Shown one piece after another: positions 1 through 64,000 of a stretch of 64,000 bases of DNA. This DNA comes from Arthrobacter sp. (lineage in GTDB: Bacteria > Actinomycetota > Actinomycetes > Actinomycetales > Micrococcaceae). A model generated the notes under the pieces. It was given only the letters and a program-made list of their open reading frames with translations, was not told where the DNA came from and did not search any database. The first letter of the stretch is position 1. Each line of letters begins with the position of its first letter. The translations under genes were made by a program, and so were the position numbers. The stretch is from contig NZ_JAPSHJ010000003.1 in assembly GCF_031179985.1 (NCBI RefSeq), positions 58,214 through 122,213 on the forward strand, read 5' to 3'.

Positions 1-250
1 CCCGTTCGCGACCCCTGGAGACGAACCTTGCGGCGAGGGACTCCGCCAGATCCAGGTAGGTGAGAACCAGATGATTCTGGAACGTGAGTTGAATCTGGCC
101 TTGCTGGTTCTGTCGCGGCTGGTTGTGTGCCGGCTGGTTGTGCCCTTGCTGGATGTGCGCAGGCCGGGTATGTACAGGCCGGTTTTGTGCCGGCCGTGTG
201 CTTCGTCCGGTTGCCGGGAGCAACGGCAGGGAAGGCTGGGTTTCCCGCAT
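1..250 (-). CDS. RNA polymerase sigma factor, sigma-B/F-like (N-terminal part, runs off left edge)
   Basis: Start of a minus-strand gene, open from the ATG at 250-248 to base 1. After a low-complexity N-terminus the frame reads HLVLTYLDLAESLAARFVS followed by RGRER, which matches sigma-70 region 1.2/2.1 as it begins in sigma-B/F stress sigma factors (family pattern: LAxRFxxRG then DDL). An AAGGAA ribosome site sits 8 bases before the ATG, and the upstream in-frame stop is at 299-301. Residues about 19-53 are seven Gln/Asn/Pro/His-rich pentads such as RPAQN, RPAHI and QPAHN, an unusual extension for this family. Divergent from the epimerase at 436. The promoter-binding part lies outside the window, so subclass is inference. 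Confidence 0.8.
   Translation of the reverse strand, partial: MRETQPSLPLLPATGRSTRPAQNRPVHTRPAHIQQGHNQPAHNQPRQNQQGQIQLTFQNHLVLTYLDLAESLAARFVSRGRER
92..196. repeat. 15-bp tandem repeat, seven degenerate units
   Basis: Seven in-frame 15-base units encode the sigma-factor pentads on the minus strand. On the plus strand they look like GGTTGTGTGCCGGCT variants. Length changes by whole units would keep the reading frame. Confidence 0.8.
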
Positions 251-314
251 GTCGTTCGTTCCTTCGTGCTGGAGCGTTCGAAAAGCCCGTGGCAAGACTT
301 ATCAGTAGCGAACC

Positions 315-328
315 ATAAGGTTGCTTAT
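315..328. promoter_or_regulatory. TAAG-N4-CTTA palindrome between sigma factor and epimerase genes
   Basis: ATAAG-GTTG-CTTAT is an inverted repeat in the divergent intergenic region. The same architecture appears upstream of the SDR at 14316 and the SRPBCC gene at 36327. It is a candidate operator; no binding protein can be named. Confidence 0.4.
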
Positions 329-435
329 TAAACAATGCCCGGTAGCGTTATTCGAAGAACTTGCCTGAACCTGGGAACGGTGCCATTGGCACTTCTGGAG
401 CCATGGCCACCAGTTGAACGGAAGGAGCATTCGAG

Positions 436-1587
436 ATGCGCGTCGTTATCGTAGGAGCCAGCGGCAATGTTGGAACGGCCGTGCTTCGCAGGCTCCAAAG
501 GGAGCGTTCGGACAAGCCTGACCTGGAACTGGTTGGAGTGAGCAGGCGGGTTCCCGACTCCTCCAAGTCACCGTTCAATGGCATCTTGTGGCACGCGCTG
601 GATGTTGGGGCAGAAGAGGATAGACACCGGCTCAGTGCGGCCCTCAAAGGTGCCGATGCAGTGGTGCATCTCGCCTGGCAGATTCAACCAAACCACGATC
701 TGGATCGGCTCTACCGCACCAACGTGACAGGCACCGCCAACATGCTCAGCGCAGCCAGGGATGCCGGCGTAAAGCACATCGTATGCGCTTCCTCCATCGG
801 CGCATACAGCCGTGCAGCCAGCAAGGAATCCCGGGTCGACGAGAGCTGGCCGGCTGGCGGCATCCCCGGTTCGCACTACAGCCGGCACAAGGCCGAGCAG
901 GAGGCCCTGCTGGACAGCTTCATGGCCGAGAACCCGGCTGTTGTCGTGGCCCGACTAAGGCCGGGCCTGACTTTCCAGCGTGATGCCGGATCCGAGATCG
1001 GAAGGTACTTCCTCGGCCCGCTGATCCCGAAACTCCTGCTGGGCAAACCCAGGACGCCCATCCTTCCCGTTCCCCCGCAGTTTGTTTTCCAGGCCGCCCA
1101 CGCCGACGACGTTGCTGACGCCTACTGGCGGGTTCTTGACCGCAGAGCGGAGGGCGCCTTCAATATTGCCGCCGAACCCGTGGTGACCCCCGAGGGGTTG
1201 GCTGCACTGTTCCACGCAAAGCGCTGGCTGCCCATCCCGGTACGCATGGTCCATGCCGCAGCGGATCTCAGCTGGAGGCTTCATTTACAACGAACTGATG
1301 CCGGCTGGGTGGACATGGCCGAAGGGGCTCCCATCATGGACACCACCCGGGCCAGGGAAGTTCTCGGCTGGACACCCCAGGTATCCTCGCTGGATGCCAT
1401 CAGGGAAGTACTGGCAGGGCTGGGCTCGGGGCAGGGGGTAGCAGCATCGCCCGCCATGCACCCGCGGCCGCTGCTTGGACCGGCCGGGCTTCGGAGGCAG
1501 GCGATGCGCAGGGTGGCCGTACGCAGTGGCGCGTTGCGAAGCGAGGCTTTGCGTCGCCAGGTGCTCCGCACGCCCGGCGGACAGTAG
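436..1587 (+). CDS. NAD-dependent epimerase/dehydratase, extended SDR, with pentad-repeat tail
   Basis: A 383-aa extended short-chain dehydrogenase. The Rossmann glycine motif GASGNVG is at residues 7-13, Ser119/120 and Tyr148-x3-Lys152 form the likely catalytic set, and Asn96 (RTNVTGT) follows the family pattern. It probably acts on a nucleotide-sugar or similar hydroxylated substrate, which cannot be told from sequence. AAGGAG lies 9 bases before the ATG. The enzyme fold should end near residue 335; the last 40 residues are an Arg-rich tail of five pentads of the form (L/M/V)R(R/S)x(A/V), from 15-bp DNA repeats. The divergently transcribed neighbour has a different 15-bp repeat array. Confidence 0.88.
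   Translation: MRVVIVGASGNVGTAVLRRLQRERSDKPDLELVGVSRRVPDSSKSPFNGILWHALDVGAEEDRHRLSAALKGADAVVHLAWQIQPNHDLDRLYRTNVTGTANMLSAARDAGVKHIVCASSIGAYSRAASKESRVDESWPAGGIPGSHYSRHKAEQEALLDSFMAENPAVVVARLRPGLTFQRDAGSEIGRYFLGPLIPKLLLGKPRTPILPVPPQFVFQAAHADDVADAYWRVLDRRAEGAFNIAAEPVVTPEGLAALFHAKRWLPIPVRMVHAAADLSWRLHLQRTDAGWVDMAEGAPIMDTTRAREVLGWTPQVSSLDAIREVLAGLGSGQGVAASPAMHPRPLLGPAGLRRQAMRRVAVRSGALRSEALRRQVLRTPGGQ
1489..1563. repeat. 15-bp tandem repeat in epimerase 3' end, five units
   Basis: Five consecutive 15-base units encode LRRQA, MRRVA, VRSGA, LRSEA and LRRQV. A degenerate sixth unit (LRTPG) follows before the stop. Confidence 0.8.
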
Positions 1588-1605
1588 CAGCAGACCTAAG
1601 CGCAA

Positions 1606-1638
1606 GTAATGCCTGGCGGCCAAGCCACCAGGCATTAC
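1606..1638. terminator. Perfect 11-bp hairpin between convergent genes
   Basis: GTAATGCCTGG at 1606-1616 pairs exactly with CCAGGCATTAC at 1628-1638 around an 11-base loop. It lies between the epimerase stop and the stop of the minus-strand gene at 1658, so it could serve both directions. There is no clear U-run. Confidence 0.55.
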
Positions 1639-1657
1639 TGCGGGCCCTGTTGGGACT

Positions 1658-2146
1658 CTATGGGCGCCCGTCGTCCTGCCGGCCGCGGTCTTCGGCATCA
1701 CGGCCAGCGGAATCGCGGTCGGAAGGGCCCCGGTCAGGAACACCATGTTCAACATGGCTCTGATCACGGCCGCGGGCCTGATCCTGACGGTTCTTTGTGT
1801 CAACGTCCGGATCAAGTGAATCAGCGTGCTGCCGCCGTTCAACTGACTCATTACGGAGCGACTCAGCCTCGTTCTGCCGCTTCTCAGCTTCCTGACGCAT
1901 CCTCTCGGCATCAACCTGAGCCTGTTCGGCATCTGCGCGGGCCTTGATGGCATTGGCGTCACGCTCACGGGCGTCGAGTTCGATGTTTTCCGCCGTGCGG
2001 CGCATCTCGCCCGCCTGTTCACGCTGTTCGGCGACATGCCTGTGATGCAGCTCCTCCTTGCGCTTCCGCGCGGCCATCAGTCCCAGAACGAGCGCCGCCA
2101 CAACGACGATTCCTATCACGATCCACACCCAGACCATTGCATCCAT
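1658..2146 (-). CDS. Membrane-anchored coiled-coil protein of unknown function
   Basis: A 162-aa protein. One N-terminal transmembrane segment (about residues 4-24, VWVWIVIGIVVVAALVLGL) is followed by KRK, placing the rest in the cytoplasm. Residues about 30-110 are a charged, Ala/Glu/Arg-rich coiled coil (AENIELDARERDANAIKARA and similar). The tail is rich in Asp and Arg. Similar proteins are common next to general-stress genes in Micrococcaceae, but no biochemical role is known to me. It converges with the epimerase and is divergent from the stress operon at 2344. Confidence 0.75.
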   Translation of the reverse strand: MDAMVWVWIVIGIVVVAALVLGLMAARKRKEELHHRHVAEQREQAGEMRRTAENIELDARERDANAIKARADAEQAQVDAERMRQEAEKRQNEAESLRNESVERRQHADSLDPDVDTKNRQDQARGRDQSHVEHGVPDRGPSDRDSAGRDAEDRGRQDDGRP

Positions 2147-2248
2147 GGGATATTCAACCCTTTCAATTCACGCAAGATCCGGCCATTTTCATTGCCGTCC
2201 TTACTGTTCCGCAGTACCCCAACCCGTCCACTTGAAAGATCTTAGAAA

Positions 2249-2284
2249 GGGTACTTACTATTCGATAGTAATCATGCTTACTAT
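2249..2284 (+). promoter_or_regulatory. GGGTA element followed by TTACTAT repeats upstream of stress operon
   Basis: GGGTA at 2249-2253 resembles the -10 of sigma-B/F promoters. A clear GTTT -35 is not visible. Immediately downstream, TTACTAT (2255-2261) and ATAGTAA (2265-2271) form a 7-bp inverted repeat, and TTACTAT recurs at 2278-2284. Confidence 0.4.
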
Positions 2285-2343
2285 TTAGTGCCAGTAATGC
2301 TGGTTCTTGATCAGCAGCCGACCTTTTGAGAAAGAGAGCGAAG

Positions 2344-3249
2344 ATGACAGAGAACCAATGGCCGCAGGACGGAAGCTACGGCACCGCTCCGGCCGATGCG
2401 CGATCGACCGACCCGTATGACCCCGCCTACCCTGCAGGAACAACCACTTCCGCAGGGATGCAGTCCGGCGCGGAGACCGAGTCATCCAAAAAGGACGCCA
2501 TGAAGACTGAGGCCGGGGAAGTCGGCAGGCAGGCCGGCGACTCCGCCCGGAACGTGGCGGAAACTGCAAAGACTGAGGCAGCAAATGTTGCAACAGAGGT
2601 CAAGACGAACGCCAAAGACCTGCTGTACCAAGCAAAGTCCGACCTGACAGACCAGGCAGGAACCCAGCAGCAGAAAGTCGCTGAAGGCCTGCGAGCCATT
2701 TCCAGCCAACTGCACTCCATGGCCTCGGCCCCTGATGAACAGGGTGTCGCATCGGATCTTGTCCGACAGGCAGCAGAGCGCTCCTCCTCAGTTGCTTCGT
2801 GGCTTGAAGCACGGGATCCAGGTTCGCTGCTGGACGAAGTAAAGTCCTTTGCCCGCCAGCGGCCGGGAACCTTCCTCCTGCTTGCAGCCGGAGCAGGCGT
2901 CCTGGCTGGCCGCTTGACCAAGGGCTTGACCTCCGGTTCACCTGATTCCGGAATGGGCACCAGCACCGGTCGCAGTACCGGAATGGCTGAGCCAATGCCC
3001 GGAGGGATGGCAGTTCCGCCACCACCGGTCCAGTACCCGGCACCCACAACGAGCACTGCCGGAGTTGCAACAGGGACTGGAGGCCAAACGTATCCGCCTA
3101 ACCCTATGGAGGGCACAGGAACCACGAGCGGCGGTCAGTGGGACGATGACCCGCTGGCAGGCGACCGCGTTGGTGAGAGCCCCTTATCGGGGAGCAGCCC
3201 GACTGAGGACCCGTATCGCGACGATCCGTTTGATGGTGGGCGTCGATGA
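2344..3249 (+). CDS. Single-pass membrane stress-type protein, unknown function
   Basis: 301 aa from the ATG at 2344, chosen because a purine-rich AGAAAGAGAGCGAAG precedes it; an upstream in-frame start at 2326 lacks this. Residues about 60-120 are Ala/Lys/Glu-rich and LEA/apolipoprotein-like (amphipathic helices with KTEA-type repeats). One membrane segment sits near residues 176-191 (TFLLLAAGAGVLAGRL), and the C-terminal third is Pro/Gly/Thr-rich and disordered. First gene of an operon; its TGA overlaps the next ATG as ATGA. Function unknown; company and composition suggest an envelope or desiccation/osmotic stress role. Confidence 0.8.
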   Translation: MTENQWPQDGSYGTAPADARSTDPYDPAYPAGTTTSAGMQSGAETESSKKDAMKTEAGEVGRQAGDSARNVAETAKTEAANVATEVKTNAKDLLYQAKSDLTDQAGTQQQKVAEGLRAISSQLHSMASAPDEQGVASDLVRQAAERSSSVASWLEARDPGSLLDEVKSFARQRPGTFLLLAAGAGVLAGRLTKGLTSGSPDSGMGTSTGRSTGMAEPMPGGMAVPPPPVQYPAPTTSTAGVATGTGGQTYPPNPMEGTGTTSGGQWDDDPLAGDRVGESPLSGSSPTEDPYRDDPFDGGRR

Positions 3250-3668
3250 ACAGCCAGATGCCGGAGCCTCCTCCCTCTGAGGCGCATATGAAAGCGGACA
3301 ACTCCTCGCTGGGCGATCTGCTGGGCGATGTCACCAGGGACATTTCCACGCTGATGCGCCAGGAAGTTGAGTTGGCCAAGGCTGAGATCAAGCAGTCAGG
3401 AACCCGGGCCGGGAAAGGTGCAGGCCTTTTGGCCGGCGCTGGCGTGGCCGGGCACTTCGTGCTGCTGTTCCTCTCCGTGGCTCTCTGGTGGGGACTGGGC
3501 AACCTGATCGGGCACGGCTGGTCCGCCGTCGTCGTCGCCGTAATCTGGGCCATCATCGCAGCCATCCTCGCGTCCATGGGCCGCAAGGAACTCAAGGCGA
3601 TCAAGGGCATGCCGCAGACAGCGGAAACTCTCCAGGAGATTCCACCCACCCTGAAACCAAATACCTAG
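3246..3668 (+). CDS. Holin-X (Phage_holin_3_6) family membrane protein
   Basis: 140 aa. An amphipathic helix (LGDVTRDISTLMRQEVELAKAE, residues about 26-47) is followed by two transmembrane helices near 58-84 and 91-111, the arrangement of the actinobacterial Holin-X superfamily III domain. Despite the family name, these chromosomal proteins are usually not phage lysis genes. It overlaps the upstream gene by 4 bp and precedes the DUF3618 gene by 18 bp, so the three are almost certainly co-transcribed. In this setting a stress-related membrane-shaping role is more likely than lysis. Confidence 0.85.
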   Translation: MNSQMPEPPPSEAHMKADNSSLGDLLGDVTRDISTLMRQEVELAKAEIKQSGTRAGKGAGLLAGAGVAGHFVLLFLSVALWWGLGNLIGHGWSAVVVAVIWAIIAAILASMGRKELKAIKGMPQTAETLQEIPPTLKPNT

Positions 3669-3686
3669 ATCGAGCAAGGACACACG

Positions 3687-4283
3687 ATGACCGAAAACCC
3701 GGACGCAATCCGCGCCGACATAGAAGCAACCCGCGCACGGCTAGGCACCAATGTGGATGCTGTGGCAGACAAAGTCACACCGTCCAACATCGTCCACCGC
3801 CAGACCGACAAGGTAAGGGAAGCCGTTTTTGGAGTGAAGGAGAAAGTCATGGGAGCAGCCGAGAACACCGCTGACCGTATGCATTCAGCCCAGCAAGGCA
3901 GCGGTTCCGCCCTTAGTGACGCCGGTGCCGCCATCAGTGAGGCACCCCAGCAGGTCAAGGCAAAAGCCCAGGGTAATCCGCTCGCTGCCGGGCTGATCGC
4001 GTTCGGCGCGGGAATGCTCCTCTCTTCACTGATCCCGGCAAGTGAGAAGGAACGTGAGGCGGCCCAGCAAATCAAGACAGCCGCAGAACCCCTCACCACG
4101 CAGCTGACGGAAACAGCCAAGGACATGGCCCAAGGACTGAAGGAACCTGCCCAGGAAGCCATGGAAAATGTCAAGACTAGTGCTGCAGAGGCCACCGAAC
4201 ACGTCAAAGGCGAGGGCCAGACGGCAGTGGAGGATGTCAAGTACAGGGCAACAGACGCCAAGGACAACGTCCAGAACACCTGA
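3687..4283 (+). CDS. DUF3618 domain membrane protein
   Basis: 198 aa. Residues 1-50 (NPDAIRADIEATRARLGTNV then DAVADKVTPSNIV) match the DUF3618 signature: an RADIExTRxxLGxxVDALxxKVxP helix pair. A membrane segment lies near residues 97-117 (NPLAAGLIAFGAGMLLSSLI), and the C-terminal region is an amphipathic Lys/Ala/Glu helix like that of the first operon gene. AAGGA lies upstream of the ATG. DUF3618 and Holin-X genes commonly pair in actinobacteria; the molecular role is unknown. Confidence 0.87.
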   Translation: MTENPDAIRADIEATRARLGTNVDAVADKVTPSNIVHRQTDKVREAVFGVKEKVMGAAENTADRMHSAQQGSGSALSDAGAAISEAPQQVKAKAQGNPLAAGLIAFGAGMLLSSLIPASEKEREAAQQIKTAAEPLTTQLTETAKDMAQGLKEPAQEAMENVKTSAAEATEHVKGEGQTAVEDVKYRATDAKDNVQNT

Positions 4284-4408
4284 CCATGCCACGTTCGGCC
4301 AGGCCGGCCGCCCGCACCAGCGGGCCGGCCGGCCTACCCGTTTATGCTTCCCCTCACGCGTAGCCAAACGCCCCACAAGGAAATCCGGCAGATTTGAGGA
4401 TAGTTCCC

Positions 4409-5560
4409 ATGGCCAGAAACAACTTCTCTGCGAAGAACAGCTCAAACGCAGGCGCCGAGACAGCTGACAACAGCACAGCAAAGGCCCGAACAGCTCCCGC
4501 CCCGGACGATGCGAGCAAACCCGACAGCCCCCGGGACATCAGCAAACCGTCCTGGAAATACATTGCCCGGAAGTCGTTCAGGGAGTTCATAAGCGATCAG
4601 TGCCAGGATCTGGCCGCAGCCCTGACATATTTCGGAGTATTGTCGATGTTCCCGGCCCTGCTTGCACTGGTGTCGTTGCTCGGTGTATTTGGCCAGGCGG
4701 AAAGGACCACCGCGGGGCTGCTGGATATCGTTCAGGGTATTGCGCCTGGCGGCACGGTGGACTTCATCCGGCAACCGGTTGAGGAGCTGGTGAACTCTCC
4801 GGCTGCAGGGTTCACGCTGGTCATCGGTATTCTGACTGCCCTCTGGTCTGCCTCCGGCTACGTAGGAGCCTTCGGCCGGGCCATGAACCGGATCTATGAG
4901 ACCGATGAAGGCCGTGGTTTCGTCAAACTTCGCGGCACAATGCTGGGTGTCACCGTCGTAACCGTGCTTCTCGTGGCATTGATCGCGGCCATGCTGGTCC
5001 TCAGCGGTCCTGTTGCTGAGGCCGTAGGAAACGCCATTGGATTGGGTGGGGCCTTCCTCACCACCTGGAACATCCTGAAGTGGCCGGTCATCGTGCTCCT
5101 GGTGGTTGTGGCCATTGCCATCCTGTACTACGCCACCCCCAATGTGAAGCAGCCCAAGTTCCGCTGGATGAGCATGGGCTCGTTCATTGCCTTGGTGGTG
5201 TCGTTCCTGGCTACTCTCGGTTTCGCCTTTTATGTCGCCAACTTCGCCAACTACAACAAGACCTATGGCGCCCTCGGCGGCGTCATCGTACTGCTGCTGT
5301 GGCTCTGGATCCTGAACATGTCGCTCCTCTTTGGGGCAGAGTTCGACGCCGAGATGGAGCGAGGCCGGCAGCTTCAGGCGGGCATTGAGGCAGAGGAGAC
5401 CATCCAGTTGCCGCCGCGTGACACCAAAAAGAGCGACAAAATGCAGGAAAAGGAAGAAGAAGACATCCGCCAGGGCCGGGAACTGCGCGAACAGCACGCC
5501 GGCCAGCAGGAAGCCAATAACAACGGCGCGGAAGGCAACCACCGAGCCCGCGGCGGCTAG
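4409..5560 (+). CDS. YihY/BrkB-type multi-pass membrane protein
   Basis: 383 aa from the ATG at 4409, with GAGGA at 4396-4400. The upstream TTG at 4394 overlaps this ribosome site and is rejected. The sequence shows the BrkB/YihY pattern: an N-terminal FREFISDQCQDLAAALTYFG segment, about six hydrophobic helices, and GAxNRIYETDEGR and LPNVKQPKFRW-like loops. Hydrophilic N- and C-terminal tails flank it, the latter charged and Gln/Glu-rich. Often misnamed ribonuclease BN; a transport or envelope role is likely but unproven. It follows the DUF3618 gene after 125 bp and may share its transcript. Confidence 0.88.
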   Translation: MARNNFSAKNSSNAGAETADNSTAKARTAPAPDDASKPDSPRDISKPSWKYIARKSFREFISDQCQDLAAALTYFGVLSMFPALLALVSLLGVFGQAERTTAGLLDIVQGIAPGGTVDFIRQPVEELVNSPAAGFTLVIGILTALWSASGYVGAFGRAMNRIYETDEGRGFVKLRGTMLGVTVVTVLLVALIAAMLVLSGPVAEAVGNAIGLGGAFLTTWNILKWPVIVLLVVVAIAILYYATPNVKQPKFRWMSMGSFIALVVSFLATLGFAFYVANFANYNKTYGALGGVIVLLLWLWILNMSLLFGAEFDAEMERGRQLQAGIEAEETIQLPPRDTKKSDKMQEKEEEDIRQGRELREQHAGQQEANNNGAEGNHRARGG

Positions 5561-5679
5561 CCGCCAGTGTCCTTCTCGCTAACGATCATCAAGCATGGGG
5601 CCCCCTGCCCTAGTAATCCTCCGGCTCTTGGCGTTTACTTGGTTCCACCTTCGTGCCGATGCCATCCAGGGAGGCCGCA

Positions 5680-6531
5680 ATGCCGGGAGCCGCAGAATGG
5701 ACTGAGAACCGCATCCTTGCGGTGGGGTTCGACGGGTCCGAACAGTCCCAGCTCGCCCTCAGGTGGGCAGCCGAACATGCCGCTGACCAGAACCTGAAGC
5801 TGAGGATTATCCACGCTTGGGTATGGCCTGTATTCACTAAATCCCTGGGACCCGTCAAGGGTGTATCCGGCAGCGGGTTGCGCCATGCCGCTGAAGCTAC
5901 CCTGCAAGAGGGTGTGGACCTGGCGCATGAGGTATCGGGCGAGCTTGAGGTTGAAGGCGTTTTCGAGGCTGGCCTCCCGGGTCAGGTGCTCAGGGACGCC
6001 ACCAAGGACGCCCGTCTGCTCGTAGTGGGGCATCGTGGCTTAGGCGGCATTGTTGGCCAGCTGGCCGGTTCCGTCTGCCTGGACCTCGCCGGACACTCGC
6101 CGTGCCCCCTTCTGGTTGTTCGGTACCCCCACCGCGGGGGCGAGCCGGTGGTGGCAGCGCTCAGCACTGCGCCCAACAGCGAAGCCGTGATCGTCGATGC
6201 CATCAGGATGGCGCGAGCACTGAAAACCTCACTTCAGCTCGTCCACGTCGACGTGGAAAACGGACATCATCACGAACCCCATGGCAGGCACTCGCCGCTC
6301 CATGGGCAAGCGCTGGTGGACCACGCCGTCGAAACCGCCCGTGAACTGGCGGGAGATGTGGCTGTTGCCGGCGTCCTTCGCCAAGGCCACCCTATCTCCC
6401 GGGAGCTTGCCGCTGCCTCAGCGAACGCTGACCTGCTCGTCCTGGGAGCCCATCGTCGGGAGGGCGGGCCCGGGCGAACCGTTTCGGCCCTCCTCCCGCG
6501 GGCACTGTGCAACGTGATGATCTCGCGCTAA
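5680..6531 (+). CDS. Universal stress protein, tandem UspA domains
   Basis: 283 aa from the ATG at 5680, with AGGGAGG at 5668-5674; a GTG at 5653 is less well placed. Two UspA domains: the first (about 10-148) starts ILAVGFDGSEQSQLALRWA and keeps the ATP-binding G-x2-G-x9-G-S pattern at Gly117, Gly120, Gly130 and Ser131. The second (about 155-283) has GAHRREGGPG where that motif should be, so it may not bind ATP. A His-rich linker (GHHHEPHGRH) lies in the second domain. Cytosolic, expected to respond to hypoxia, starvation or stress. Sits downstream of the stress operon on the same strand. Confidence 0.92.
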   Translation: MPGAAEWTENRILAVGFDGSEQSQLALRWAAEHAADQNLKLRIIHAWVWPVFTKSLGPVKGVSGSGLRHAAEATLQEGVDLAHEVSGELEVEGVFEAGLPGQVLRDATKDARLLVVGHRGLGGIVGQLAGSVCLDLAGHSPCPLLVVRYPHRGGEPVVAALSTAPNSEAVIVDAIRMARALKTSLQLVHVDVENGHHHEPHGRHSPLHGQALVDHAVETARELAGDVAVAGVLRQGHPISRELAAASANADLLVLGAHRREGGPGRTVSALLPRALCNVMISR

Positions 6532-6571
6532 AGGATTACCGGGTCCCCCAGCTGATTACCGGGCCAGCCGA

Positions 6572-7249
6572 TTACCTCACCACGGCAAGGGCGAAGCCAT
6601 CCCAGCCCTTGGAGCCCACAGTCTGGATCACAGTGGCATCCACCCGGGGGTTCTCCCCCATGATGTGCAGCGCATCAAGGATGCCGGGGGCGTTGACGTT
6701 GTCCAGTTCAGGCTCCAGCACAGCGCCTTCCCACACAACGTTGTCCATGACGATGGTGGTTCCTGGGCGGCCAAGGCGGATGGCCCAGTCAAGGTAGTGC
6801 GGATCGTTTTCCTTGTCGGCATCGATGAAGACAAAATCAAAGGGCCCCCGCGATTCAGACTCCAGCAGGGGCAGGGTCTCCAGCGCGGCACCGACCCGGA
6901 TCTCCACTTTGTGTCCCACGCCTGCAGCGTCCACGTTTGCCCGGGCAACGTCGGCATGCCGCTGGAGGTATTCGCACGTCACCAGCCGGCCGTCGTCGGG
7001 CAGTCCCTGAGCCATCCAGATGGTGCTGAAACCGGCCAGCGTGCCGATCTCCAGCACATTTCGCGAACCGGACAGCTGCACGAGCAACTTCAACAGTTTT
7101 CCTGCGTTGGGCGCCACCTCAATGCTGGGCATGCCTGCTGCGGCCGCGGACACCACCGCCCGCTGAAGCCCAGGATCAGGATGGACGACGACGTCAGTCA
7201 GGAAATCTTCCACTGCGGTCCAGTTTGACTCGGCCTTGTGCTCGATCAT
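6572..7249 (-). CDS. SAM-dependent O-methyltransferase, caffeoyl-CoA OMT-like
   Basis: 225 aa if the ATG at 7249 is used; a GTG at 7276 would add nine residues, and neither has a strong ribosome site. Class I methyltransferase of the Methyltransf_3 (metal-dependent catechol/caffeoyl-CoA) family. SAM motif I is NVLEIGTLAGFSTIWMA, the acidic residue after it is in TCEY, the metal/substrate Asp is in FVFIDADKEND, and a second metal site is in VMDNVVW. It probably methylates a catechol-type small molecule. It converges with the stress protein gene across a 40-bp gap holding three copies of GATTACC. Confidence 0.9.
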   Translation of the reverse strand: MIEHKAESNWTAVEDFLTDVVVHPDPGLQRAVVSAAAAGMPSIEVAPNAGKLLKLLVQLSGSRNVLEIGTLAGFSTIWMAQGLPDDGRLVTCEYLQRHADVARANVDAAGVGHKVEIRVGAALETLPLLESESRGPFDFVFIDADKENDPHYLDWAIRLGRPGTTIVMDNVVWEGAVLEPELDNVNAPGILDALHIMGENPRVDATVIQTVGSKGWDGFALAVVR

Positions 7250-7308
7250 CCGCCCAGTCTGGCAGTTCTCAGGCACGCGCGGAAGCGTGCACGCCCGGAA
7301 GGCGCGAT

Positions 7309-7647
7309 TTATCGGCTTTCGCTGATGGCTTTTTCCAGGCGGTCAACTTTGCCGGACAATTCACCGGAGTAGCCAGGCCTGATATCCGCTTTGATGACCA
7401 GGGACACCCGACTGCCGAAACGCCCCACGGCTTCGGTAGCTTCCTTCACAACAGCGAAAACCTCGTCCCATTCACCCTCAATGGTGGTGAACATGGAGTC
7501 CGTCTGATGGGGAAGTCCCGATTCCCGGACGATTTTCACTGCGGCGGCGACGGCGTCGTGAACGGAACCGTCAGCAGCGTTGGTAGAGGAAGCCGGGTTC
7601 CCCCCGGCGGGCGTGCCCGAAGGGGCGACGGAGAATGCGAGCAACAT
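7309..7647 (-). CDS. MTH1187 / DUF77 thiamine-binding-like protein
   Basis: 112 aa, the usual size of the MTH1187/YqgV family. Sequence features are a beta-alpha-beta fold with MLLAFSVAPSG at the start, VHDAVAAAVKIVRESGLPHQ, the MFTTIEGEWDEVFAVVKEA core and a C-terminal RVSLVIKADIRPG strand. Family members form ferredoxin-like oligomers; some bind thiamine precursors. No thiamine genes or TPP riboswitch are next to it. Divergent from the TetR gene at 7717 with a 69-bp gap, so a shared control region is possible. Confidence 0.85.
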   Translation of the reverse strand: MLLAFSVAPSGTPAGGNPASSTNAADGSVHDAVAAAVKIVRESGLPHQTDSMFTTIEGEWDEVFAVVKEATEAVGRFGSRVSLVIKADIRPGYSGELSGKVDRLEKAISESR

Positions 7648-7716
7648 GCGTCCAGTGTTTCATGCCCCCTGCGTCATATAGGGTGCCTACCAATCAGTAA
7701 CCCATAACCTTGAAAA

Positions 7717-8337
7717 ATGAACGTGGCAGTAGAGCGTAAGCCCCTCCGTGCTGATGCTGCACGCAATGTAGACAAGATCATCAGTGCCGCGAGGCAGTGT
7801 TTCCGTGAGCATGGTCCTGACGTTCCTCTTCAGACCATCGCTGAAACGGCCGGGGTTGGACCCGCCACACTTTTCCGGAACTTCGCGGACAAGGAACAGC
7901 TGGTGCTGGCCGCGCTCAACCGTCAGCTCCGCCTTCATGTCGATCCCGTCATCGACGAGGCCCTTTCCGGACAGGACGCGGCTGCTGGCTTGTTCAGCGT
8001 CATCGATGCCCTTATGACCGCAGCAAGCGAGGACGCCAATCTCCTCGGCGCTGTGGCCGGACGCAGGCAGCTTCTCACGGGCATCACCGGCGGGCTCATC
8101 GAGTCTGTTGGAGTCCTGCTGGGCCGGGGCCAGGGTCAAGGAACACTGCGCGAGGATATTTCGCTCACGGACCTCTTCAGGCTGCTGGCCATGCTGATCG
8201 GGGTAGTGGACACCATGGAGCCTGGCTCTGACGCCTGGCGCCGTCCCGTCGCGCTGATCGAGGACGCCATCCGGACGGAGCGTCCCCGGCGCGCCCTGCC
8301 TGCCCAGTCCCCGCTGCCGGGCCTGCAGCTGGCCTGA
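7717..8337 (+). CDS. TetR family transcriptional regulator
   Basis: 206 aa. The N-terminal helix-turn-helix spans about residues 14-60 (KIISAARQCFREHG, then PLQTIAETAGVGPATLFRNF and ADKEQLVLAAL), the standard TetR DNA-binding domain. The C-terminal ligand domain resembles those of small regulators with the SbtR-like C-terminal pattern and gives no ligand. The only plausible local target is the divergent MTH1187-type gene or itself. No strong palindrome is seen in the 69-bp gap. Confidence 0.88.
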   Translation: MNVAVERKPLRADAARNVDKIISAARQCFREHGPDVPLQTIAETAGVGPATLFRNFADKEQLVLAALNRQLRLHVDPVIDEALSGQDAAAGLFSVIDALMTAASEDANLLGAVAGRRQLLTGITGGLIESVGVLLGRGQGQGTLREDISLTDLFRLLAMLIGVVDTMEPGSDAWRRPVALIEDAIRTERPRRALPAQSPLPGLQLA

Positions 8338-8356
8338 TCCTAAGAGGCGCCTCGGT

Positions 8357-8698
8357 TTACTGCGGGTTCCCCGGATCATTCTCCTGACGTTCGCCGTCGT
8401 CGTGCGCGCGTCCTGCGTCCTCGGATTCCCTGCTGTAGGGCGCCCGCCCGCCCTGCGAATCAAGCTCGTCCAGGCGTTCGTTGAGTGCATGGCTCAAAAT
8501 GTCACGCTGAAGCGGCGGCAAGGCTATGGCTCCATGGATGTAGGCCTCAATTTCAAACTGGCCTGCAACCCCTCCAATGCTGAAATACCTCAGCCAAAGT
8601 TCTTCGATCCGAAGGTCGGCGTCCCTCAGCGTCTCTTCGAACCGAAGCCTTTGCTCATCCTCGTCTTTGCCCAGGGCCAAAGCGCACCCCCCGATCAC
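8357..8698 (-). CDS. Small conserved-looking protein of unknown function, coupled to ANTAR gene
   Basis: 113 aa from the GTG at 8698. The start overlaps the TGA of the ANTAR gene as GTGA, which implies translational coupling. The middle (EELWLRYFSIGGVAGQFEIE and AYIHGAIALPPLQRDILSHA) is helical with conserved-looking hydrophobic spacing, and the last 30 residues are acidic and disordered. No family recognised. Since it follows two ANTAR-type regulators in the same direction it may belong to their pathway. Confidence 0.65.
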   Translation of the reverse strand: MIGGCALALGKDEDEQRLRFEETLRDADLRIEELWLRYFSIGGVAGQFEIEAYIHGAIALPPLQRDILSHALNERLDELDSQGGRAPYSRESEDAGRAHDDGERQENDPGNPQ

Positions 8699-8973
8699 CT
8701 GCCGGCTATGCGGGTCGAAGAAACCAGTTCCGCCGAAATATCACGCAAAGGTTTCCGGTCACGCCGCGATTCTGTCAGGAGCTGCTGCATGGCGGAAGCC
8801 TCGTCAATCCCATGCCTGGCCATCAGAACGCCTCTCGCCGCCGCAATCACTTCACGCCCCGCCAAGGCATCCTGCAGCATCTCGCTGAGGGTCTGAGCGC
8901 TTTCCCTGGCCTGGACGTTGATGATGAAGATGGAGGCTTGTGCCGCAAAGAGTTTAACTCTGCCGCCTTCCAT
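8695..8973 (-). CDS. ANTAR domain protein lacking its GAF domain
   Basis: 92 aa from the ATG at 8973; a TTG at 8982 is possible. Residues about 10-35 (LFAAQASIFIINVQARESAQ) are the last helix of a GAF domain. The rest is a full ANTAR RNA-binding domain (REVIAAARGVLMARHGIDEA and SAMQQLLTESRRDRKPLRDI). ANTAR proteins bind paired hairpins in mRNA leaders and prevent termination. The upstream bases 8975-9070 do not encode the missing GAF in any frame I can read, so this is either a truncated copy of the neighbouring GAF-ANTAR gene or a sensor-less member. Confidence 0.75.
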   Translation of the reverse strand: MEGGRVKLFAAQASIFIINVQARESAQTLSEMLQDALAGREVIAAARGVLMARHGIDEASAMQQLLTESRRDRKPLRDISAELVSSTRIAGR

Positions 8974-9070
8974 CTCTTCCAAAGCCCACTTCCAGCATAT
9001 CCCCGTACCGTAGGTGGAGCGCCGGACTACTGCACCTGGTTTGCAGGGCTGTAAGCCCTGCGGCGGAACC

Positions 9071-9802
9071 TCAGAGATCAAAGTGCGTGCTGTTATCAGC
9101 CGAGTGGGAGGAGTCGTAGTTCCGCAGGATCTCCTCAGCAACGACCCGAAGCTTGACGTTCCTGTTGTTGGAGACCCTGGTCAGGATTGATATGGCCTCG
9201 GCTTGTGTGCAGCGGCTCTGGCCCATGACGATTCCTGAGGCCAGATTGATGCTGGTCCGGGACTTCATGGCGGCCAGGACATCATCCCTGAGTTCCTGGG
9301 AGGCACCTATCCTGACGGCCAGCTTGAGCGCTTTCCCCCCTTGGCAAGCATAGGTCTGGCACTGGCGGATGATCTCTTCAGTAAAGGCATCCGCTTCCGG
9401 CGAGAAGAAACTCAACGAGGCTGTGGCCCCGTGCTCGAGCGCCAACGGAACCCCGAGGATACTCAGCTGGCCGCGATCAGCCACCAGCTGGTTGTAGCGG
9501 TCCCACCGTGTGTCCGTCCTGGTATCACGCACCACCACGACAGTGGACTCCCGCACAGCCTGGAGGCATGGGCCGTCTCCGAAGGCCTGCTGGATCTCGT
9601 CCAGTTGACGTGCCTCCGGGCAGCTGCCGGCCACTGTCACCGACTTACGCTTACGGGTAAGGGCCACTGCACAGGTGACGGGAAATCCTGCTGCTTCCGT
9701 AATCGATGCCGCAGAGAGCACGGACATCTCCTGCAGGAAAGCGCCGACGTCGTTGCTGTCCAGGACGAGATCCTGCAGGCGTTGGAAAAAAATCTGATCC
9801 AC
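9071..9802 (-). CDS. GAF-ANTAR transcription antitermination regulator
   Basis: 243 aa from the GTG at 9802, chosen for AAGGGGG five bases upstream and because it then aligns end to end with the paralogue at 52045. An N-terminal GAF sensor domain covers about 20-165 (QQAFGDGPCLQAVRESTVVV, TDTRWDRYNQLV, SILGVPLALEHGATASLSFF). The ANTAR RNA-binding domain covers about 172-230 (AAMKSRTSINLASGIVMGQS then RCTQAEAISILTRVSNNRN). It should bind a signal in GAF and RNA hairpins in target leaders. Divergent from the small protein at 10046, an arrangement repeated at 51.2-52.8 kb. Confidence 0.9.
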   Translation of the reverse strand: MDQIFFQRLQDLVLDSNDVGAFLQEMSVLSAASITEAAGFPVTCAVALTRKRKSVTVAGSCPEARQLDEIQQAFGDGPCLQAVRESTVVVVRDTRTDTRWDRYNQLVADRGQLSILGVPLALEHGATASLSFFSPEADAFTEEIIRQCQTYACQGGKALKLAVRIGASQELRDDVLAAMKSRTSINLASGIVMGQSRCTQAEAISILTRVSNNRNVKLRVVAEEILRNYDSSHSADNSTHFDL

Positions 9803-9929
9803 TTCAACCCCCTTATGGAATGGATCCAAACTCAGAAAAAGAAACATGCTGTTGTGGGTCGCGCCACATTTCAATAGACTTTTTGTGGGTTACGCAGTCA
9901 GCCCCAGAACCTTGGTATTGGAGCTAGTA

Positions 9930-10049
9930 ATGTCCGTACAACTGCAACGCCATCTCCAGCCCGACTGCTTCCGCCTGGAAATTTCACGTTTGGCAGCCCG
10001 GCGACCCATTGCCCCAACCTCGTCGCCACGCCCGGCGGCGACATCATGA
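9930..10049 (+). CDS. Possible 39-residue leader ORF coupled to the next gene
   Basis: The ATG at 9930 has GGAG six bases upstream (9920-9923). The frame runs 39 codons (begins MSVQLQRHLQPDC) and its TGA overlaps the next ATG as ATGA. The following gene has no good ribosome site of its own, so translation may depend on this ORF. The peptide is basic, has no domain I recognise and could also be chance. Confidence 0.4.
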   Translation: MSVQLQRHLQPDCFRLEISRLAARRPIAPTSSPRPAATS

Positions 10050-10270
10050 ACCGCCCACAGCTGGTCCACTACATCAATGACTCCCGGGATCCCGGAGTTG
10101 TCCTCTCCGAGGCGACAGTAAGGGAACTCGAGCAACTGGTGGACGCCCTCTACCGGAACCTGGACACACCTGAGCCTGAGTTCGGGGCCCAAGTCTGGTA
10201 CGAGCTCGCTTCCGAAGAGCTGCAACGCCGGATGGATCGGAAGTTTCCTGACGCCTATGGTGCCGCCTGA
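10046..10270 (+). CDS. Small protein with 'DALYR' domain, paralogous to the C-terminus of the protein at 51191
   Basis: 74 aa. The segment ELEQLVDALYRNLDTPEPEF plus GAQVWYELASEELQRR aligns closely with the end of the 236-aa STAS-like protein at 51191 (ELADALYRHLDTRKPFFGAH, TWYDFAADELQRR). Thus this is the C-terminal module as a free-standing protein. Function unknown; the W-Y and R-R positions look conserved. Divergent from a GAF-ANTAR gene, as at the second locus. Weak ribosome site, start overlapping the preceding small ORF. Confidence 0.72.
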   Translation: MNRPQLVHYINDSRDPGVVLSEATVRELEQLVDALYRNLDTPEPEFGAQVWYELASEELQRRMDRKFPDAYGAA

Positions 10271-10341
10271 AACAGGACTTTCTGAGCTGTTATCGCCAAA
10301 ACTATGGTCACCTGAACTCAGGGGCGCGTCGGGCCGTCCTG

Positions 10342-10548
10342 TCATTCGGAAGCTCCGTCCTGTGCCCCGGCGGGTTTATCCTGCGCTTCCTTCAAGTGGT
10401 GCTGCAGCTTCTCTTCAGATTCCCGACGACGGCGCGCCACGTCCTGTAATTCACGGTTGGACTCGGATGCCGTGGGCGGAGAAACCCGTGGCTGCGAGCG
10501 CGTGTCGTCATCGTCCCGCGCGTCAGCAGGGACGTTTTCTTCAGTCAT
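10342..10548 (-). CDS. Small charged, probably disordered protein
   Basis: 68 aa, rich in Asp, Glu, Arg and Gln with a short coiled-coil stretch (RELQDVARRRRESEEKLQHH). A CGAGA purine patch precedes the ATG. No family recognised. Composition and codon use look like a real Arthrobacter small protein, but evidence is limited to that. Confidence 0.5.
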   Translation of the reverse strand: MTEENVPADARDDDDTRSQPRVSPPTASESNRELQDVARRRRESEEKLQHHLKEAQDKPAGAQDGASE

Positions 10549-10677
10549 TCTCGAATACTGGCATATTTCGAGTTGCGCCGAATAGGGCCTTAGGGCCGTA
10601 GAAAAGAGCGGCTCCCTCCCCCGCGCGCCTTCATCAAGCCTTCATCGGAGCTCCACCGGCCCTTGTGACAGCTTGAG

Positions 10678-10989
10678 TTAATTCCAACCCATAAGCCTTA
10701 GCCCTGCTGCAGCACCGGCACCGGCCAGGACCACTACGAGGAACGGCGCCCTGAGCCAGAGCGCTACTGCTGCCGCTCCGAGCGCTCCGACTCGAGCGTC
10801 AAGGGTCACGGATTGACCTGTTGCCACGGTGTTGACGATGGTCAGCGATGCCAGAAGTCCGATGGTCATTGTTCCGGCGATCCTCGACATACGCGGGTTC
10901 CTAAGCAGGCTGGCCGGAACAAAGTAGCCAGTTAGCTTCCATAAAAACCCCAGGAGGCAGGAGACCAGAAGCCAGATCCAGAGGCTCAT
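10678..10989 (-). CDS. azlD: AzlD family branched-chain amino acid exporter subunit
   Basis: 103 aa with four hydrophobic segments, the size and pattern of AzlD (LVSCLLGFLWKLTGYFVP, SRIAGTMTIGLLASLTIVNT, ARVGALGAAAVALWLRAPF). AzlC and AzlD together form an inner-membrane exporter of branched-chain amino acids or analogues. The start overlaps the azlC stop by 4 bp (ATGA). Confidence 0.9.
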   Translation of the reverse strand: MSLWIWLLVSCLLGFLWKLTGYFVPASLLRNPRMSRIAGTMTIGLLASLTIVNTVATGQSVTLDARVGALGAAAVALWLRAPFLVVVLAGAGAAAGLRLMGWN

Positions 10990-11777
10990 CGCGCACCTTC
11001 CTCAGGAGCAGTCTTCTGCCCTGGTGCAGTGGCCTCATGGCGAGGGTGACTGTGGACATGGTGATGATGGCGTTCCGCATAGGGATCGACGTCTGGTTCC
11101 ATACCCTCGTCGCTGCGACCATGGCTGAACCAGCCAATCACTGCTGCGACCACCGCCGCGATCAGGATCGGCACCCCTGACGGCACCAGCGGGACCGTGA
11201 GCACGGTGGCAAGAGCGCAAACAGCAGCGATGGCAACCGGCTCCCGGCCCTTGAGGCGGGGCCACAGCAAACCCAGGAAGGCGGCCACGGCTGCGCCGTC
11301 GAGGCCCCATTGCTTCGGGTCACCAAGGGCGCTTCCGGCGAGGGCGCCTACCGCAGTAAAGATGTTCCAGAGGATATAGATGCCAATTCCGGCTGTCCAG
11401 AATCCACGCTGCTGCTCATCAGGATCGGTCTGGCCGGTACTGGTCGCTGTGGATTCGTCAATGGTGATGTGCGCTGCCACGTACTTCCGCCATCCGCTAG
11501 GCCGAAGCAAGGCGTTGAGCTGCATCCCGTAGATGCCGTTTCGCATACCCAACAGGGTGGCGGCACTCATGGCGGCAATCCCGCTCCCGCCGCCTGCGAC
11601 AACGCCGATGAACGCGAACTGTGAGCCGCCGCTGAACAGCAGCAGGCTCAGCGCCATGGTCTGGAAAAAGTCCAGGCCGGAAGACACCGACAGTGCGCCA
11701 AAGGAGATGCCGTAAAGGCCTGTGGCGATGCTGATGGAAATGCCCACCCGCACAGCGGGGGACTTAAGGAGGGTCAT
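10986..11777 (-). CDS. azlC: AzlC family transporter with His-rich tail
   Basis: 263 aa. The N-terminal two thirds have the AzlC hydrophobic helices and signature stretches (GLYGISFGALSVSSGLDFF, LLFSGGSQFAFIGVVAGGG, ATLLGMRNGIYGMQLNALL). Expected to export branched-chain amino acids with AzlD. The last 35 residues are unusual: a His-rich segment YAERHHHHVHSHPRHE that could bind metal or be a disordered cytoplasmic tail. Operon with azlD; a GDPD gene lies 18 bp upstream on the same strand. Confidence 0.9.
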   Translation of the reverse strand: MTLLKSPAVRVGISISIATGLYGISFGALSVSSGLDFFQTMALSLLLFSGGSQFAFIGVVAGGGSGIAAMSAATLLGMRNGIYGMQLNALLRPSGWRKYVAAHITIDESTATSTGQTDPDEQQRGFWTAGIGIYILWNIFTAVGALAGSALGDPKQWGLDGAAVAAFLGLLWPRLKGREPVAIAAVCALATVLTVPLVPSGVPILIAAVVAAVIGWFSHGRSDEGMEPDVDPYAERHHHHVHSHPRHEATAPGQKTAPEEGAR

Positions 11778-11795
11778 GCTCTAAATATCCGTTTC

Positions 11796-12671
11796 CTAAA
11801 GCTGTGCCAGAACCTGCGCAGGCCGGTTGGTGGTGATTTCGTGAATCCCCAGCCCTTGGCACAGCGCCACATCATTTTCTGAGTCCACCGTCCACACCCG
11901 GAAACGGCGGCCTGATTCAAGCCAGCGCTGCACCGCCCTGGCGTGCTGACGGACGTAATCGATCCCCGGACCCGCCATGCCTACTTCTCCCTCGTCGAGA
12001 ATTCTCTCCCCTTCGAGCTGGGCTGCCTTCATGACGTTCGCGACTGCCCCGCCGGTGAACGGGCCAAGTCCCAGTTCTTCGCGGATCTCTTCAACGTTGA
12101 TGTCGTCCACCAATTGGCAAATGTAGTCACCGGGTACCGATTTCCGCAGATGCCTCACGGAGTCGGGGCTGAAGCTCATGAAGGATACCGAAACGTTGTC
12201 CACTGCTGAAGAGCGCGAATCCCACCCTTCGGCCCGGAGCACGTCAAGCACCCGGTCCTCGAGCTTCAGCTGATAGGGGCTCGGGTGCTTGAGCTCAATT
12301 GCCAGGCCGATGGGCCTGGCCGCTGCGCGGAGGATATCCAGCAACTCGGGCAGGGTCAGGAACTGTTCGGACCTGGCACCGTACTCGGTGGGAATCCTGG
12401 CGCCCTTCCAGGAGGAAAAATCCAAGAGCCTGAGCTCGTCGAGGGTCCGTTCCGCCACGGGCCCGGTGCCGTCCGAGGTACGGTCCAGGTTTGCGTCGTG
12501 CAACAGGACAACGTGCTGGTCCTTTGTGAGGTGGACGTCGCACTCCACACCGTCGGCGCCTTCCGCAATAGCCCGCAGGTACGCCGCGCGGGTGTGCTCG
12601 GCGAAAGCGGCACTCGAGCCGCGATGGGCATAGACCAAGGGACGAACAGGTCTGGACTCGTCGATTGTCAT
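11796..12671 (-). CDS. Glycerophosphodiester phosphodiesterase
   Basis: 291 aa. GDPD family TIM barrel: the HRG motif (YAHRGSSAAFAEHT), metal ligands in GVECDVHLTKD with VLLHD, and late-barrel VWTVD near the C-terminus. It hydrolyses glycerophosphodiesters to glycerol-3-phosphate plus an alcohol, normally for lipid turnover. No signal peptide, so cytosolic. It is 50 bp from the divergent DUF445 gene and may be in one transcript with azlCD. Confidence 0.93.
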   Translation of the reverse strand: MTIDESRPVRPLVYAHRGSSAAFAEHTRAAYLRAIAEGADGVECDVHLTKDQHVVLLHDANLDRTSDGTGPVAERTLDELRLLDFSSWKGARIPTEYGARSEQFLTLPELLDILRAAARPIGLAIELKHPSPYQLKLEDRVLDVLRAEGWDSRSSAVDNVSVSFMSFSPDSVRHLRKSVPGDYICQLVDDINVEEIREELGLGPFTGGAVANVMKAAQLEGERILDEGEVGMAGPGIDYVRQHARAVQRWLESGRRFRVWTVDSENDVALCQGLGIHEITTNRPAQVLAQL

Positions 12672-12721
12672 GCTGCCACGTTATCGGACACCGGTTAAAG
12701 ATGCGGCGCTAGGCTGGGCAC

Positions 12722-14038
12722 ATGCAGGTGAATACTGAGCCAACCACCGTTCCGGCCGCTCCCGGGCGCGTATCCAACTCCGAAACCGAGGCGGCAACAG
12801 GCGACGCCGTCAAGGCTGCTGCCCTCCGGAGGATGAAACTGCTCGCATTGGCGATGCTGATTGCCATGGCCGTTATCTTCGTCTTTGCGTTCGCCCTGCA
12901 GGAGGAATATCCGTGGCTGCAGTATGTTCGCGCGGCTGCTGAGGGCGGAATGGTGGGTGCGCTTGCTGACTGGTTCGCGGTGACTGCCCTGTTCAAGTAC
13001 CCGATGGGTATCAGGATCCCGCACACGGCCATCATTCCCCGGCGGAAGGACCAGATCGGCGCCTCGCTCGGTGAGTTCGTCGAGACCAACTTCCTGTCCG
13101 AGCAGGTGGTGCAGGAGAAGCTTGCCAGCGTGGATGTCGCCAGGAAGGCGGGCACCTGGTTGGCTGGCCCGGGCGGTGCCGAACGAGTCGCGAAGGAGGG
13201 TGCCGCCGTCATCCGCGGGGCGTTCAAGGTTCTGAATGACGACGACGTCCAGGCCGTCATTGAAGGCATGGTGCGGAAGCACCTGCTGGCGCCGCCGTGG
13301 GGTCCGCCCGTAGGACGGCTCGCTGAGCGGATTTTCGCCGACGGCCACCACCACACCCTGGTGGACCTTCTCGTGGACAGGACCGTGGATTGGGTAGCGC
13401 AGAACCATGAGACGGTGACCAGGCTGGTGTCACAGCGCTCCCCGCAATGGGTGCCGCAGTTCGTGGACGGACTGGTGGGCGACAAGGTGTATGTGGAGGT
13501 GCTGAAGTTCGTCCGTGCGGTGCAAACGGATCCGCAGCACCAGGTCAGGAAGTCGATCGACACCTATCTCAACGACATTGCGCAGGACCTCCAGCATGAT
13601 CCCGTGATGATCGCCAGGGCAGAAGGTATCAAGGCTCAGGTGCTCGGCGATCCCGAGGTGCGGGAGCTCGCTTCCCGCACCTGGGGCACGGTGAAGCGGG
13701 CGCTGCTCGACGCCGTCGACGATCCCCGCAGCGAACTTACCATCAAGTTCAAAGCCGCCGTTCGGGACTTCGGTTCCCGCCTGGTGGACGACGGGGAGCT
13801 GGCGGGCAAGGTGAACGCGTGGATCGGTGACGCTGCCGGCTACCTTGTGAAGACTTACCGCTCCGATATTGCCGCGGTCATCACAGACACCGTAGCCCGA
13901 TGGGATGCCGAAGAGACTTCACGCAAGATCGAACTGCAGGTGGGCAAGGACCTGCAGTTCATCCGGATCAACGGCACAGTGGTGGGCGCGTTGGCCGGCT
14001 GCGGAATCTTCACTGTGGCCCACTTGATCTTCGGCTGA
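12722..14038 (+). CDS. DUF445 family membrane protein
   Basis: 438 aa, near the family's usual length. An N-terminal transmembrane segment (LLALAMLIAMAVIFVFAFAL, about 39-58) is followed by the DUF445 hallmark EGGMVGALADWFAVTALFKYP with IPHTAIIPRRKDQIG. A long helical soluble region follows and a C-terminal hydrophobic segment (INGTVVGALAGCGIFTVAHL). Function unknown; membrane-anchored at both ends. The frame continues open past the stop into the remnant at 14039. Confidence 0.9.
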   Translation: MQVNTEPTTVPAAPGRVSNSETEAATGDAVKAAALRRMKLLALAMLIAMAVIFVFAFALQEEYPWLQYVRAAAEGGMVGALADWFAVTALFKYPMGIRIPHTAIIPRRKDQIGASLGEFVETNFLSEQVVQEKLASVDVARKAGTWLAGPGGAERVAKEGAAVIRGAFKVLNDDDVQAVIEGMVRKHLLAPPWGPPVGRLAERIFADGHHHTLVDLLVDRTVDWVAQNHETVTRLVSQRSPQWVPQFVDGLVGDKVYVEVLKFVRAVQTDPQHQVRKSIDTYLNDIAQDLQHDPVMIARAEGIKAQVLGDPEVRELASRTWGTVKRALLDAVDDPRSELTIKFKAAVRDFGSRLVDDGELAGKVNAWIGDAAGYLVKTYRSDIAAVITDTVARWDAEETSRKIELQVGKDLQFIRINGTVVGALAGCGIFTVAHLIFG

Positions 14039-14251
14039 AGCTTTGCCTGCGCTCCTGTTCACGAACGCATCCAGGCCGCAAAATGCCACCGGCGACTGAT
14101 CTCCGACCATTGCTTCCTGCTCGACGGCGTCGGGGTTAACCACCTCATGCCTGCCGGGAAATCCGTTCCGCACCAACCCACCGAGGGCGTCCGGGTCCGG
14201 GGACAGGACCTCGTGTACGACGTCATTGTTCCCGGCGGCATTTCTGGGTAG
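14039..14251 (+). pseudogene. Protein-like reading frame without a usable start
   Basis: Directly after the DUF445 stop, in the same frame, an open stretch reads HERIQAAKCHRRLISDHCFL then LDGVGVNHLMPAGKSVPHQP and LVYDVIVPGGISG. Codon choice looks like a genuine protein, yet no ATG, GTG or TTG exists before the ATG at 14147. It may be the tail of a decayed or frameshifted gene, or start at a non-standard codon. Family not recognised. Confidence 0.4.
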
Positions 14252-14279
14252 CATCTAAAAACTAAGCTTGCTTAGTTTT
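14228..14279 (+). promoter_or_regulatory. GGGTA promoter element and strong 10-bp palindrome upstream of SDR gene
   Basis: GTTC (14228-14231), 14 bases, then GGGTA (14246-14250) resembles a sigma-B/F promoter. It is followed by AAAACTAAGC-TT-GCTTAGTTTT (14258-14279), a perfect 10-bp inverted repeat with a 2-base centre containing the TAAG-N4-CTTA core. Confidence 0.5.
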
Positions 14280-14315
14280 ATCAATGCTTGAGCTCTATGA
14301 ACTTGGGAGACCAAG

Positions 14316-15341
14316 ATGCGGACAAAAGATTCTGTTGTTGTCATCACAGGCGCATCCAGCGGAATTGGCCGCGCCACTGCCCGGGCCTTTGCCCGGAAGA
14401 AGGCGTGCCTGGTTCTCGCTGCACGGCGTCCCGAGGCGCTTGAATCTTTGGCCGGAGAGTGTCGGAAGCTTGGCGCCAAGGCAGTAGCTGTGCCGACCGA
14501 TGTCTCGGACGCTGCGGCCATGGACAGGTTGGCTGCCCGCGCCATAGAGGCGTTCGGCCGGATCGACGTCTGGGTCAACAATGCCGCCGTGGCTGCGTTC
14601 GGACGCTTCCAGGACGTCCCCCTCCGGGATTTCGAACGGGTGCTGGACGTGAACGTCCTGGGCTACGTGCATGGAGCTCGGGCGGCACTCCCTCATTTCC
14701 GGATGCAGGGATCGGGAATCCTCATCAACGTCTCATCCGTCGTCGCTGCGATCGCACAGCCCTACGCAGCGGCGTACTCCATCTCCAAGGCAGCCGTCCG
14801 GGCCCTGGGCGTTAGCCTGCGCGCCGAACTCATCCTGGACAGACTTACCGACGTCCATGTTTGTACTGTCCTGCCCGCAGCGATCGACACCCCTATTTTC
14901 GAGCAGGCCGCAAATTACACGGGCCACAAGGTGAAGGCATTGCCACCCGTCCACACTCCGCAACGGGTAGCCCGCACCGTTGTAAAGTTGGCACGGAAAC
15001 CCCGGCGGGAGGCTGTGGTGGGTACAGTCGGGCGCTTCATGCTGCTCCAGTACAAGCTGACACCGGGGACGTTGGAAGCCGTGATGGCCAGGCAGGTGGA
15101 CAAAACACAACTGTCCCGCAGACATGTTGCCGCGGCCTCCGCGGGAAACCTTTACCGCCCGTCAGCCGCGAAGCGAACAGCCAGGGTGGAAGGCGGGTGG
15201 CATGGTCGCAGCCGGACAGCCCGACGTCGGCTTTTGGCTCTCACGCTCCTGGCGGGAGCCGGGAAGGTCCTGCGGAAACGTCAAGCCGCAGCCCGGGACC
15301 TGGGAGTTCAGGCGAAGGCGTCGAGCTCCACGCCGGCGTGA
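14316..15341 (+). CDS. Short-chain dehydrogenase/reductase
   Basis: 341 aa. Classical SDR domain in the first 200 residues: cofactor motif TGASSGIG near 11-18, NNAA, catalytic Ser in INVSSVVAA and YSISK (Tyr-x3-Lys). Ala-Arg after the first strand (LAARRPEAL) suggests NADP(H). The C-terminal 100 residues are an Arg/Ala-rich extension found in a long-SDR subgroup common in soil actinobacteria. Substrate unknown. The GGGTA/palindrome region upstream suggests stress control. Its 3' end overlaps the convergent pxpA gene by 34 bp. Confidence 0.9.
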   Translation: MRTKDSVVVITGASSGIGRATARAFARKKACLVLAARRPEALESLAGECRKLGAKAVAVPTDVSDAAAMDRLAARAIEAFGRIDVWVNNAAVAAFGRFQDVPLRDFERVLDVNVLGYVHGARAALPHFRMQGSGILINVSSVVAAIAQPYAAAYSISKAAVRALGVSLRAELILDRLTDVHVCTVLPAAIDTPIFEQAANYTGHKVKALPPVHTPQRVARTVVKLARKPRREAVVGTVGRFMLLQYKLTPGTLEAVMARQVDKTQLSRRHVAAASAGNLYRPSAAKRTARVEGGWHGRSRTARRRLLALTLLAGAGKVLRKRQAAARDLGVQAKASSSTPA

Positions 15342-16057
15342 AGCAGGGCCTCCCGCACAGCGGAGGCCGTCCTGGCTGAGTTCGGAGCGTCCCCGGAGAG
15401 GTAGAGAGAATCGGGACGAAGGCGCACCATGCTTCCGTCAGCTGCCTCCACCTCGCCTTTCAGAGCAAGGCGGACCGCCCGCTCTATGATCTGTTCCTCA
15501 TGGACGAGCACTGCCCCCTCCTCGTCACGCCTCATCGGGCGGCCATCGGGAAGGTACACCCGGTCGATATACGCCTCGTGGAACACGGGCTGACCCGCTT
15601 CTGCGGCCAATGTCAGCAAGGCAGAGTCCGGAATGCCGAGCACAGGAAGCCCGGGATCATAGGCCTGGATCGCAGCGATCACCGCGGAAGCCTGCTCGGC
15701 GTCGTGCAGGGTGTGGGTAAAGAGGGCGCCGTGGAGCTTGACGTAGTCCACGGACGCACCGACAGCATGGGCCACTCCGTCCAAGGCGCCAAGCTGGTAA
15801 AGCACATCACCAAAAAGCTCATCAAAGGACACGTCGAGGAAGCGGCGTCCGTAGCCCTGCAGGTCGCGGTAGCCCAGGTGAGCACCGACGGTGACATCCA
15901 GTTCGACGGCGGCGCGGCACGTGTCCAGCATGGTCACGGGGTCTCCGGCGTGCAGGCCGCAGGCCACGTTGGCGCTAGTCAGAAGCGGGATAAGCGCGGC
16001 GTCATTCCCGGCTGCCCATGGGCCAAATGATTGCCCTAAATCGGCGTTAAGATCCAA
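15308..16057 (-). CDS. pxpA: 5-oxoprolinase subunit A (LamB/YcsF family)
   Basis: 249 aa from the TTG at 16057 with GGAAGG upstream. Signature DLNADLGQSFG at the N-terminus, ANVACGLHAGDP, VGAHLGYRDLQGYGRR and VDYVKLHGALF are typical of PxpA, which with PxpB and PxpC cleaves 5-oxoproline to glutamate using ATP. Here pxpB and pxpC are not adjacent, so they must be elsewhere or absent. It overlaps the upstream gene at 16047 by 11 bp, suggesting co-transcription. Confidence 0.92.
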   Translation of the reverse strand: MDLNADLGQSFGPWAAGNDAALIPLLTSANVACGLHAGDPVTMLDTCRAAVELDVTVGAHLGYRDLQGYGRRFLDVSFDELFGDVLYQLGALDGVAHAVGASVDYVKLHGALFTHTLHDAEQASAVIAAIQAYDPGLPVLGIPDSALLTLAAEAGQPVFHEAYIDRVYLPDGRPMRRDEEGAVLVHEEQIIERAVRLALKGEVEAADGSMVRLRPDSLYLSGDAPNSARTASAVREALLHAGVELDAFA

Positions 16058-16904
16058 GAGTTTCGCCTTCCTGAACAGGGTTCCCCTGAATCATGTTTCC
16101 CCGTCCGGGGTTTCCCGATGCGAAGTCTGCAGTTGCTGCTCCACCTGTTTGGCCAGCCCTCAGCTCCCCGGGAATTGTATCCGGCATAGGACCAAAGGCC
16201 TTTTTCGCATTGGCTACAACGGCTCGTCCCATCATGCGGTTGCCCACCCCTCCGACTACTGCGCCCACACCGAACGGCAGCGCGCGTCCCAGTAAGGCCG
16301 TACCCTGGCGTTTCAGCAGGTTGCTGAGGAAGGCCTTCTGAATGCGCTCACGCACGGTGCCGCCGGAAAACGGGGTGGCCCGGGCAAAAGCGGAACCCCA
16401 GGCCTGTGTCGGCCCCCTGCCTTTTCCTGTCGCCTGGCCACCGAGTGAGCCGAGCAACGACGTGCCCTCCTCCCCCAGCATGATTGCCATAACCAGCGTG
16501 CTGGCTTTTTGGGGATCCACCAGTCGCACACCATGGAGTTCGGCGAGGGACGTTGCATACAGGGCCGTCGCCTCCAGGAACCCAACGGTAGCCACGGCCG
16601 ATAACCCCAAGGCAGCAACCGTTCCAACGCCTGGAACCACTGCAATGCCGCCCACCAAGGCGCCGCCCCCTGTAACGGCAGTAATGTAGTCACGCTCAAG
16701 TTTGTCCGCCAGCTGCGCCGCGGTGGCGGTCGGATACTTTCGCTGGAGACGCCGGATGTTGGCCAGGACAAGGGGCCTCTGGATTTCAACTGCACGCAAC
16801 AGCATGTTGTGGACTCCAGGCTTGGGCTTCCCGTTGGCATCAAAAACCGCGTTCTGGGCTGTCTTCTGCGCAATTTTCATTGCCGGGTTTTGTCGCATGG
16901 CCAT
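16047..16904 (-). CDS. Membrane-associated protein, possibly EcsC-like
   Basis: 285 aa from the ATG at 16904, chosen for GAGG five bases upstream. Residues about 85-125 hold Gly/Ala-rich hydrophobic helices (GGALVGGIAVVPGVGTVAAL and GLSAVATVGFLEATALYATS), a second hydrophobic glycine-rich pair follows near 220, and the tail is disordered. The helix-loop pattern resembles EcsC-domain proteins, but I am not certain. Function unknown. A GGGTAT element (16946-16951, minus strand) precedes it, so it may share stress control. Confidence 0.7.
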   Translation of the reverse strand: MAMRQNPAMKIAQKTAQNAVFDANGKPKPGVHNMLLRAVEIQRPLVLANIRRLQRKYPTATAAQLADKLERDYITAVTGGGALVGGIAVVPGVGTVAALGLSAVATVGFLEATALYATSLAELHGVRLVDPQKASTLVMAIMLGEEGTSLLGSLGGQATGKGRGPTQAWGSAFARATPFSGGTVRERIQKAFLSNLLKRQGTALLGRALPFGVGAVVGGVGNRMMGRAVVANAKKAFGPMPDTIPGELRAGQTGGAATADFASGNPGRGNMIQGNPVQEGETLGS

Positions 16905-17032
16905 CATCACCTCATGTGGGATCGGGAACACTTATCAGTTGTCATATACCCCGCAGAGCGGAAAACTTTCATCCATCACCACCCTAGGCCACCATGGATG
17001 ATCCTCGGGGCAGTATGCTCGCCCGCAGGGGA

Positions 17033-17587
17033 CTAGATCATCCATGATTCCGCCACCGCGATGTAGGCCGACGACGACGGTCCCCGCGGTCCCGAATACG
17101 TGACGGGGGTGCCGGGCCAGCGGATTCCCAACTCGCTCAGCCGGCCCGAACTGCAGGGCAGGTATACGTTATTGAGCGTTCCGCTTCCGCCGCCAAGCTG
17201 GAAGTCGGGGACTGCAAATTGCCGGCGGTCAAGGACGCCGCTGATTTCCAGCTCGGCCATGCCTCCGGTCGCCCGGAAGCCGCGTTCAAGGTCAAGTTCG
17301 ACGTCGAACTCGTCCTGCGTGTGGGTCAGCTCAGTCAGCGGAAATCTGGCCGCTTCAGGGAAGAAACGGGTGAATTCGGAGGCCATGCTTGCTGCAAAGG
17401 ATTCGTTGGGTCCATAGCTCCGCCAACCTTGCCTGGTGGCGATCAGCAGCGCGTGGCCAGTACCCCAGCGCGACCAGCCCGCCATCCAGAATGAGGCAAA
17501 ACAGCTTGCCGGCTCTCCGGGGATATGGACGCCATTGCGGTCCGCCGGATGTAACGCGAGCCCAGGGTTTGACCCAACAAATGCCAT
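17033..17587 (-). CDS. Protein of unknown function
   Basis: 184 aa from the ATG at 17587, with GGGGGG just upstream; longer in-frame starts exist up to 17683. Trp- and Gly-rich with features such as FASFWMAGWSRWGTGHALLI and ELTHTQDEFDVELDLERGF and a C-terminal SSAYIAVAESWMI. It looks like a soluble beta-rich protein with no signal peptide. No family recognised. It is divergent from the KptA remnant. Confidence 0.6.
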   Translation of the reverse strand: MAFVGSNPGLALHPADRNGVHIPGEPASCFASFWMAGWSRWGTGHALLIATRQGWRSYGPNESFAASMASEFTRFFPEAARFPLTELTHTQDEFDVELDLERGFRATGGMAELEISGVLDRRQFAVPDFQLGGGSGTLNNVYLPCSSGRLSELGIRWPGTPVTYSGPRGPSSSAYIAVAESWMI

Positions 17588-17750
17588 GGCCCCCCGTGAC
17601 GATCCCGGCCGTGGAGCCCTTTGGGGAAACGGGCCCGTTATGGACGGTCCAGTGTTGCTTTTCCCCGCGCCAAGTGTCCCCATACCGGGAGCCTAACCCG
17701 AATGTCCGGAGCGGGAAGGACGGCAACACGATATTCGTGGTTTTCAGCGT

Positions 17751-18050
17751 CTGAATCGTTGGTACCGTTCGAAGCCAAGCCACGCCCCTCCTGCCGAACT
17801 CTTTCACGGAACATCTCCCGAGAGCGGCCCCTCCATCTTCTCAGCGGGCCTGCTGCCGATGGGGAGGCAGTACGTCCATTTGTCCAAGGATCCTGAAATC
17901 GCAGTTCTGGTGGGAGGCCGTAAATCCCCTCGTCCGGAGATTCTGGTCATTGATGCCGCGGCTGCGAACCGGGCAGGGGTCGTCTTTTACCGCGGAAGCG
18001 AGCTCATTCAGGTGGCGCACCATATTCCCCTGAATTCATTCGACGCGTTC
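17751..18050 (+). pseudogene. kptA: RNA 2'-phosphotransferase (KptA/Tpt1) C-terminal half, N-terminus missing
   Basis: The frame reads AELFHGTSPESGPSIFSAGL, LPMGRQYVHLSKDPEIAVLV, EILVIDAAAANRAGVVFYRG and ELIQVAHHIPLNSF. These match the ADP-ribosyltransferase-fold half of KptA: HGT, the GLxPMxRxHVHLS block, VDA and the FYxS...DHVPP block. KptA removes a 2'-phosphate from RNA using NAD. The N-terminal winged-helix half (usual SxxLSxxLRH) is absent, the frame has no ATG/GTG/TTG before 17859, and it runs on without a stop to 18212 inside the next gene. Hence a remnant, though the catalytic half looks little eroded. Confidence 0.75.
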
Positions 18051-18157
18051 CCAGGCATTAGTGCACCACGAAGGCTGACTCCTCCGCGAACAAAAACTGA
18101 TCAATTAGGAGCGGAATGTCTGGAACCCGAGGGGGTGCCCCGCCCTAGAATTGCCCT

Positions 18158-19474
18158 ATGCCTGCCCCTCGAGCCCTGCGTCCGTTTGCTCATCGGGAGT
18201 ACCGCGTACTGATCGCAGCCCTGGCTGTTTCGATCTTCGGCTCGGGAATGTGGGCCGTGGCCATGGTGTACCAGGTGATCCATCTGGGTGGCGGGCCGTT
18301 GGAGCTTTCCCTGGTGGCTGCGGCCGCCGGCGTTGGTTTGGTGGCATTCGTCCTGGCCGGAGGCATTGCAGCGGATCGTCTTCCACAGCGGCTGCTCATC
18401 ATTGCGGTGGAGGGCACCAACCTTGCCGTCATTGCGGCGGTTACCGGCTTATCCTTTATGGGCTGGCTGCAACTATGGCATCTCGCTGCCGGGGCGTTTG
18501 TGTTGGGCGTGGGCGCTGCCTTCTTCTTCCCTGCCTACTCGGCCATCCTGCCAAGGATCCTGCCGCCGGAAGACCTTTTGGCCGCCAACGGCATGGAGGG
18601 CACCATGCGGCCCATCCTGCAACAGGCGGCCGGCCCGGCGCTGGCAGGAATTATCGTTGCCGAGCTCTCTCCTTCACATGCGGTCGCCGGAGTTGCCCTC
18701 TGCCACGTGACTGCATTTATCGTGCTGAATTTCCTGGGGCAGCATGCACTGGAAGCGCCGGGCCATGACGGACAACCCACCCCCGAGCGAGCCAAGACGT
18801 CGGTCTTCCATGACCTCGGCGAGGGCGTGAGATACACAGTCCGCACACCTTGGCTGTTGTGGACCCTCCTGTGGGCATGTATTTCGGTACTTTTCCTGAT
18901 CGGGCCCATCGAAGTGCTGCTGCCGTTCGTTGTGGAGGACCAACTCGGCGGGGACTCAAAAATGTTCGGTTTCCTCCTGGCCATCATGGGGGTAGGAGGC
19001 GCAGTGGCTTCCCTGGCCACAGCATCATTTCCCCTGCCGAGGCGCTATCTCACTCTGATGATGGTCGCTTGGGGAGCCGGGGCACTGCCGCTGGCCGCCG
19101 TCGGGTTCATGGACAGCTTCTGGGCGGTGGCAATTGTCCTCTTCGTTTTCGGCGCAACCGGTGGCGTGGGGATGGTCATCTGGGGAACCCTGCTGCAGCG
19201 GCGTGTGCCACCACACCTGCTCGGCAGGATCTCGAGCCTGGACTTCTTCGTATCGCTGGCCCTGATGCCAGTGTCCATGGCCCTCGCCGGCCCCGCAGCA
19301 GAAGTAGTGCCCATCTGGGTGATCTTCCTGGTGGCCGGAGTCGTCTGCCCTGTCATGTCCGTCGTTGCACTGATCGCGGCCAAGATGCCGGAAGACGAAC
19401 TTGCCCACCCCCTCGACAGGGGGCGGGCAGTTGTCACGCATCAGGACGCTCGCGACGCCAGCCTCCACGAATAG
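18158..19474 (+). CDS. MFS transporter, DHA3-like exporter
   Basis: 438 aa with about 12 transmembrane helices. It opens with RPFAHREYRVLIAALAVSIF and FGSGMWAVAMVYQV, a start typical of the MFS_3/EntS group of drug or siderophore exporters. Loop motifs GGIAADRLPQRLL and ILPRILPPEDLLAANGM also fit. Substrate cannot be assigned. The start lies inside the read-through of the KptA remnant frame. Confidence 0.9.
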   Translation: MPAPRALRPFAHREYRVLIAALAVSIFGSGMWAVAMVYQVIHLGGGPLELSLVAAAAGVGLVAFVLAGGIAADRLPQRLLIIAVEGTNLAVIAAVTGLSFMGWLQLWHLAAGAFVLGVGAAFFFPAYSAILPRILPPEDLLAANGMEGTMRPILQQAAGPALAGIIVAELSPSHAVAGVALCHVTAFIVLNFLGQHALEAPGHDGQPTPERAKTSVFHDLGEGVRYTVRTPWLLWTLLWACISVLFLIGPIEVLLPFVVEDQLGGDSKMFGFLLAIMGVGGAVASLATASFPLPRRYLTLMMVAWGAGALPLAAVGFMDSFWAVAIVLFVFGATGGVGMVIWGTLLQRRVPPHLLGRISSLDFFVSLALMPVSMALAGPAAEVVPIWVIFLVAGVVCPVMSVVALIAAKMPEDELAHPLDRGRAVVTHQDARDASLHE

Positions 19475-19515
19475 AAACCTTCCGAAGGGAAGACGGTTCC
19501 GTCCGAAGCTGAACG

Positions 19516-21873
19516 CTAGGCGCGCGCCCGCACGATCGGGATGCTCGCCGTCGGAAGTCCGCTGGGAAAGACTGTAGGCTCGGGCACTTCAACCGGCTCA
19601 AGTGCCACCTGCACCGCTTCGGTTCCCACGGTGTGGACTTCGCCCCGGACGCTGACGTCCAAGGGTGAACCCTCACGAACCGAAAGGTTGATGCCTTCGT
19701 GGCTGAGGTCCACATACAGAAGCCTCCCCTGGAGCTTCAGATGGAAGGAAAGCCGCTCCCATTCACTGGGCAAGCGGGGATCGAAGAACGGCAAGGCTCC
19801 CTGGTCACGCATCCCGGCAAAGCCGCACACAAGTGAACTCCAGACCCCGCCGGTGGAGGCGATGTGCACACCGTCGATCGTGTTGCTGTGGGTATCATCC
19901 AGATCGATGAACAGGGCATTTGTGAAGTGCTCCAGCGCGGCTTTTCCGTACCCCACTTCGGCGGCCATGATGCCCTGAACGCAGGCGGAGAGCGTGGAGT
20001 CTCCCGTGGTGATGGGATCGTAGAAATCGAACGCGCGCCGCTTTTCTTCGGCGCTGAAGTCTGCCCACTGCAGGAACATTGCCAGGACCGTGTCCGCCTG
20101 CTTTAGCACCTGGTGCCGGTAGATCACCAAGGGATGGAAGTGCAGCAGTAGCGGGTACTTGGAACGAGGAGTGCTCCAGTCCCAGCCCTCCAGGGTCATG
20201 AAGTCGTTGTCCTGAGAGTAAACCTGGAGCCGCTCATCGAACGGCAACTGCATACGGTCAGCAGCAGCCGCCCAAAGCTGCCGCTCGGCGTCGTCAATCC
20301 CTGCGTGGTCCAGGGCTGCAGCAGCGCGCAAATTGAAGCGCGCCATAACGTTCGTATAGAGGTTGTCATTGACAACTGCCGTGTACTCGTCCGGACCGGT
20401 GACACCGTGGATGTGGAACTGCCCGTCCTTCCCAAAGAAGCCAAGGGATACCCACATGCGTGCCGTTTCGATGAGCAGCTCGGCCCCCATGCCCGCTTTG
20501 AAGTCCTCATCTGCGCTGGCCCAAAGGTATCTGTTGGTGGCAAAGGCAATGGCGGCGGCAATGTGGAACTGAGCGGTTCCTGCAGCGTAGTAGGCGCTGG
20601 CCTCCAATCCATTGATGGTCCGCCAGGGGAACAGGGCGCCGTCCACGCTGAGTTCCTTGGCCCTGACTTTGGCATCGGGAAGCATTTCGTGACGGAATTC
20701 CAGGACTTGGCGGGCGCCGTCGGGGTTGGTGTATGTCAGGTAAGGCAGGAGGTAGATCTCCTGGTCCCAGAAATAGTGCCCTTCGTAGCCCGAACCGCTC
20801 ACGCCTTTGGCGGGAATGCCGGCGACGTCGGCACAAGCAGTTGCCTGGGCCAGCTGGAAGAGGCTCCAGCGGATGGCCTGCTGAAGTTCAGGTTGCGCAC
20901 CCACCACAATGTCCGTTGTGGCCCAGTAATCGGAATAATGCGTCTGGCTCTGGGCGAAAATATCCTCCACCGGCAAGAGCGCCGCCTCCGCGAGCTCTAC
21001 CGGGTCCTGTGCTGAAGCGTCACCCAGTGAGGGATCAACGGCGCGTGCCACGGCATAGCTGACCGACTTTTCCAACCGGAAGGGCCGGTCGGGTCCCACA
21101 GCCAGGACGTAACGGGCGTGGCTTTCGTCCGGGCCCACAGGAGTATCGAAGGGCTGAAGCACGGGCGACGTCACGTGATCCACTGCGAGCCCAATCCGCT
21201 GGCGCGATTCCGCAGCCTGCCATGACAACCGCAAAGACCCGTCGCCACCCTCAAGCCGGAGCGGAAGCAGCACGCGCCCGGCGTGCCGGCCGGCACGCCG
21301 GGGATCATGCTCGGACTGGTCCTCAACGGGCTGATCCTGGCGGTTGATCACAGAGGACGTGACGTCGGCGGAAATGTATTGATCTGCGTAAAGCTCCAAA
21401 GTGATAGCCATGCAGCCCCGGGACTCAAAACCCACTGCCCTACGCTCAACGGTTGTGACTACAGCACCGGAGCGGCACAGCCAAGTGACCCGGCACTCGT
21501 AGACACCGGTCCCGAAGTCTACGCTCCGCTGGTAGTCCTGCACGGCCGATTCGGCCAGGCTCAGGGTTTCGCCGTCAATGATCACTGTAAAGTTGTTGAC
21601 GTCCGGAATGTAGAGAATGCGCTGGCCCGTACGAGCAAAGCCGAAGGCGTTCTCGGCATGCTTGATGTCCCAGATCTCGTGGAACCCGTTGATGAAGCTG
21701 CCGGGGAGCTCGGTGTCGGCGGCGGCCCAATGTCCGCCACGGATGCCGAGGTGTCCGTTGCCGAGGCAGAAGAGCGTTTCCAGGGTTCCGGCGTTACCGG
21801 GTTCGTGGGCAGTTTCGACGAGCCGCCACGGATCCTTGGGGAACCGGGAGCGGTCAGAGCTGATGAGTGCCAT
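19516..21873 (-). CDS. Glycoside hydrolase family 65 disaccharide phosphorylase
   Basis: 785 aa, normal for GH65. The N-terminal beta-sandwich (TLETLFCLGNGHLGIRG) is followed by the (alpha/alpha)6 barrel. The general acid Glu is in GVTGPDEYT (Glu496), and substrate and phosphate sites are near GYEGHYFWDQEIYLLP and LLLHFHPLVIY. It phosphorolyses an alpha-glucoside such as maltose, trehalose or kojibiose to glucose plus beta-glucose-1-phosphate; the linkage cannot be told. The beta-phosphoglucomutase gene 56 bp upstream on the same strand supplies the next step. Confidence 0.93.
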   Translation of the reverse strand: MALISSDRSRFPKDPWRLVETAHEPGNAGTLETLFCLGNGHLGIRGGHWAAADTELPGSFINGFHEIWDIKHAENAFGFARTGQRILYIPDVNNFTVIIDGETLSLAESAVQDYQRSVDFGTGVYECRVTWLCRSGAVVTTVERRAVGFESRGCMAITLELYADQYISADVTSSVINRQDQPVEDQSEHDPRRAGRHAGRVLLPLRLEGGDGSLRLSWQAAESRQRIGLAVDHVTSPVLQPFDTPVGPDESHARYVLAVGPDRPFRLEKSVSYAVARAVDPSLGDASAQDPVELAEAALLPVEDIFAQSQTHYSDYWATTDIVVGAQPELQQAIRWSLFQLAQATACADVAGIPAKGVSGSGYEGHYFWDQEIYLLPYLTYTNPDGARQVLEFRHEMLPDAKVRAKELSVDGALFPWRTINGLEASAYYAAGTAQFHIAAAIAFATNRYLWASADEDFKAGMGAELLIETARMWVSLGFFGKDGQFHIHGVTGPDEYTAVVNDNLYTNVMARFNLRAAAALDHAGIDDAERQLWAAAADRMQLPFDERLQVYSQDNDFMTLEGWDWSTPRSKYPLLLHFHPLVIYRHQVLKQADTVLAMFLQWADFSAEEKRRAFDFYDPITTGDSTLSACVQGIMAAEVGYGKAALEHFTNALFIDLDDTHSNTIDGVHIASTGGVWSSLVCGFAGMRDQGALPFFDPRLPSEWERLSFHLKLQGRLLYVDLSHEGINLSVREGSPLDVSVRGEVHTVGTEAVQVALEPVEVPEPTVFPSGLPTASIPIVRARA

Positions 21874-21929
21874 GGTGTTGGGGTCCTTTGGCGTGAATAC
21901 CGTGATTAATGCGGGGAAACTGCGGCGGC

Positions 21930-22676
21930 CTACACCAGTTCGATAAGGTCGTTAACCACAAAGGTAGCCCCGGCGGCCAGCAAAATCTGCCGCCCGGCAC
22001 CCCTGTCTACGCCGATGACCGAATGGAACTTTCCGGAGCTGCCGGCCTTCACCCCGGAGACTGCATCCTCCACCACAACGCACTCCTCGCTCGGCAGCCC
22101 CAGCAGCCGTGCAGCGTAGTCATATGTGGCAGGATCCGGTTTGCCGGGCAACCCTTCGGAGGCAGCCACAACGCCGTCTACCACCACAGGAAAGTGGTGT
22201 GAAAGCCCCGCTGCCTCCAGCACGGCTGGAGCATTTCGGGAGGATGAGACGACGGCGAGTTTAAGTCCGCGCGCAAGTGCTGCTTCAATGAAGCGCACCG
22301 AACCTTCATAGGGCTCCACTCCCCCGGCCACGATCTCGTTGAAGACCAGGTTCTTGCGGTTGCCGAGGCCCTGCACTGTTGCGTTGGAGGGATCGTCGTC
22401 GGCGGGCCCTTCGGGAAGCACGATGCTCCGGGAAGCGAGGAAGTCCCGGACGCCGTCGAACCGTGGTTTTCCGTCGATGTGGTCGAAGTAGTCGCTTTCG
22501 CGGTATCCCGCTGCGCTGGGCACCGACTCGAGGTAACCGTCGAACAGTTCCTGCCACGCACGCTCGTGAACCACGGCGGTGGGCGTCAGGACGCCGTCAA
22601 GATCAAAGAGGATGGCTGAGGCAGTGGTCCAACTGCTGAACCGGTCATTTTGGGCGCTGCTGTGAAGTTTAGGCAT
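21930..22676 (-). CDS. pgmB: Beta-phosphoglucomutase family HAD phosphatase
   Basis: 248 aa. HAD motif I is ILFDLDGVLT (DxD type variant with D-L-D), motif II VVSSSRN, Lys in GLPGKPDP and motif III VVEDAVSGVKAG; the cap has HIDGKPRFDGVRDFL. It converts beta-glucose-1-phosphate to glucose-6-phosphate and pairs with the GH65 enzyme downstream. A consensus-like promoter overlapping a LacI-type operator lies 85-113 bp upstream. Confidence 0.93.
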   Translation of the reverse strand: MPKLHSSAQNDRFSSWTTASAILFDLDGVLTPTAVVHERAWQELFDGYLESVPSAAGYRESDYFDHIDGKPRFDGVRDFLASRSIVLPEGPADDDPSNATVQGLGNRKNLVFNEIVAGGVEPYEGSVRFIEAALARGLKLAVVSSSRNAPAVLEAAGLSHHFPVVVDGVVAASEGLPGKPDPATYDYAARLLGLPSEECVVVEDAVSGVKAGSSGKFHSVIGVDRGAGRQILLAAGATFVVNDLIELV

Positions 22677-22760
22677 GCGGATACTGTCCTTTCAGACGTG
22701 AGGCATGGTGCATTGGGGTGCGCCTTTGGCAGAGGCGTCTTCGCCGCATGGCCGAAGTCG

Positions 22761-22789
22761 AGTGTAAGCGCTTGCAATTCCGCTTGCAA
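22761..22789 (-). promoter_or_regulatory. Sigma-70 promoter with LacI-family operator for pgmB-GH65
   Basis: On the minus strand TTGCAA (22789-22784), 17 bases, then TACACT (22766-22761) form a good -35/-10 pair. TGTAAGCGCTTGCA (22763-22776) over the -10 fits the LacI/GalR operator pattern with central CG. A second half-like CTTGCAA overlaps the -35. Confidence 0.7.
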
Positions 22790-22948
22790 GTAGTTTTTTA
22801 GTTCCTGGCGCTAAGACAATGAATAGGAGGGAAGACGGCACATCAAGGCGGCTTATTACGGCCGGTTCGGTCCAGGTGAGGCGGCTCCGTGCCGTACGGC
22901 CGGCAGGCACCACCATGGGGCCAGAACTGCTCATTTGGAGGGAACGAC

Positions 22949-23326
22949 GTGGAACCTATCGTTATCGAGGGCGGCAAGGGCACGGTGGCGCTGGGTTCCG
23001 ACGGGGTGATTCACCTCGTGTGGAAACCCAAGGTCATTATTGACCGCAGAGCTTCTGAGGCAGCGATGGCCATGGTCAACGAGATCAGTGCCGGCTCTGA
23101 ATATCCCATGCTTGTGGATATGGCCACAACCGAATCGGTGAGCCGCGATGCCCGGGCAGTGTTTTCCATCCCCTGTGCAGCTAACCGTATCGCCTTACTG
23201 GGCTCGAGCCCGGTGGATCGCGTGCTGGCGAACTTTTTCCTTGGAATCTACACCCCTCCGTGCCCCACGCGGTTCTTCACGTCCAGGAGCGATGCCATGA
23301 TCTGGCTCAAGAAGACGGGCCCCTGA
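22949..23326 (+). CDS. STAS/SpoIIAA-like small protein (DUF7793 type)
   Basis: 125 aa from the GTG at 22949, with GGAGGGA at 22937-22943; an upstream start at 22889 lacks a ribosome site. Alternating beta/alpha pattern with GTVALGSDGVIHLVWKPKVI, YPMLVDMATTESVSRDARAV and CPTRFFTSRSDAMIWL, as in the STAS-like family found next to sensory genes in Arthrobacter. Probably cytosolic, possibly a regulator by protein interaction; no partner gene is adjacent. Confidence 0.78.
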   Translation: MEPIVIEGGKGTVALGSDGVIHLVWKPKVIIDRRASEAAMAMVNEISAGSEYPMLVDMATTESVSRDARAVFSIPCAANRIALLGSSPVDRVLANFFLGIYTPPCPTRFFTSRSDAMIWLKKTGP

Positions 23327-23346
23327 ACAACCCCTCCCGCGGGTGA

Positions 23347-23964
23347 TCAGCGCAGCACGTAGTGGCGGAGGAAAGCGCTGACGTCCACCATCTCTGCCTT
23401 ACACATCGCGTGCCCCATACCCGGATAAGTGCGCGCCGTCAGCTGAGTGTTCCGGTGCAGCCACTCCTCAGTAAACGCAATGGCTTCCTCATTGATGACC
23501 AGGTCTGCTTTATCCCTGCCCCAAAAGAAGGGCGGCGGGGACTCAAAAGATTCACTGATCGACAAGAGTTCGTTGTCCAAAACAAACCCGGAGAGTCCGA
23601 CGACGGCCCGGTACTCCTGCGGTCGAAGCCGCAGCAGAGTACTGGCCATAGCCATCCCTTGCGAATATCCCAGCAGGCTCACGCTGGTGTGCTGCCCCTT
23701 GACGGTGTTTATCCAGTCAGCCACCTTGTTGGTGACGGCAATGACATCGGCAAAATCATTGGTGAGGAAGTAGTCCAGCAGGAACCAGCCATAGTGGTCC
23801 CCGATGTCCGTGGGAGCCCGGAGCGCGGCGCACGTGAAATCCTGGGGCAAGTGGGGAAACAGGTTCACCATGCGGGATTCGTCGGTGCCGTAGCCGTGCA
23901 TCATAACCAGCAGCGGCGTCCCAGCGCGTTCATCTTCAGGCTTGGACCATACGACTGTCTCCAT
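23347..23964 (-). CDS. Alpha/beta hydrolase, phospholipase/carboxylesterase type
   Basis: 205 aa. The nucleophile elbow is GYSQG (Ser), the oxyanion region is MMHGYGTDE, and the catalytic His is in YPGMGHAMCKAEM; the Asp is likely in GRDKADLVI. Size and motifs fit the carboxylesterase/phospholipase family (PF02230). Cytosolic, substrate unknown. It converges with the STAS-like gene over a 20-bp gap. Confidence 0.88.
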   Translation of the reverse strand: METVVWSKPEDERAGTPLLVMMHGYGTDESRMVNLFPHLPQDFTCAALRAPTDIGDHYGWFLLDYFLTNDFADVIAVTNKVADWINTVKGQHTSVSLLGYSQGMAMASTLLRLRPQEYRAVVGLSGFVLDNELLSISESFESPPPFFWGRDKADLVINEEAIAFTEEWLHRNTQLTARTYPGMGHAMCKAEMVDVSAFLRHYVLR

Positions 23965-24059
23965 CAGATCAGCCTAGCTTTGTCCGTGGAGTGCCATCGC
24001 AGCCGTTGCGACGCGCCGGAGAGGCGGACGTTGAATCAACCGGTGGCCGGATGTAGCCT

Positions 24060-24091
24060 GACAACAACACAGCATGCTTAGCATTGTTGTC
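24060..24091 (+). promoter_or_regulatory. Nested inverted repeats upstream of DUF6458-like gene
   Basis: GACAACAA (24060-24067) pairs with TTGTTGTC (24084-24091). Inside sits a second palindrome, ATGCT-T-AGCAT (24074-24084). Candidate operator or 5' leader hairpin for the gene at 24138. Confidence 0.5.
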
Positions 24092-24137
24092 GCCAAGTCC
24101 TCCATGGACTTGTCCACCCGGACAAAAGGAGAACGTC

Positions 24138-24395
24138 ATGAGAATCGGTTCCTCCATCTTCCTGATCGCCCTCGGTGCGATCTTGGCCTGGGCAATAACC
24201 CCCGGTCTCATCCCCAACGTTGACATGACCCTGATCGGCTACATTCTCATGGCTGTCGGAGTTATTGGTCTGATCGCGTCCCTCATCCTCGCGTCCCCGG
24301 GGCGCAGCCGCAGGGTCAGCGAGACCCGGTCCGTCGTCGACCCCAACACGGGAGAACAGATCACCCGGAACGAAAGCCGGGACGGCAACATCTGA
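24138..24395 (+). CDS. Small two-helix membrane protein, DUF6458-like
   Basis: 85 aa from the ATG at 24138 with AAAGGAGA upstream. Two transmembrane helices (SIFLIALGAILAWAITPGLI, about 5-24, and LIGYILMAVGVIGLIASLIL, about 32-51) and a charged cytoplasmic tail (VDPNTGEQITRNES). This layout is that of DUF6458-type proteins widespread in actinobacteria; function unknown. Confidence 0.82.
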   Translation: MRIGSSIFLIALGAILAWAITPGLIPNVDMTLIGYILMAVGVIGLIASLILASPGRSRRVSETRSVVDPNTGEQITRNESRDGNI

Positions 24396-24438
24396 CAGAC
24401 GGTACGTCTGACAGACAGTCCGTCTGACAGCAACCGGT
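24391..24438. repeat. 16-bp tandem repeat over the stop codon
   Basis: TCTGACAG recurs at 24391, 24407 and 24423, exactly 16 bases apart; the first two units differ at 2 of 16 positions. Each unit boundary contains CAGACGGTACGTCTG-like short palindromes, so folding in RNA is possible. Confidence 0.65.
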
Positions 24439-24519
24439 CCGGGCGGCAGTCGCAGGGCGGCCTCACCGGCAGAGGTCGATACAACACGAGACCCCTACTG
24501 CGCCAGGACACTACTCCCG

Positions 24520-25752
24520 CTAAGACACGCCTGCGGCGACACTCCTGTGCGCCGCCAGGAATGCTGCAATCCTCCGCACCGCTTCCCTGATGTCTTGTAC
24601 GGACGGAAGAATCACGAAGCGGAAATGATCCGGCCGGGGCCAGTTGAATGCTGTCCCATGTGAGACGAGGATCTTTTGCTCCCGCAGGAGGTCAAGGACA
24701 AACTGCTCATCGCTCTCGAAGGGATACAGCTCCGGGTCCAGCCGGGGAAAGAGATACATGGCGCCGGCAGCGGGGATACAGGTAACGCCGGGAATCGCGG
24801 TGAGGAGTTCAAAGGCGAGATCCCTTTGTTCACGCAGTCTGCCTCCGGGCCGGATCAACGCCTCAATGCTCTGGTACCCGCCCAAGCAGGTCTGTATTGC
24901 ATGCTGGGCAGGAACGTTGGGGCACAGGCGCAGCGACGCCAACAGTTCCAGCCCTTCACGGTAAGCGAGGGTAGCTGCCCGGGGACCCGTGATTGCGACC
25001 CACCCGGCCCGGTACCCCGGCATCCGGTATGCCTTCGAGAGCCCGCTGAACGTCAGGCAACAGACGTCTTCTGCCACTGAAGCGGTGTGGATGTGCTGGG
25101 CGTCCTCGTACCGGACCTTCTCGTAGATCTCGTCGGAGAACAGCACCAGATCATGCTTGCGGGCCAACGCAGCAAACTGTTCCAGGATGTGCCTCGGGTA
25201 AACGGCTCCCGTGGGGTTGTTCGGATTGATGATCACCATGCCTTTGGTGCGGCTGGTGATCTTCGATTCAACCTCGGCCATATCCGGCCACCAGTTTTCA
25301 TTCTCATCGCACACGTAGTGCACCGGCTTGCCGCCTGCCAGTGTCACCGCCGCCGTCCACAGCGGGTAATCAGGGGCGGGGATCAGGATTTCGTCGCCGT
25401 TCTCCAGAAACGCCTGCAGGGTCATGGAGATCAGCTCGCTGACACCGTTGCCGATGAAGATGTCCTCGACGCCGATCTGCATCAATCCCCGCGTCTGGTA
25501 GTACTGGGAAATGGCTGTGCGGGCGGAAAATATGCCTTTGGAATCGCTGTATCCCTGCGCTCCGCGGAGATGGTGAATCATGTCCAGCACAACGGACTCC
25601 GGGGCTTCGAGCCCGAACGGTGCGGTGTCGCCTAGATTCATTTTGAGGATCCGGTGCCCCTCTGCCTCCATCTCCCTTGCCGCTTGGAGGATGGGCCCAC
25701 GAAGTTCGTAGTTAACGTTCTGGAGTTTGCTGGAATGGTGCATCGGAGGCAT
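24520..25752 (-). CDS. Pyridoxal-phosphate aminotransferase, class I/II (AlaA-like)
   Basis: 410 aa from the ATG at 25752; a GTG at 25767 would add five residues. Fold type I aminotransferase: NPNNPTGAVY, FSDEIYEKVRYEDA, and the PLP lysine in TFSGLSKAYRMPGYRAGW. An N-terminal SSKLQNVNYELRGPILQAAR and the overall pattern match the AlaA/AspC-like alanine-pyruvate/glutamate aminotransferases of actinobacteria. Likely transaminates alanine or a related amino acid. Monocistronic. Confidence 0.92.
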   Translation of the reverse strand: MPPMHHSSKLQNVNYELRGPILQAAREMEAEGHRILKMNLGDTAPFGLEAPESVVLDMIHHLRGAQGYSDSKGIFSARTAISQYYQTRGLMQIGVEDIFIGNGVSELISMTLQAFLENGDEILIPAPDYPLWTAAVTLAGGKPVHYVCDENENWWPDMAEVESKITSRTKGMVIINPNNPTGAVYPRHILEQFAALARKHDLVLFSDEIYEKVRYEDAQHIHTASVAEDVCCLTFSGLSKAYRMPGYRAGWVAITGPRAATLAYREGLELLASLRLCPNVPAQHAIQTCLGGYQSIEALIRPGGRLREQRDLAFELLTAIPGVTCIPAAGAMYLFPRLDPELYPFESDEQFVLDLLREQKILVSHGTAFNWPRPDHFRFVILPSVQDIREAVRRIAAFLAAHRSVAAGVS

Positions 25753-25846
25753 GGCTAATCTTTTCACAGCTCGGGAACATGCCTCGAAAAGTCAACACCT
25801 TTTTCCCGAACGTTCCGGCAAAATTTCGTGCTTCTGTACAGGGCTT

Positions 25847-26353
25847 CTAAGGAGTGACGGTCAGTGGCTTCATGGGCGTGGCGCACGCGACCAGCTGCAA
25901 AGTTGGCACCGTTCCACCCGCGCGGTTGTTCCTGCCGGTGTCATCGCACCAATCGACGGCATACGGGGTGGCTGTGACGAAGCCTTCTCCGGGTGCCGCC
26001 TGAGGCGGGATTTCAAAGCTGTAGGTGAACCCGCCGGCGTCGTTCATGTCAGCAGTTTCGTCGATGATCTCCACCCCGGCAGCGTCGGTGACCACCACCC
26101 AGATAAGGGCATTTTCACCGTAACGGGGATCGCAGTCAGCGTTAGATGCAGTCACCCTCACGGTCTCACCCCGGCTGGCACTTGACGGATCCACTGAGTA
26201 AGCGGGAGGCATACAGGGCGGCGGCCCGTCCCCCGACGACATAACGCAACCGGAGGCAGCAATCACCACCAGGATCACGGTGGCCAGGGTGGCCCACGAT
26301 TGAAGGGTTCGAGGGTTTAGAAGGCCGGCGGGTACCCCTGAAATGAGCGTCAT
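25847..26353 (-). CDS. Lipoprotein of unknown function
   Basis: 168 aa from the ATG at 26353. The signal peptide is basic/hydrophobic (ATLATVILVVIAASGC), with lipobox IAASGC, so the mature protein starts with lipidated Cys. The mature part is a single beta-rich domain (PAYSVDPSSASRGETVRVTA, GGFTYSFEIPPQAAPGEGFV) with four further Cys, resembling an Ig-like/IPT surface domain. Ribosome site is weak (GAAAAA). Longer in-frame starts would bury the signal peptide and are rejected. Confidence 0.8.
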   Translation of the reverse strand: MTLISGVPAGLLNPRTLQSWATLATVILVVIAASGCVMSSGDGPPPCMPPAYSVDPSSASRGETVRVTASNADCDPRYGENALIWVVVTDAAGVEIIDETADMNDAGGFTYSFEIPPQAAPGEGFVTATPYAVDWCDDTGRNNRAGGTVPTLQLVACATPMKPLTVTP

Positions 26354-26465
26354 TTTTTCAGTATTCGCGCATTGGCTTTGATTGAGCCCCCAGGCAGAAA
26401 ATTCGTGGCCGTATCGTTGCCGGATAAGGGACTGCGCTCGCTTGCCTTTCGGCAACAAGGTCGGA

Positions 26466-26511
26466 GCAAAGGCAATGCCCCGCTTTGCAGGGGCATTGCC
26501 TTTGCTTTTTG
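26466..26511. terminator. Perfect 16-bp hairpin terminator
   Basis: GCAAAGGCAATGCCCC (26466-26481) pairs exactly with 26490-26505 around an 8-base loop. TTTTTG follows on the plus strand. It lies just past the stop of the minus-strand Nramp-like gene, where no T-run follows in that direction, so orientation is uncertain. Confidence 0.75.
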
Positions 26512-26517
26512 TGCTTA

Positions 26518-27813
26518 TTAGCTGAGCAGAGTGGTGATGAGCCTCACGGATGAGGCCACGATAGCGATAAGGCCGATAGCGCCGAGGAGGTTGTGCCACC
26601 AGCGGTTCCGAAGGCTGCCCATCAGCTCGGGCTTGTTGCTCATGATGAAGAGCAGAATGCCCAGCATGGGTGCAATGAGGACGGTCAGTGACTGGGCAAT
26701 AACAATCAGGCCTACTGGCGAGGACTGGAACAAGAGCGTGATGACCAGGCCGAACGCCAGGATGATTCCGGTGACGACGCGCGCCGTCGTCGATCCTGCC
26801 TTGGCACCCCGGCCGAGGGCGTCAGAGAGCATGGTGCCGCCGGCGGTTGCATTGGCGATCATCGAGGAAAATGCTGCACCTGAGAGGCCAAGTGCGAAGA
26901 GTATGGAACCCACAGGGCCGGCCAGGGGCGCAAAAACTGAGGCGAGGGCGTTGATGGTTCCCGCTTCCGCCCCCGTCTTGCCCAAAACCGAGGCGGCAAC
27001 GATGATGACGAGTGCTGTCATGATGCCGGGGGCTACGATGCCGGGGATCGTATCGACGAGGGTGATGTCGCGGTAGTCGGCCCGGCTGCGGCGATGTTCC
27101 TTGACACCGTAGGAGGTATAGAACGCAGCGTTGATCGAGAAGTTGGTGCCTACCAGCGCCACGATAAGGATTTCACTTCCGGCTGGCAACTGCGGAACCA
27201 TTCCTTCCATTGACCTGTACCAGTCGGGCTGCGCGACAACAGCGCTGGCAACGAACGCCACCGCCATGAGGGCAACGATAACCAACAAGGCCTTTTCAAT
27301 GATTCCGTAGACATTCCTGAAGGCAAGGACGAACCCGACGGCGGCAGTGCAGACCACCGTCCAGAGCACAGGTGAACCGCCGAAGATCAGGGACAGCCCC
27401 AAGCCCGATCCAACGGCGTTCCCGACTGAAAACATCAGCGTGATTCCGAAGACGCCAAATCCTGCCATGACGCCCACCCACTTACCGAGGTGTTCCTTGA
27501 TGGAGGTGATCAGCGAGGTGGGTGTAACAATGCCCAGCCGGACGCTCATGTCGGTGAAGAAGATCATGAGGACGGTGGATACTGCAATGACCCAGACAAG
27601 GGTGTAGTCGAACCGGCTGCCGGCCTGGACGGCGGTAGTGAGGTTGCCGGGTCCGAACTGCCAGGCTCCCACCACAAAGGCCGGACCCATAAGCGCAAGG
27701 TAACCAAGGAACGTCCGGCGTTTGGCTGGTACGGCCGGAGCGGCGTTGTCCTCGTGGGTGACCATCTGACCTCTTTTATCCAGGGGGTGGATGGTCTTAT
27801 TCTGCTCGCTCAT
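26518..27813 (-). CDS. Nramp-fold transporter with non-canonical metal-site motifs
   Basis: 431 aa from the ATG at 27813 with GGAGG seven bases upstream; longer in-frame starts run back into the upstream gene and are rejected. Eleven or so helices and overall pattern are those of the Nramp/SLC11 family. The canonical DPGN of helix 1 is GPGN (residues 54-57: FGPGNLTTAVQAGS), and the MPH block of helix 6 is replaced by VGTNFSINAAFYTSYGV, lacking the metal-binding Met. Such remodelled members transport other ions or perhaps organic substrates. Partner gene is a dihydrodipicolinate-synthase-like enzyme 154 bp upstream, and a LacI regulator lies beyond, so a catabolic uptake role is a fair inference. 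Confidence 0.85.
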   Translation of the reverse strand: MSEQNKTIHPLDKRGQMVTHEDNAAPAVPAKRRTFLGYLALMGPAFVVGAWQFGPGNLTTAVQAGSRFDYTLVWVIAVSTVLMIFFTDMSVRLGIVTPTSLITSIKEHLGKWVGVMAGFGVFGITLMFSVGNAVGSGLGLSLIFGGSPVLWTVVCTAAVGFVLAFRNVYGIIEKALLVIVALMAVAFVASAVVAQPDWYRSMEGMVPQLPAGSEILIVALVGTNFSINAAFYTSYGVKEHRRSRADYRDITLVDTIPGIVAPGIMTALVIIVAASVLGKTGAEAGTINALASVFAPLAGPVGSILFALGLSGAAFSSMIANATAGGTMLSDALGRGAKAGSTTARVVTGIILAFGLVITLLFQSSPVGLIVIAQSLTVLIAPMLGILLFIMSNKPELMGSLRNRWWHNLLGAIGLIAIVASSVRLITTLLS

Positions 27814-27893
27814 TGCGAGTCCTCCTTCTCCAGCGGCGTTGCTGGGGGTCGTCGTTGACCGATGGTGGAGACCGAAAGGTTCTTCGCCGAGAT

Positions 27894-27938
27894 GGCACTT
27901 CGCGGCAATGCTGGGCGTCAGCACTGCCGTGAAGTGCC
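27894..27938 (-). promoter_or_regulatory. Long hairpin between the two operon genes
   Basis: GGCACTTCGCGGCAATGCTG (27894-27913) pairs with 27919-27938 with 18 of 20 matches and a 5-base loop. It lies in the 154-bp gap between the lyase and transporter genes. With no U-run it is more likely an mRNA stability or processing element than a full terminator. Confidence 0.6.
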
Positions 27939-27967
27939 TTCTCGCGTTAGGGGTGTTGGGACTGAGA

Positions 27968-28903
27968 TCAGGCGGGAACGGTGACGTTGCCCAGATTGGC
28001 CGACCGAAGGGCCAGGCCGATTTCGTCACTGGCACCTGGAGCCAGGGGAAGCAGCGGCGGTCGGACGGTTGCGTGCTCAAGAATCCCGCGGGCCACGAGT
28101 CCTTCCTTGAGGGCCACTGTGCCTTCCATGTGGGATCCGCGGTGGTAGACATTTTTTGTCACCGGAAGCAGGCGGTCATGGATTGCCCGCGCCGCAGCGT
28201 AGTCCTTTGCCTTGCCGGCGGCGATCAGCTCCACCAGCGGTTCGGGGGCGAGTCCGCCATATCCGACCAGCGCGCCGTCAACGTCAAACATGGTGTGCAG
28301 CAGATACTCGTCGTGGCAGGTGAGAATTTGCAGGTCCGGGTAGGTTGCCCGCAGGACCGGGATCTCGGTGTCCCAGCGCTTCATGTTCCTGACACCGTTC
28401 TTGGTAGCAAAAACGCCTTCCTGGCCCGCAATCTCCAGCTGGGTCTCGAGGTCGTAAGTGGCCTTCGTGGCATCGGGGTATTGGAACAGGATCAATGGAA
28501 GGCCGGAAGTCTCGTAAATTTCCGTGTAGCGGGTCTGCGGTGCACCCTGCTGGTATCCGAAGCGCAGCCACCCGTGCGAGGGGTATACCAAGCCTGCAGC
28601 TGCGCCGGCATCGACTGCCCGCTTCGCCTCGAGGGCAGCGACTTTGTTGCCCTCGCCTGTGATGCCGGCGATGATCGGCACGCTGCCGTTCACGGCATCA
28701 CGGAACGCGGAGATCACGAGCGCCTGCTCGTCTTGAGTCAGGAAGGTTCCCTCACCAGCGTGCCCAAGGACGACGAGGCCCTTGACGCCATCAACGCTGG
28801 CGAGCCAAGCGCCGAGCCGGTGGATTGCCTCGACGTCGACGCTTCCGTCCCGGGTGAAAGGGGTTACTGGAGCGGGAACCAACCCGCGAAGATCGATGGT
28901 CAT
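27968..28903 (-). CDS. Dihydrodipicolinate synthase/N-acetylneuraminate lyase family protein
   Basis: 311 aa. TIM-barrel class I lyase: N-terminal APVTPFTRDGSVD, GHAGEGTFL at the GxxGE pyruvate site, Tyr in LILFQYPDATKATYD and the Schiff-base Lys168 in GVFATKNGVRN. It should cleave or condense a 2-keto acid, or dehydrate a sugar acid; true DapA is unlikely because of its setting. First gene of an operon with the Nramp-like transporter, controlled by three tandem AACGTT sites and the divergent LacI-type repressor. Confidence 0.9.
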   Translation of the reverse strand: MTIDLRGLVPAPVTPFTRDGSVDVEAIHRLGAWLASVDGVKGLVVLGHAGEGTFLTQDEQALVISAFRDAVNGSVPIIAGITGEGNKVAALEAKRAVDAGAAAGLVYPSHGWLRFGYQQGAPQTRYTEIYETSGLPLILFQYPDATKATYDLETQLEIAGQEGVFATKNGVRNMKRWDTEIPVLRATYPDLQILTCHDEYLLHTMFDVDGALVGYGGLAPEPLVELIAAGKAKDYAAARAIHDRLLPVTKNVYHRGSHMEGTVALKEGLVARGILEHATVRPPLLPLAPGASDEIGLALRSANLGNVTVPA

Positions 28904-28962
28904 TTTGAACTACCTCTGTCTTGTCATTCGTAGTCCCGCACTAGGGGTGCAACGTGGATGAG

Positions 28963-28992
28963 AACGTTTGCGGGAACGTTTTCAGGAACGTT
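28963..28992. promoter_or_regulatory. Array of three AACGTT operators, 12-bp spacing
   Basis: AACGTT occurs at 28963, 28975 and 28987, each embedded in GGAACGTTTTC-like context. LacI-family operators commonly centre on such a CG palindrome. The array is just downstream of the -10 of the lyase promoter, as expected for a repressor site. Confidence 0.75.
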
Positions 28993-28995
28993 TTC

Positions 28996-29025
28996 ATTGT
29001 GCGACGTGGTCCGCGTCACTGTCAA
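28996..29025 (-). promoter_or_regulatory. Promoter of the lyase-transporter operon
   Basis: Minus strand: TTGACA (29025-29020), 18-base spacer, CACAAT (29001-28996). The operator array begins four bases past the -10. Confidence 0.65.
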
Positions 29026-29089
29026 GGGCTGATTTTTGAAAAGAGGAAATAGAGTGTCTCCTAGGACCGTCTTTAACAGGAGAATGCGC

Positions 29090-30115
29090 ATGGAACCATC
29101 CGCCCCAAGCACAAACGTCACCCTCAGGGACGTTGCAGCAGCCAGCGGCGTGAGTCTTTCCACTGCAAGCCGGGCTCTTGACGAACGCGGCACCGCCTCG
29201 CGCTCCGCCGCCGCAGCGCATGTTCGAAAAGTCGCAGAGGAACTCGGCTATCGGCGGAACTCATTCGCATCGAGTTTGCGCCGCGGCGAGACACGGACTC
29301 TGGGAGTACTGGTCCCGCGCCTTAGCGATACCGTCATGGCGCTAATGTTCGAGGAAATAGAGCGGGCAGCATCGGACCGCGGCTACTTCGCCATGGTGGC
29401 GACCAGCGGCGATGACTCCGAAGACGAACGACGCGCGGCGGAAACCCTTTTGGACCGGAACGTGGATGGACTGATCCTCGCCACCGCCCGGCTCGATGAC
29501 CAGCTTCCACGCCTCCTGCGGGAGCGTGGCGTAGCGCACGCCCTCGTCCTGCGAACCGACGGAGTCAGCCCGTCAGCAGTCGGCGACGACGAAGTCGGCG
29601 GATATCTGGCCGTTCGGCACCTGATCGACCTCGGGCATCGCGACATAGCTGTAGTCACCGGCCCCTCATTTACATCCAGTGCAATCGCACGCCTGGCAGG
29701 CGCCCGGAGGGCCCTGGCGGAGGCAGGGATTGATCCCCGTGAGCAGTGGATGCTGGCAGCCGGCTATGGGATTGAGAACGGGTTCTCAGCCGCGGAATCT
29801 CTGCTGGGTAAGAAAATCGACAAACGACCTACTGCAATTTTCGCGGCCAACGACAACATAGCCATGGGAGTCATTGCAGCTGCCCATCGTTTCCAGATCA
29901 CGGTGGGGCAGGACCTGGCACTGGTTGGCTACAACGACACCCCCCTCTCGGCCAGGCTCTCAACCCCGTTGTCCTCAGTGCGCGTGCCTCTCGATCAGAT
30001 CGCCTCCACTGCTATCGACCTCATCGTCAGCCCCGGCAAAGAACCGCTCATACGGAAGTCGATGCCGACCCTGATACCGCGCGAATCAAGCGGACCACCT
30101 AAGCATTTTCAATGA
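29090..30115 (+). CDS. LacI family transcriptional repressor
   Basis: 341 aa from the ATG at 29090 with AGGAG seven bases upstream. N-terminal helix-turn-helix VTLRDVAAASGVSLSTASRA with the hinge helix RRNSFASSLRRGETRTLGVL. The periplasmic-binding-like effector domain ends with PTAIFAANDNIAMGVIAAAH and LALVGYNDTPLSARLSTPLS, as in LacI/GalR proteins. It is divergent from the lyase-transporter operon, and the three AACGTT sites lie between them, so it very likely controls that operon and itself; effector unknown. Confidence 0.93.
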   Translation: MEPSAPSTNVTLRDVAAASGVSLSTASRALDERGTASRSAAAAHVRKVAEELGYRRNSFASSLRRGETRTLGVLVPRLSDTVMALMFEEIERAASDRGYFAMVATSGDDSEDERRAAETLLDRNVDGLILATARLDDQLPRLLRERGVAHALVLRTDGVSPSAVGDDEVGGYLAVRHLIDLGHRDIAVVTGPSFTSSAIARLAGARRALAEAGIDPREQWMLAAGYGIENGFSAAESLLGKKIDKRPTAIFAANDNIAMGVIAAAHRFQITVGQDLALVGYNDTPLSARLSTPLSSVRVPLDQIASTAIDLIVSPGKEPLIRKSMPTLIPRESSGPPKHFQ

Positions 30116-30130
30116 AGCGGTCACCCGTAG

Positions 30131-30847
30131 CTAGCCCATAGCGCGGGCATCTGGCGTGGCGCCACTCGTCCAGTTCTGCTGATGGAGCCGCTCAAAGCCG
30201 TCAAGGAGGAGGTTCAGGGCAAACTCGAACTCGAACTGGTCGTCGCATCCAGTGCCGACTGCCGTTTCCTGTTCGTGAGACCCGGCCGTGGCAATGTCGA
30301 TAATGTAGGGATACTGCATTGCTACCTGGTGGAACAGAGCTGCCCGCTCTTCAGGATCCGCAGGTGGGGGCGGCGTGGGAAACACCTCCTGGGTGAATCC
30401 CCACATCCTGCTCCCGAGAGCGTGCATCACGTGGTGGGTAAGGTCGGCCGAAAGTCCCCCCGCCCGAAAGAGCCGGATCAGCGAATCCATGTATTCGAGC
30501 ACCACCGGCGGCGCATGGGTGCGGGACTCGACCACCTGGGATGCCCAACGGTGGCGCAGCATGGCTTCACGGGCGGAGAGGATCCGCAGCCGTACTGCTT
30601 CCTTCCAGTTTTCGTCCCGGACGCGGGTGTCGATCTCGCTGACGATAACCTCCACCATGCCATCCAGGAGCTCTTCCTTGTTCGCCACATGTTTGTAGAG
30701 CGCCATCGGCACAACATCCAGCTTTTGGGAGAGCTTACGCATGCTGAGCGACTCAACTCCCGCTTCATCAGCGAGGGCGACGGCGGCATGCAGGACGCGC
30801 TCCCTGCTCAGCGGCGCGCGGCGCCCCGAATTTCCCGTCTGGGCCAA
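30131..30847 (-). CDS. TetR family regulator with TetR_C-type ligand domain
   Basis: 238 aa from the TTG at 30847, chosen for AAGGTGG upstream; the frame extends to a start at 30904 that overlaps the operator. The helix-turn-helix is SRERVLHAAVALADEAGVES then LSMRKLSQKLDVVPMALYKH. The C-terminal region has the TetR_C pattern (HRWASQVVESRTHAPPVVLE, LGSRMWGFTQEVF) seen in tetracycline-repressor-like proteins. Two strong palindromes in the divergent gap are its likely operators, with the DUF4386 gene as target. Confidence 0.92.
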   Translation of the reverse strand: MAQTGNSGRRAPLSRERVLHAAVALADEAGVESLSMRKLSQKLDVVPMALYKHVANKEELLDGMVEVIVSEIDTRVRDENWKEAVRLRILSAREAMLRHRWASQVVESRTHAPPVVLEYMDSLIRLFRAGGLSADLTHHVMHALGSRMWGFTQEVFPTPPPPADPEERAALFHQVAMQYPYIIDIATAGSHEQETAVGTGCDDQFEFEFALNLLLDGFERLHQQNWTSGATPDARAMG

Positions 30848-30882
30848 GTGACCACCTTCCGTTGGAGCTCCAGGTCTACCTG

Positions 30883-30941
30883 TTGACAAGTGTACAACGT
30901 ACACCTATCGTCGTAGGCATTGCTGGTGTACGCCGTACACC
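30883..30941 (+). promoter_or_regulatory. Promoter with two TetR-type operators
   Basis: TTGACA (30883-30888), 17 bases, TATCGT (30906-30911). GTGTAC-AAC-GTACAC (30890-30904) fills the spacer. GGTGTAC-GCC-GTACACC (30925-30941) lies over the transcription start. Both share the pattern GTGTAC-N3-GTACAC. Confidence 0.85.
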
Positions 30942-30963
30942 TTTCACTGCAGGAGAGACGAAA

Positions 30964-31671
30964 ATGATTTCAACCCGAAGAATCGCCCTGGCTGCCGGCA
31001 TCCTTTTCCTCGCCACCCACATCAGCTCAATCACGGCACGCGCCCTCTACCTGCCCGTTCTCAGCAATCCCGCCTATATCAATGGAGGGGGCCAGGACAG
31101 CCAGGTGTTTCTGGGCGCCCTCCTTGAAGTGGTCCTGGCCCTCACGATTGTCGGAACCGGTGTGGCCCTTTACCCCGTAATCAAGCGCAAGAACGAGGGC
31201 CTCGCGCTCGCGTATGTGACACTTCGCACCCTTGAGGCCGGAGTCATAGCCGTGGGAGCAATCCCCCTCCTTACTATTGTGACGCTGCGGCAGGATCTAA
31301 CGGGCATGCCCGGCGCCGACTCCATCCCTCTCGCCAGCGCCCTTGCTGCCTTCAACAGCTGGGCCTTCCTGATCGGGCCAAGCCTGATCTGCGGAACCAA
31401 CACCGTGCTACTCGCCTACCTGCTGCACCGTTCCGCCCTCGTACCCAGGTTCATCTCCATACTCGGGCTGATTGGCGGCCCGCTGGTCTTCGCGTCCGGG
31501 ACCGCCCAGATGTTCGGCGCCTATGAGCAGGTTTCAGTGTGGGCAGGAATTGGCGCCGTGCCCATCTTCGCCTGGGAAATCTGCCTTGCCGTCTACTTCA
31601 TAGCAAAGGGCTTCAAGCCAGTGGTCCAGGCTGGCGTAAGTGCCCACCCGGCTCCCGCACTGAAGGTCTAA
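30964..31671 (+). CDS. DUF4386 family membrane protein
   Basis: 235 aa with six or seven transmembrane helices. Family features are the RRIALAAGILFLATHISSI start, GAYINGG-like loop, LGALLEVVLALTIVGTGVAL, and PALICG-like GPSLICGTNTVLLAYLLHRS. Function unknown. AGGAGAGACGAAA precedes the ATG. Controlled by the divergent TetR regulator through the two palindromes upstream; this arrangement suggests induction by a small molecule. Confidence 0.88.
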   Translation: MISTRRIALAAGILFLATHISSITARALYLPVLSNPAYINGGGQDSQVFLGALLEVVLALTIVGTGVALYPVIKRKNEGLALAYVTLRTLEAGVIAVGAIPLLTIVTLRQDLTGMPGADSIPLASALAAFNSWAFLIGPSLICGTNTVLLAYLLHRSALVPRFISILGLIGGPLVFASGTAQMFGAYEQVSVWAGIGAVPIFAWEICLAVYFIAKGFKPVVQAGVSAHPAPALKV

Positions 31672-31702
31672 CCGAGCATCGCACCTCTGTCCGACAGAAA
31701 GG

Positions 31703-31748
31703 GGGCCGCCCTCCTTCGCTGAGCAAGTCAAGCGAAGGAGGACGGCCC
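31703..31748 (+). terminator. Rho-independent-type terminator after DUF4386 gene
   Basis: An 18-bp stem with one mismatch (GGGCCGCCCTCCTTCGCT with 31731-31748) and a 10-base loop is followed by TTCTTTG. Confidence 0.8.
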
Positions 31749-31781
31749 TTCTTTGTCGATCTTTGTTTATGTGGTTTTTCA

Positions 31782-31816
31782 TTGACAAACCAACACGATC
31801 AAAGATAAAGTCAAAG
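31782..31816 (+). promoter_or_regulatory. Promoter and repeated TCAAAG sites of the fru operon
   Basis: TTGACA (31782-31787), 18 bases, TAAAGT (31806-31811). TCAAAG occurs at 31799-31804 and 31811-31816, direct repeats of the kind bound by DeoR-type regulators such as the downstream FruR. Confidence 0.6.
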
Positions 31817-31921
31817 TATTCAACATGGGTGTGATGCCTGTCACGAGCACCAAGGAAACATCGTCTGGGACTGGCACTCTCAGCTTTTCGCAGTAATCGA
31901 CCTGTACGCAATGGAGGGTAA

Positions 31922-32731
31922 GTGTTTGCTGAAGAGCGCCAGCAGCTGATCGCAGGGCTTGTTGCTGAGAGCGGCAGGGCCAGCGTCACTGATTTGGCGG
32001 AGCGGTTCAGCATCACCACCGAAACCGTCCGCAGGGACCTTGCGGCCCTTGAATCGGTTGGAAGCCTGCGTCGCGTCCACGGCGGAGCAGTTGCCGCCGA
32101 TCGATTCAGCACCACCGAGGAGAGCATCCTGGTTCGTACGGTGCAGAAGCAACCGGAAAAACTCAGGATCGCGGAGGCTGCTTTGGGCTTCGTTCCGGAA
32201 GGCCCTTCGGGAAGCATCCTGATGGACGCCGGCTCCACAACGGAAGCCCTGGCGGATCTTCTCGCTCTTCGGATGTCTGATCCGTCTTCGGCCCCGGCCG
32301 TGGCGAATGGCAACGAACTCGTGGTTATCACCAACGCAATTCCCATCGCGGGAAAGCTTGCCGGAGAACCCGGAATTGCCCTCCAGATCCTGGGAGGCCG
32401 CGTGCGCGGACTAACCCAGGCTGCAGTGGGCCAGTCAACAGTGGAGGGGGCGCAACGGATTCGTCCCGACATCGCCTTCATCGGCACCAATGGAATACAC
32501 GCAGCCTTCGGGTTGAGCACTCCCGATCCTGAAGAAGCCGCCGCCAAGGCTGCCTTCGTCCAATCGGCCCGCCGGATCGTTGTGTTGGCTGATTCGTCCA
32601 AGCTGGATGCAGAGACCCTGGTCCAGTTCGCTTCGTTGAAAGATCTGGATACCTTGATTACAAACAGTGAACCCAGCCCGGAACTGGCAGCGGCCTTGGC
32701 CGAAGCCGGTGTAGAGGTGGTGATCGCATGA
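31922..32731 (+). CDS. fruR: DeoR family regulator of fructose utilisation
   Basis: 269 aa from the GTG at 31922 with GGAGGGTA upstream. N-terminal DeoR helix-turn-helix (ASVTDLAERFSITTETVRRD then LRRVHGGAV). The sugar-phosphate isomerase-like sensor domain (MDAGSTTEALADLLA, VITNAIPIAGKLA, DIAFIGTNGIH) would bind a phosphorylated fructose intermediate. It heads fruR-fruK-fruA-ptsH and its stop overlaps fruK by 4 bp. Confidence 0.92.
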   Translation: MFAEERQQLIAGLVAESGRASVTDLAERFSITTETVRRDLAALESVGSLRRVHGGAVAADRFSTTEESILVRTVQKQPEKLRIAEAALGFVPEGPSGSILMDAGSTTEALADLLALRMSDPSSAPAVANGNELVVITNAIPIAGKLAGEPGIALQILGGRVRGLTQAAVGQSTVEGAQRIRPDIAFIGTNGIHAAFGLSTPDPEEAAAKAAFVQSARRIVVLADSSKLDAETLVQFASLKDLDTLITNSEPSPELAAALAEAGVEVVIA

Positions 32732-33726
32732 TTGTCACCCTTACAGCCAATCCCAGCCTGGACCGCACCGTGGCGCTGCCATCACCCTTGGAACGCGGGG
32801 AAGTCCAGCGAGCAGTTTCCGTAAGCCAGGAGTCCGGCGGGAAGGGCGTAAACGTCTCCCGTGCATTGGTTTCTTCCGGACTCGAAACCATCGCCATACT
32901 TCCGGGCGGCGACGGGGATCCCGTGTTGGCAGGACTACGGGATGGCGGTGTTCCTTTTGCCGCGCTTGCCATCGGCGAGCCGTTGCGGACCAACGTGGCA
33001 CTGACCGAACCAGGCGGTGTGACGACCAAAATCAACGAACCCGGCCCTGAACTGAACGCCGAACAGCAGGAGGCCCTGATCGGGCTGCTGCTGGAACGTT
33101 CCCAGGGTGCCACCTGGGTCGTTCTGGCTGGCTCCCTCCCACCCGGAGTCCCTGCCGACTTCTATGCCACCGTCACCCGGCGGCTCCGTTCCATGAGTAA
33201 CGGCCATGATGCCCCCCGCATCGCCGTCGACTCCTCTGGTGAACCACTGAGCGCTGCCATATCCGGGGATGAAAACGGCGGCATCTCCGGAAAGCCGGAC
33301 CTTCTCAAACCCAACGCTGAGGAACTTGCGGAACTGGCCGCAGCAGCCGGCTTCTCAACAGTAGTTTCTGCCGAGGAACTTGAAGCGGATCCGCTGGCAG
33401 CAGCAAACGCGGCTGCCGCCGTCGTCCGTTCCGGGGTGGGTGCTGTTCTTGCCACCTTGGGCTCCAAGGGCGCGGTTCTTGTAACGCCCGACGGCGCGTG
33501 GCTGGCTACCCATGCGCCGGTCAAGGCCGTCAGTACTGTCGGCGCCGGGGATTCCTCGCTCGCAGGTTATCTGCTCGCTTCCAGCCGAGGCGCGGCTCCC
33601 GCCGACTGCCTGCGTCAGGCTGTGGCACACGGTGCCGCCGCCGCTTCCCTGCCGGGCTCCACAGTTCCGGCAGTCCACCAAACCACCCCCGATGCCGTAA
33701 CCATCACGGCCCTCCGGAAGGACTGA
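32728..33726 (+). CDS. fruK: 1-phosphofructokinase
   Basis: 332 aa. PfkB-family kinase: N-terminal MIVTLTANPSLDRTVAL, substrate motif ESGGKGVNVSRAL, KPNAEEL, and the C-terminal anion-hole motif VGAGDSSLAGYLL with the catalytic Asp. Converts fructose-1-phosphate from the PTS to fructose-1,6-bisphosphate. An extra segment near residue 155 (RSMSNGHDAPR) is slightly longer than usual. It overlaps fruR (ATGA) and ends one base before fruA. Confidence 0.94.
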   Translation: MIVTLTANPSLDRTVALPSPLERGEVQRAVSVSQESGGKGVNVSRALVSSGLETIAILPGGDGDPVLAGLRDGGVPFAALAIGEPLRTNVALTEPGGVTTKINEPGPELNAEQQEALIGLLLERSQGATWVVLAGSLPPGVPADFYATVTRRLRSMSNGHDAPRIAVDSSGEPLSAAISGDENGGISGKPDLLKPNAEELAELAAAAGFSTVVSAEELEADPLAAANAAAAVVRSGVGAVLATLGSKGAVLVTPDGAWLATHAPVKAVSTVGAGDSSLAGYLLASSRGAAPADCLRQAVAHGAAAASLPGSTVPAVHQTTPDAVTITALRKD

Positions 33727-33727
33727 C

Positions 33728-35788
33728 ATGACTCAGCTCATCACCACCGAATTGGTCATTCTTGACCACGATCTGGGCAATACGCCCGAGGATGTGATCC
33801 GGCACCTCGCCAGCAAAGTTGCTGCAACCGGACGCGCCACTGAGGTTGAGGGACTCTTTGCTGACGCCTTTGCCCGTGAACAGAAGACAGCAACCGGAGT
33901 GCCGGGCGGTATCGCCATTCCGCACTGCCGCTCAGGTGCCGTTGTGGTCCCTACGCTCGCGATGGCCCGGCTCTCCCAACCCGTGGACTTCGGCGCGAAG
34001 GACGGCCCCGCCGACCTCATCTTCTTCATTGCGGCTCCTGACGGAGCGGACCAGGAGCACCTCAAGCTCCTTTCCAAGCTCGCCCGGTCCCTGATCAAAA
34101 AGGACTTCACCGGCGCACTCCGCGCAGCTTCCAGCGAAGCGGAAATCGTCGAGCTGGTTGAGGGGGCTGTAGCCGACAAGCCTGCAGCACATGCGGCCAC
34201 TGCAGCTGCCGGCGCTACTGCCGGGACCTCAGGCGAATCTGCAGGGTTTGCTCCCGTCACCGCGGACGCCCCCGCTGCCGGGAACGGCGTCAAGCGGCTT
34301 GTGGCTGTGACCGCCTGCCCCACCGGCATAGCCCACACCTACATGGCCGCGGATTCCCTCGTGGCCGCGGCTAAGGAAGTGGGCGTGGACCTGCAGGTGG
34401 AAACCCAGGGTTCCTCAGGCGCCAAGCCGCTTGACCCCGCGGTCATCGCCGCTGCCGACGCCGTGATCTTCGCCGTCGATGTTGACGTCCGCGGCAAGGA
34501 ACGGTTTGCAGGAAAGCCTGTCATCAACGCTCCCGTCAAGCGGGGCATCGACGAGCCAGGGAAGATGGTCCAGGAGGCACTGGCTGCGGCGGACAACCCC
34601 AACGCGCGCCGTGTTCCGCACTTCGGTGCCGAAGAGCAGGCCCAGAACGCCGAGATGGAAAAGGGCGAGCACATCGGCCAGAAGCTGAAGAAGGCTCTCC
34701 TTACGGGCGTCAGCTACATGATCCCGTTCGTGGCTGGTGGCGGTCTGCTGATCGCTCTGGGCTTCCTGCTTGCCGGTTTCGACATCGCGCTGGGCACGAA
34801 GGCCAACGACATCCTGGCGGCCAACTCACTCTTTAACCTCCCCAACGGGGATCTTGCTTTATATCTTGGGACCGTTGCTTTCAAGATCGGCGCCCTGTCA
34901 ATGGGCTTCCTGGTGCCCGCACTGGCCGGCTATATTGCCTACGCCATTGCTGACCGGCCAGGTATCGCGCCCGGCTTCGTTGCCGGTGCCGTTGCCGGGT
35001 TCATGGGTGCAGGCTTCCTCGGAGGAATCGTCGGTGGCCTCCTCGCGGGCTACGTCGCTCACGTCATCGGATCATGGGCTGTGCCGCGCTGGCTGCGCGG
35101 CCTGATGCCGGTAGTCATCATTCCGTTGCTCGCTTCGATTGTTGCCTCCGGCGCGATGTTCCTCTTCCTCGGCGGCCCGATTAAGCTCCTGACCGATGGC
35201 TTGAACACCTGGCTGTCCGGTATGGGCGGCGCATCCGCGGTGATCCTGGGTGTCATCCTCGGCCTCATGATGTGCTTCGACCTCGGCGGCCCGGTTAACA
35301 AGGTTGCCTACGCCTTTGCTGTCGCGGGACTGAGCGCCGGAAGTATCGACAACCAGGCCCCCTGGCAGATCATGGCAACAGTTATGGCAGCTGGAATGGT
35401 TCCGCCGCTGGCGATGGCTCTGGCCACCGTGCTGGACAAGAAGCGCTTCAGCCTGGCCGAGCGGGAGAACGGCAAGGCTGCTTGGCTGCTTGGAGCATCC
35501 TTCATCTCCGAAGGCGCCATCCCCTTCGCCGCAGCCGATCCTCTGCGCGTTATCCCCGCAAGCATGATCGGTGGTGCCATCACAGGCGCGCTCACAATGG
35601 CAACAGGGGTCACGTCACAGGCACCTCACGGCGGCATCTTCGTTTTCTTCGCCATAGGCAACCTGGCGATGTTCATCATCGCCATCGTCGTGGGCACCGT
35701 CGTCAGCGCCCTCGCAGTCCTGGCGCTCAAGCGCTGGGCCGTCCGGGAACCCGTTGATACGGTGGAGAAGGTTCCCGTAACTGTCTGA
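33728..35788 (+). CDS. fruA: PTS fructose transporter subunit IIABC
   Basis: 686 aa, three fused domains. EIIA (about 1-150) has the phospho-His in GGIAIPHCRSG. EIIB (about 185-285) has the phospho-Cys in AVTACPTGIAHTYMAADS. EIIC (about 315-675) has eight or more helices with LGVILGLMMCFDLGGPVNKV and EGAIPFAAADPLRVIPA. An Ala/Thr-rich linker joins A and B. It imports fructose as fructose-1-phosphate; HPr comes from the next gene and FruK completes the step. Confidence 0.96.
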   Translation: MTQLITTELVILDHDLGNTPEDVIRHLASKVAATGRATEVEGLFADAFAREQKTATGVPGGIAIPHCRSGAVVVPTLAMARLSQPVDFGAKDGPADLIFFIAAPDGADQEHLKLLSKLARSLIKKDFTGALRAASSEAEIVELVEGAVADKPAAHAATAAAGATAGTSGESAGFAPVTADAPAAGNGVKRLVAVTACPTGIAHTYMAADSLVAAAKEVGVDLQVETQGSSGAKPLDPAVIAAADAVIFAVDVDVRGKERFAGKPVINAPVKRGIDEPGKMVQEALAAADNPNARRVPHFGAEEQAQNAEMEKGEHIGQKLKKALLTGVSYMIPFVAGGGLLIALGFLLAGFDIALGTKANDILAANSLFNLPNGDLALYLGTVAFKIGALSMGFLVPALAGYIAYAIADRPGIAPGFVAGAVAGFMGAGFLGGIVGGLLAGYVAHVIGSWAVPRWLRGLMPVVIIPLLASIVASGAMFLFLGGPIKLLTDGLNTWLSGMGGASAVILGVILGLMMCFDLGGPVNKVAYAFAVAGLSAGSIDNQAPWQIMATVMAAGMVPPLAMALATVLDKKRFSLAERENGKAAWLLGASFISEGAIPFAAADPLRVIPASMIGGAITGALTMATGVTSQAPHGGIFVFFAIGNLAMFIIAIVVGTVVSALAVLALKRWAVREPVDTVEKVPVTV

Positions 35789-35843
35789 TCCGTCTGAAAA
35801 CTTTCACCAACAGAATCCCCGTACAGCAATGCAAGGAGCAGAA

Positions 35844-36122
35844 ATGCCAGAACGTACCGCAACCGTCGCCAGCCGTGTCGGCCTGCACGCCCGCCCCGCC
35901 GCCATCTTCGCCGAGGCCGCCGGGGAGTTCGACCTCGACATCACTATCGCACGTGAAGGCGAGCCCGCAGACGAAGCCATGGACGCAGCCAGCATCCTGT
36001 CGCTCATGAGCCTGGGAGCATCCCACGGTGACGTTGTGGTCCTGCGCGCTGACGGTGACGGCGCAGATGCTGCCCTGGACCAGCTGGTCCAGATCCTGGA
36101 AACGGATCACGACGCCGAGTAG
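35844..36122 (+). CDS. ptsH: HPr phosphocarrier protein
   Basis: 92 aa from the ATG at 35844 with AAGGAG upstream; a start at 35829 is unlikely. Phospho-His15 in GLHARPAA; Ser50 (AASILSLMSLG) sits where regulatory Ser46 of firmicute HPr is. Transfers phosphate from enzyme I to FruA. Last gene of the fru operon; enzyme I is not in the window. A strong hairpin follows. Confidence 0.95.
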   Translation: MPERTATVASRVGLHARPAAIFAEAAGEFDLDITIAREGEPADEAMDAASILSLMSLGASHGDVVVLRADGDGADAALDQLVQILETDHDAE

Positions 36123-36145
36123 CAGCACCGGAAGCAGCCGCTTCT

Positions 36146-36226
36146 AAAACCGTGGCCGGTCCCCCGCAAAAGCAGACTTTTCCCCTCAACGGAAAGGCTG
36201 CAGCAGGGGGTCGGCCACGGTTTTTT
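36146..36226 (+). terminator. Terminator of the fru operon
   Basis: AAAACCGTGGCCG (36146-36158) pairs with 36212-36224, extended by CCCCC/GGGGG, with a long loop holding smaller pairs, and is followed by TTTTTT. Confidence 0.75.
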
Positions 36227-36251
36227 GCTGCGATCATGGGAGCCTAAACCG

Positions 36252-36265
36252 ATAAGCTTCCTTAC
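36252..36265 (+). promoter_or_regulatory. TAAG-N4-CTTA palindrome upstream of SRPBCC gene
   Basis: ATAAG-CTTC-CTTAC; two further TTGCTT copies follow within 25 bases. Same layout as the sites at 315 and 14262. Confidence 0.4.
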
Positions 36266-36326
36266 TAAAATTGCTTGTTTTTGCTTAGGAGCCCAACTAG
36301 CGTGGAAACCTAGGGAGGAAAACACC

Positions 36327-36926
36327 ATGGCAACTTTGCATGAAAGCATCGAGGTGGAAGTACCCGTAACCACCGCCTATAACCAGTGGACCCAGTTCGA
36401 AACGTTCCCGAAGTTTATGAGCGGTGTCGAATCCGTAGAGCAGCTTGATGAGACCTCACTTCGCTTCCGAACCGACATAGCCGGTGTGAAGCGTGAATAC
36501 AATGCCAAGATCTCGGAGCAGCTCCCGGACCGGCGTATCACCTGGGTCAGCACGGACAAGCCGCGCAATTCCGGCACCGTCACTTTTGAACCCTTGGAAG
36601 ATCAAAGGACCCGAGTGAACGTGGAAGTGTACTGGGAACCCGAAGGCCTGGCCGAGAAGACTGGTTCTGCCCTTGGGGTAGACAGCCGCCAGGTGAACGC
36701 CGATCTCAAGCGCTTCAAGGAATTTATTGAGTCCAGGGGTATAGAAACAGGGGCCTGGCGGTCCACTGTGGAGCAAGGGGAGGTTGATGATCCGCCCTTT
36801 GAAACGGCGGCCTCCGGCATTCCGTCAAGCACTCCGGCTGTTATCCCCTCGGCGGTTCCCTCGCCCGGGCGTCCGGCCGGCACCGATCCCATCATTGACG
36901 ACGACGAGCCCGTAGATCCGAGGTAG
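36327..36926 (+). CDS. SRPBCC (START-like cyclase/dehydrase) protein
   Basis: 199 aa from the ATG at 36327 with AGGGAGGAAA upstream. Residues 1-140 are an SRPBCC hydrophobic-ligand domain ([55 protein letters not shown]). The last 50 residues are a Pro/Ala-rich disordered tail ending in acidic DDDEPVDPR. Related Arthrobacter proteins are part of stress gene sets. Cytosolic; ligand unknown. It is followed after two bases by the SAP/Rho-N protein. Confidence 0.88.
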
Positions 36927-36928
36927 CG

Positions 36929-37195
36929 ATGCCTGAGAAGAAGAATCCGAGTGTTAAAGATCCCAGGCTCTACGAAGAGCTTCGGCAGGAAGGCGCCTCG
37001 AAGCAAAAGGCAGCCAGGATCTCCAATGCGGCGGCCAATAACGGCCGTTCGTCCGTGGGGAAAAAAGGCGGCAAAGCCGGTGACTACGACGATTGGACGG
37101 TTGCGCAGCTGAAAGCGAAGGCCAAGGAAATCGGCTTGACGGGCTACTCAAGCAAGAAGAAAAGCGAGCTCATTTCAGCGCTCAGAAATTCCTGA
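36929..37195 (+). CDS. DUF7218-like/Rho-N (SAP-like) small DNA-associated protein
   Basis: 88 aa. The N-terminal half ([20 protein letters not shown] plus [13 protein letters not shown]) matches the DUF7218 pattern of small actinobacterial proteins. The C-terminal [20 protein letters not shown] and [14 protein letters not shown] form a Rho-N/SAP-like helix-extended-loop-helix that often binds nucleic acid. Basic overall. Gene order SRPBCC, this, then convergent Ku hints at a link with DNA protection; inference only. Confidence 0.85.
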
Positions 37196-37245
37196 TCGCG
37201 GCGATGGATTCCCGCGATCGGGAGTGCCTCCATCGGACCTGCGTC

Positions 37246-38274
37246 TCAGGCGCCCTTTCGCCTGCTCTTGGTCTCCGTAGCGGTTTCGGCTTCCTGCTTC
37301 TTGGCAGGCGCCTTCCTGGCGGTGGACTTGGCCGCACCGGTGGACTTGGTCGCCGTCGACTTTGCAGCGGTCGACTTGCTGGCAGCCGACTTTGTACTGC
37401 TGGACCTGGTGGCGGTGGACTTGGTCGCTGTCGCTTTTGTGTCACTCGACTTACTCGCCGTGGACTTGGCAGTTTTCTCATCCCCGCTTCCGCGCTTCTT
37501 GTCCAGGCTCCGCTTGAGGGCCTCCATCAGGTCGATGACCTCGCCCTTGCCCGCTTCGTCGGCCGTTACTCCAAAGGTTTCCTCGGTATCCAGCGATTCG
37601 CCCTGTTCAAGCTTGGCTTCAATGAGCTGGCGCAATTGCTCCTGGTAGTCGTCGGTGAAGCGCTCCGGCTCAAAGTCGCCTGCCATGGATTCGACAAGGG
37701 CGGCCGACATTTCCCGTTCCTGCGAGGAAATCTTGATGCTGGCGTCCAGCGACGGAAACTTTGCTTCACGGACCTCGTCCGGCCAGAGCAGGGACTGGAG
37801 CATCAGCACATCGTCCCGGATGCGCAATACTCCAAGGCGGGTCTTGTCGCGGAGTGCGAACTGGACGATGGCAACCCTGTCTGTGTCCTCGAGTGCCCGC
37901 CGCAGAAGCATGTACGCCTTTGGAGATTTCGAGTCTGGCTCCAAGTAGTAGCTCTTTTCGAACATGATCGGGTCCATCTGTTCGGACGGCACAAACTCAA
38001 CCACTTCGATCTCGTGGCTGTTTTCTGCCGGAATGGCTTTCATCTCGTCGCGGGTGAGAATGACTGTGCGGCCGCCCTCTTCGTAGGCCTTTTCGATGTC
38101 CGCGTAGTCAATGACCTCGCTGCACACCTCACAGCGACGCTGGTAGCGGATCCGTCCGCCGTCGGCATTGTGAACTTGGTGCAGACTGATGTCATGGTCC
38201 TCAGTGGCGCTGTATACCTTGACCGGGACGTTCACCAGTCCAAACGCGATGGCGCCTTTCCAGATGGCTCTCAT
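37246..38274 (-). CDS. ku: Ku DNA end-binding protein (NHEJ) with long Lys-rich tail
   Basis: 342 aa. The Ku core (residues 1-265) starts MRAIWKGAIAFGLVNVPVKV and contains IRYQRRCEVCSEVIDYADIE (two Cys of the usual zinc-like motif region), KSYYLEP and the C-terminal YQEQLRQLIEAKL. It forms a dimer that encircles broken DNA ends and recruits LigD. Residues about 267-342 form an extended Lys/Ala/Ser/Thr tail of KSTA/ATKST-type repeats, a histone-H1-like DNA-binding extension; long basic tails are known in some mycobacterial Ku. Divergent from ligD across 40 bp. Confidence 0.96.
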   Translation of the reverse strand: MRAIWKGAIAFGLVNVPVKVYSATEDHDISLHQVHNADGGRIRYQRRCEVCSEVIDYADIEKAYEEGGRTVILTRDEMKAIPAENSHEIEVVEFVPSEQMDPIMFEKSYYLEPDSKSPKAYMLLRRALEDTDRVAIVQFALRDKTRLGVLRIRDDVLMLQSLLWPDEVREAKFPSLDASIKISSQEREMSAALVESMAGDFEPERFTDDYQEQLRQLIEAKLEQGESLDTEETFGVTADEAGKGEVIDLMEALKRSLDKKRGSGDEKTAKSTASKSSDTKATATKSTATRSSSTKSAASKSTAAKSTATKSTGAAKSTARKAPAKKQEAETATETKSRRKGA

Positions 38275-38314
38275 GGATCAAGTGAACATCAGACTGGGGC
38301 GGAGGTGAAGCCCT

Positions 38315-40903
38315 ATGGCCGGTAGCAGGGAACGTGTCCGGGTGGGCGGACGCGAATTGGTGGTCACTAACCTGGACAAAGTGCTGTACCCGGAGACTGG
38401 CACCACCAAGGCGGACGTCCTGGCGTACTACGCAGCGGTGGCCCACGTCCTTATCCCTGCCGGGAAAAACAGGCCTGTCACGCGGAAACGGTGGGTCCAC
38501 GGAGTAGGAACGGCGGAGGAGCCCGGCGAGGTATTTTTCCAGAAGAACCTGGAGGAGTCCGCTCCCGGCTGGATACCCCGGGCCTCCATCACGCACAAGG
38601 ACCGCACAATCCAGTATCCGTTGGTCAACGATCCCGCCACCCTGACCTGGCTGGCCCAAATAGCGTCCTTGGAGATCCACGTGCCGCAGTGGCGGATTGA
38701 CTCCCACGGGGATCCCCTGCCGCCGGACCGGATGGTGCTGGACCTGGACCCCGGGGAGGGTGCGGGCCTTGCTGAGTGCGTCGAAGTTGCCAAGCTCGCC
38801 CGCGTTATCCTCAGGGATGTTGGACTGGATCCGGTGCCCGTGACGAGCGGCAGCAAGGGCATCCACCTGTATGCAGGACTGGACGGCAGTCAGAGTTCCG
38901 AACAGATCTCAGCGTTTGCAAAGGAACTGGCGCGTGCTTTGGAAGCGGACCATCCGGAACTTGCCGTCAGCGACATGAAAAAAACGCTCCGCACCGGCAA
39001 GGTCCTGGTGGACTGGAGCCAAAACAACGCTGCCAAGACCACGATCGTGCCCTACTCCCTCCGCGGCCGCCACCACCCCACTGTCGCTGCGCCCAGGACA
39101 TGGCGCGAGCTCACCTCGCCTTCATTACGCCAGCTCGAGTACGAGGAGGTCATGCGGCGGGTCAAGGACGGCAAGGATCCCTTTGCTCCGATTTCCGCCA
39201 TAGCCGGCCACCACCAAGTAAGCAGCTCTCATGGAACCTTCACCGCCGTCGAAAGTTCCGCAGATAGCGCCGAAGGTGAAAGGGGCGAAGGCGAACGGGG
39301 TGAACACGACGGCGGAACCGCCGATCCCCGGCTCCAAAAGTACCGCTCCATGAGGGACCCAGGCGAAACCCCCGAGCCCTTTGCCGCCGACCAGCATCGG
39401 GCTTCGGCCGACCAGGGTGGAACGCCACGGGAGATCTTCGTGATCCAGGAGCACCACGCCAGCCGGCTGCATTTCGATTTCCGGTTGGAGCGCGACGGCG
39501 TGCTGGTTTCCTGGGCCTTGCCGAAGGGCGTGCCCACATCGAGCGATAAGAATCATCTGGCGGTCCAGACGGAGGACCATCCGATGGACTATGCGACCTT
39601 CGAGGGGACCATTCCGAAGGGGCAGTACGGTGCCGGATCCGTCACCATTTGGGATCATGGCACGTACGAATGCGAGAAATGGATTGCCGGCAAGGAGGTC
39701 ATTGTCACCCTTACCGGGTCAGAGGGCGGCAATTTGGTCGGCACGCGGAAGTTCGCCCTCATCAACACCGGAAAAGACAAGGACAGCCAGGGGCAGTGGC
39801 TGATCCACCTGATGGACCCCGGCCGCAAATCGCACCACCCCCGCAGGTCCTTCCCTGACGAGGAGGTTGAGCCGGCTACTGATCCCCCGTCTACAGGTCG
39901 TCCTGCTCCCGCGCCAAAGGCCGATCCCCCGCCCGACGTCGACAGTCTCACCCCGATGCTGGCCACAGCGGGTACTGTCGCTGATCTGAGTGACAGCCAC
40001 TGGCGGTTTGAGCTCAAATGGGACGGCGTACGGGCACTGGTGATCGGTGGGGAAAGCAGGATCAAACTCATCAGCCGCAATGGCAACGACATGACGGCAA
40101 GCTACCCGGAGCTCGTTGTCCGGGAATGGTGGCCGCCGGGTGACTTTGTGGCGGACGGCGAGATCATCGCCGTCGGACCTTCAGGAAGACCTGACTTCGG
40201 GCTGCTGCAGTCCCGCATGAAACTCACCAAGCCTGCCGACGTCCGCAGGGCGCAAAAGGCGACGCCGGTGCGGCTGATGCTGTTCGACCTGCTGGTCCAC
40301 GGCGGCGAAGACCTCCGTCGGCGCCCATGGCATGAACGGCGGGAGCGGCTGGATCGCTTCTACCACCCGTCCGACTGCCCGGTGTACCTCTCTGATGTTA
40401 TTGACGACGACGTCAGACACATCCTGGAGAGCGCACGGGAACTGGGCCTGGAAGGTGTCATGGCCAAGAGATCGGGCAGCCGGTATGTCACCGGCCAGCG
40501 GAGCAAATCCTGGCTCAAGATCAAGGTGGAGCGCACCCAGGAAGTAGTGGTGGGTGGCTGGCGGCCGGGAAACGGGTCACGGAGGAACTCGATCGGTTCG
40601 CTGCTCCTTGGCATCCCTGAGGGCTCCTCGCTGCGGTACGTGGGTCGCGTCGGAAGCGGCTTCAGCACCCGCGAGCTTGAGGAGTTGCGGCAACGACTGG
40701 AGACAATCTCACGGAAAAGCTCGCCGTTCACCGAGATTCCGGCCGCCGACGCCACCGGCGCCCACTGGGTCACGCCCGGGCTGGTGGGGGAAGTGACCTA
40801 TGGAGAATGGACCAGCAGCGGAAAGTTGAGGCACCCCGTCTGGCGTGGCTGGCGGCTGGACAAGGAACCCGAGGACGTGGTGATGGAGGCGGTGGCTTTC
40901 TAG
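38315..40903 (+). CDS. ligD: Multifunctional ATP-dependent DNA ligase LigD (NHEJ)
   Basis: 862 aa, domain order polymerase, phosphoesterase, ligase as in mycobacteria. The primase-polymerase (about 1-295) has the catalytic D143-L-D145 (VLDLDPGEG) and SGSKGIHLY. A charged linker with GERGEGERGEHDG follows. The 3'-phosphoesterase (about 376-505) has EHHASRLHFDFRLERDG and GTIPKGQYGAG. The ligase (about 545-862) has adenylated Lys568 in LKWDGVR, then LISRNGNDMT, VADGEIIAV, MAKRSGSRY and KIKVER. It fills, processes and seals ends held by Ku. No terminator of classic form follows; a REP-like hairpin does. Confidence 0.97.
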   Translation: MAGSRERVRVGGRELVVTNLDKVLYPETGTTKADVLAYYAAVAHVLIPAGKNRPVTRKRWVHGVGTAEEPGEVFFQKNLEESAPGWIPRASITHKDRTIQYPLVNDPATLTWLAQIASLEIHVPQWRIDSHGDPLPPDRMVLDLDPGEGAGLAECVEVAKLARVILRDVGLDPVPVTSGSKGIHLYAGLDGSQSSEQISAFAKELARALEADHPELAVSDMKKTLRTGKVLVDWSQNNAAKTTIVPYSLRGRHHPTVAAPRTWRELTSPSLRQLEYEEVMRRVKDGKDPFAPISAIAGHHQVSSSHGTFTAVESSADSAEGERGEGERGEHDGGTADPRLQKYRSMRDPGETPEPFAADQHRASADQGGTPREIFVIQEHHASRLHFDFRLERDGVLVSWALPKGVPTSSDKNHLAVQTEDHPMDYATFEGTIPKGQYGAGSVTIWDHGTYECEKWIAGKEVIVTLTGSEGGNLVGTRKFALINTGKDKDSQGQWLIHLMDPGRKSHHPRRSFPDEEVEPATDPPSTGRPAPAPKADPPPDVDSLTPMLATAGTVADLSDSHWRFELKWDGVRALVIGGESRIKLISRNGNDMTASYPELVVREWWPPGDFVADGEIIAVGPSGRPDFGLLQSRMKLTKPADVRRAQKATPVRLMLFDLLVHGGEDLRRRPWHERRERLDRFYHPSDCPVYLSDVIDDDVRHILESARELGLEGVMAKRSGSRYVTGQRSKSWLKIKVERTQEVVVGGWRPGNGSRRNSIGSLLLGIPEGSSLRYVGRVGSGFSTRELEELRQRLETISRKSSPFTEIPAADATGAHWVTPGLVGEVTYGEWTSSGKLRHPVWRGWRLDKEPEDVVMEAVAF

Positions 40904-40930
40904 CGCTGCTGAAGACGCTCAAATGGTCCT

Positions 40931-41010
40931 GGGATGCGCAAACGGTCGCGGGATGCGCAAACGGCCTGGCGACACCGATATTTGCGTGTCGCCAGACCGT
41001 TTGCGCGTCC
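40931..41010. repeat. REP-like element: duplicated arm plus 25-bp hairpin
   Basis: GGGATGCGCAAACGG occurs twice (40931-40945, 40950-40964). The second copy starts a hairpin: 40951-40975 pairs with 40986-41010 at 23 of 25 positions around the loop CGATATTTGC. Located between convergent ligD and the gene at 41038. Confidence 0.7.
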
Positions 41011-41037
41011 TCAGGTTATTTCCGTGTCCCGCGGACG

Positions 41038-41298
41038 CTAGGAGGAGTGCGGCATTTGCGGCCTGCTGGTCCTGTGGATGGCAGTCACGGCCGCCCCTTG
41101 GCCCATACGCCCGTGGCCGTTGCCTCTCTCCTTGGCGTGGCGGCGCTTGCCGTTCCCGGCCGGCCACTGCGGTCCTGTGCCTGGGACCTTGGCCAGTCCG
41201 AGTGGCGCCGGTTCGGAAAGCGGTACCTTATTCATAGAGGCCACCAGGTGCTCCGCGATGTCGGCTTTGATTTCTTGTTCAGCCTGCTGTTCAGCCAT
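41038..41298 (-). CDS. Small basic protein of unknown function
   Basis: 86 aa from the ATG at 41298 with GGAAGGAAGAG upstream. The N-terminal helix (MAEQQAEQEIKADIAEHLVA) is acidic. The rest is basic and disordered (GKRRHAKERGNGHGRMGQGA). No family recognised. Ribosome site quality and position next to the NHEJ genes argue that it is real. Confidence 0.6.
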   Translation of the reverse strand: MAEQQAEQEIKADIAEHLVASMNKVPLSEPAPLGLAKVPGTGPQWPAGNGKRRHAKERGNGHGRMGQGAAVTAIHRTSRPQMPHSS

Positions 41299-41394
41299 TG
41301 CTCTTCCTTCCACGATGAAATGAAACGCACATCCAGCGTCAGACGTGCCAGAACTGCTTAGATGCTGTAGCTCTTGCTGCCAGGAATGCTGTAC

Positions 41395-41589
41395 CTACCA
41401 GCGGACTTTCTTCTCGACGGGCCCCTGTTTTCCGCTCGTGTGGGTGGGCTTGTGGTTGTGACCGATACTCTGGGACGTTGTTCCGCCCCGCGATTTACTG
41501 GCCAGCATCTCCTTCTGGGCCTCTGTCAGCTTGGACTTGATGCCCTTGGAGCGGTCCTGCTCCTTGCCGGAATCCTTTTGCTTGCTCAT
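41395..41589 (-). CDS. Small Lys-rich protein of unknown function
   Basis: 64 aa from the ATG at 41589 with AAGGAGA seven bases upstream; upstream in-frame starts give Pro/Arg-rich non-protein sequence. Composition is Lys/Gln/Ser-rich and disordered (SKQKDSGKEQDRSKGIKSKL, HNHKPTHTSGKQGP). Proteins like this are seen in many Micrococcaceae, with no known role. Confidence 0.65.
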   Translation of the reverse strand: MSKQKDSGKEQDRSKGIKSKLTEAQKEMLASKSRGGTTSQSIGHNHKPTHTSGKQGPVEKKVRW

Positions 41590-42187
41590 GGTTTGTCTCC
41601 TTCCAGGCGCCCTCGGCAGACCGTAGCCCCTTGGTACCGCGTGGACCCGGATACCCCACGCAGGAAAAGCCCCTGGGGAGAATGGTCGATGACAGAGCAT
41701 CAAGAACGGGAACGACGCGAAGGAGTGGTCTCTTCAAGCGCAGAGTTTTTGGTGGTTACGCGGCGGTCGTACCATCGATACCTTCGATGGAAGACGACCG
41801 GCCTGGCTACTCAAAAATCAGTGTTCCCATGGCTCAACCATAAACAATAATCTGACAACTTGTGAACCCCGGAACCGGAACCAATTCGGGACGCCCTCCT
41901 AGCCCTTGCTTTCGCCGGCTTTGACCGCAAATGGTGGACTGATGCTGTGTTTGACGGCGATTCTCAAAAAAGTTTGAACCGTTGAGGGCGAACCGGGAAA
42001 AATCCGCACCAGCATACGTCAGAAGCGGCCACAAATATGCCTGATATTTGCCTGTAATCGATGCTTAAAAGCACGAGTTTACGGCACCGAAATCGGAAAA
42101 GCCATAGACATCGCGTAAAATTGAAGGCCTGCCCAGAGCGGGGCAGCTACAAGTCGCAAGCAAATGACCTCCACGGGAGTTGCCCAA
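41590..42187. other. Gene-free stretch of about 600 bases
   Basis: I find no convincing gene. Plus-strand frames here are short, lack ribosome sites and give no recognisable protein. The second half (about 41850-42150) is more AT-rich than its surroundings and probably holds the promoter of the MHS transporter, with no clear -35/-10 pair. Confidence 0.5.
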
Positions 42188-43768
42188 ATGCCCAATGACC
42201 GAAGCATGACCGACTCTTCAGCAGGCGCTACAACCGCCAGCGGAACCAACAACATCGCACCAACAGGTGTAAGGAAAAAGCTGATACTGCGTCGACGGCT
42301 CAAGGAGTCCGACGTCAACGTAGTGAACCAGCCGATGCTCAAAAAAGCACTCGGCGGCACCATCGTTGGAAACACCATGGAATGGTTCGACGTCGGCGTG
42401 TTCGGCTATCTGATCACCACCATGGGTCCGGTCTTCCTGCCAGAGGCCGACGCCGAAGTCCAGACACTGTTCCTGCTCGGAACCTTCGCCGCCACCTTCA
42501 TTGCACGCCCGCTGGGCGGAGTTGTCTTTGGTTGGCTTGGGGACAAGATCGGCCGGCAGAAGGTACTCGCAGCAACCCTGATGCTCATGGCGGCAAGCAC
42601 GTTCGCCGTGGGACTGCTGCCGGGGTATGCGCAGATCGGCATCTGGGCCGCTGCCCTTCTTGTGATCCTGAAGCTCGTGCAGGGCTTCTCCACCGGCGGC
42701 GAATACGCCGGCGCAACCACGTTCGTGAGCGAATACGCCCCGGACAAGCGCCGCGGGTTCTTCGCGAGCTTCCTGGACATGGGCAGTTACCTGGGTTTCG
42801 CCTTGGGCGCCGCATTGGTATCCGTCCTTCAACTGACTCTTGGTCAGTCCACCATGGAGGAATGGGGCTGGAGGATACCGTTCCTGGTCGCCGGACCGCT
42901 GGGTCTTATCGCTATCTACTTCCGGAACAAGATTGAGGAATCTCCTCAGTTCCAGGCCACGCTGGATGCCCAGGAATCATTGGCGCAGGATCCGGACGCC
43001 GCTACCCCGGATGCAGGCAAGGGTCCGTTCGGAATTGTGAAGGCCTACTGGCGCTCGCTCATAGTTGCCATGATCCTGGTTGCCGCCGCAAACACGGCCG
43101 GTTACGCATTGACCTCCTACATGCCCACCTACCTCACGGAGTCCAAGGGCTATGACCCCGTCCATGGGACGCTGCTGACCATTCCGGTCCTGGTGATCAT
43201 GAGCCTGTGCATTCCGCTGACGGGGAAGCTGTCCGACCGCATTGGACGCCGTCCGGTGCTGTGGATCGGCGCCCTCAGCACAGTAGTCCTGGCTACCCCG
43301 GCGTTTCTGCTGATCGGAATCGGGGAAACTTGGTCGACACTCGCTGGCCTGTCCCTGATCGCTTTCCCGGTGGCGTTCTACGTGGCCAACCTTGCCTCGG
43401 CTCTCCCGGCGCAGTTCCCCACTGCCAGCCGATATGGAGCCATGGGAATCGCGTACAACTTCGCTGTGGCCATTTTCGGTGGGACCACGCCCTTTATCGT
43501 CGCAGCGCTCATCAAGGGCACTGGCAACGACATGATGCCGGCGTACTACCTGATGGTTACGTCGGCCGTAGGTGCGGTGGCGATCTACTTCCTGAAGGAG
43601 TCCGCCCAGCGCCCCCTGCCGGGATCCATGCCCAGCGTGGACACCGTGGCTGAAGCCAAGGAGCTGGTTGCAACTCAGGACGAAAACCCACTCATCGACC
43701 TCGATGATCTGCCGTTCGACGCTCCGACGTCAGAGCAGGAGCCGGAGAAGGTCCCGGCAGGCGTCTGA
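42188..43768 (+). CDS. MHS-family MFS symporter (ProP-like)
   Basis: 526 aa from the ATG at 42188, with GGGAG eight bases upstream; starts at 42164 and 42206 are possible. Twelve helices. Motifs of the metabolite:H+ symporter family are GNTMEWFDVGVFGYL (first helix), RPLGGVVFGWLGDKIGRQKV, LVQGFSTGGEYAGATTFVSE and GKLSDRIGRRPVL. Substrate is probably an organic acid, proline or betaine. The acidic C-terminal tail (DENPLIDLDDLPFDAP) is characteristic of the ProP-like group in Arthrobacter. Confidence 0.93.
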   Translation: MPNDRSMTDSSAGATTASGTNNIAPTGVRKKLILRRRLKESDVNVVNQPMLKKALGGTIVGNTMEWFDVGVFGYLITTMGPVFLPEADAEVQTLFLLGTFAATFIARPLGGVVFGWLGDKIGRQKVLAATLMLMAASTFAVGLLPGYAQIGIWAAALLVILKLVQGFSTGGEYAGATTFVSEYAPDKRRGFFASFLDMGSYLGFALGAALVSVLQLTLGQSTMEEWGWRIPFLVAGPLGLIAIYFRNKIEESPQFQATLDAQESLAQDPDAATPDAGKGPFGIVKAYWRSLIVAMILVAAANTAGYALTSYMPTYLTESKGYDPVHGTLLTIPVLVIMSLCIPLTGKLSDRIGRRPVLWIGALSTVVLATPAFLLIGIGETWSTLAGLSLIAFPVAFYVANLASALPAQFPTASRYGAMGIAYNFAVAIFGGTTPFIVAALIKGTGNDMMPAYYLMVTSAVGAVAIYFLKESAQRPLPGSMPSVDTVAEAKELVATQDENPLIDLDDLPFDAPTSEQEPEKVPAGV

Positions 43769-43786
43769 TAGCAACAGGCGTCTGAT
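43758..43786. repeat. 12-bp direct repeat over the stop codon
   Basis: CAGGCGTCTGAT at 43758-43769 and 43775-43786; the first copy contains the transporter's TGA. Confidence 0.6.
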
Positions 43787-43795
43787 CAAAACTGA

Positions 43796-43846
43796 TAGGC
43801 CCGCTCTGCGTGCTCCCGCTTGGGGGAAGCACCCAAAGCGGGCCTA
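43796..43846. terminator. Terminator hairpin between convergent genes
   Basis: TAGGCCCGCT (43796-43805) pairs exactly with 43837-43846. An inner GTGCT/AGCAC stem extends the structure. It serves the MHS gene and possibly the convergent SDR. Confidence 0.7.
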
Positions 43847-43863
43847 CTTCGTTAACCAGTGCC

Positions 43864-44634
43864 CTATCTAGCCCTTCGAGGGGGTCCCGTCGTCAGCCGC
43901 GCCGGCAATACTTGTGCCGCTGCCATCATGAACCGGTACCTCTTGGAGGGGATCCAAACCGCCTTGCCGTGCTCACTCGCGGCCAGGCCCTCACGGACTA
44001 CCCGGTCGGGGTGCAGCCACATCCACCGAGGGGCCACGGACTTGTCCATGTCCATCCGGTCGTGGAACTCAGTGTGGGTCAGGCCGGGGCAGACGGCAGT
44101 GACGGTGATGCCCTGCGGCGAATAGGCGAGGTTGGCCCAGCGGCTGAAAGCAAGAAGCCAGCCCTTGGCCGCAGAGTAGGTTCCCCGGGGAAGGAATGCG
44201 GCCACGCTGGCCACGTTGATGATCTTTCCGGAGCCGCGCTTCAGCATCGCTTTCAAGGCAGCATGGCTCAGCACCATAGGAGTCTCCACCAGCAGTTTCA
44301 GGTGTTTCTTTTCCTCCTCAATGTCATTCTCTTCAAATGACTTGAGCAGCCCGAACCCTGCGTTGTTGACGAGGATCTCCACGGGACGCGCGTCGTTGGA
44401 CAAACGTTCGACGACGGCTGCCACCCCGCCGTCCTCCGTAAGATCCGCAACAATCACCTCAGTGGAGATGCTGTACAGATTCTCAAGCTCCGCAGCGGAA
44501 GCATTCAGCCGTTCCCGGTCCCGAGCCACCAGTACGAGGTGATGTCCTTGTTCGGCCAACTGGCGGGCAAACTCCGCACCCAGGCCAGCAGTGGCGCCGG
44601 TGATCAATGCTGTTGTTCCTATTGGCATGCCCAT
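43864..44634 (-). CDS. Short-chain dehydrogenase/reductase
   Basis: 256 aa. Classical SDR: cofactor motif GATAGLG, NNAGFG, Ser in INVASVAAF and catalytic YSAAK (Tyr-x3-Lys). LVARDRERL after the second strand suggests NADP(H). The C-terminal part (RRWMWLHPDRVVREGLAASE-like) is typical of the SDR group near DltE/YqjQ. Substrate unknown. It lies downstream of the siderophore operon on the same strand but 100 bp away and is probably separate. Confidence 0.92.
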   Translation of the reverse strand: MGMPIGTTALITGATAGLGAEFARQLAEQGHHLVLVARDRERLNASAAELENLYSISTEVIVADLTEDGGVAAVVERLSNDARPVEILVNNAGFGLLKSFEENDIEEEKKHLKLLVETPMVLSHAALKAMLKRGSGKIINVASVAAFLPRGTYSAAKGWLLAFSRWANLAYSPQGITVTAVCPGLTHTEFHDRMDMDKSVAPRWMWLHPDRVVREGLAASEHGKAVWIPSKRYRFMMAAAQVLPARLTTGPPRRAR

Positions 44635-44736
44635 GGTCTCAGACTAGCCGGGCGGCTTAAGTTGTGGCAGGGACAGAGCCGGGCCAAGGACCACTAGTCC
44701 TTGGCCCGGACGCTCGTTCCTGGATGATGCGGCTGA

Positions 44737-46602
44737 TCAGCCTGCGAAGGCGGCCAGCGGATTCTTCAGGCGCCCCGCCATCTGGAGTCCGCCTGAAGGA
44801 TCAGAGATGTCCAGCATCTGCTGGTTGTTCCGCAACTGGAGGCGGTTCAGGCAGGAGAACTCAAAGTCATCCGCAAAGAGGTCATGCCTGGAGAACTGGT
44901 CCGCGAGTTCCGGATGCTCCGCCTGATAGCCGCGGATGGCTTCGGCGGCTGTGCGCCAGAACGTCTCCTGGCTCATCACGGAATCTTCCTCCAGGAGAGC
45001 GCTGAGGAATCTGAAGATGCAGTCGAACACGTCGGTAAAAATTGCCAGGACCTTCTCGCCGTCCGGGATGTCAGCCTTGACCCGGCTTACCTCCTCCGGC
45101 AGTTCCATCCTCTCGCCCATCACCACGATCTCCTCGGCGATGTCCTTCATGATGGCGCGGACCGGAACCCCGCGCTCAAGCACCAGGATGACGTTTTCGC
45201 CGTGAGGCATGAATGCCAGCTCGTAGCGGAAGAGGCAGTGCACCAGAGGGACGAGATAGGCCTCGAAGTAGCGGCGCAGCCAGTCCGACGGGGCAAGCCC
45301 GGATCTTCCGATAAGGGCAGAAACGAAGGGTTTTCCTGAATTGTCCACGTGGAGGAGCGAAGCCATGGTGGTCAGTTGCTGGCCGTCCTTGAGCAAAGGA
45401 AGCGGACTTTCCCTCCACAGCGCCGAGAGCATCTTCCGGTAGGGGGAGCCATTGGCCGAGGCGGCCTCGTAATAGCCATTGTGGTAGCCCATGGCCGCCA
45501 CTTCCTTGATCAAGGCCAGCCCCCGCGATTGAAGCGCCTCGTCGCCGGTGATCAGTTCCTGCAACCAGTCATTGATGGCAGGGGTCGCCTTCATGTAGTA
45601 GGGCGAGAGACCCCTCATGAAGCCCATATTCAGGACAGAGATGGCCGTCTTGACATAACATTTTTCCGGCTCAGTTGTGTTAAAAAAGGTTCTGATGGAC
45701 TGCTGGGCCTGATAGTCGTCGGCCCCGATCCCGAGATGCACAATGTGCTGTTGCGCGATTTCGGCAGCGAAGGTCACGGTCAATTTGTTTTCCCACTGCC
45801 AGGGGTGCACCGGCATCAGGAAGTAGCTGGACGGATCGAGGCCTTGGCTTCGGAGTTCGGCGTCAAAAAAGGCGGCATCGCTGCCCAGTTCCGCCTCGAG
45901 GTGTTCGCGGTAGTCCAGCCCTTCGCTGGAAGTGAAGACCGCTTTGGTTCGGTGCACCGCGATCCACTCGAGCCGGACGGGCGCCCCGGCTTCCGGCGCA
46001 AACGCACGGAAATCCGCAATGCCGAACCCCAGGCGGCCATTGTTGGCCACGAAGCAGGGGTGCCCCTCGGTCATGCTCCGCTCAATCGCCTGGAAGTCGA
46101 TGCTCGGATTTGCTCCGCCCGTAACCCCAACAGCAAGCTCGGCCGAGGACGGCTGCCCGATCCATTGCTTGAAGGCATGGCTTGCGAGCGTGCTGCTGAT
46201 TTCCTCCAGATACACCGGCAGCATCTCTTCCCGGATACCCAGGGTGTCCCGGAATTCGGTGATGAAAGTCAGGGCATCAACGGTTGCTTCAGTGCCGTTC
46301 CGGATGCAGGCGATGGTGGCGCCGTCAATGGACCAGTGCTCCAGCTTCAGTAGCCGGGCCCTGAACGTGTACTCGGCAAGGCCGTCGTCGCTGACGAGGC
46401 GGTAGGTGTCCGCCGTCCCTACCCCTGTGGCGTCCTCATCGTCGGCAGGGGTGACCTTAACCGGGGACAGGATTCTTTCATGCGAAAATTCGGCGAGCGC
46501 TTTGCGGACCAGGTGGCGGTTGGCCTTTGCCCACAGTTCCGGTTTAAGGTGCGCGGCCGAATGTCCTGCCGCCAACACGGATTCGAGTTCAATGGTGCTC
46601 AT
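44737..46602 (-). CDS. desD: Desferrioxamine synthetase (IucA/IucC family)
   Basis: 621 aa NRPS-independent siderophore synthetase. Features: HPCFVANNGRLGFGIADFRA, LMPVHPWQWENKL, TEPEKCYVKTAISVLNMGFM with the ATP-binding Lys, and HGENVILVLERGVPVRAIMK. It oligomerises and cyclises N-hydroxy-N-acyl(succinyl)-cadaverine units into desferrioxamine E- or B-type trihydroxamates. Last of desABCD; its start overlaps desC by 4 bp. Confidence 0.96.
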   Translation of the reverse strand: MSTIELESVLAAGHSAAHLKPELWAKANRHLVRKALAEFSHERILSPVKVTPADDEDATGVGTADTYRLVSDDGLAEYTFRARLLKLEHWSIDGATIACIRNGTEATVDALTFITEFRDTLGIREEMLPVYLEEISSTLASHAFKQWIGQPSSAELAVGVTGGANPSIDFQAIERSMTEGHPCFVANNGRLGFGIADFRAFAPEAGAPVRLEWIAVHRTKAVFTSSEGLDYREHLEAELGSDAAFFDAELRSQGLDPSSYFLMPVHPWQWENKLTVTFAAEIAQQHIVHLGIGADDYQAQQSIRTFFNTTEPEKCYVKTAISVLNMGFMRGLSPYYMKATPAINDWLQELITGDEALQSRGLALIKEVAAMGYHNGYYEAASANGSPYRKMLSALWRESPLPLLKDGQQLTTMASLLHVDNSGKPFVSALIGRSGLAPSDWLRRYFEAYLVPLVHCLFRYELAFMPHGENVILVLERGVPVRAIMKDIAEEIVVMGERMELPEEVSRVKADIPDGEKVLAIFTDVFDCIFRFLSALLEEDSVMSQETFWRTAAEAIRGYQAEHPELADQFSRHDLFADDFEFSCLNRLQLRNNQQMLDISDPSGGLQMAGRLKNPLAAFAG

Positions 46603-47159
46603 ATGGTGGCTCCCTGGAGGTCGTTGCGTTCGATGAGGTCTCGGGCGGCGTGGAAGTCCGCGCGGGTGCAGAAGCTCAGCAGCGCCTGCTTATCCGGAAG
46701 GTGCACGACACCTGACGGTTGGAAGCCCAGCCGCTCATTAAGTGCATGGATCTTGGTGTTTCTGGCATCCGGCTCAACAACCACGCGCTCAATGCCAGGC
46801 TTCTGAAAGAGGTGCTCCAATACCGCCGTCATGACGGCAGTGGTGTAACCGGATCGCGGGTGGCCTGGGGGCGGAGCCACCAGGAGGTGCATACCGATGT
46901 CACCATGTTGCACTGCGTATACGGCAGCAAGGGGTGATGCTTCCGGCTGGTATTCCTCCATAAGGAAGGCAGGCTCCCCGCCGTCGAGCCCCAGAAGCGC
47001 GTGGTGATGGCCGCTCGATTGGATTCTGGAGTATTCCTCCACAACGTCGTCGAGGGTGGCAGTCAGCATTCCCCAGAATGAGGCATAGGGCTTGGTGACC
47101 CAGCTGTGAAGCAATAGAGCGTCGTGGACAGCATCGAGGCAACGGAAAGTGAAACTCAT
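46599..47159 (-). CDS. desC: Acyltransferase for hydroxycadaverine (GNAT, IucB-like)
   Basis: 186 aa GNAT-fold acyltransferase of the RhbD/IucB type: [34 protein letters not shown], and [20 protein letters not shown] followed by RLGFQPSGV. Acylates N-hydroxycadaverine with succinyl-, acetyl- or a similar CoA. Position between desB and desD with 4-bp overlaps on both sides matches the desferrioxamine operon of Streptomyces. Confidence 0.93.
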
Positions 47160-48565
47160 CCCCGGGCCGCCAATGCTCCCGGCAGACCCGCGGCACCCGA
47201 ACCTGCCGCAGCTGCTGCCCCCTGCCCTGACACGTCCTGCCCCGGCGCACCGAACTGCTGGAAAGCGATACTCCGCTCCACCGGGTACACCTCAGTGCCG
47301 GTCATCTCCCGCAAAATGCAGGAGTTGCGGTATGCGGCCATGCCGAGGTCAGGGGTCACAAAGCCGTGTGTGTGAAGCTCCGCGTTCTGGACAAAGATTT
47401 CGCCGGGTTCGACGCCGGTGCTGTAGTTGCGGTCCACCGCGAACCGGCCGCGGGCGTCGCGTTCGATCCGCTCCTGGATGCCGGCAAGGAACCCGGGCTC
47501 GCGGTAGCTGTAGCCGGTCGCGAGAACCACGGCCTCGGTCTCCAGCGCGTAGTCCCGGCCCTGCTCCTCGTGCCGCAACTGCAGAGTGTGGGATGTGGCC
47601 GAGGCGTCCCATGCCGCCGCGGTGAGCGCGGAATGAGTCAGCAGCTGTGTGTCCACCAGCCCGGACAGGCTCTTGGTGTAGAGGAGATCGTAGATCGCGT
47701 CGATGAGCTCGGAGTTGATGCCCTTGTACAGGTTCTTCTGGCTCTTGATCAGCCCGTCCCGCTGCTCCTGCGGAAGCTCGTGGAAGTAATCCACATACTC
47801 CGGCGACGTCATTTCCAGTGTGAGCTTGGTGTATTCGAGCGGGAAGAACCGGCCGGAGCGAGTGACCCAGTTGAGCTGGTACCCGTAGACGTCGATTTCC
47901 TGCAGCAGCTCGTAGTAGATTTCTGCTGCACTCTGCCCGCTGCCCACGATGGTGATGCTGGCCTTTGACTGCAGCTCACTCTTCCTCAACAGGTAGTCAG
48001 CGTTGTGGAGGACAAGTCCGCCGGCATTAACCACCGCTGCACAGGACTCCGGCACGTAAGGTGACGTACCCGTCCCCAGCACCAGCCGCCGTGCCCGGAG
48101 CACCTCGGGCCCTTGGGGACCGTTCACCGACAGGGTGTACACGCCGTCGTCGTACGTGATCTCCCGGACGTCAGTGCCGAAGCGTACAGACTCGAGCTGC
48201 CCGGCAACCCATTGGCAGTACTGGTTGTACTCCGCGCGCAGCGGATAGAAGTTTTCCCGGATATAGAAGCGGTAGAGCCGCCCGGTCTGCTTCAGGAAGT
48301 TCAGGAAGGAAAATTGCGACGTCGGATCGGCCAGCGTCACGAGGTCCGCCATGAACGGCACCTGCAGGTGGGCGGGTTCGAGCATCATGCCCGGATGCCA
48401 GTCGAAGGATTCCCGGCGCTCGAGGAACACTCCGTCAAGTTCCTCAACAGGCTCGCTCAGGGCGGCGAGCCCCAGGTTGAAGGGTCCGACGCCGATCCCC
48501 ACGAAGTCGTAGATGCGTCCAGTTGGATTCGTGTGGTTCAAGGCTCCAGGCGTTGACGTGTTCAT
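47156..48565 (-). CDS. desB: Cadaverine N-monooxygenase (lysine/ornithine hydroxylase family)
   Basis: 469 aa flavin N-hydroxylase. FAD motif [14 protein letters not shown] near residues 26-39, NADPH motif [16 protein letters not shown] and the C-terminal [10 protein letters not shown]. Hydroxylates the amine of cadaverine with O2. About 35 residues at the C-terminus are Ala/Gly-rich ([20 protein letters not shown]) and probably disordered. Overlaps desA and desC by 4 bp. Confidence 0.95.
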
Positions 48566-50187
48566 GCGCGCACCCCTGCCGTCGATGCATCTGAGTTGGC
48601 AGCGAGCACATCGGGCAGCAGCTTTTCACCGGTGGTCCGCAGGAGGTTGATGATCTCCACGATGTCCTCAAGGGTGGCCTCGGCGTTGAGGAGCGTGAAC
48701 TTCAGGTAGTGCCTGCCGGCCACCGTTGTACCGGCCACCACGGCCTTGCCCGATGCGAACACCGCTGAACGGATGGCCTGGTTGAGGATGTCGGCCGTAT
48801 CTTCCTGGAGGCGCGAAGCATCGGCAAGGAGTGGCCGGTAGCGGAACACCAGAGTGCTGAGCTGGGGTTTGGCGGCCAGTTCAAAATCGGGATCCTCTGC
48901 CAGCACCTCCCCCACCCGGGCAGCAAGGTCGATCGCCTCATCGAAGAGCGCACCAACTGCATCCGCCCCCATGATCCGCAGGGTGAGCCACAGCTTGAGG
49001 GCATCGAACCGTCGCGTGGTCTGGATGCTCTTATCAACCTGGTTGGGAATTTCGGCGCGTGCGGCGCTTTCCGGGTTGAGGTAGTCGGCGTAGTACGTTA
49101 CGTGGCCCAGCATGGACGCCTCACGAAGCAGCAGAGCACTTGAACTCACCGGCTGGAAGAACGTTTTGTGGAAGTCGACGGTGACCGAGTCGGCGAGGCC
49201 TGTTCCATCCAGAAGATGTCGGTAGGCCCCCGACACCATAAGTCCGCCACCGTAGGCTGCGTCAATGTGGAACCAGGCTCCGTAGGCCCTGGCAAGCGCG
49301 GCGCATTCGGCCAAGGGGTCAACAGCGCCAAAATCAGTTGTCCCTGCAGTGGCCACAACAGCCATGGGGACCAGTCCGGCGTCGTGCGCTTCCGCCAAAG
49401 CGGAGGCCAAAGCCGTGGAATCCATGCGGTGGCCGGAATCGCAGGGAACGGATACGACGGCGTCGTACCCGAGGCCCAGCATCGAAGCTGACTTCCGAAT
49501 ACTGAAGTGGCTGTCCGCCGACGTGAAAATCCGCATCCTGTCGAGCAAAGCGGGAAGGCGCAGGGCTGTGGTTCCGCCGGCCTCTGCGTTCTGACGAAGC
49601 TCAGCTGCTGCATGGTTGCGGGCGATCAGAAGCGCCTGGAAGTTGGACTGGCTGCCTCCGGAGGTGAAGATTCCATCCGCTGCAGGTCCCAGCTGCAATC
49701 GTTCGGCAGCCCAGTCGATGAGGCGCCGTTCAATCATGGTGGCCCCTGCGCTTTGGTCCCAGGTATCCATGGAGGAATTCACCGCAGACAGAACCGCTTC
49801 ACCAACCAGCGCCGGAATCACAACGGGGCAATTCAGGTGTGCAGCGTACTTGGCGTCGTGGAAGTAGATCGCATCCCTCAGGTAAAGCGCTTCCAGTTCT
49901 TCAAGGGCGGCAGCAGTATCCGGGAGAGGCTGCTCCAGGTTCACCCCGTCCACCCTCAGCTTCAACTCTCCGGGCTGGACGCCGGTGAATGGCCGCGTGG
50001 TTCGGTCCAGTTTGGTGGCGACGGCATTGACTCCCTGCAGGACCTGAGCCACATACCGGGGCGAATTGCGGGCGTTGAAGAGCTGATTTGTGGCTGAAAG
50101 CGCCAGCTCGACCCGGGAACCAAAGTCCTGAGCGGGCTTGGCCGGAACGTCGGCAGGCATTTCATCCAGAGGGGACGGCAACGTCAC
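48562..50187 (-). CDS. desA: Lysine decarboxylase (PLP, group II) for siderophore synthesis
   Basis: 541 aa from the GTG at 50187 with AAGGAAG upstream. Group II PLP decarboxylase: [31 protein letters not shown] and the Schiff-base Lys341 in [20 protein letters not shown]. Converts lysine to cadaverine, the first step to desferrioxamine. First gene of desABCD, preceded by an iron box at 50225-50243. Confidence 0.95.
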
Positions 50188-50224
50188 AGTGGTCTTCCTT
50201 TGATCGCATTGTTGGCTGGCAGGG

Positions 50225-50243
50225 CAAGGTAAGCCTTACTTAG
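50225..50243 (-). promoter_or_regulatory. IdeR/DmdR-type iron box before desA
   Basis: Minus strand CTAAGTAAGGCTTACCTTG agrees at most positions with the IdeR/DmdR1/DtxR consensus (TTAGGTTAGGCTAACCTAA). It lies 38-56 bp upstream of the desA start. Expected to repress the operon with iron. Confidence 0.8.
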
Positions 50244-50461
50244 GATCACCTTTACGTCAAACTCATGTGATGTAATTCATTTCACACTGGGGAATGCGGT
50301 TACTTTAGCCGTCATTGACTTTTATGCCGGGCAAAATCAGGGCAAAATTCCGCTTCGTCTTCGGCACATGCCGGCCGGTTGAGTGTTAGCCCTGCGACAT
50401 CACACCCACTCGGGCAGGCCGGGAGGTTAGGGTTAATGACTCATGACGGAGGGAAAACCGC

Positions 50462-51049
50462 TTGCTGATAGTGCTTACAGGAATTGACGGCTCAGGAAAG
50501 ACCACCGCCGCCCAAGCCCTGGCCCGGGATCGAGGAGCGCTGCTGCTGAGCAACTACGCTGGGCGGCGCCGGATGTCGCTGTTCGCGGATAGATCTGGAC
50601 TGCGTTTCCCTGCACGCCTGGCGGACGCGGTTGAAACCACTGTCCGCACGGTCAATGTGCTGGTTTCCCATGCCCGGGCAAAGAACTACGGCGGCTTGGT
50701 GGTCATGGACCGGCATCTGTTCTGCCAGCTCGCGCTACGTCAGGCAAAAGGGCTTCCCCGAGGCCGCTTCCTGCCCTACCTCCTGCGCATGCTTCCGAAG
50801 CCGGACATGGTGGTGCACCTGGTTGTTGATCCGGAGCAGGCACTCCGGAGAGTCCTGGCACGGGGCACTGATACGGAATCGCTCGAGGAGCTGAGGAGCC
50901 TTGATGCTGCCTATCGGTCGCTGCCGGAATACGAAGACTTCCTCAAAATCGATGCCAGCGGCACCCCGGATGAAGTACTGGCAGCACTGTCGCAGCTCGT
51001 GGAGGTACACGCTGCAGGACGGCCTGTGCTGACAGCAAGTCCGCGCTAA
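50462..51049 (+). CDS. P-loop kinase, thymidylate kinase-like
   Basis: 195 aa from the TTG at 50462 with GGAGGG nine bases upstream; a GTG at 50471 is the alternative. Walker A GIDGSGKTT at the N-terminus, DR(H) motif in VVMDRHLFCQLALRQ, and an LID-like region MVVHLVVDPEQALRRVLARG fit the thymidylate/nucleoside kinase superfamily. Shorter and divergent from Tmk, so substrate is uncertain. It is divergent from desA but shows no link to siderophores. Confidence 0.82.
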   Translation: MLIVLTGIDGSGKTTAAQALARDRGALLLSNYAGRRRMSLFADRSGLRFPARLADAVETTVRTVNVLVSHARAKNYGGLVVMDRHLFCQLALRQAKGLPRGRFLPYLLRMLPKPDMVVHLVVDPEQALRRVLARGTDTESLEELRSLDAAYRSLPEYEDFLKIDASGTPDEVLAALSQLVEVHAAGRPVLTASPR

Positions 51050-51190
51050 TTTCCTGCAATGTCCTGGGTGGCGGCTCCTCTTGCACAACAGCGTCCACTT
51101 GTTGCCGGCGTCCTGCTTGGCGCAGGAGAACTCGAACTCTGCACCAAAACAGGGAGAGCGAACCGGCCCGGCCAGGCATACGTCCTGTTC

Positions 51191-51901
51191 CTAGCCCATG
51201 GCGAGCTCGTCTTGCGGCGGGGTGGCTGAGCCCTCTGCATGCCGGCGCTGCAACTCGTCAGCAGCAAAGTCATACCAGGTATGGGCACCGAAGAATGGCT
51301 TGCGGGTGTCCAGATGCCGGTACAGGGCATCGGCCAGTTCGGCCAGACTTTCGTCCGACATGGCGGCCACCGTCGACGCGGGTTCGAGAGTGCCCTCGAG
51401 GTAGAAGGAGAGGTTTACTCCGCCCTCCCAGGCAGGCTTTGCATCGCCCACATGGGAGATAGCGGAAACCGCACCGAAGGCGGCTTCACTGATTGACAGC
51501 ATGTCGTCGCTTCCAAGCCCGGAAAGAATTTCGCCGTCGAGTCCGGCCATCCTCTCCCCGTCCACGCCCGCATGGACCAGGCAGACGGGCAGCTCCGCGG
51601 GCTCGGTCAGCGTCAGCTGGAATGCGGGGGGAGCGGACCGGGTGTCATCCGCGTCCCTCCTGTCGTTCGCTTCGGTTTCCCTGCCCTCCAGGTGCCGAAG
51701 GTACTCCAGTACTTCGAGGTCCAGATGGGAGGACTGGGTCAGATCCATCTGGAGGAAAGAGCCGCTGGCAAGCTGTCGGGCACGCCGCATGATGTGCAAC
51801 AGGACCGGATAGTTCGACCGTGTAAGGCAACCCGTAACGAGGAGGGTTACGTGTCCGGGGTCAATATCAACGCGAACGGTGACACGCAGTTTGTGGTTCA
51901 A
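51191..51901 (-). CDS. STAS-like protein with C-terminal 'DALYR' module
   Basis: 236 aa from the TTG at 51901 with GGAG six bases upstream. The N-terminal 75 residues look like a STAS fold (VRVDIDPGHVTLLVTGCL, SFLQMDLTQSSHLDLEVLEY). A variable acidic middle follows, then a C-terminal module (ELADALYRHLDTRKPFFGAH, TWYDFAADELQRRH) shared with the 74-aa protein at 10046. Divergent from the GAF-ANTAR gene at 52045, so it probably belongs to the same signalling unit. Function of the module is unknown. Confidence 0.8.
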   Translation of the reverse strand: MNHKLRVTVRVDIDPGHVTLLVTGCLTRSNYPVLLHIMRRARQLASGSFLQMDLTQSSHLDLEVLEYLRHLEGRETEANDRRDADDTRSAPPAFQLTLTEPAELPVCLVHAGVDGERMAGLDGEILSGLGSDDMLSISEAAFGAVSAISHVGDAKPAWEGGVNLSFYLEGTLEPASTVAAMSDESLAELADALYRHLDTRKPFFGAHTWYDFAADELQRRHAEGSATPPQDELAMG

Positions 51902-52044
51902 GGGTTACTCCACCTGATACTTCCAGAGAACATCCAAGAGCCAACTGCATAACTCCCTTACACCCTATGAGGCTTGCATTGCGGGTCACAAGTCAGGGCC
52001 GGATTCTTACGGAGCACTTCAGCCAGTGGAACTAAGATTGGCTA

Positions 52045-52782
52045 ATGGACGACATGGCAATCGACACCTCAGTGGCGGAACGTCTTCAGGACCTCGTGAT
52101 CGACAGCCCGGACGTGAGCAGCTTCCTCGCGGAACTGTGTGAATTGTCGGCCGCCTCCCTCTCCGAGTCAATGGGTCTGGACGTCACTTGCGCCATCACC
52201 CTGCAGAGGCGGCACCGGACCTCCACAGCGGGCTGGAGCAGCGAGGCCTCCCGCGCCTGCGACGAGATCCAGCATAATTTCGGCGAAGGCCCCTGCCTTC
52301 ACGCGATGAATACCGGGACCACGGTGCTGGTAAGTGACACACGGACTGACATGCGCTGGCCTGAGTACGGATCCGCCATCTCAACAATTGGCCAGTTCAG
52401 CGTACTTGGAGTCCCGTTGGCGCTGGACGAGGGCGCTGCTGCGGCTCTCAATGTTTTTGCTCCTGTGCCCAATGCCTTCGACGCCACGGCCATCGGCCTT
52501 GCTGAAACCTTTGCCCGTCACGCCGAAAAATCGCTGAGACTCGCTGTGCGGATCGGAGTCCGGCAGCAGCTGGCTGATGATCTGCGCGCGGCCATGGAGT
52601 CGCGGACAGCCATCGACCTCGCCGCAGGGATCATCATGGCGCAGAACCGCTGTACGCAGGAGGAGGCGCTGAGAATCCTGGCAAAGGCATCGAGCGGGCG
52701 GAACAAGAAGCTTCGTCTGGTTGCCGAGGACCTGGTGAAGAGCGTTGCAGCCTCCGCGCCGTCAACGCATTTCACGCCCTAG
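52045..52782 (+). CDS. GAF-ANTAR transcription antitermination regulator
   Basis: 245 aa. GAF domain about 22-165 (NFGEGPCLHAMNTGTTVLVS, TDMRWPEYGSAI, SVLGVPLALDEGAAAALNVF) and ANTAR domain about 172-232 (AAMESRTAIDLAAGIIMAQN then RCTQEEALRILAKASSGRN). Close paralogue of the protein at 9071 over the full length. Start taken at the first ATG; a second ATG at 52054 is possible. Should regulate target leaders in response to a GAF-bound signal. Confidence 0.92.
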   Translation: MDDMAIDTSVAERLQDLVIDSPDVSSFLAELCELSAASLSESMGLDVTCAITLQRRHRTSTAGWSSEASRACDEIQHNFGEGPCLHAMNTGTTVLVSDTRTDMRWPEYGSAISTIGQFSVLGVPLALDEGAAAALNVFAPVPNAFDATAIGLAETFARHAEKSLRLAVRIGVRQQLADDLRAAMESRTAIDLAAGIIMAQNRCTQEEALRILAKASSGRNKKLRLVAEDLVKSVAASAPSTHFTP

Positions 52783-52810
52783 GCAACACATGGCCTGGGC
52801 AAGAAGCGGA

Positions 52811-53155
52811 TTACCCGGTACCAGCGGGCGTCTCGGGCCAGTCGATGAAAAGTTCGTAGGCCTCGTGTTTGCGTAGGTAGCCGGCGATGAAGGGGTCGTG
52901 TGGAATGATCCGTTTTCCGGAGGCCAGGACGTCATCCAGGGCGAAGTGAGCCAGTACCTTGGAGTGTCCTTTTCCTTTAAACTCCTCGGCTGTTTCTGTC
53001 TGGATGAAGTCGATGTGGCCGGGGCGGTCGATGAAGCGGGTCTGAACCGCGAGTTTGCCGCCCACCCGCAGCTCATACCGGTGCAGGGCGTCGTTGCGAA
53101 GGGTTGAAACGTCCGGGCTGAACGTGTCCTCGGTGGATACCATGTTCTCCGTCAT
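52811..53155 (-). CDS. Small GNAT-related acetyltransferase (YjdJ/Acetyltransf_CG type)
   Basis: 114 aa. Minimal GNAT fold: RYELRVGGKLAVQTRFIDRP, the acetyl-CoA loop FIQTETAEEFKGKGHSKVLA, and RIIPHDPFIAGYLRKHEAYE, matching the PF14542 pattern. Substrate unknown. Its ATG overlaps the stop of the upstream acyltransferase gene at 53152-53155, so the pair is likely co-translated. Confidence 0.9.
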   Translation of the reverse strand: MTENMVSTEDTFSPDVSTLRNDALHRYELRVGGKLAVQTRFIDRPGHIDFIQTETAEEFKGKGHSKVLAHFALDDVLASGKRIIPHDPFIAGYLRKHEAYELFIDWPETPAGTG

Positions 53156-54495
53156 GGTTCGACATTGGCACTAAATGGCGGCGGTGGCAATGCCGGTTCC
53201 GAGCGGCCGGTCCCCTTCTCTTCCGGCACCCGGGCGGGAACACGGCCAAGCAGGAGCGCGGCCAGGATAAAACAGGCCGCTCCCCCACCAAGAAGTCCCA
53301 AAGTAAGGCCGTTGAACGCAGCATCAGTCACAGGGATGAAGACGACGACGGCGGCGGTCACCACCGCCGCGGCGGGCCGACGACGGGCGTGGACGGACGC
53401 CGTCGGACGATCCTCCAACCGCCCAAAAACCGCCAGTACCGGAAGCAGAAGCGTGATCAACCCCAAGAGCACCACTGAACGGGACCACCACCACTCAGCC
53501 GTTCCGCCTGGCGGTTTGGGGAAATCCGTCAAAAGCCACAACCCCGACATGGCGGCAAGAACGGGCAGGTGCCACAGGTAGACGGTCATGGAACGCCGGC
53601 CGGCAACAGCCAGGACCTTCTGCACCCAAGCTGCGGAAGCCACCGAATTGAGCCCTGACCGGAAGAGTTCAAGAGTCGCCGCCTGAGAAATTCCCAGCAA
53701 CAGCAAGGTCAGGTTCGGCGGGTTCAGGTTCACGAGCATGTTCCCCGAGTAGAGGCCCAACCCGGCCAGAACAGCAAGGAGAAGGTTGCTCAGGCCAATG
53801 ACGGCCACCAGCCTGGAACGGCTCAGCTTGCTGACGTGGCCGTCGGCAATGACGAATCCCAATTGCTGCACCGCGCACCAGAGGAACACCATGTTGGCGT
53901 AGGCCAGGGGCGGCAGGACCCCGCGGAAGCAATCGACGGTCACCACCAGCGTGGCCAGGCCGCCGAGCGTGAGCCATGGTGAGCGCTCATGCAGCCTGGC
54001 CAGGACGGGAATGCTCAACTGCGCGGCGAGGTAGGCAGCCAGGAACCACAGTGGCATGCCTGCCCCTGTGGCAAGAAGCTGGATCACCTGTGAATGCACG
54101 CCGAGCAGCAGGGCGGCCCAAAGGCCCGTGAACATCACGGCCAGGAGGGCCGCAGCAGGGCGGATGAGACGCAGCAGCCGCGCCTGGGCGAATTCGACGC
54201 CGGTTCCGCCGCGATTACGCAGCCTGCGCCAGGACTGGAGCCCGGTGATGCCACCGGCCACGAAAAAGAGCGGCATGACCATAAAGATCCAGATGACGGG
54301 TTCGAACCAGTCCTGGTTTCCCAACGTGTTTTCCGAGGTCACGGTGCCGTCGGGATGAAGGACCGGGCTAACCATCATGGTGTGGCTTACCACCACCAGT
54401 AGCAGGCAGAAGAAGCGGGCAAGATCGATCACCAGGTCACGTGGCGGCGTGTCCCCCGGATCCTCGGCCTGCGGCTTCCCGTCTGGAAGGCCCAT
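53152..54495 (-). CDS. Membrane acyltransferase, family 3
   Basis: 447 aa with about ten transmembrane helices. Features of the Acyltransferase_3/OafA type: N-terminal DLVIDLARFFCLLLVVVSHT with the catalytic-type His, and an arginine pair in RLLRLIRPAAALL. It likely acylates an envelope polysaccharide or lipid. The C-terminal 40 residues are disordered (EEKGTGRSEPALPPPPFS). Overlaps the next gene by 4 bp. Confidence 0.88.
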   Translation of the reverse strand: MGLPDGKPQAEDPGDTPPRDLVIDLARFFCLLLVVVSHTMMVSPVLHPDGTVTSENTLGNQDWFEPVIWIFMVMPLFFVAGGITGLQSWRRLRNRGGTGVEFAQARLLRLIRPAAALLAVMFTGLWAALLLGVHSQVIQLLATGAGMPLWFLAAYLAAQLSIPVLARLHERSPWLTLGGLATLVVTVDCFRGVLPPLAYANMVFLWCAVQQLGFVIADGHVSKLSRSRLVAVIGLSNLLLAVLAGLGLYSGNMLVNLNPPNLTLLLLGISQAATLELFRSGLNSVASAAWVQKVLAVAGRRSMTVYLWHLPVLAAMSGLWLLTDFPKPPGGTAEWWWSRSVVLLGLITLLLPVLAVFGRLEDRPTASVHARRRPAAAVVTAAVVVFIPVTDAAFNGLTLGLLGGGAACFILAALLLGRVPARVPEEKGTGRSEPALPPPPFSANVEP

Positions 54496-54611
54496 TGCTC
54501 TCCCCTATGAACACGGGTTCAGAACCCGACTGCTTACTCTCATTCTCCGCCCGGGGCGGGTTAAGGACCAGCAGCGCCGCGCCCAGCGCAGCCAGCCCCG
54601 CATTGCCCGTC

Positions 54612-55004
54612 TCAGGCCGTCAGCAGGGCCAGGATTCCCAGCACGACGGCGAGGAACGGGGTGACGCCCTGTGTTGTGGCCGCGCGGAGGTACTTTCGCC
54701 CGCTCAGGGCCAGCACGATGGCGGCCAGCAGCATGGACCCGCAACTGCTGAAAATCAGGGTCCAGCCCACAACGGGCTGGCCGAGGGCAACGGCTGCGAT
54801 GCCTGCGAATGCACCGATCGCCAGGAAGAGATTGTAGAAGCCTTGGTTGTAGGCGAGAGACCTGGTGGTGTCGGCGTCAGCCTGGGAGGTGATGCTGAAG
54901 CGCTTCCACGTTGCCGGCTGGGTCCACGTGAGGGATTCCATGGTGAAGATGTAGACATGGAGGAGGGCTGCAAGGGTCGCGAAGATAAGGGAGGCCAGGA
55001 TCAT
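54612..55004 (-). CDS. DUF1304 family membrane protein
   Basis: 130 aa with four hydrophobic helices. Signature ALLHVYIFTMESLTWTQP and AYNQGFYNLFLAIGAF are typical of DUF1304. Function unknown. It stands alone between the acyltransferase and the acid-sugar cluster. Confidence 0.9.
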   Translation of the reverse strand: MILASLIFATLAALLHVYIFTMESLTWTQPATWKRFSITSQADADTTRSLAYNQGFYNLFLAIGAFAGIAAVALGQPVVGWTLIFSSCGSMLLAAIVLALSGRKYLRAATTQGVTPFLAVVLGILALLTA

Positions 55005-55077
55005 TTAGCTGATCCTAGCCTCCCTCACCTATTTGATTGTCCGCTTTTGATTTCCAAGTCTGCCGGCGAGGCGGATC

Positions 55078-55947
55078 TCAACGCGTCAGCGTCGCCAGCG
55101 TTCCGGCCGCGAAGTGCTTGGCAGACTGGTTCCAAAGCCTAAGCAGGCCTTGGAGGTTCTCTCCGTCCGCCCGATAATCACTGGTATTGGCTTCCAGCGT
55201 TGCAAGCACCCCCGTGCGGAGTTCCGTGTTGAAGTTCACCTTGCCCACCTTCATGGCAGAAGCCTTCACCAGTTCCTCAGCGGGAATGCCTGACGCGCCG
55301 TGCAGCACGAGCGGTAAGTGGGTGCGTACGGCAATGTCCTGCAGCACATCCCAGCGCAGTTCCGGTTCGCCGATGTACTTTCCATGGACGTTCCCGACGG
55401 CGACAGCCAGGAGTTGGGCTCCCGTGCGGGCCACGAAGTCCTCCACCTGAGCGGAGTCTGTGAGCCCGGCCATCGTGTTTGCGGCGGGTGAGTCTTCGAC
55501 TCCAAACGCCCTGTCCTCGTCCCCGGCGAGTCCGCCAAGTTCTGCTTCGATGACGACCTCGGCCCGGCCCTGGGCATTCAGGACCGCCCGGACCTCCCGG
55601 ACCAGCGCGATATTGTCCTCGTATGGAAGTGCTGAACCGTCCACAAGGACGGAATCCGCCCCTGCCTTGACGGCGTCGACGATCACCTGGATGTCCTGGG
55701 CGTGGTCCAGCTGGACAGCCACCGGTACCGCAGCTGAGTCAGCAACACCTCTCAGGGCCGAGATCAGCCGAAGGCCGTCCGTTGTGGCAGCGGTCCTGGG
55801 TGCCACCAGCAGAATGGTTCCGTGTCCTGCCTCCTCGGCCGCGGCCACCACTGCCAGCGCCGTGGTGAAGTCGTAGCAGGTGAAAGCGGGAATTGCTGCG
55901 CCCTTCTGCAACGCTGAAACAACCAGGTGATCGAGTCGAGTGCGCAT
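55078..55947 (-). CDS. Class II aldolase of the fructose-bisphosphate/tagatose-bisphosphate type
   Basis: 289 aa. Zinc-dependent class II FBA/GatY fold: catalytic Asp-His and first metal site in VPVAVQLDHAQD, EIEAELGGLAGDED-like region, metal His in AVGNVHGKY and LHGASGIPAEEL, then KVNFNTELR. In this cluster it would act on the phosphorylated keto-acid formed by the DUF1537 kinase, an OtnC-like job done by an unrelated family; that is inference. Start overlaps the GntP stop by 1 bp. Confidence 0.9.
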   Translation of the reverse strand: MRTRLDHLVVSALQKGAAIPAFTCYDFTTALAVVAAAEEAGHGTILLVAPRTAATTDGLRLISALRGVADSAAVPVAVQLDHAQDIQVIVDAVKAGADSVLVDGSALPYEDNIALVREVRAVLNAQGRAEVVIEAELGGLAGDEDRAFGVEDSPAANTMAGLTDSAQVEDFVARTGAQLLAVAVGNVHGKYIGEPELRWDVLQDIAVRTHLPLVLHGASGIPAEELVKASAMKVGKVNFNTELRTGVLATLEANTSDYRADGENLQGLLRLWNQSAKHFAAGTLATLTR

Positions 55948-57365
55948 CAGACGCTAAGACCTCCCACCAGGATCCATACCAGGTAAGTGAGGACGAAGCC
56001 TGCGAGCCCAAGAATGGTGGTGAGCACTGTCCAGGTCCTGAGTCCGTCGGCCACCGACAACCCGAGGTATCGGGTGACAATCCAGAAGCCTGAGTCGTTC
56101 ACATGGCTCAGGCCGAAGGCTCCAAAGCCGATGGCAAGGAGAATCAGCGCGGTCTGCAACGGTGAGAATCCGCCGTCGGCGACCGAGGCTGCCAGTAGTC
56201 CCGATGTCGTGATGATCGCAACCGTGGCTGAGCCCTGGGAAGCGCGAAGGATGGCAGCCAGGATGAAGGCCATCAGGATTACCGGAAGACCGGCTGTCTG
56301 CAGCCCTTCGGCGAGTGCCTTGCCGATGCCGGAGACAGTCAGGACCTTACCGAAGACGCCTCCGGCGCCGGTGACGAGGATAACGATAGCGGTGGGGGCC
56401 AAGGCTGAGTCCATGACTTCACCGGTGTGCTGTGAAGACCAACCGCGGCGGATGCCCAGGAAATAGTAGGCCATGCCCAAGGCCGTCAGCAGAGCGATAA
56501 GCGGGGCGCCGATAAAGGCGACAAGGCTTGACGCGAAGCTGTCCTTGGGCAGGATAACTGCCCCTACCGTGCCCACCATGATCATGAGGATGGGGAGGAC
56601 GATCAAGGTGATGATCATGGCAGGGCTCGGAGGTGCTTTGACCTGTGTCTTCGTCGCAACATTGGAGCCGCCACCTGCTGCATCCTGTTCCACCTCGGAT
56701 TTGCCGGAACCGAAGAGGCGGAACTGCTCGGCGGTGGCCGGCAGCATCGTGAATTCGCGCCGGTTCAGTTTGCGGGCAACGAAGTAGCCCAAGACACCGA
56801 CGGGGATGCAGATCAACAAACCGATGATGGTGACCCAACCGATGTCGGCCTTGAGGATTCCGGCACCGCCCACTACCCCCGGATGCGGCGGGACAACAAC
56901 GTGGATGGCCAACATGATGGCGCCCACGGGGAGGCCGATCTTGACCGGGTTGACGCCGGCTGCCTTGGAGAAGCCGTAGATGATGGGGATCAGGATGATG
57001 AATCCCACGTCGAAGAAGACCGGTATTGCCAGCAGGAAAGCTGCCGCAGTGAGCGCAGCAATCACTCGGCGTGGACCAAGCAGGGAGGTGAACTTGCCGG
57101 CCAGGGCCTGTGCACCGCCTGAAATTTCGATCATCTTGCCCAGCATTGCGCCGAGGCCTACCAGGATCGCGACGGATCCGAGTGTTCCGCCCATGCCTTC
57201 CGTGACCGTCTTGACGATGTCCTGCAGCGGGATTCCGGCTACCAGCGCCACAGCGACGCTGACTACCAGCAACGCCAGGAAGGCTGGGATCTTGAACTTG
57301 ATCACGGCCACGAGCAGCAGGACAACGCCTGCTACTGCTATGGCCAGGAGAGCGAGTGCGCTCAT
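55947..57365 (-). CDS. GntP family acid-sugar:H+ symporter
   Basis: 472 aa with about 12 helices. GntP features: LLVVSVAVALVAGIPLQDIV, GGTLGSVAILVGLGAMLGKM, IAIHVVVPPHPGVVGGAGIL and NDSGFWIVTRYLGLSVADGL. Imports gluconate-like or shorter sugar acids; with these neighbours the substrate is likely threonate or erythronate. Its E. coli counterpart in the ygb cluster is ygbN. Confidence 0.93.
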   Translation of the reverse strand: MSALALLAIAVAGVVLLLVAVIKFKIPAFLALLVVSVAVALVAGIPLQDIVKTVTEGMGGTLGSVAILVGLGAMLGKMIEISGGAQALAGKFTSLLGPRRVIAALTAAAFLLAIPVFFDVGFIILIPIIYGFSKAAGVNPVKIGLPVGAIMLAIHVVVPPHPGVVGGAGILKADIGWVTIIGLLICIPVGVLGYFVARKLNRREFTMLPATAEQFRLFGSGKSEVEQDAAGGGSNVATKTQVKAPPSPAMIITLIVLPILMIMVGTVGAVILPKDSFASSLVAFIGAPLIALLTALGMAYYFLGIRRGWSSQHTGEVMDSALAPTAIVILVTGAGGVFGKVLTVSGIGKALAEGLQTAGLPVILMAFILAAILRASQGSATVAIITTSGLLAASVADGGFSPLQTALILLAIGFGAFGLSHVNDSGFWIVTRYLGLSVADGLRTWTVLTTILGLAGFVLTYLVWILVGGLSV

Positions 57366-57503
57366 GGTGTGTCTCCTTTGACAAGCCAGCCTACTTCCAG
57401 ACTGGCGGTGGGGATACGGGGACGTGCTGATGGGTAAACAGCGACGGCGGAGGGGGACCGCCCTCGCCGGATCTTAGGGGGTCAGGACCTTTGGGTCTTG
57501 GAC

Positions 57504-58403
57504 CTAGACAGTGCGCTTGGTGGGCGCGACAACTTTGATGACGGCAGAATCATCCGCGGCGGCGAGGCCTTGGGCCTGGCCCAGGAGGTACAGCTGTTCT
57601 GCAGCGGCGGCGACGGGAGCTGCGAGTCCAGCGGCGCGGGTGGCCTTGCCCACGATGCCCATGTCCTTGACGAAAATGTCCAGGCGGCTGAGCACTTCGG
57701 CACCTTCCTCGGTGTAGGCCTCAAGGATGCGGGGGCCGCGGTTGGAAAGCATAAAGGAGCCCGCTGCCCCGGCCTCGAGTGCCGCCAGGGTCTTGGCCTG
57801 GTCCAGGCCAAGGGCATCGGCCAGAGCCATGGCCTCGGCGGCGGCTGCGATGTGCACTCCGCAGAGCAGCTGGTTGACGGTCTTGAGGGCCTGGCCGTCA
57901 CCTGGCTTGTCACCGACAACAGTCAAGGTTGAGGCGAGGAGTTCCAGGACCGGGCGGGCAGCTTCGTAGGCTGCGGGGTCGGCGCCCACTACGATCAGCA
58001 GATCGCCCTCGCCGGCACGCTTGGGGCCGCCGGAGAGGGGCGCGTCTACCAGCGCCACGCCGAATTCGGCAAGCCGTTCGACAGTTGCAGGAATGGCTTC
58101 AGTGCCGACGGTGCTGGTCAGGATCACGACGGCGCCCGGCTTCAGCACGGAGGCCACGCCGTTCTCGCCGAAGAGAACGTCATTGAGCTGTTCGCCGTTG
58201 CGGACGGCGAGCAGCAGGGCATCGGTTTCCTGTGCAGCTTCCTTGGCCGTTGCGAAGGTGTGGACTCCGGCCTCGGCAGCGAGCTGCAGGCGCGCCTCCG
58301 CGATGTCGAAGCCGTGGACGGTCAGTTCCGATGCGAGGCGGGTGGCCATTGGCAGGCCCATGGCTCCGAGGCCAAGGACGGTGACGGTGTAATGGTCGCT
58401 CAT
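57504..58403 (-). CDS. NAD-dependent beta-hydroxyacid dehydrogenase (LtnD-like)
   Basis: 299 aa. Rossmann motif GLGAMGLPMA at residues 12-21, substrate site DAPLSGGPKRAGEGDLLIVV and catalytic Lys in LKTVNQLLCGVHIAAAAEAM. Member of the 3-hydroxyisobutyrate dehydrogenase family. In company with a DUF1537 kinase it fits L-threonate (or D-erythronate) 2-dehydrogenase, giving a 2-keto acid for the kinase pathway. 45 bp downstream of the kinase gene. Confidence 0.92.
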   Translation of the reverse strand: MSDHYTVTVLGLGAMGLPMATRLASELTVHGFDIAEARLQLAAEAGVHTFATAKEAAQETDALLLAVRNGEQLNDVLFGENGVASVLKPGAVVILTSTVGTEAIPATVERLAEFGVALVDAPLSGGPKRAGEGDLLIVVGADPAAYEAARPVLELLASTLTVVGDKPGDGQALKTVNQLLCGVHIAAAAEAMALADALGLDQAKTLAALEAGAAGSFMLSNRGPRILEAYTEEGAEVLSRLDIFVKDMGIVGKATRAAGLAAPVAAAAEQLYLLGQAQGLAAADDSAVIKVVAPTKRTV

Positions 58404-58448
58404 GGTGTTCTCCGTTGAATCTAGTTATCTCGGACTGAGGTGCAGCGG

Positions 58449-59960
58449 TCAGGGGGCAGGTGGGGATTGAATGGTGTTACTGAGTTTGCGGGTGACCTGG
58501 GCCAGGGACTGGTCATCGCCTACGTTGCCGGCGAACACGATGTACGGGATGCCCTTGGCAGGTCCGTCCACCGGTTCCCAGAGGCTGACGATGCCCGGGA
58601 GCATAGGGCCGCGCACCATTGCATGTCGGATTTCCAGCCCGTGGGCGGCGACGTCCGAGGAGGTGATGCCACCCTTGGCGATCACGAAGCGCGGCGGAAA
58701 AGTTTTGAGGGTTCGGTTCACGAGAGCGACGACCGCGGCGGAAACGGTCCGCGCGATCCTCAGGCTGTCGGCGGCGTCGTCCGCCTTGATGAGCAGGCGG
58801 CTCGTGTGGACAATGACGTCGCCCTGGCGGAGTGCCCCCACAACGTCGCCGACAGTGGCGTCAAGATATGCTCCGGCTTCGTCCCCAAGGAGCCTTTCGA
58901 CGTCGACTTCCACGATCTTTGCCGAACTGTGCTGGTCGGTGAGGACTTTGAGCTGGCGGGTGGTGACGCCGACGTGCGAGCCGACCACAATCAGTCCGCC
59001 GGCAAGGGATGGGCTGTTGCCGGCGTACGCTTCCTCACCGCTGAGTTCGCTGCGGATCTCCTGCCCGATCCGGGCACGCACAAAGGGCGGGCCAACCCGG
59101 TAGAGGAGCTTCTTGCCGCGGCGTTCGGCCTCTTCCAGTCCCAAGGCCAGCGCGCGGAGGTCATTTTCAGTCACGATATCCGCCACGATGGGCGTCAATC
59201 CGCTGGCCGGCGCGATCGCGTCGGCGATGGCTTTCGCGGAAACCTGGGGATCACCGTCGGGACCGGCGGCTCTGATGATGTTCAGGTCCAGGACAATGAC
59301 GGAGCTGGCCGGATAGCGGCCCTGCGATTTCTCGGCCACGTACTCAGCGAGCTCGGAGTTGGCGAATCCAAAGCTGGCGTCCTTGGCAAACTCGGTCTCT
59401 GAAACAGGGGTCAGCTGCCCTGCTTCGGTACCGGTGCCGCGCATGTAGTGCACTCCGCCAATGGTCACGCGGCCTGCATCCGGGAAAGCCGGAACGATCA
59501 CGACGCCGTCGGTAACCTCGCCGCTGACAGCTGCGAGCGTAGCGGCGATGGTGTCGGGTTCCAGGGGGAAATGTCCGCGCAGGGTGGAATCTCCGCGGCT
59601 GACAAAGCCCACGCGGAGGGGGAATTCGCTCTTATCCGCTGCGAGGAGGGCATTGCTGACGATCTCTTGGTTCCGGGCAGCAGCCTCGGCAGGGTCCAGA
59701 CTGCGGGTGTTGGTGAGGACGTAGACCGCGGGCTTGCCCTGAGCGAAAGCCCAGGTGAAATCAGGGGCATCCCACCGCGTCAGTACGGGAAGGTCCGAGA
59801 CAGACTGCGTGCCTGTTGGATCGTCGTCGAGCACTACCAGCACCTGCAGAGTGACAGCAGCGGAAGCCGCCACAGCTTCGGCAACCAGCTGAGCGGGAAT
59901 CTGCACCTCTGCCGGGTAGGCGGCCAGTACATCTGCTTCAAAGGGCACTTTGCACTCCAT
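58449..59960 (-). CDS. Four-carbon acid sugar kinase (DUF1537 family, OtnK-like)
   Basis: 503 aa, somewhat longer than the typical 420 because of an N-terminal extension of about 40 residues. N-terminal motif LDDDPTGTQSVSDLPVL holds the catalytic Asp, then VSRGDSTLRGHFPLE. C-terminal nucleotide-binding parts are FVIAKGGITSSDVAAHGLEI and YIVFAGNVGDDQSLAQV. It phosphorylates a tetronate or its 2-/3-keto form. First gene of the acid-sugar operon, 136 bp from the divergent GntR-type regulator. Confidence 0.93.
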   Translation of the reverse strand: MECKVPFEADVLAAYPAEVQIPAQLVAEAVAASAAVTLQVLVVLDDDPTGTQSVSDLPVLTRWDAPDFTWAFAQGKPAVYVLTNTRSLDPAEAAARNQEIVSNALLAADKSEFPLRVGFVSRGDSTLRGHFPLEPDTIAATLAAVSGEVTDGVVIVPAFPDAGRVTIGGVHYMRGTGTEAGQLTPVSETEFAKDASFGFANSELAEYVAEKSQGRYPASSVIVLDLNIIRAAGPDGDPQVSAKAIADAIAPASGLTPIVADIVTENDLRALALGLEEAERRGKKLLYRVGPPFVRARIGQEIRSELSGEEAYAGNSPSLAGGLIVVGSHVGVTTRQLKVLTDQHSSAKIVEVDVERLLGDEAGAYLDATVGDVVGALRQGDVIVHTSRLLIKADDAADSLRIARTVSAAVVALVNRTLKTFPPRFVIAKGGITSSDVAAHGLEIRHAMVRGPMLPGIVSLWEPVDGPAKGIPYIVFAGNVGDDQSLAQVTRKLSNTIQSPPAP

Positions 59961-59993
59961 TGTGTGAGTAGTCGCTACTGTTGGGACATTTGT

Positions 59994-60010
59994 AAGATGT
60001 CAGACATCTT
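59994..60010. promoter_or_regulatory. 17-bp palindrome, FadR/GntR-type operator
   Basis: AAGATGTC-A-GACATCTT is perfect, and TGT/GCA extend it almost symmetrically. It lies in the divergent gap between the kinase and the FadR-family gene. Confidence 0.8.
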
Positions 60011-60096
60011 GCATCTGCTGATAGTGTGGCATAAGGCACATAAAATACGCAAGTAGGCTTGACCACTACGTTGGGAAAGGCCGCAAGGGGGCAACG

Positions 60097-60813
60097 ATGG
60101 CACGGAAATCACTCGTCGAGATGGTGGCAGACGAGCTTCTGGACCGGATTATCGCCGGCGAGTTCCCGCCAGGCACCAGCGTGCCCGGCGAACTCGAGCT
60201 CAGCGCGAAGCATGAAGTGAGCCGGATGACGGTACGCGAAGCCATGAAGACCCTGGAAGCCCAACGGATCCTCAGTGTGGAACGCGGGAGGGGAACGTTC
60301 GTGAACCCCTTGAGCCGCTGGTCCTCCCTGGAGGCTGTGTTGCGAGCTGCATCAGAAGGCGTGGATGATGCTGCAGCCGCCGTCCAACTGATCGAACTTC
60401 GCCGGATGCTCGAATCCGGGGCCTGTGAACTGGCGGCAGTGCGTATCAGCGATATCGATGTCCAAACCCTTCACCGCCATGTTGCCGCCATGCGCGCCGC
60501 CCACAAGATTAACGACGTCGCAGCCTTCGTGGAAGCCGATCTGGCCTTCCACGACCTGATTCTTCAAGCCTCGGAAAACGTCTTTGTGGCCGTGCTTTTT
60601 GAACCCCTGCACCGCGTGCTCCAAAAGAGACGGACGCAGACGTCGCGTGTACCTGAGATCCAGGCCCACGCAATCGACCACCATCAGAACATCGCCAATG
60701 CCCTTGAGACCCGCGACCCCATGCAGTCCCGGGACGCGATGGATGCCCACATGGAGCAAACCCTCAACGATCTGAAAACGTACGTCCTTGAGGCCCAGGC
60801 AACCCCGGCCTAG
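60097..60813 (+). CDS. GntR/FadR family regulator (FCD domain)
   Basis: 238 aa. The N-terminal winged helix (ELLDRIIAGEFPPGTSVPGE, LELSAKHEVSRMTVREAMKT, then GRGTFVNPLSRW) and the C-terminal all-helical FCD ligand domain with metal-type residues (DLAFHDLILQASENVF, HQNIANALETRD). It probably represses the divergent acid-sugar operon until an intermediate binds; a 17-bp palindrome lies between them. Confidence 0.93.
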   Translation: MARKSLVEMVADELLDRIIAGEFPPGTSVPGELELSAKHEVSRMTVREAMKTLEAQRILSVERGRGTFVNPLSRWSSLEAVLRAASEGVDDAAAAVQLIELRRMLESGACELAAVRISDIDVQTLHRHVAAMRAAHKINDVAAFVEADLAFHDLILQASENVFVAVLFEPLHRVLQKRRTQTSRVPEIQAHAIDHHQNIANALETRDPMQSRDAMDAHMEQTLNDLKTYVLEAQATPA

Positions 60814-60897
60814 GCCTAGCTGGACTCGCCTCTGTCCGATACTCTGCAGAGACGGCCCGGCCGGCCCGGGCATCGACGAGGATCACGAGGAGCTACG

Positions 60898-61107
60898 TTG
60901 CCTAACCACACCTATAGCATTTCTGAAATTGTCGGAACATCCACTGAAGGCGTCGATGATGCCGTCCGCAACGGCCTCGCCGAGGCTGCCAAGACATTGC
61001 GCAACATGGACTGGTTTGAGGTCAAAGAAATCAGGGGCCACCTCGAAAACGGCGCTGTTGCCGATTGGCAAGTGACCATCAAGCTCGGATTCCGCTTGGA
61101 GCGCTAG
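60898..61107 (+). CDS. Dodecin, flavin-binding protein
   Basis: 69 aa from the TTG at 60898 with AGGAG upstream. Dodecin fold of one helix and three strands; the flavin-stacking Trp is in LRNMDWFEVKEIRGHLENGA, and WQVTIKLGFRLE is the last strand. Forms a hollow dodecamer that stores or buffers flavin. Monocistronic with its own terminator. Confidence 0.93.
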   Translation: MPNHTYSISEIVGTSTEGVDDAVRNGLAEAAKTLRNMDWFEVKEIRGHLENGAVADWQVTIKLGFRLER

Positions 61108-61136
61108 GCAACTGCCGGTATTCGCCGGCCATAATC

Positions 61137-61173
61137 CAGCCCCCGCGGAGCACTTCACAAACTGCGGGGGCTG
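61137..61173 (+). terminator. Terminator after dodecin gene
   Basis: CAGCCCCCGC (61137-61146) pairs exactly with 61164-61173; CTTCG follows. It lies between convergent genes and may act both ways. Confidence 0.65.
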
Positions 61174-61178
61174 CTTCG

Positions 61179-61562
61179 TTAACTGGGCTGGCTCAGGTTC
61201 TCCTGGAGCAGGGTCCGGTGAGCGACGGCGGCATCCGCATGCAAGGCGCGGCCGGCGTCAGTAAGTTCGAGGAACAGTGACCGCCTGTCATCCTCGCAGG
61301 ATTGCCGGCTTATCAGGCCCGCTTTCTGCAGGCGGTCAACTACTTTAGACAACGCGCTTTGGGTCATGGGAGTGCGTTGCCCCAGCTGCTTCATACGGCA
61401 GGCATCAGCGTTGTCGGCCACAAGATCCAGGATCTCGAACTCATTGAGCCCGATGTTGAACTTCGCCTCAAGCTCGCGGTCGATGGCTCCGGCCGTGCGG
61501 AAGTAGGCGCTCTGAATGTCGCGCCATTGCTCCACCAGCTCACGATCCTGTGCCATTTCCAT
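61179..61562 (-). CDS. MarR family transcriptional regulator
   Basis: 127 aa. Winged helix: GLNEFEILDLVADNADACRM, GQRTPMTQSALSKVVDRLQK and AGLISRQSCEDDRRSLFLEL, the standard MarR recognition helix and wing with the conserved DDRRS. Slightly short. Divergent from the MFS exporter at 61648, which it most likely represses through the TGTCAT-TAG-ATGACA site. Confidence 0.93.
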   Translation of the reverse strand: MEMAQDRELVEQWRDIQSAYFRTAGAIDRELEAKFNIGLNEFEILDLVADNADACRMKQLGQRTPMTQSALSKVVDRLQKAGLISRQSCEDDRRSLFLELTDAGRALHADAAVAHRTLLQENLSQPS

Positions 61563-61612
61563 GGCCTCATCCTAGTAGATCCGGCAAATAATGTCCACGT
61601 CATAATATTCCT

Positions 61613-61627
61613 TGTCATTAGATGACA
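61613..61627. promoter_or_regulatory. MarR-type operator between regulator and MFS gene
   Basis: TGTCAT-TAG-ATGACA inverted repeat, with TGTCCACGTCATAAT and ACACGTCATAT variants on either side. Confidence 0.65.
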
Positions 61628-61647
61628 CGTCATATAGATTGACGGTT

Positions 61648-63102
61648 ATGACTTCACTTTCCACTCTTGAAAGATCCGCCGGAGAACGGCCCGGCCCTGT
61701 CCGCTGGAACCGTGCACAATGGATGCTGCTTTTGGTTCTCTGCACGGTGCTGGCCCTCGACGGCCTTGACGTCTCCATGGTGGGCGTCGCATTGCCCTCA
61801 ATTGGCCAGGAACTCAACCTCGGCACCGACTCCCTGCAGTGGATCGTCTCGGCGTATGTACTGGGTTACGGAAGTCTCCTGCTCCTGGGCGGCCGGCTGG
61901 CCGACCTGCTGGGCCGCCGTCGTATCTTCCTCATTGCCCTCACAGTCTTCGCCGCGGCATCCCTGCTGGGCGGACTTGTGGATGATCCCACGCTCCTGAT
62001 CGCTACCCGCTTCATCAAGGGACTGGCTGCGGCCTTCACAGCACCTACAGGTTTTTCCATCATCACCACCAACTTCGCGGAAGGGCGGGAGCGTAACCGC
62101 GCCCTGTCCATCTTCTCCACGTTCGGCGCCAGCGGATTCTCACTGGGCTTGGTGGTCGGCGGACTTATGACCACCATGAGCTGGCGCTGGACGTTCCTGG
62201 TCTCGGTACCGGTCGCTATCGCCGTCGTTCTTTTGGGCCTCAAATTCATCCCGAAGGACAACCCGGCAGATCAGGAACAGGACAGTGGCCACGATATTTG
62301 GGGCGCGGTGACCCTGGCTTTGGGCATGCTGGGCCTCGTGTACACCTTGGTATCGGCACCGGAGCGGGGATGGGGATCTGTGGCAACTATCGCCGGGTTC
62401 GCAATTTCCGCCGCGATACTGACAGCCTTCGCAGTGATCGAAAAGAGAGTTGCCCATCCTCTTATCCGCTTCAGCATTTTGAAGGAAGGATGGGTGGCTC
62501 GTGCCAACCTCAGCGCTGTAGGCCTCTTTGGCTCCTACCTCAGCTTCCAGTTCATCGTGACCCTGTTCCTGCAGTCGGTCCTCGGCTGGAGCCCGCTAAG
62601 CATGGCACTGGCACTCCTGCCTGCCGGACTCCTGGTGGTCGCCACGGCGCCGTTTGCTGACAAATTCATTGACAGGTTCGGTGCCCCCCGGCTGATTGTG
62701 GTTGGCCTGGCTGCCCTGACTCTGGGTTACATCCTGTTCCTGCGGGTCGGAACTACGCCGAACTACGCAGTAGACATCCTTCCTTCCATCCTTCTGCTTG
62801 GTGTCGGCTTTGCCCTGGCATTCCCCTCCATCAACGTCCAGGCGACGGCAGGTATCCGCAACTCGGAGCAGGGGCTGGCGGCCGGCCTCATTCAGACCAG
62901 CACCCAGGTTGGTGCAGCGCTGGTACTCGCCGTCACCACCGCCGTCATCAGCGGGCACGGGAGCGGCCGGGACGCCACTGCTGCTGAGATGCTCGCGCAG
63001 TACCGCCCCGGCCTGATCCTCAGTGGTGTTGTTGCCATTGCCGCCCTTGCAGTCGCTGCAGCACCGGCGCGGCGCTCAAAGGTGCTGGCGCCCGTCGGTT
63101 GA
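61648..63102 (+). CDS. MFS transporter, DHA2/QacA-EmrB-like
   Basis: 484 aa from the ATG at 61648; a TTG at 61612 would overlap the operator. About 14 helices. Motifs: LALDGLDVSMVGVALPSIGQ (motif D1 type), GGRLADLLGRRRIFLIALTV and TRFIKGLAAAFTAPTGFSII. Drug or toxic-compound exporter; the MarR regulator next door suggests induction by an aromatic or drug-like substrate. Confidence 0.93.
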   Translation: MTSLSTLERSAGERPGPVRWNRAQWMLLLVLCTVLALDGLDVSMVGVALPSIGQELNLGTDSLQWIVSAYVLGYGSLLLLGGRLADLLGRRRIFLIALTVFAAASLLGGLVDDPTLLIATRFIKGLAAAFTAPTGFSIITTNFAEGRERNRALSIFSTFGASGFSLGLVVGGLMTTMSWRWTFLVSVPVAIAVVLLGLKFIPKDNPADQEQDSGHDIWGAVTLALGMLGLVYTLVSAPERGWGSVATIAGFAISAAILTAFAVIEKRVAHPLIRFSILKEGWVARANLSAVGLFGSYLSFQFIVTLFLQSVLGWSPLSMALALLPAGLLVVATAPFADKFIDRFGAPRLIVVGLAALTLGYILFLRVGTTPNYAVDILPSILLLGVGFALAFPSINVQATAGIRNSEQGLAAGLIQTSTQVGAALVLAVTTAVISGHGSGRDATAAEMLAQYRPGLILSGVVAIAALAVAAAPARRSKVLAPVG

Positions 63103-63119
63103 GTCAGGCCGCTCAACGG

Positions 63120-64000
63120 TCAGGGCACGCAGGCCTTAGCAGGTTCCGGCGTTCCCTGGCCGTTGCTGCGACGGATCACCACTTCTACGCAGGTTTGGGC
63201 GTCCGGGCTGGCGGCCAGCACGGCTTGGGCTTGGCTGGAGGTGGTGTACTCGCCCGACTCCATAACAGAAACAGGGCGCCACATATACACATCCCCTTCT
63301 GCCGGGGCCGGGTTTTCCCACGTGAAAGTGACGCTGCCGCCTGTCTTTGTTCCGGCCAGCTTGGAGGGTGCCGGGACCACGCTACCCGGGCCAACGGCAT
63401 CCAGCGGTCCGTCCAGCCCGGGGGTGCTCTGTGGTGCACTGGGTGTGGTGCCGACGCCGTTGACCAGCAGCACAGCTGTCACAGCGGCAGCCGCAAGCAC
63501 TCCCCCGGCTGCCAGTAGCAGCCACTTGCGACCACCCCGGGAGTCCGGCTCAACAGCAGCTTCGGGCACCGAATCGGGCTCAGCCGGGCGGAGTTGTGTG
63601 TCCTCCACCGGCAACGGCGTCATTGGCGCCGGGCGGTCCCATCCGATCCGGGCGGCAGTCGCAGCCCCGGGAGACGGGGCAGCCGGCAGCGACGCCGGGG
63701 ACAGCGGGACGGCCGAAGTCACCTGGGCCCCGCGGGCAACGGTCGTGTCCTGGCCGGATCCTGGCAGCGTGGATTCTGGCATCGTGGAACCCGTTGGTCC
63801 ATTGGGGCGCGGGTCGATGGAAACCACGCCGCGTATCCGGGTTGCATCTTCGGAGGCGTTGTCGCCGGGATGATCCGCGTCGTGGCCGTCGTCGAGCACT
63901 TCAAACCGTGTCACAGAGAGGCTAAGCTCCGCCTGGACACGCTGCAGCGCCAGGGCAAGCGCGTGGGCTGAGGGATACCTGGACTCGGGCTGCTTGGCCA
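63120..64000 (-). CDS. Serine/threonine protein kinase, C-terminal part (runs off right edge)
   Basis: The frame is open from base 64000 to the stop at 63120. It begins QPESRYPSAHALALALQRVQ then AELSLSVTRFEVLDD, the end of a Hanks-type kinase domain as in actinobacterial PknB-like proteins. An intracellular Pro/Ala-rich linker follows, then one transmembrane segment (WLLLAAGGVLAAAAVTAVLL) and an extracellular domain of about 90 residues with a fibronectin-III-like pattern (GGSVTFTWENPAPAEGDVYM) and two Cys. A GTG at 63914 is internal and not the true start. Catalytic residues lie outside the window. Confidence 0.85.
   Translation of the reverse strand, partial: AKQPESRYPSAHALALALQRVQAELSLSVTRFEVLDDGHDADHPGDNASEDATRIRGVVSIDPRPNGPTGSTMPESTLPGSGQDTTVARGAQVTSAVPLSPASLPAAPSPGAATAARIGWDRPAPMTPLPVEDTQLRPAEPDSVPEAAVEPDSRGGRKWLLLAAGGVLAAAAVTAVLLVNGVGTTPSAPQSTPGLDGPLDAVGPGSVVPAPSKLAGTKTGGSVTFTWENPAPAEGDVYMWRPVSVMESGEYTTSSQAQAVLAASPDAQTCVEVVIRRSNGQGTPEPAKACVP

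Follow-up and report, generated by a model that had tools for sequence, protein, structure and literature searches.

The window, by which we mean the whole 64,000-nucleotide stretch of Arthrobacter sp. DNA that was analysed, contains a compact locus whose computed anatomy comprises a gene for an Nramp-fold transporter, a gene on the same strand for a class I lyase/dehydratase, and a divergent gene for a LacI-type regulator, together with operators and several predicted hairpins (Table 1). The span given in the preliminary description, positions 26518-28903, excludes the LacI gene and the operators. The transporter starts at an ATG at 27813 with AGGAGG just 5' of it; the program-made list of open reading frames places the start upstream, at 28152, and this extension is unnecessary. 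Judged from the sequence, the LacI gene probably starts at an ATG at 29084 or 29090. Two matches to the promoter consensus were found in the region, against 1.0 expected.

Table 1. Features of the transporter-lyase-regulator locus (window coordinates).
Feature	Position	Strand	Basis or remark
Terminator-like inverted repeat 3' of the transporter stop	26463..26508	.	T run on + strand; folding z -6.8
Nramp-fold transporter, 431 aa	26518..27813	-	Pfam Nramp E 5.9e-73
TM6 TNFSIN replacing ATxMPH	27130..27147	-	residues 223-228
TM1 GPGN replacing DPGN	27643..27654	-	residues 54-57
Small hairpin GGUC-AACGAC-GACC, ~45 nt 5' of the transporter start	27847..27860	-	hexaloop of the AANGAN type
Long hairpin in the lyase/transporter gap	27888..27944	-	intergenic folding z -5.6
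Class I (Schiff-base) lyase/dehydratase, DHDPS family, 311 aa	27968..28903	-	Pfam DHDPS 5e-33
Three LacI-type operator half-palindromes	28959..28996	.	AACGTT cores 28963-28968, 28975-28980, 28987-28992
Promoter-like TTGACA-18-CACAAT into the lyase, just 5' of the operators	28996..29025	-	consensus only
Divergent LacI-type regulator	29036..30115	+	Pfam LacI 8.3e-10, Peripla_BP_3 5.5e-34

Elsewhere in the window, a DeoR-type regulator, a PfkB-type kinase, a PTS fructose-type permease, and an HPr-like protein are encoded consecutively at 31922-36122, an arrangement resembling an ordinary fructose operon; DeoR was named from a Pfam profile search and the others from the sequence. On the minus strand at 19516-22676, a glycoside-phosphorylase-like protein adjoins a HAD-type phosphatase, as judged by eye.

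The transporter meets the membership threshold of the Nramp/SLC11 family (Pfam Nramp, 246 bits; cut-off, 29.8). It is also accepted at 110 bits by the NCBIfam equivalog NF037982, "Nramp family divalent metal transporter" (cut-off, 50 bits), and metabolic models therefore assign metal uptake to it. The PDB structure closest to its AlphaFold model (pLDDT 84.5) is DraNramp (6c3i; Z 49.7, rmsd 2.0, 378 aligned), and the other matches include EleNRMT (7qji, Z 48.4), a YcsG model (9a52, Z 44.2), and the amino-acid transporter ApcT (Z 31.5). As predicted by this model, the fold is beyond doubt the LeuT-type fold of Nramp.

Canonical Nramp/MntH proteins share this fold (E. coli MntH is 23% identical), whereas the TM1 DPGN, the TM6 MPH, and the acidic TM3 residues that define them are all absent from the window protein. 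In the alignment with E. coli MntH, D34, A206, M209, and H211 of TM1 and TM6 correspond to G54, T223, S226, and N228, the acidic TM3 residues of the proton path, E102, D109, and E112, correspond to F122, S129, and N132, and the further position H216 corresponds to T233. Of the metal and proton residues tested, N37 alone is retained, as N57. G54, N57, T223, S226, N228, F122, and N132 are invariant in the nearest clade (83/83 rows). The acidic and sulfur ligands have therefore been lost, and uncharged polar residues that do not vary within the clade occupy their positions, although the central site was assessed from the alignment, without coordinates or a ligand. In TM2, D88 and R92 are invariant in the nearest clade, D88 being changed in the more distant loci L105, L107, and L182. 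The NRMT Mg2+ transporters (EleNRMT, CabNRMT) likewise have the fold and non-canonical motifs, but their signature, DxxG in TM1 and TxxA/T in TM6 (PMC8806188), is not met by the window protein, which has GxxN (GPGN) and TxxS (T223-NF-S226) instead.

The model of the lyase (pLDDT 86.5) has the DHDPS TIM-barrel fold (Z 34.0 to 3flu), and both the barrel and the Schiff-base lysine are common to DapA, NanA, and YagE, to which the window lyase is 20-24% identical; its K168 aligns with their lysines and is invariant in the eight aligned rows. Tyr133 and Arg138 of DapA, mutants of both of which are named among the structural matches, are replaced by Phe140 and Ala145, which implies that the window lyase is not a DHDPS. 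A true DHDPS (DapA) was ruled out on these substitutions and on the NCBIfam dapA score of 107.7 bits, which lies below the cut-off of 206.15. The residue matching DapA Tyr107 is uncertain owing to a three-residue insertion in the alignment. N-acetylneuraminate lyase was also rejected, as the NCBIfam equivalogs scored 70.8 bits against a cut-off of 281 and 37.7 against 382. The lyase subgroup has a signature of its own, GHAGE, HGWLRFG, and CHDE, the last of which aligns with the GYDE stretch of NanA. The acids of NanA contact sugar hydroxyls. On the strength of this alignment and of these contacts, a polyhydroxylated acid would be a plausible substrate of the lyase, the reaction itself being unassigned.

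The regulator satisfies membership of the LacI family by its DNA-binding domain, its periplasmic-binding-type domain, and the palindromic operator. The operators were computed across related loci: of the 74 regions between divergent LacI and lyase genes, all but that of L086 have the AACGTT core (73; mean for mononucleotide shuffles, 2.5), and 45 have it doubled at 12 bp. When a wider regulon able to point to the pathway was sought in the own genome, nine strand matches of TGNRAACGTTNNCR were found versus one for the reversed control, and only the pair on C17 is the doubled local site. The identifications offered in the preliminary description are therefore borne out: GPGN and TNFSIN for DPGN and MPH by translation and by the MntH alignment, the class I lyase by its Pfam match and K168, and the LacI-type regulator by its Pfam match and the AACGTT operators.

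Among the 84,980 species genomes searched, 113 loci encode a relative, and 80 of these loci were kept. The lyase adjoins the Nramp gene in 78 of these 80 loci and LacI is present in 77; the order LacI(-) lyase(+) Nramp(+) is found in 74, and three more hold all three genes in another order or strand. The exceptions, L075 without LacI and L077 and L087 without lyase and LacI, all begin 3-241 bases from a contig end. The loci span several phyla and include Paracoccus, Brevundimonas, Agrobacterium, and one record labelled Planococcus. When the genes of 82 loci were clustered with a crude gene finder, three families stood out (79, 72, and 71 loci), the next being present in eight, and no fourth recurrent gene able to name the substrate emerged from this clustering. 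pxpABC is not recurrent in the 82 loci, where only the lyase and LacI recur, so the test for a PxpT/YcsG-type operon was not met. Of 248 genomes in the order, seven contain the Nramp subgroup (56-100% identity), and the identical seven contain the lyase subgroup (75-100%); the next-best lyases reach at most 34% identity. A search of the phylum for the lyase at E 1e-60 returned the own genome alone (1/396), indicating that the module is rare and patchy. By this computed association, which is beyond chance, the three genes are a self-contained module.

The other six Nramp matches in the order (36-39% identity) belong to a different arrangement, typified by L097-L102, in which a LacI gene diverges from an Nramp gene of the same identity, and behind the latter lie an epimerase-type gene and a gene only very distantly related to the DHDPS family (in L101, Pfam Epimerase 3.2e-7 and DHDPS 4.5e-7). 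In L182, LacI, a DHDPS-family gene, and Nramp are again arranged as LacI|lyase-Nramp; its lyase is 31% identical to that of the window, and GH[A/T]GE, WLRFG, and CHDE are common to both. Scanning with profiles detected a DHDPS neighbour for 18 of the 20 GPG[N/S]-clade loci versus one of 70 other Nramp-family loci; 30 of these 70 control loci have flanks of only ~1.4 kb, so neighbours may have been missed. Two haloarchaeal GPG[N/S] members have no DHDPS neighbour: the Nramp relative of L105 adjoins heparinase II/III, Gfo/Idh/MocA, and sulfatase genes, and that of L107 adjoins Gfo/Idh and amidohydrolase genes. The diverged relatives of L182, of L097-L102, and of haloarchaea thus keep to catabolic surroundings, which favours an organic substrate. 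Members of the GPG[N/S] branch are named "divalent metal transporter" throughout. A phylogeny against NRMT and classic Nramps, proposed in the preliminary description as a check, separated the GPG[N/S] clade from both: in a 69-row Nramp tree, this clade (14 rows, SH-aLRT 99) stands apart from the DPGN rows (nine rows, 100), and the NRMT-like rows are separate too (27 rows, 98). This tree was a quick one from which 22 rows were left out. L194 was dropped for want of an Nramp match. Long branches occur in the Nramp and lyase trees, chiefly L003, L182, L192, and L101.

The neighbours of other Nramp-related genes were also noted. The setting in L192 (4512-9325) is one of sugar acids: an Nramp-related gene there adjoins a glucarate dehydratase-like gene, which scores 664 bits against a cut-off of 829, and a 3-dehydro-L-gulonate 2-dehydrogenase-type gene, which scores 368 bits against 316. 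In L187 (2683-9665), an Nramp-related GVGAGDM gene adjoins gamma-glutamyltranspeptidase and hydantoinase B/oxoprolinase genes, and in the haloarchaeal L106 (7983-12811), genes for hydantoinase/oxoprolinase A and B come immediately after an Nramp-family GPGT gene. The other two Nramp-family genes of the own genome, L130 and L131 (on C22 and C1), lack DPGN and have GVGAAD and GPGF; the former adjoins a two-component system and an NMT1-like (TAXI-type) protein, and the latter, 21% identical to the window transporter, adjoins a D-glutamate cyclase-type gene. The own genome, the assembly of which is 96% complete, yielded no Nramp with DPGN.

The transporter beside the lyase is exchanged in other genomes. 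Sixty-five plasmid records carry the lyase subgroup, with a lyase identity of at least 60% in 54, and 17 regions, hand-picked for organism spread and therefore not random, were opened. One plasmid only carries an Nramp above 36% identity, and among the opened regions that of Neorhizobium petrolearium alone has an Nramp gene. The lyases of the other 16 regions are 61-82% identical to that of the window in 13 cases and 35-40% in three. In these 16 regions, an MFS transporter adjoins the lyase in 11 (L208, L210-L213, L215-L219, and L222), a TAXI-TRAP transporter in two (L214 and L223), and a larger cluster with a tricarboxylate-type or SSS transporter is found in two (L209 and L220); in L221, no transporter is annotated by the lyase and the LacI match is split in two pieces. 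For the 13 loci with 61-82% lyases, MFS stands next in ten and TRAP in one. The regulator is a LacI at least 50% identical in eight of the 16 regions (plus the two-piece L221), a distant LacI in two, LysR in four, and IclR in one. Where the LacI protein of an MFS or TRAP locus reaches 50% identity to that of the window, a similar operator is mostly kept, for example GGGAACGTTCCC in L214-L217, L219, and L222.

On a 43-row lyase tree, which leaves out four lyases and L221, the transporter label requires at least eight changes, the minimum possible being four, and the Nramp label alone requires six, three of which are forced by well-supported branches. Within the Rhizobiaceae, the swap occurs between loci with lyases 87-91% and LacI proteins 77-79% identical: Agrobacterium salinitolerans (Nramp) versus A. 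fabrum (MFS), with 89% and 77%, and N. petrolearium (Nramp) versus Rhizobium leguminosarum (MFS), with 91% and 79%. The swapped loci add porins, and L212 and L213 add a fumarylacetoacetate-hydrolase-type gene and a C4-dicarboxylate carrier. None of the enzymes in the swapped loci exceeds a curated cut-off that would name the substrate. For the MFS proteins, the nearest family is TIGR00895, at 213-230 bits (cut-off, 418.55). These swapped loci indicate that one enzyme, regulator, and operator type is served by three transporter folds, two of which carry organic solutes. This exchange beside the same lyase is the strongest argument that the Nramp protein carries the substrate of the lyase.

The gap between lyase and transporter also has structure of its own. 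The corresponding gaps of 17 other loci have differing hairpins in the place of the long hairpin (median z -3.9, range -1.3 to -5.7). For the small hairpin, an AANGAN hexaloop on a stem of at least 4 bp was found in 49 of 77 lyase-Nramp intergenic regions (mean for shuffles, 0.3); the family form is NGUC-AAYGAC-GACN', with a variable outer pair (GC, AU, or CG). It is missing from 13 swapped or Neorhizobium loci, save one weak match, and its core is not rare genome-wide (eight sites versus nine for the reversed control).

NRAMP family members inside repressor-controlled catabolic operons, as in the window, have been described. For PxpT of Corynebacterium glutamicum, deletion is reported to block growth on 5-oxoproline, the authors leaving metal transport possible (PMC13274462). 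The partners of PxpT and YcsG are pxpABC and the GntR-type PxpR, whereas those of the window transporter are a DHDPS-type lyase and LacI. A 2026 preprint describes Nramp-related proteins as a paraphyletic group without metal motifs and as alkaline-earth carriers ancestral to the metal Nramps (PMC12873925). A literature search found no relevant paper that connects Nramp to LacI or to a DHDPS lyase, and the main text of a study of LacI regulons (PMC4052901) makes no mention of Nramp, dihydrodipicolinate, or Arthrobacter.

We infer, with a probability of roughly 0.8, that the Nramp-fold protein imports a small organic nutrient and not a metal, although there are no uptake, growth, or binding data. 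This reading follows from the lost metal site and from a three-gene cassette in which relatives carry organic-acid transporters. The imported solute is most likely the substrate of the lyase, which is unidentified; its inferred class is probably that of the carboxylates, with sugar acids and 2-keto-3-deoxy or other keto acids as examples. The locus would then be a LacI-controlled uptake-and-cleavage cassette, in which the Nramp-fold protein may act as a secondary importer of the solute, the solute or an early product would bind the LacI protein and release it from the doubled AACGTT operators, and the cytoplasmic Schiff-base lyase would cleave or dehydrate the solute into products for central metabolism. 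The direction of transport, the substrate class, the inducer, the coupling ion, and the reaction are all inferred in this scheme. The judgement in the preliminary description that ordinary Mn/Fe transport is unlikely is supported by the change of the metal and proton-path residues to invariant uncharged ones, by the tie to lyase and LacI, and by the MFS and TRAP substitutes. Its proposal of uptake and breakdown fits as regards an organic acid, given the same tie and swap, but "sugar acid or keto acid" can only be inferred, because the substrate is unidentified; and an organic-substrate transporter of the Nramp fold, which it regarded as new, is not wholly so, as PxpT is a precedent (PMC13274462).

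The transporter might still import a divalent metal, Mn, Mg, or another, that the pathway needs. Its fold is that of Nramp, and Mn import is reported for two NRAMPs of catabolic operons, YcsG/MntG in a 5-oxoprolinase operon (PMC10448178) and MumT, less than 25% like known NRAMPs and encoded with a urea carboxylase (PMC5050338). We consider this unlikely, since all the metal and proton residues compared are lost in the alignment, N37 excepted, and MFS and TRAP transporters occupy the same slot elsewhere. To our knowledge, class I lyases do not require a metal. The NRMT Mg2+ transporters retain the TM1 Asp (PMC8806188), as do the NRMT-like rows that were compared, whereas the window protein lacks it. 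A subset of NRMT genes has an M-box riboswitch (PMC4072509), whereas Rfam at gathering thresholds gave no match in window positions 22000-34000 and thus no M-box or Mn riboswitch there.

If the protein carried a metal chelated by an organic compound, for instance Mg or Mn bound to a sugar acid, the metal claims would square with the catabolic settings, and the replacement of ligands by uncharged polar residues would be accommodated. This seems very unlikely, as the MFS and TRAP families that substitute for it are not known to carry chelates in this context and no charge-balanced site has been shown. That the protein exports a product of the lyase instead of importing its substrate cannot be dismissed from gene order alone, which does not decide direction, and expression of lyase and transporter may differ because the long hairpin separates their genes; however, no alternative importer recurs by the lyase in the 82 loci, and the swapped loci hold porins and TRAP, which are uptake systems, so that we regard export as highly improbable. 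Import of an organic solute remains the preferred reading.

A wider extension is evenly balanced in our judgement and forms one proposition: that the GPG[N/S] branch consists of importers of organic solutes (sugar or keto acids) in actinobacteria, alphaproteobacteria, and haloarchaea, that much of the paraphyletic Nramp-related set carries organics, and that metal transport is one specialised outcome of an organic-solute ancestor. Its second part rests on PxpT and on other Nramp-related groups whose genes have glucarate-dehydratase or glutamyl-transferase neighbours. If the window protein is an organic-acid carrier, a family held to be metal-specific, PxpT aside, would gain a second organic clade; the same lyase and regulator with three unrelated transporter folds would provide an unusual natural control; and the finding would bear on the origins of Nramp.
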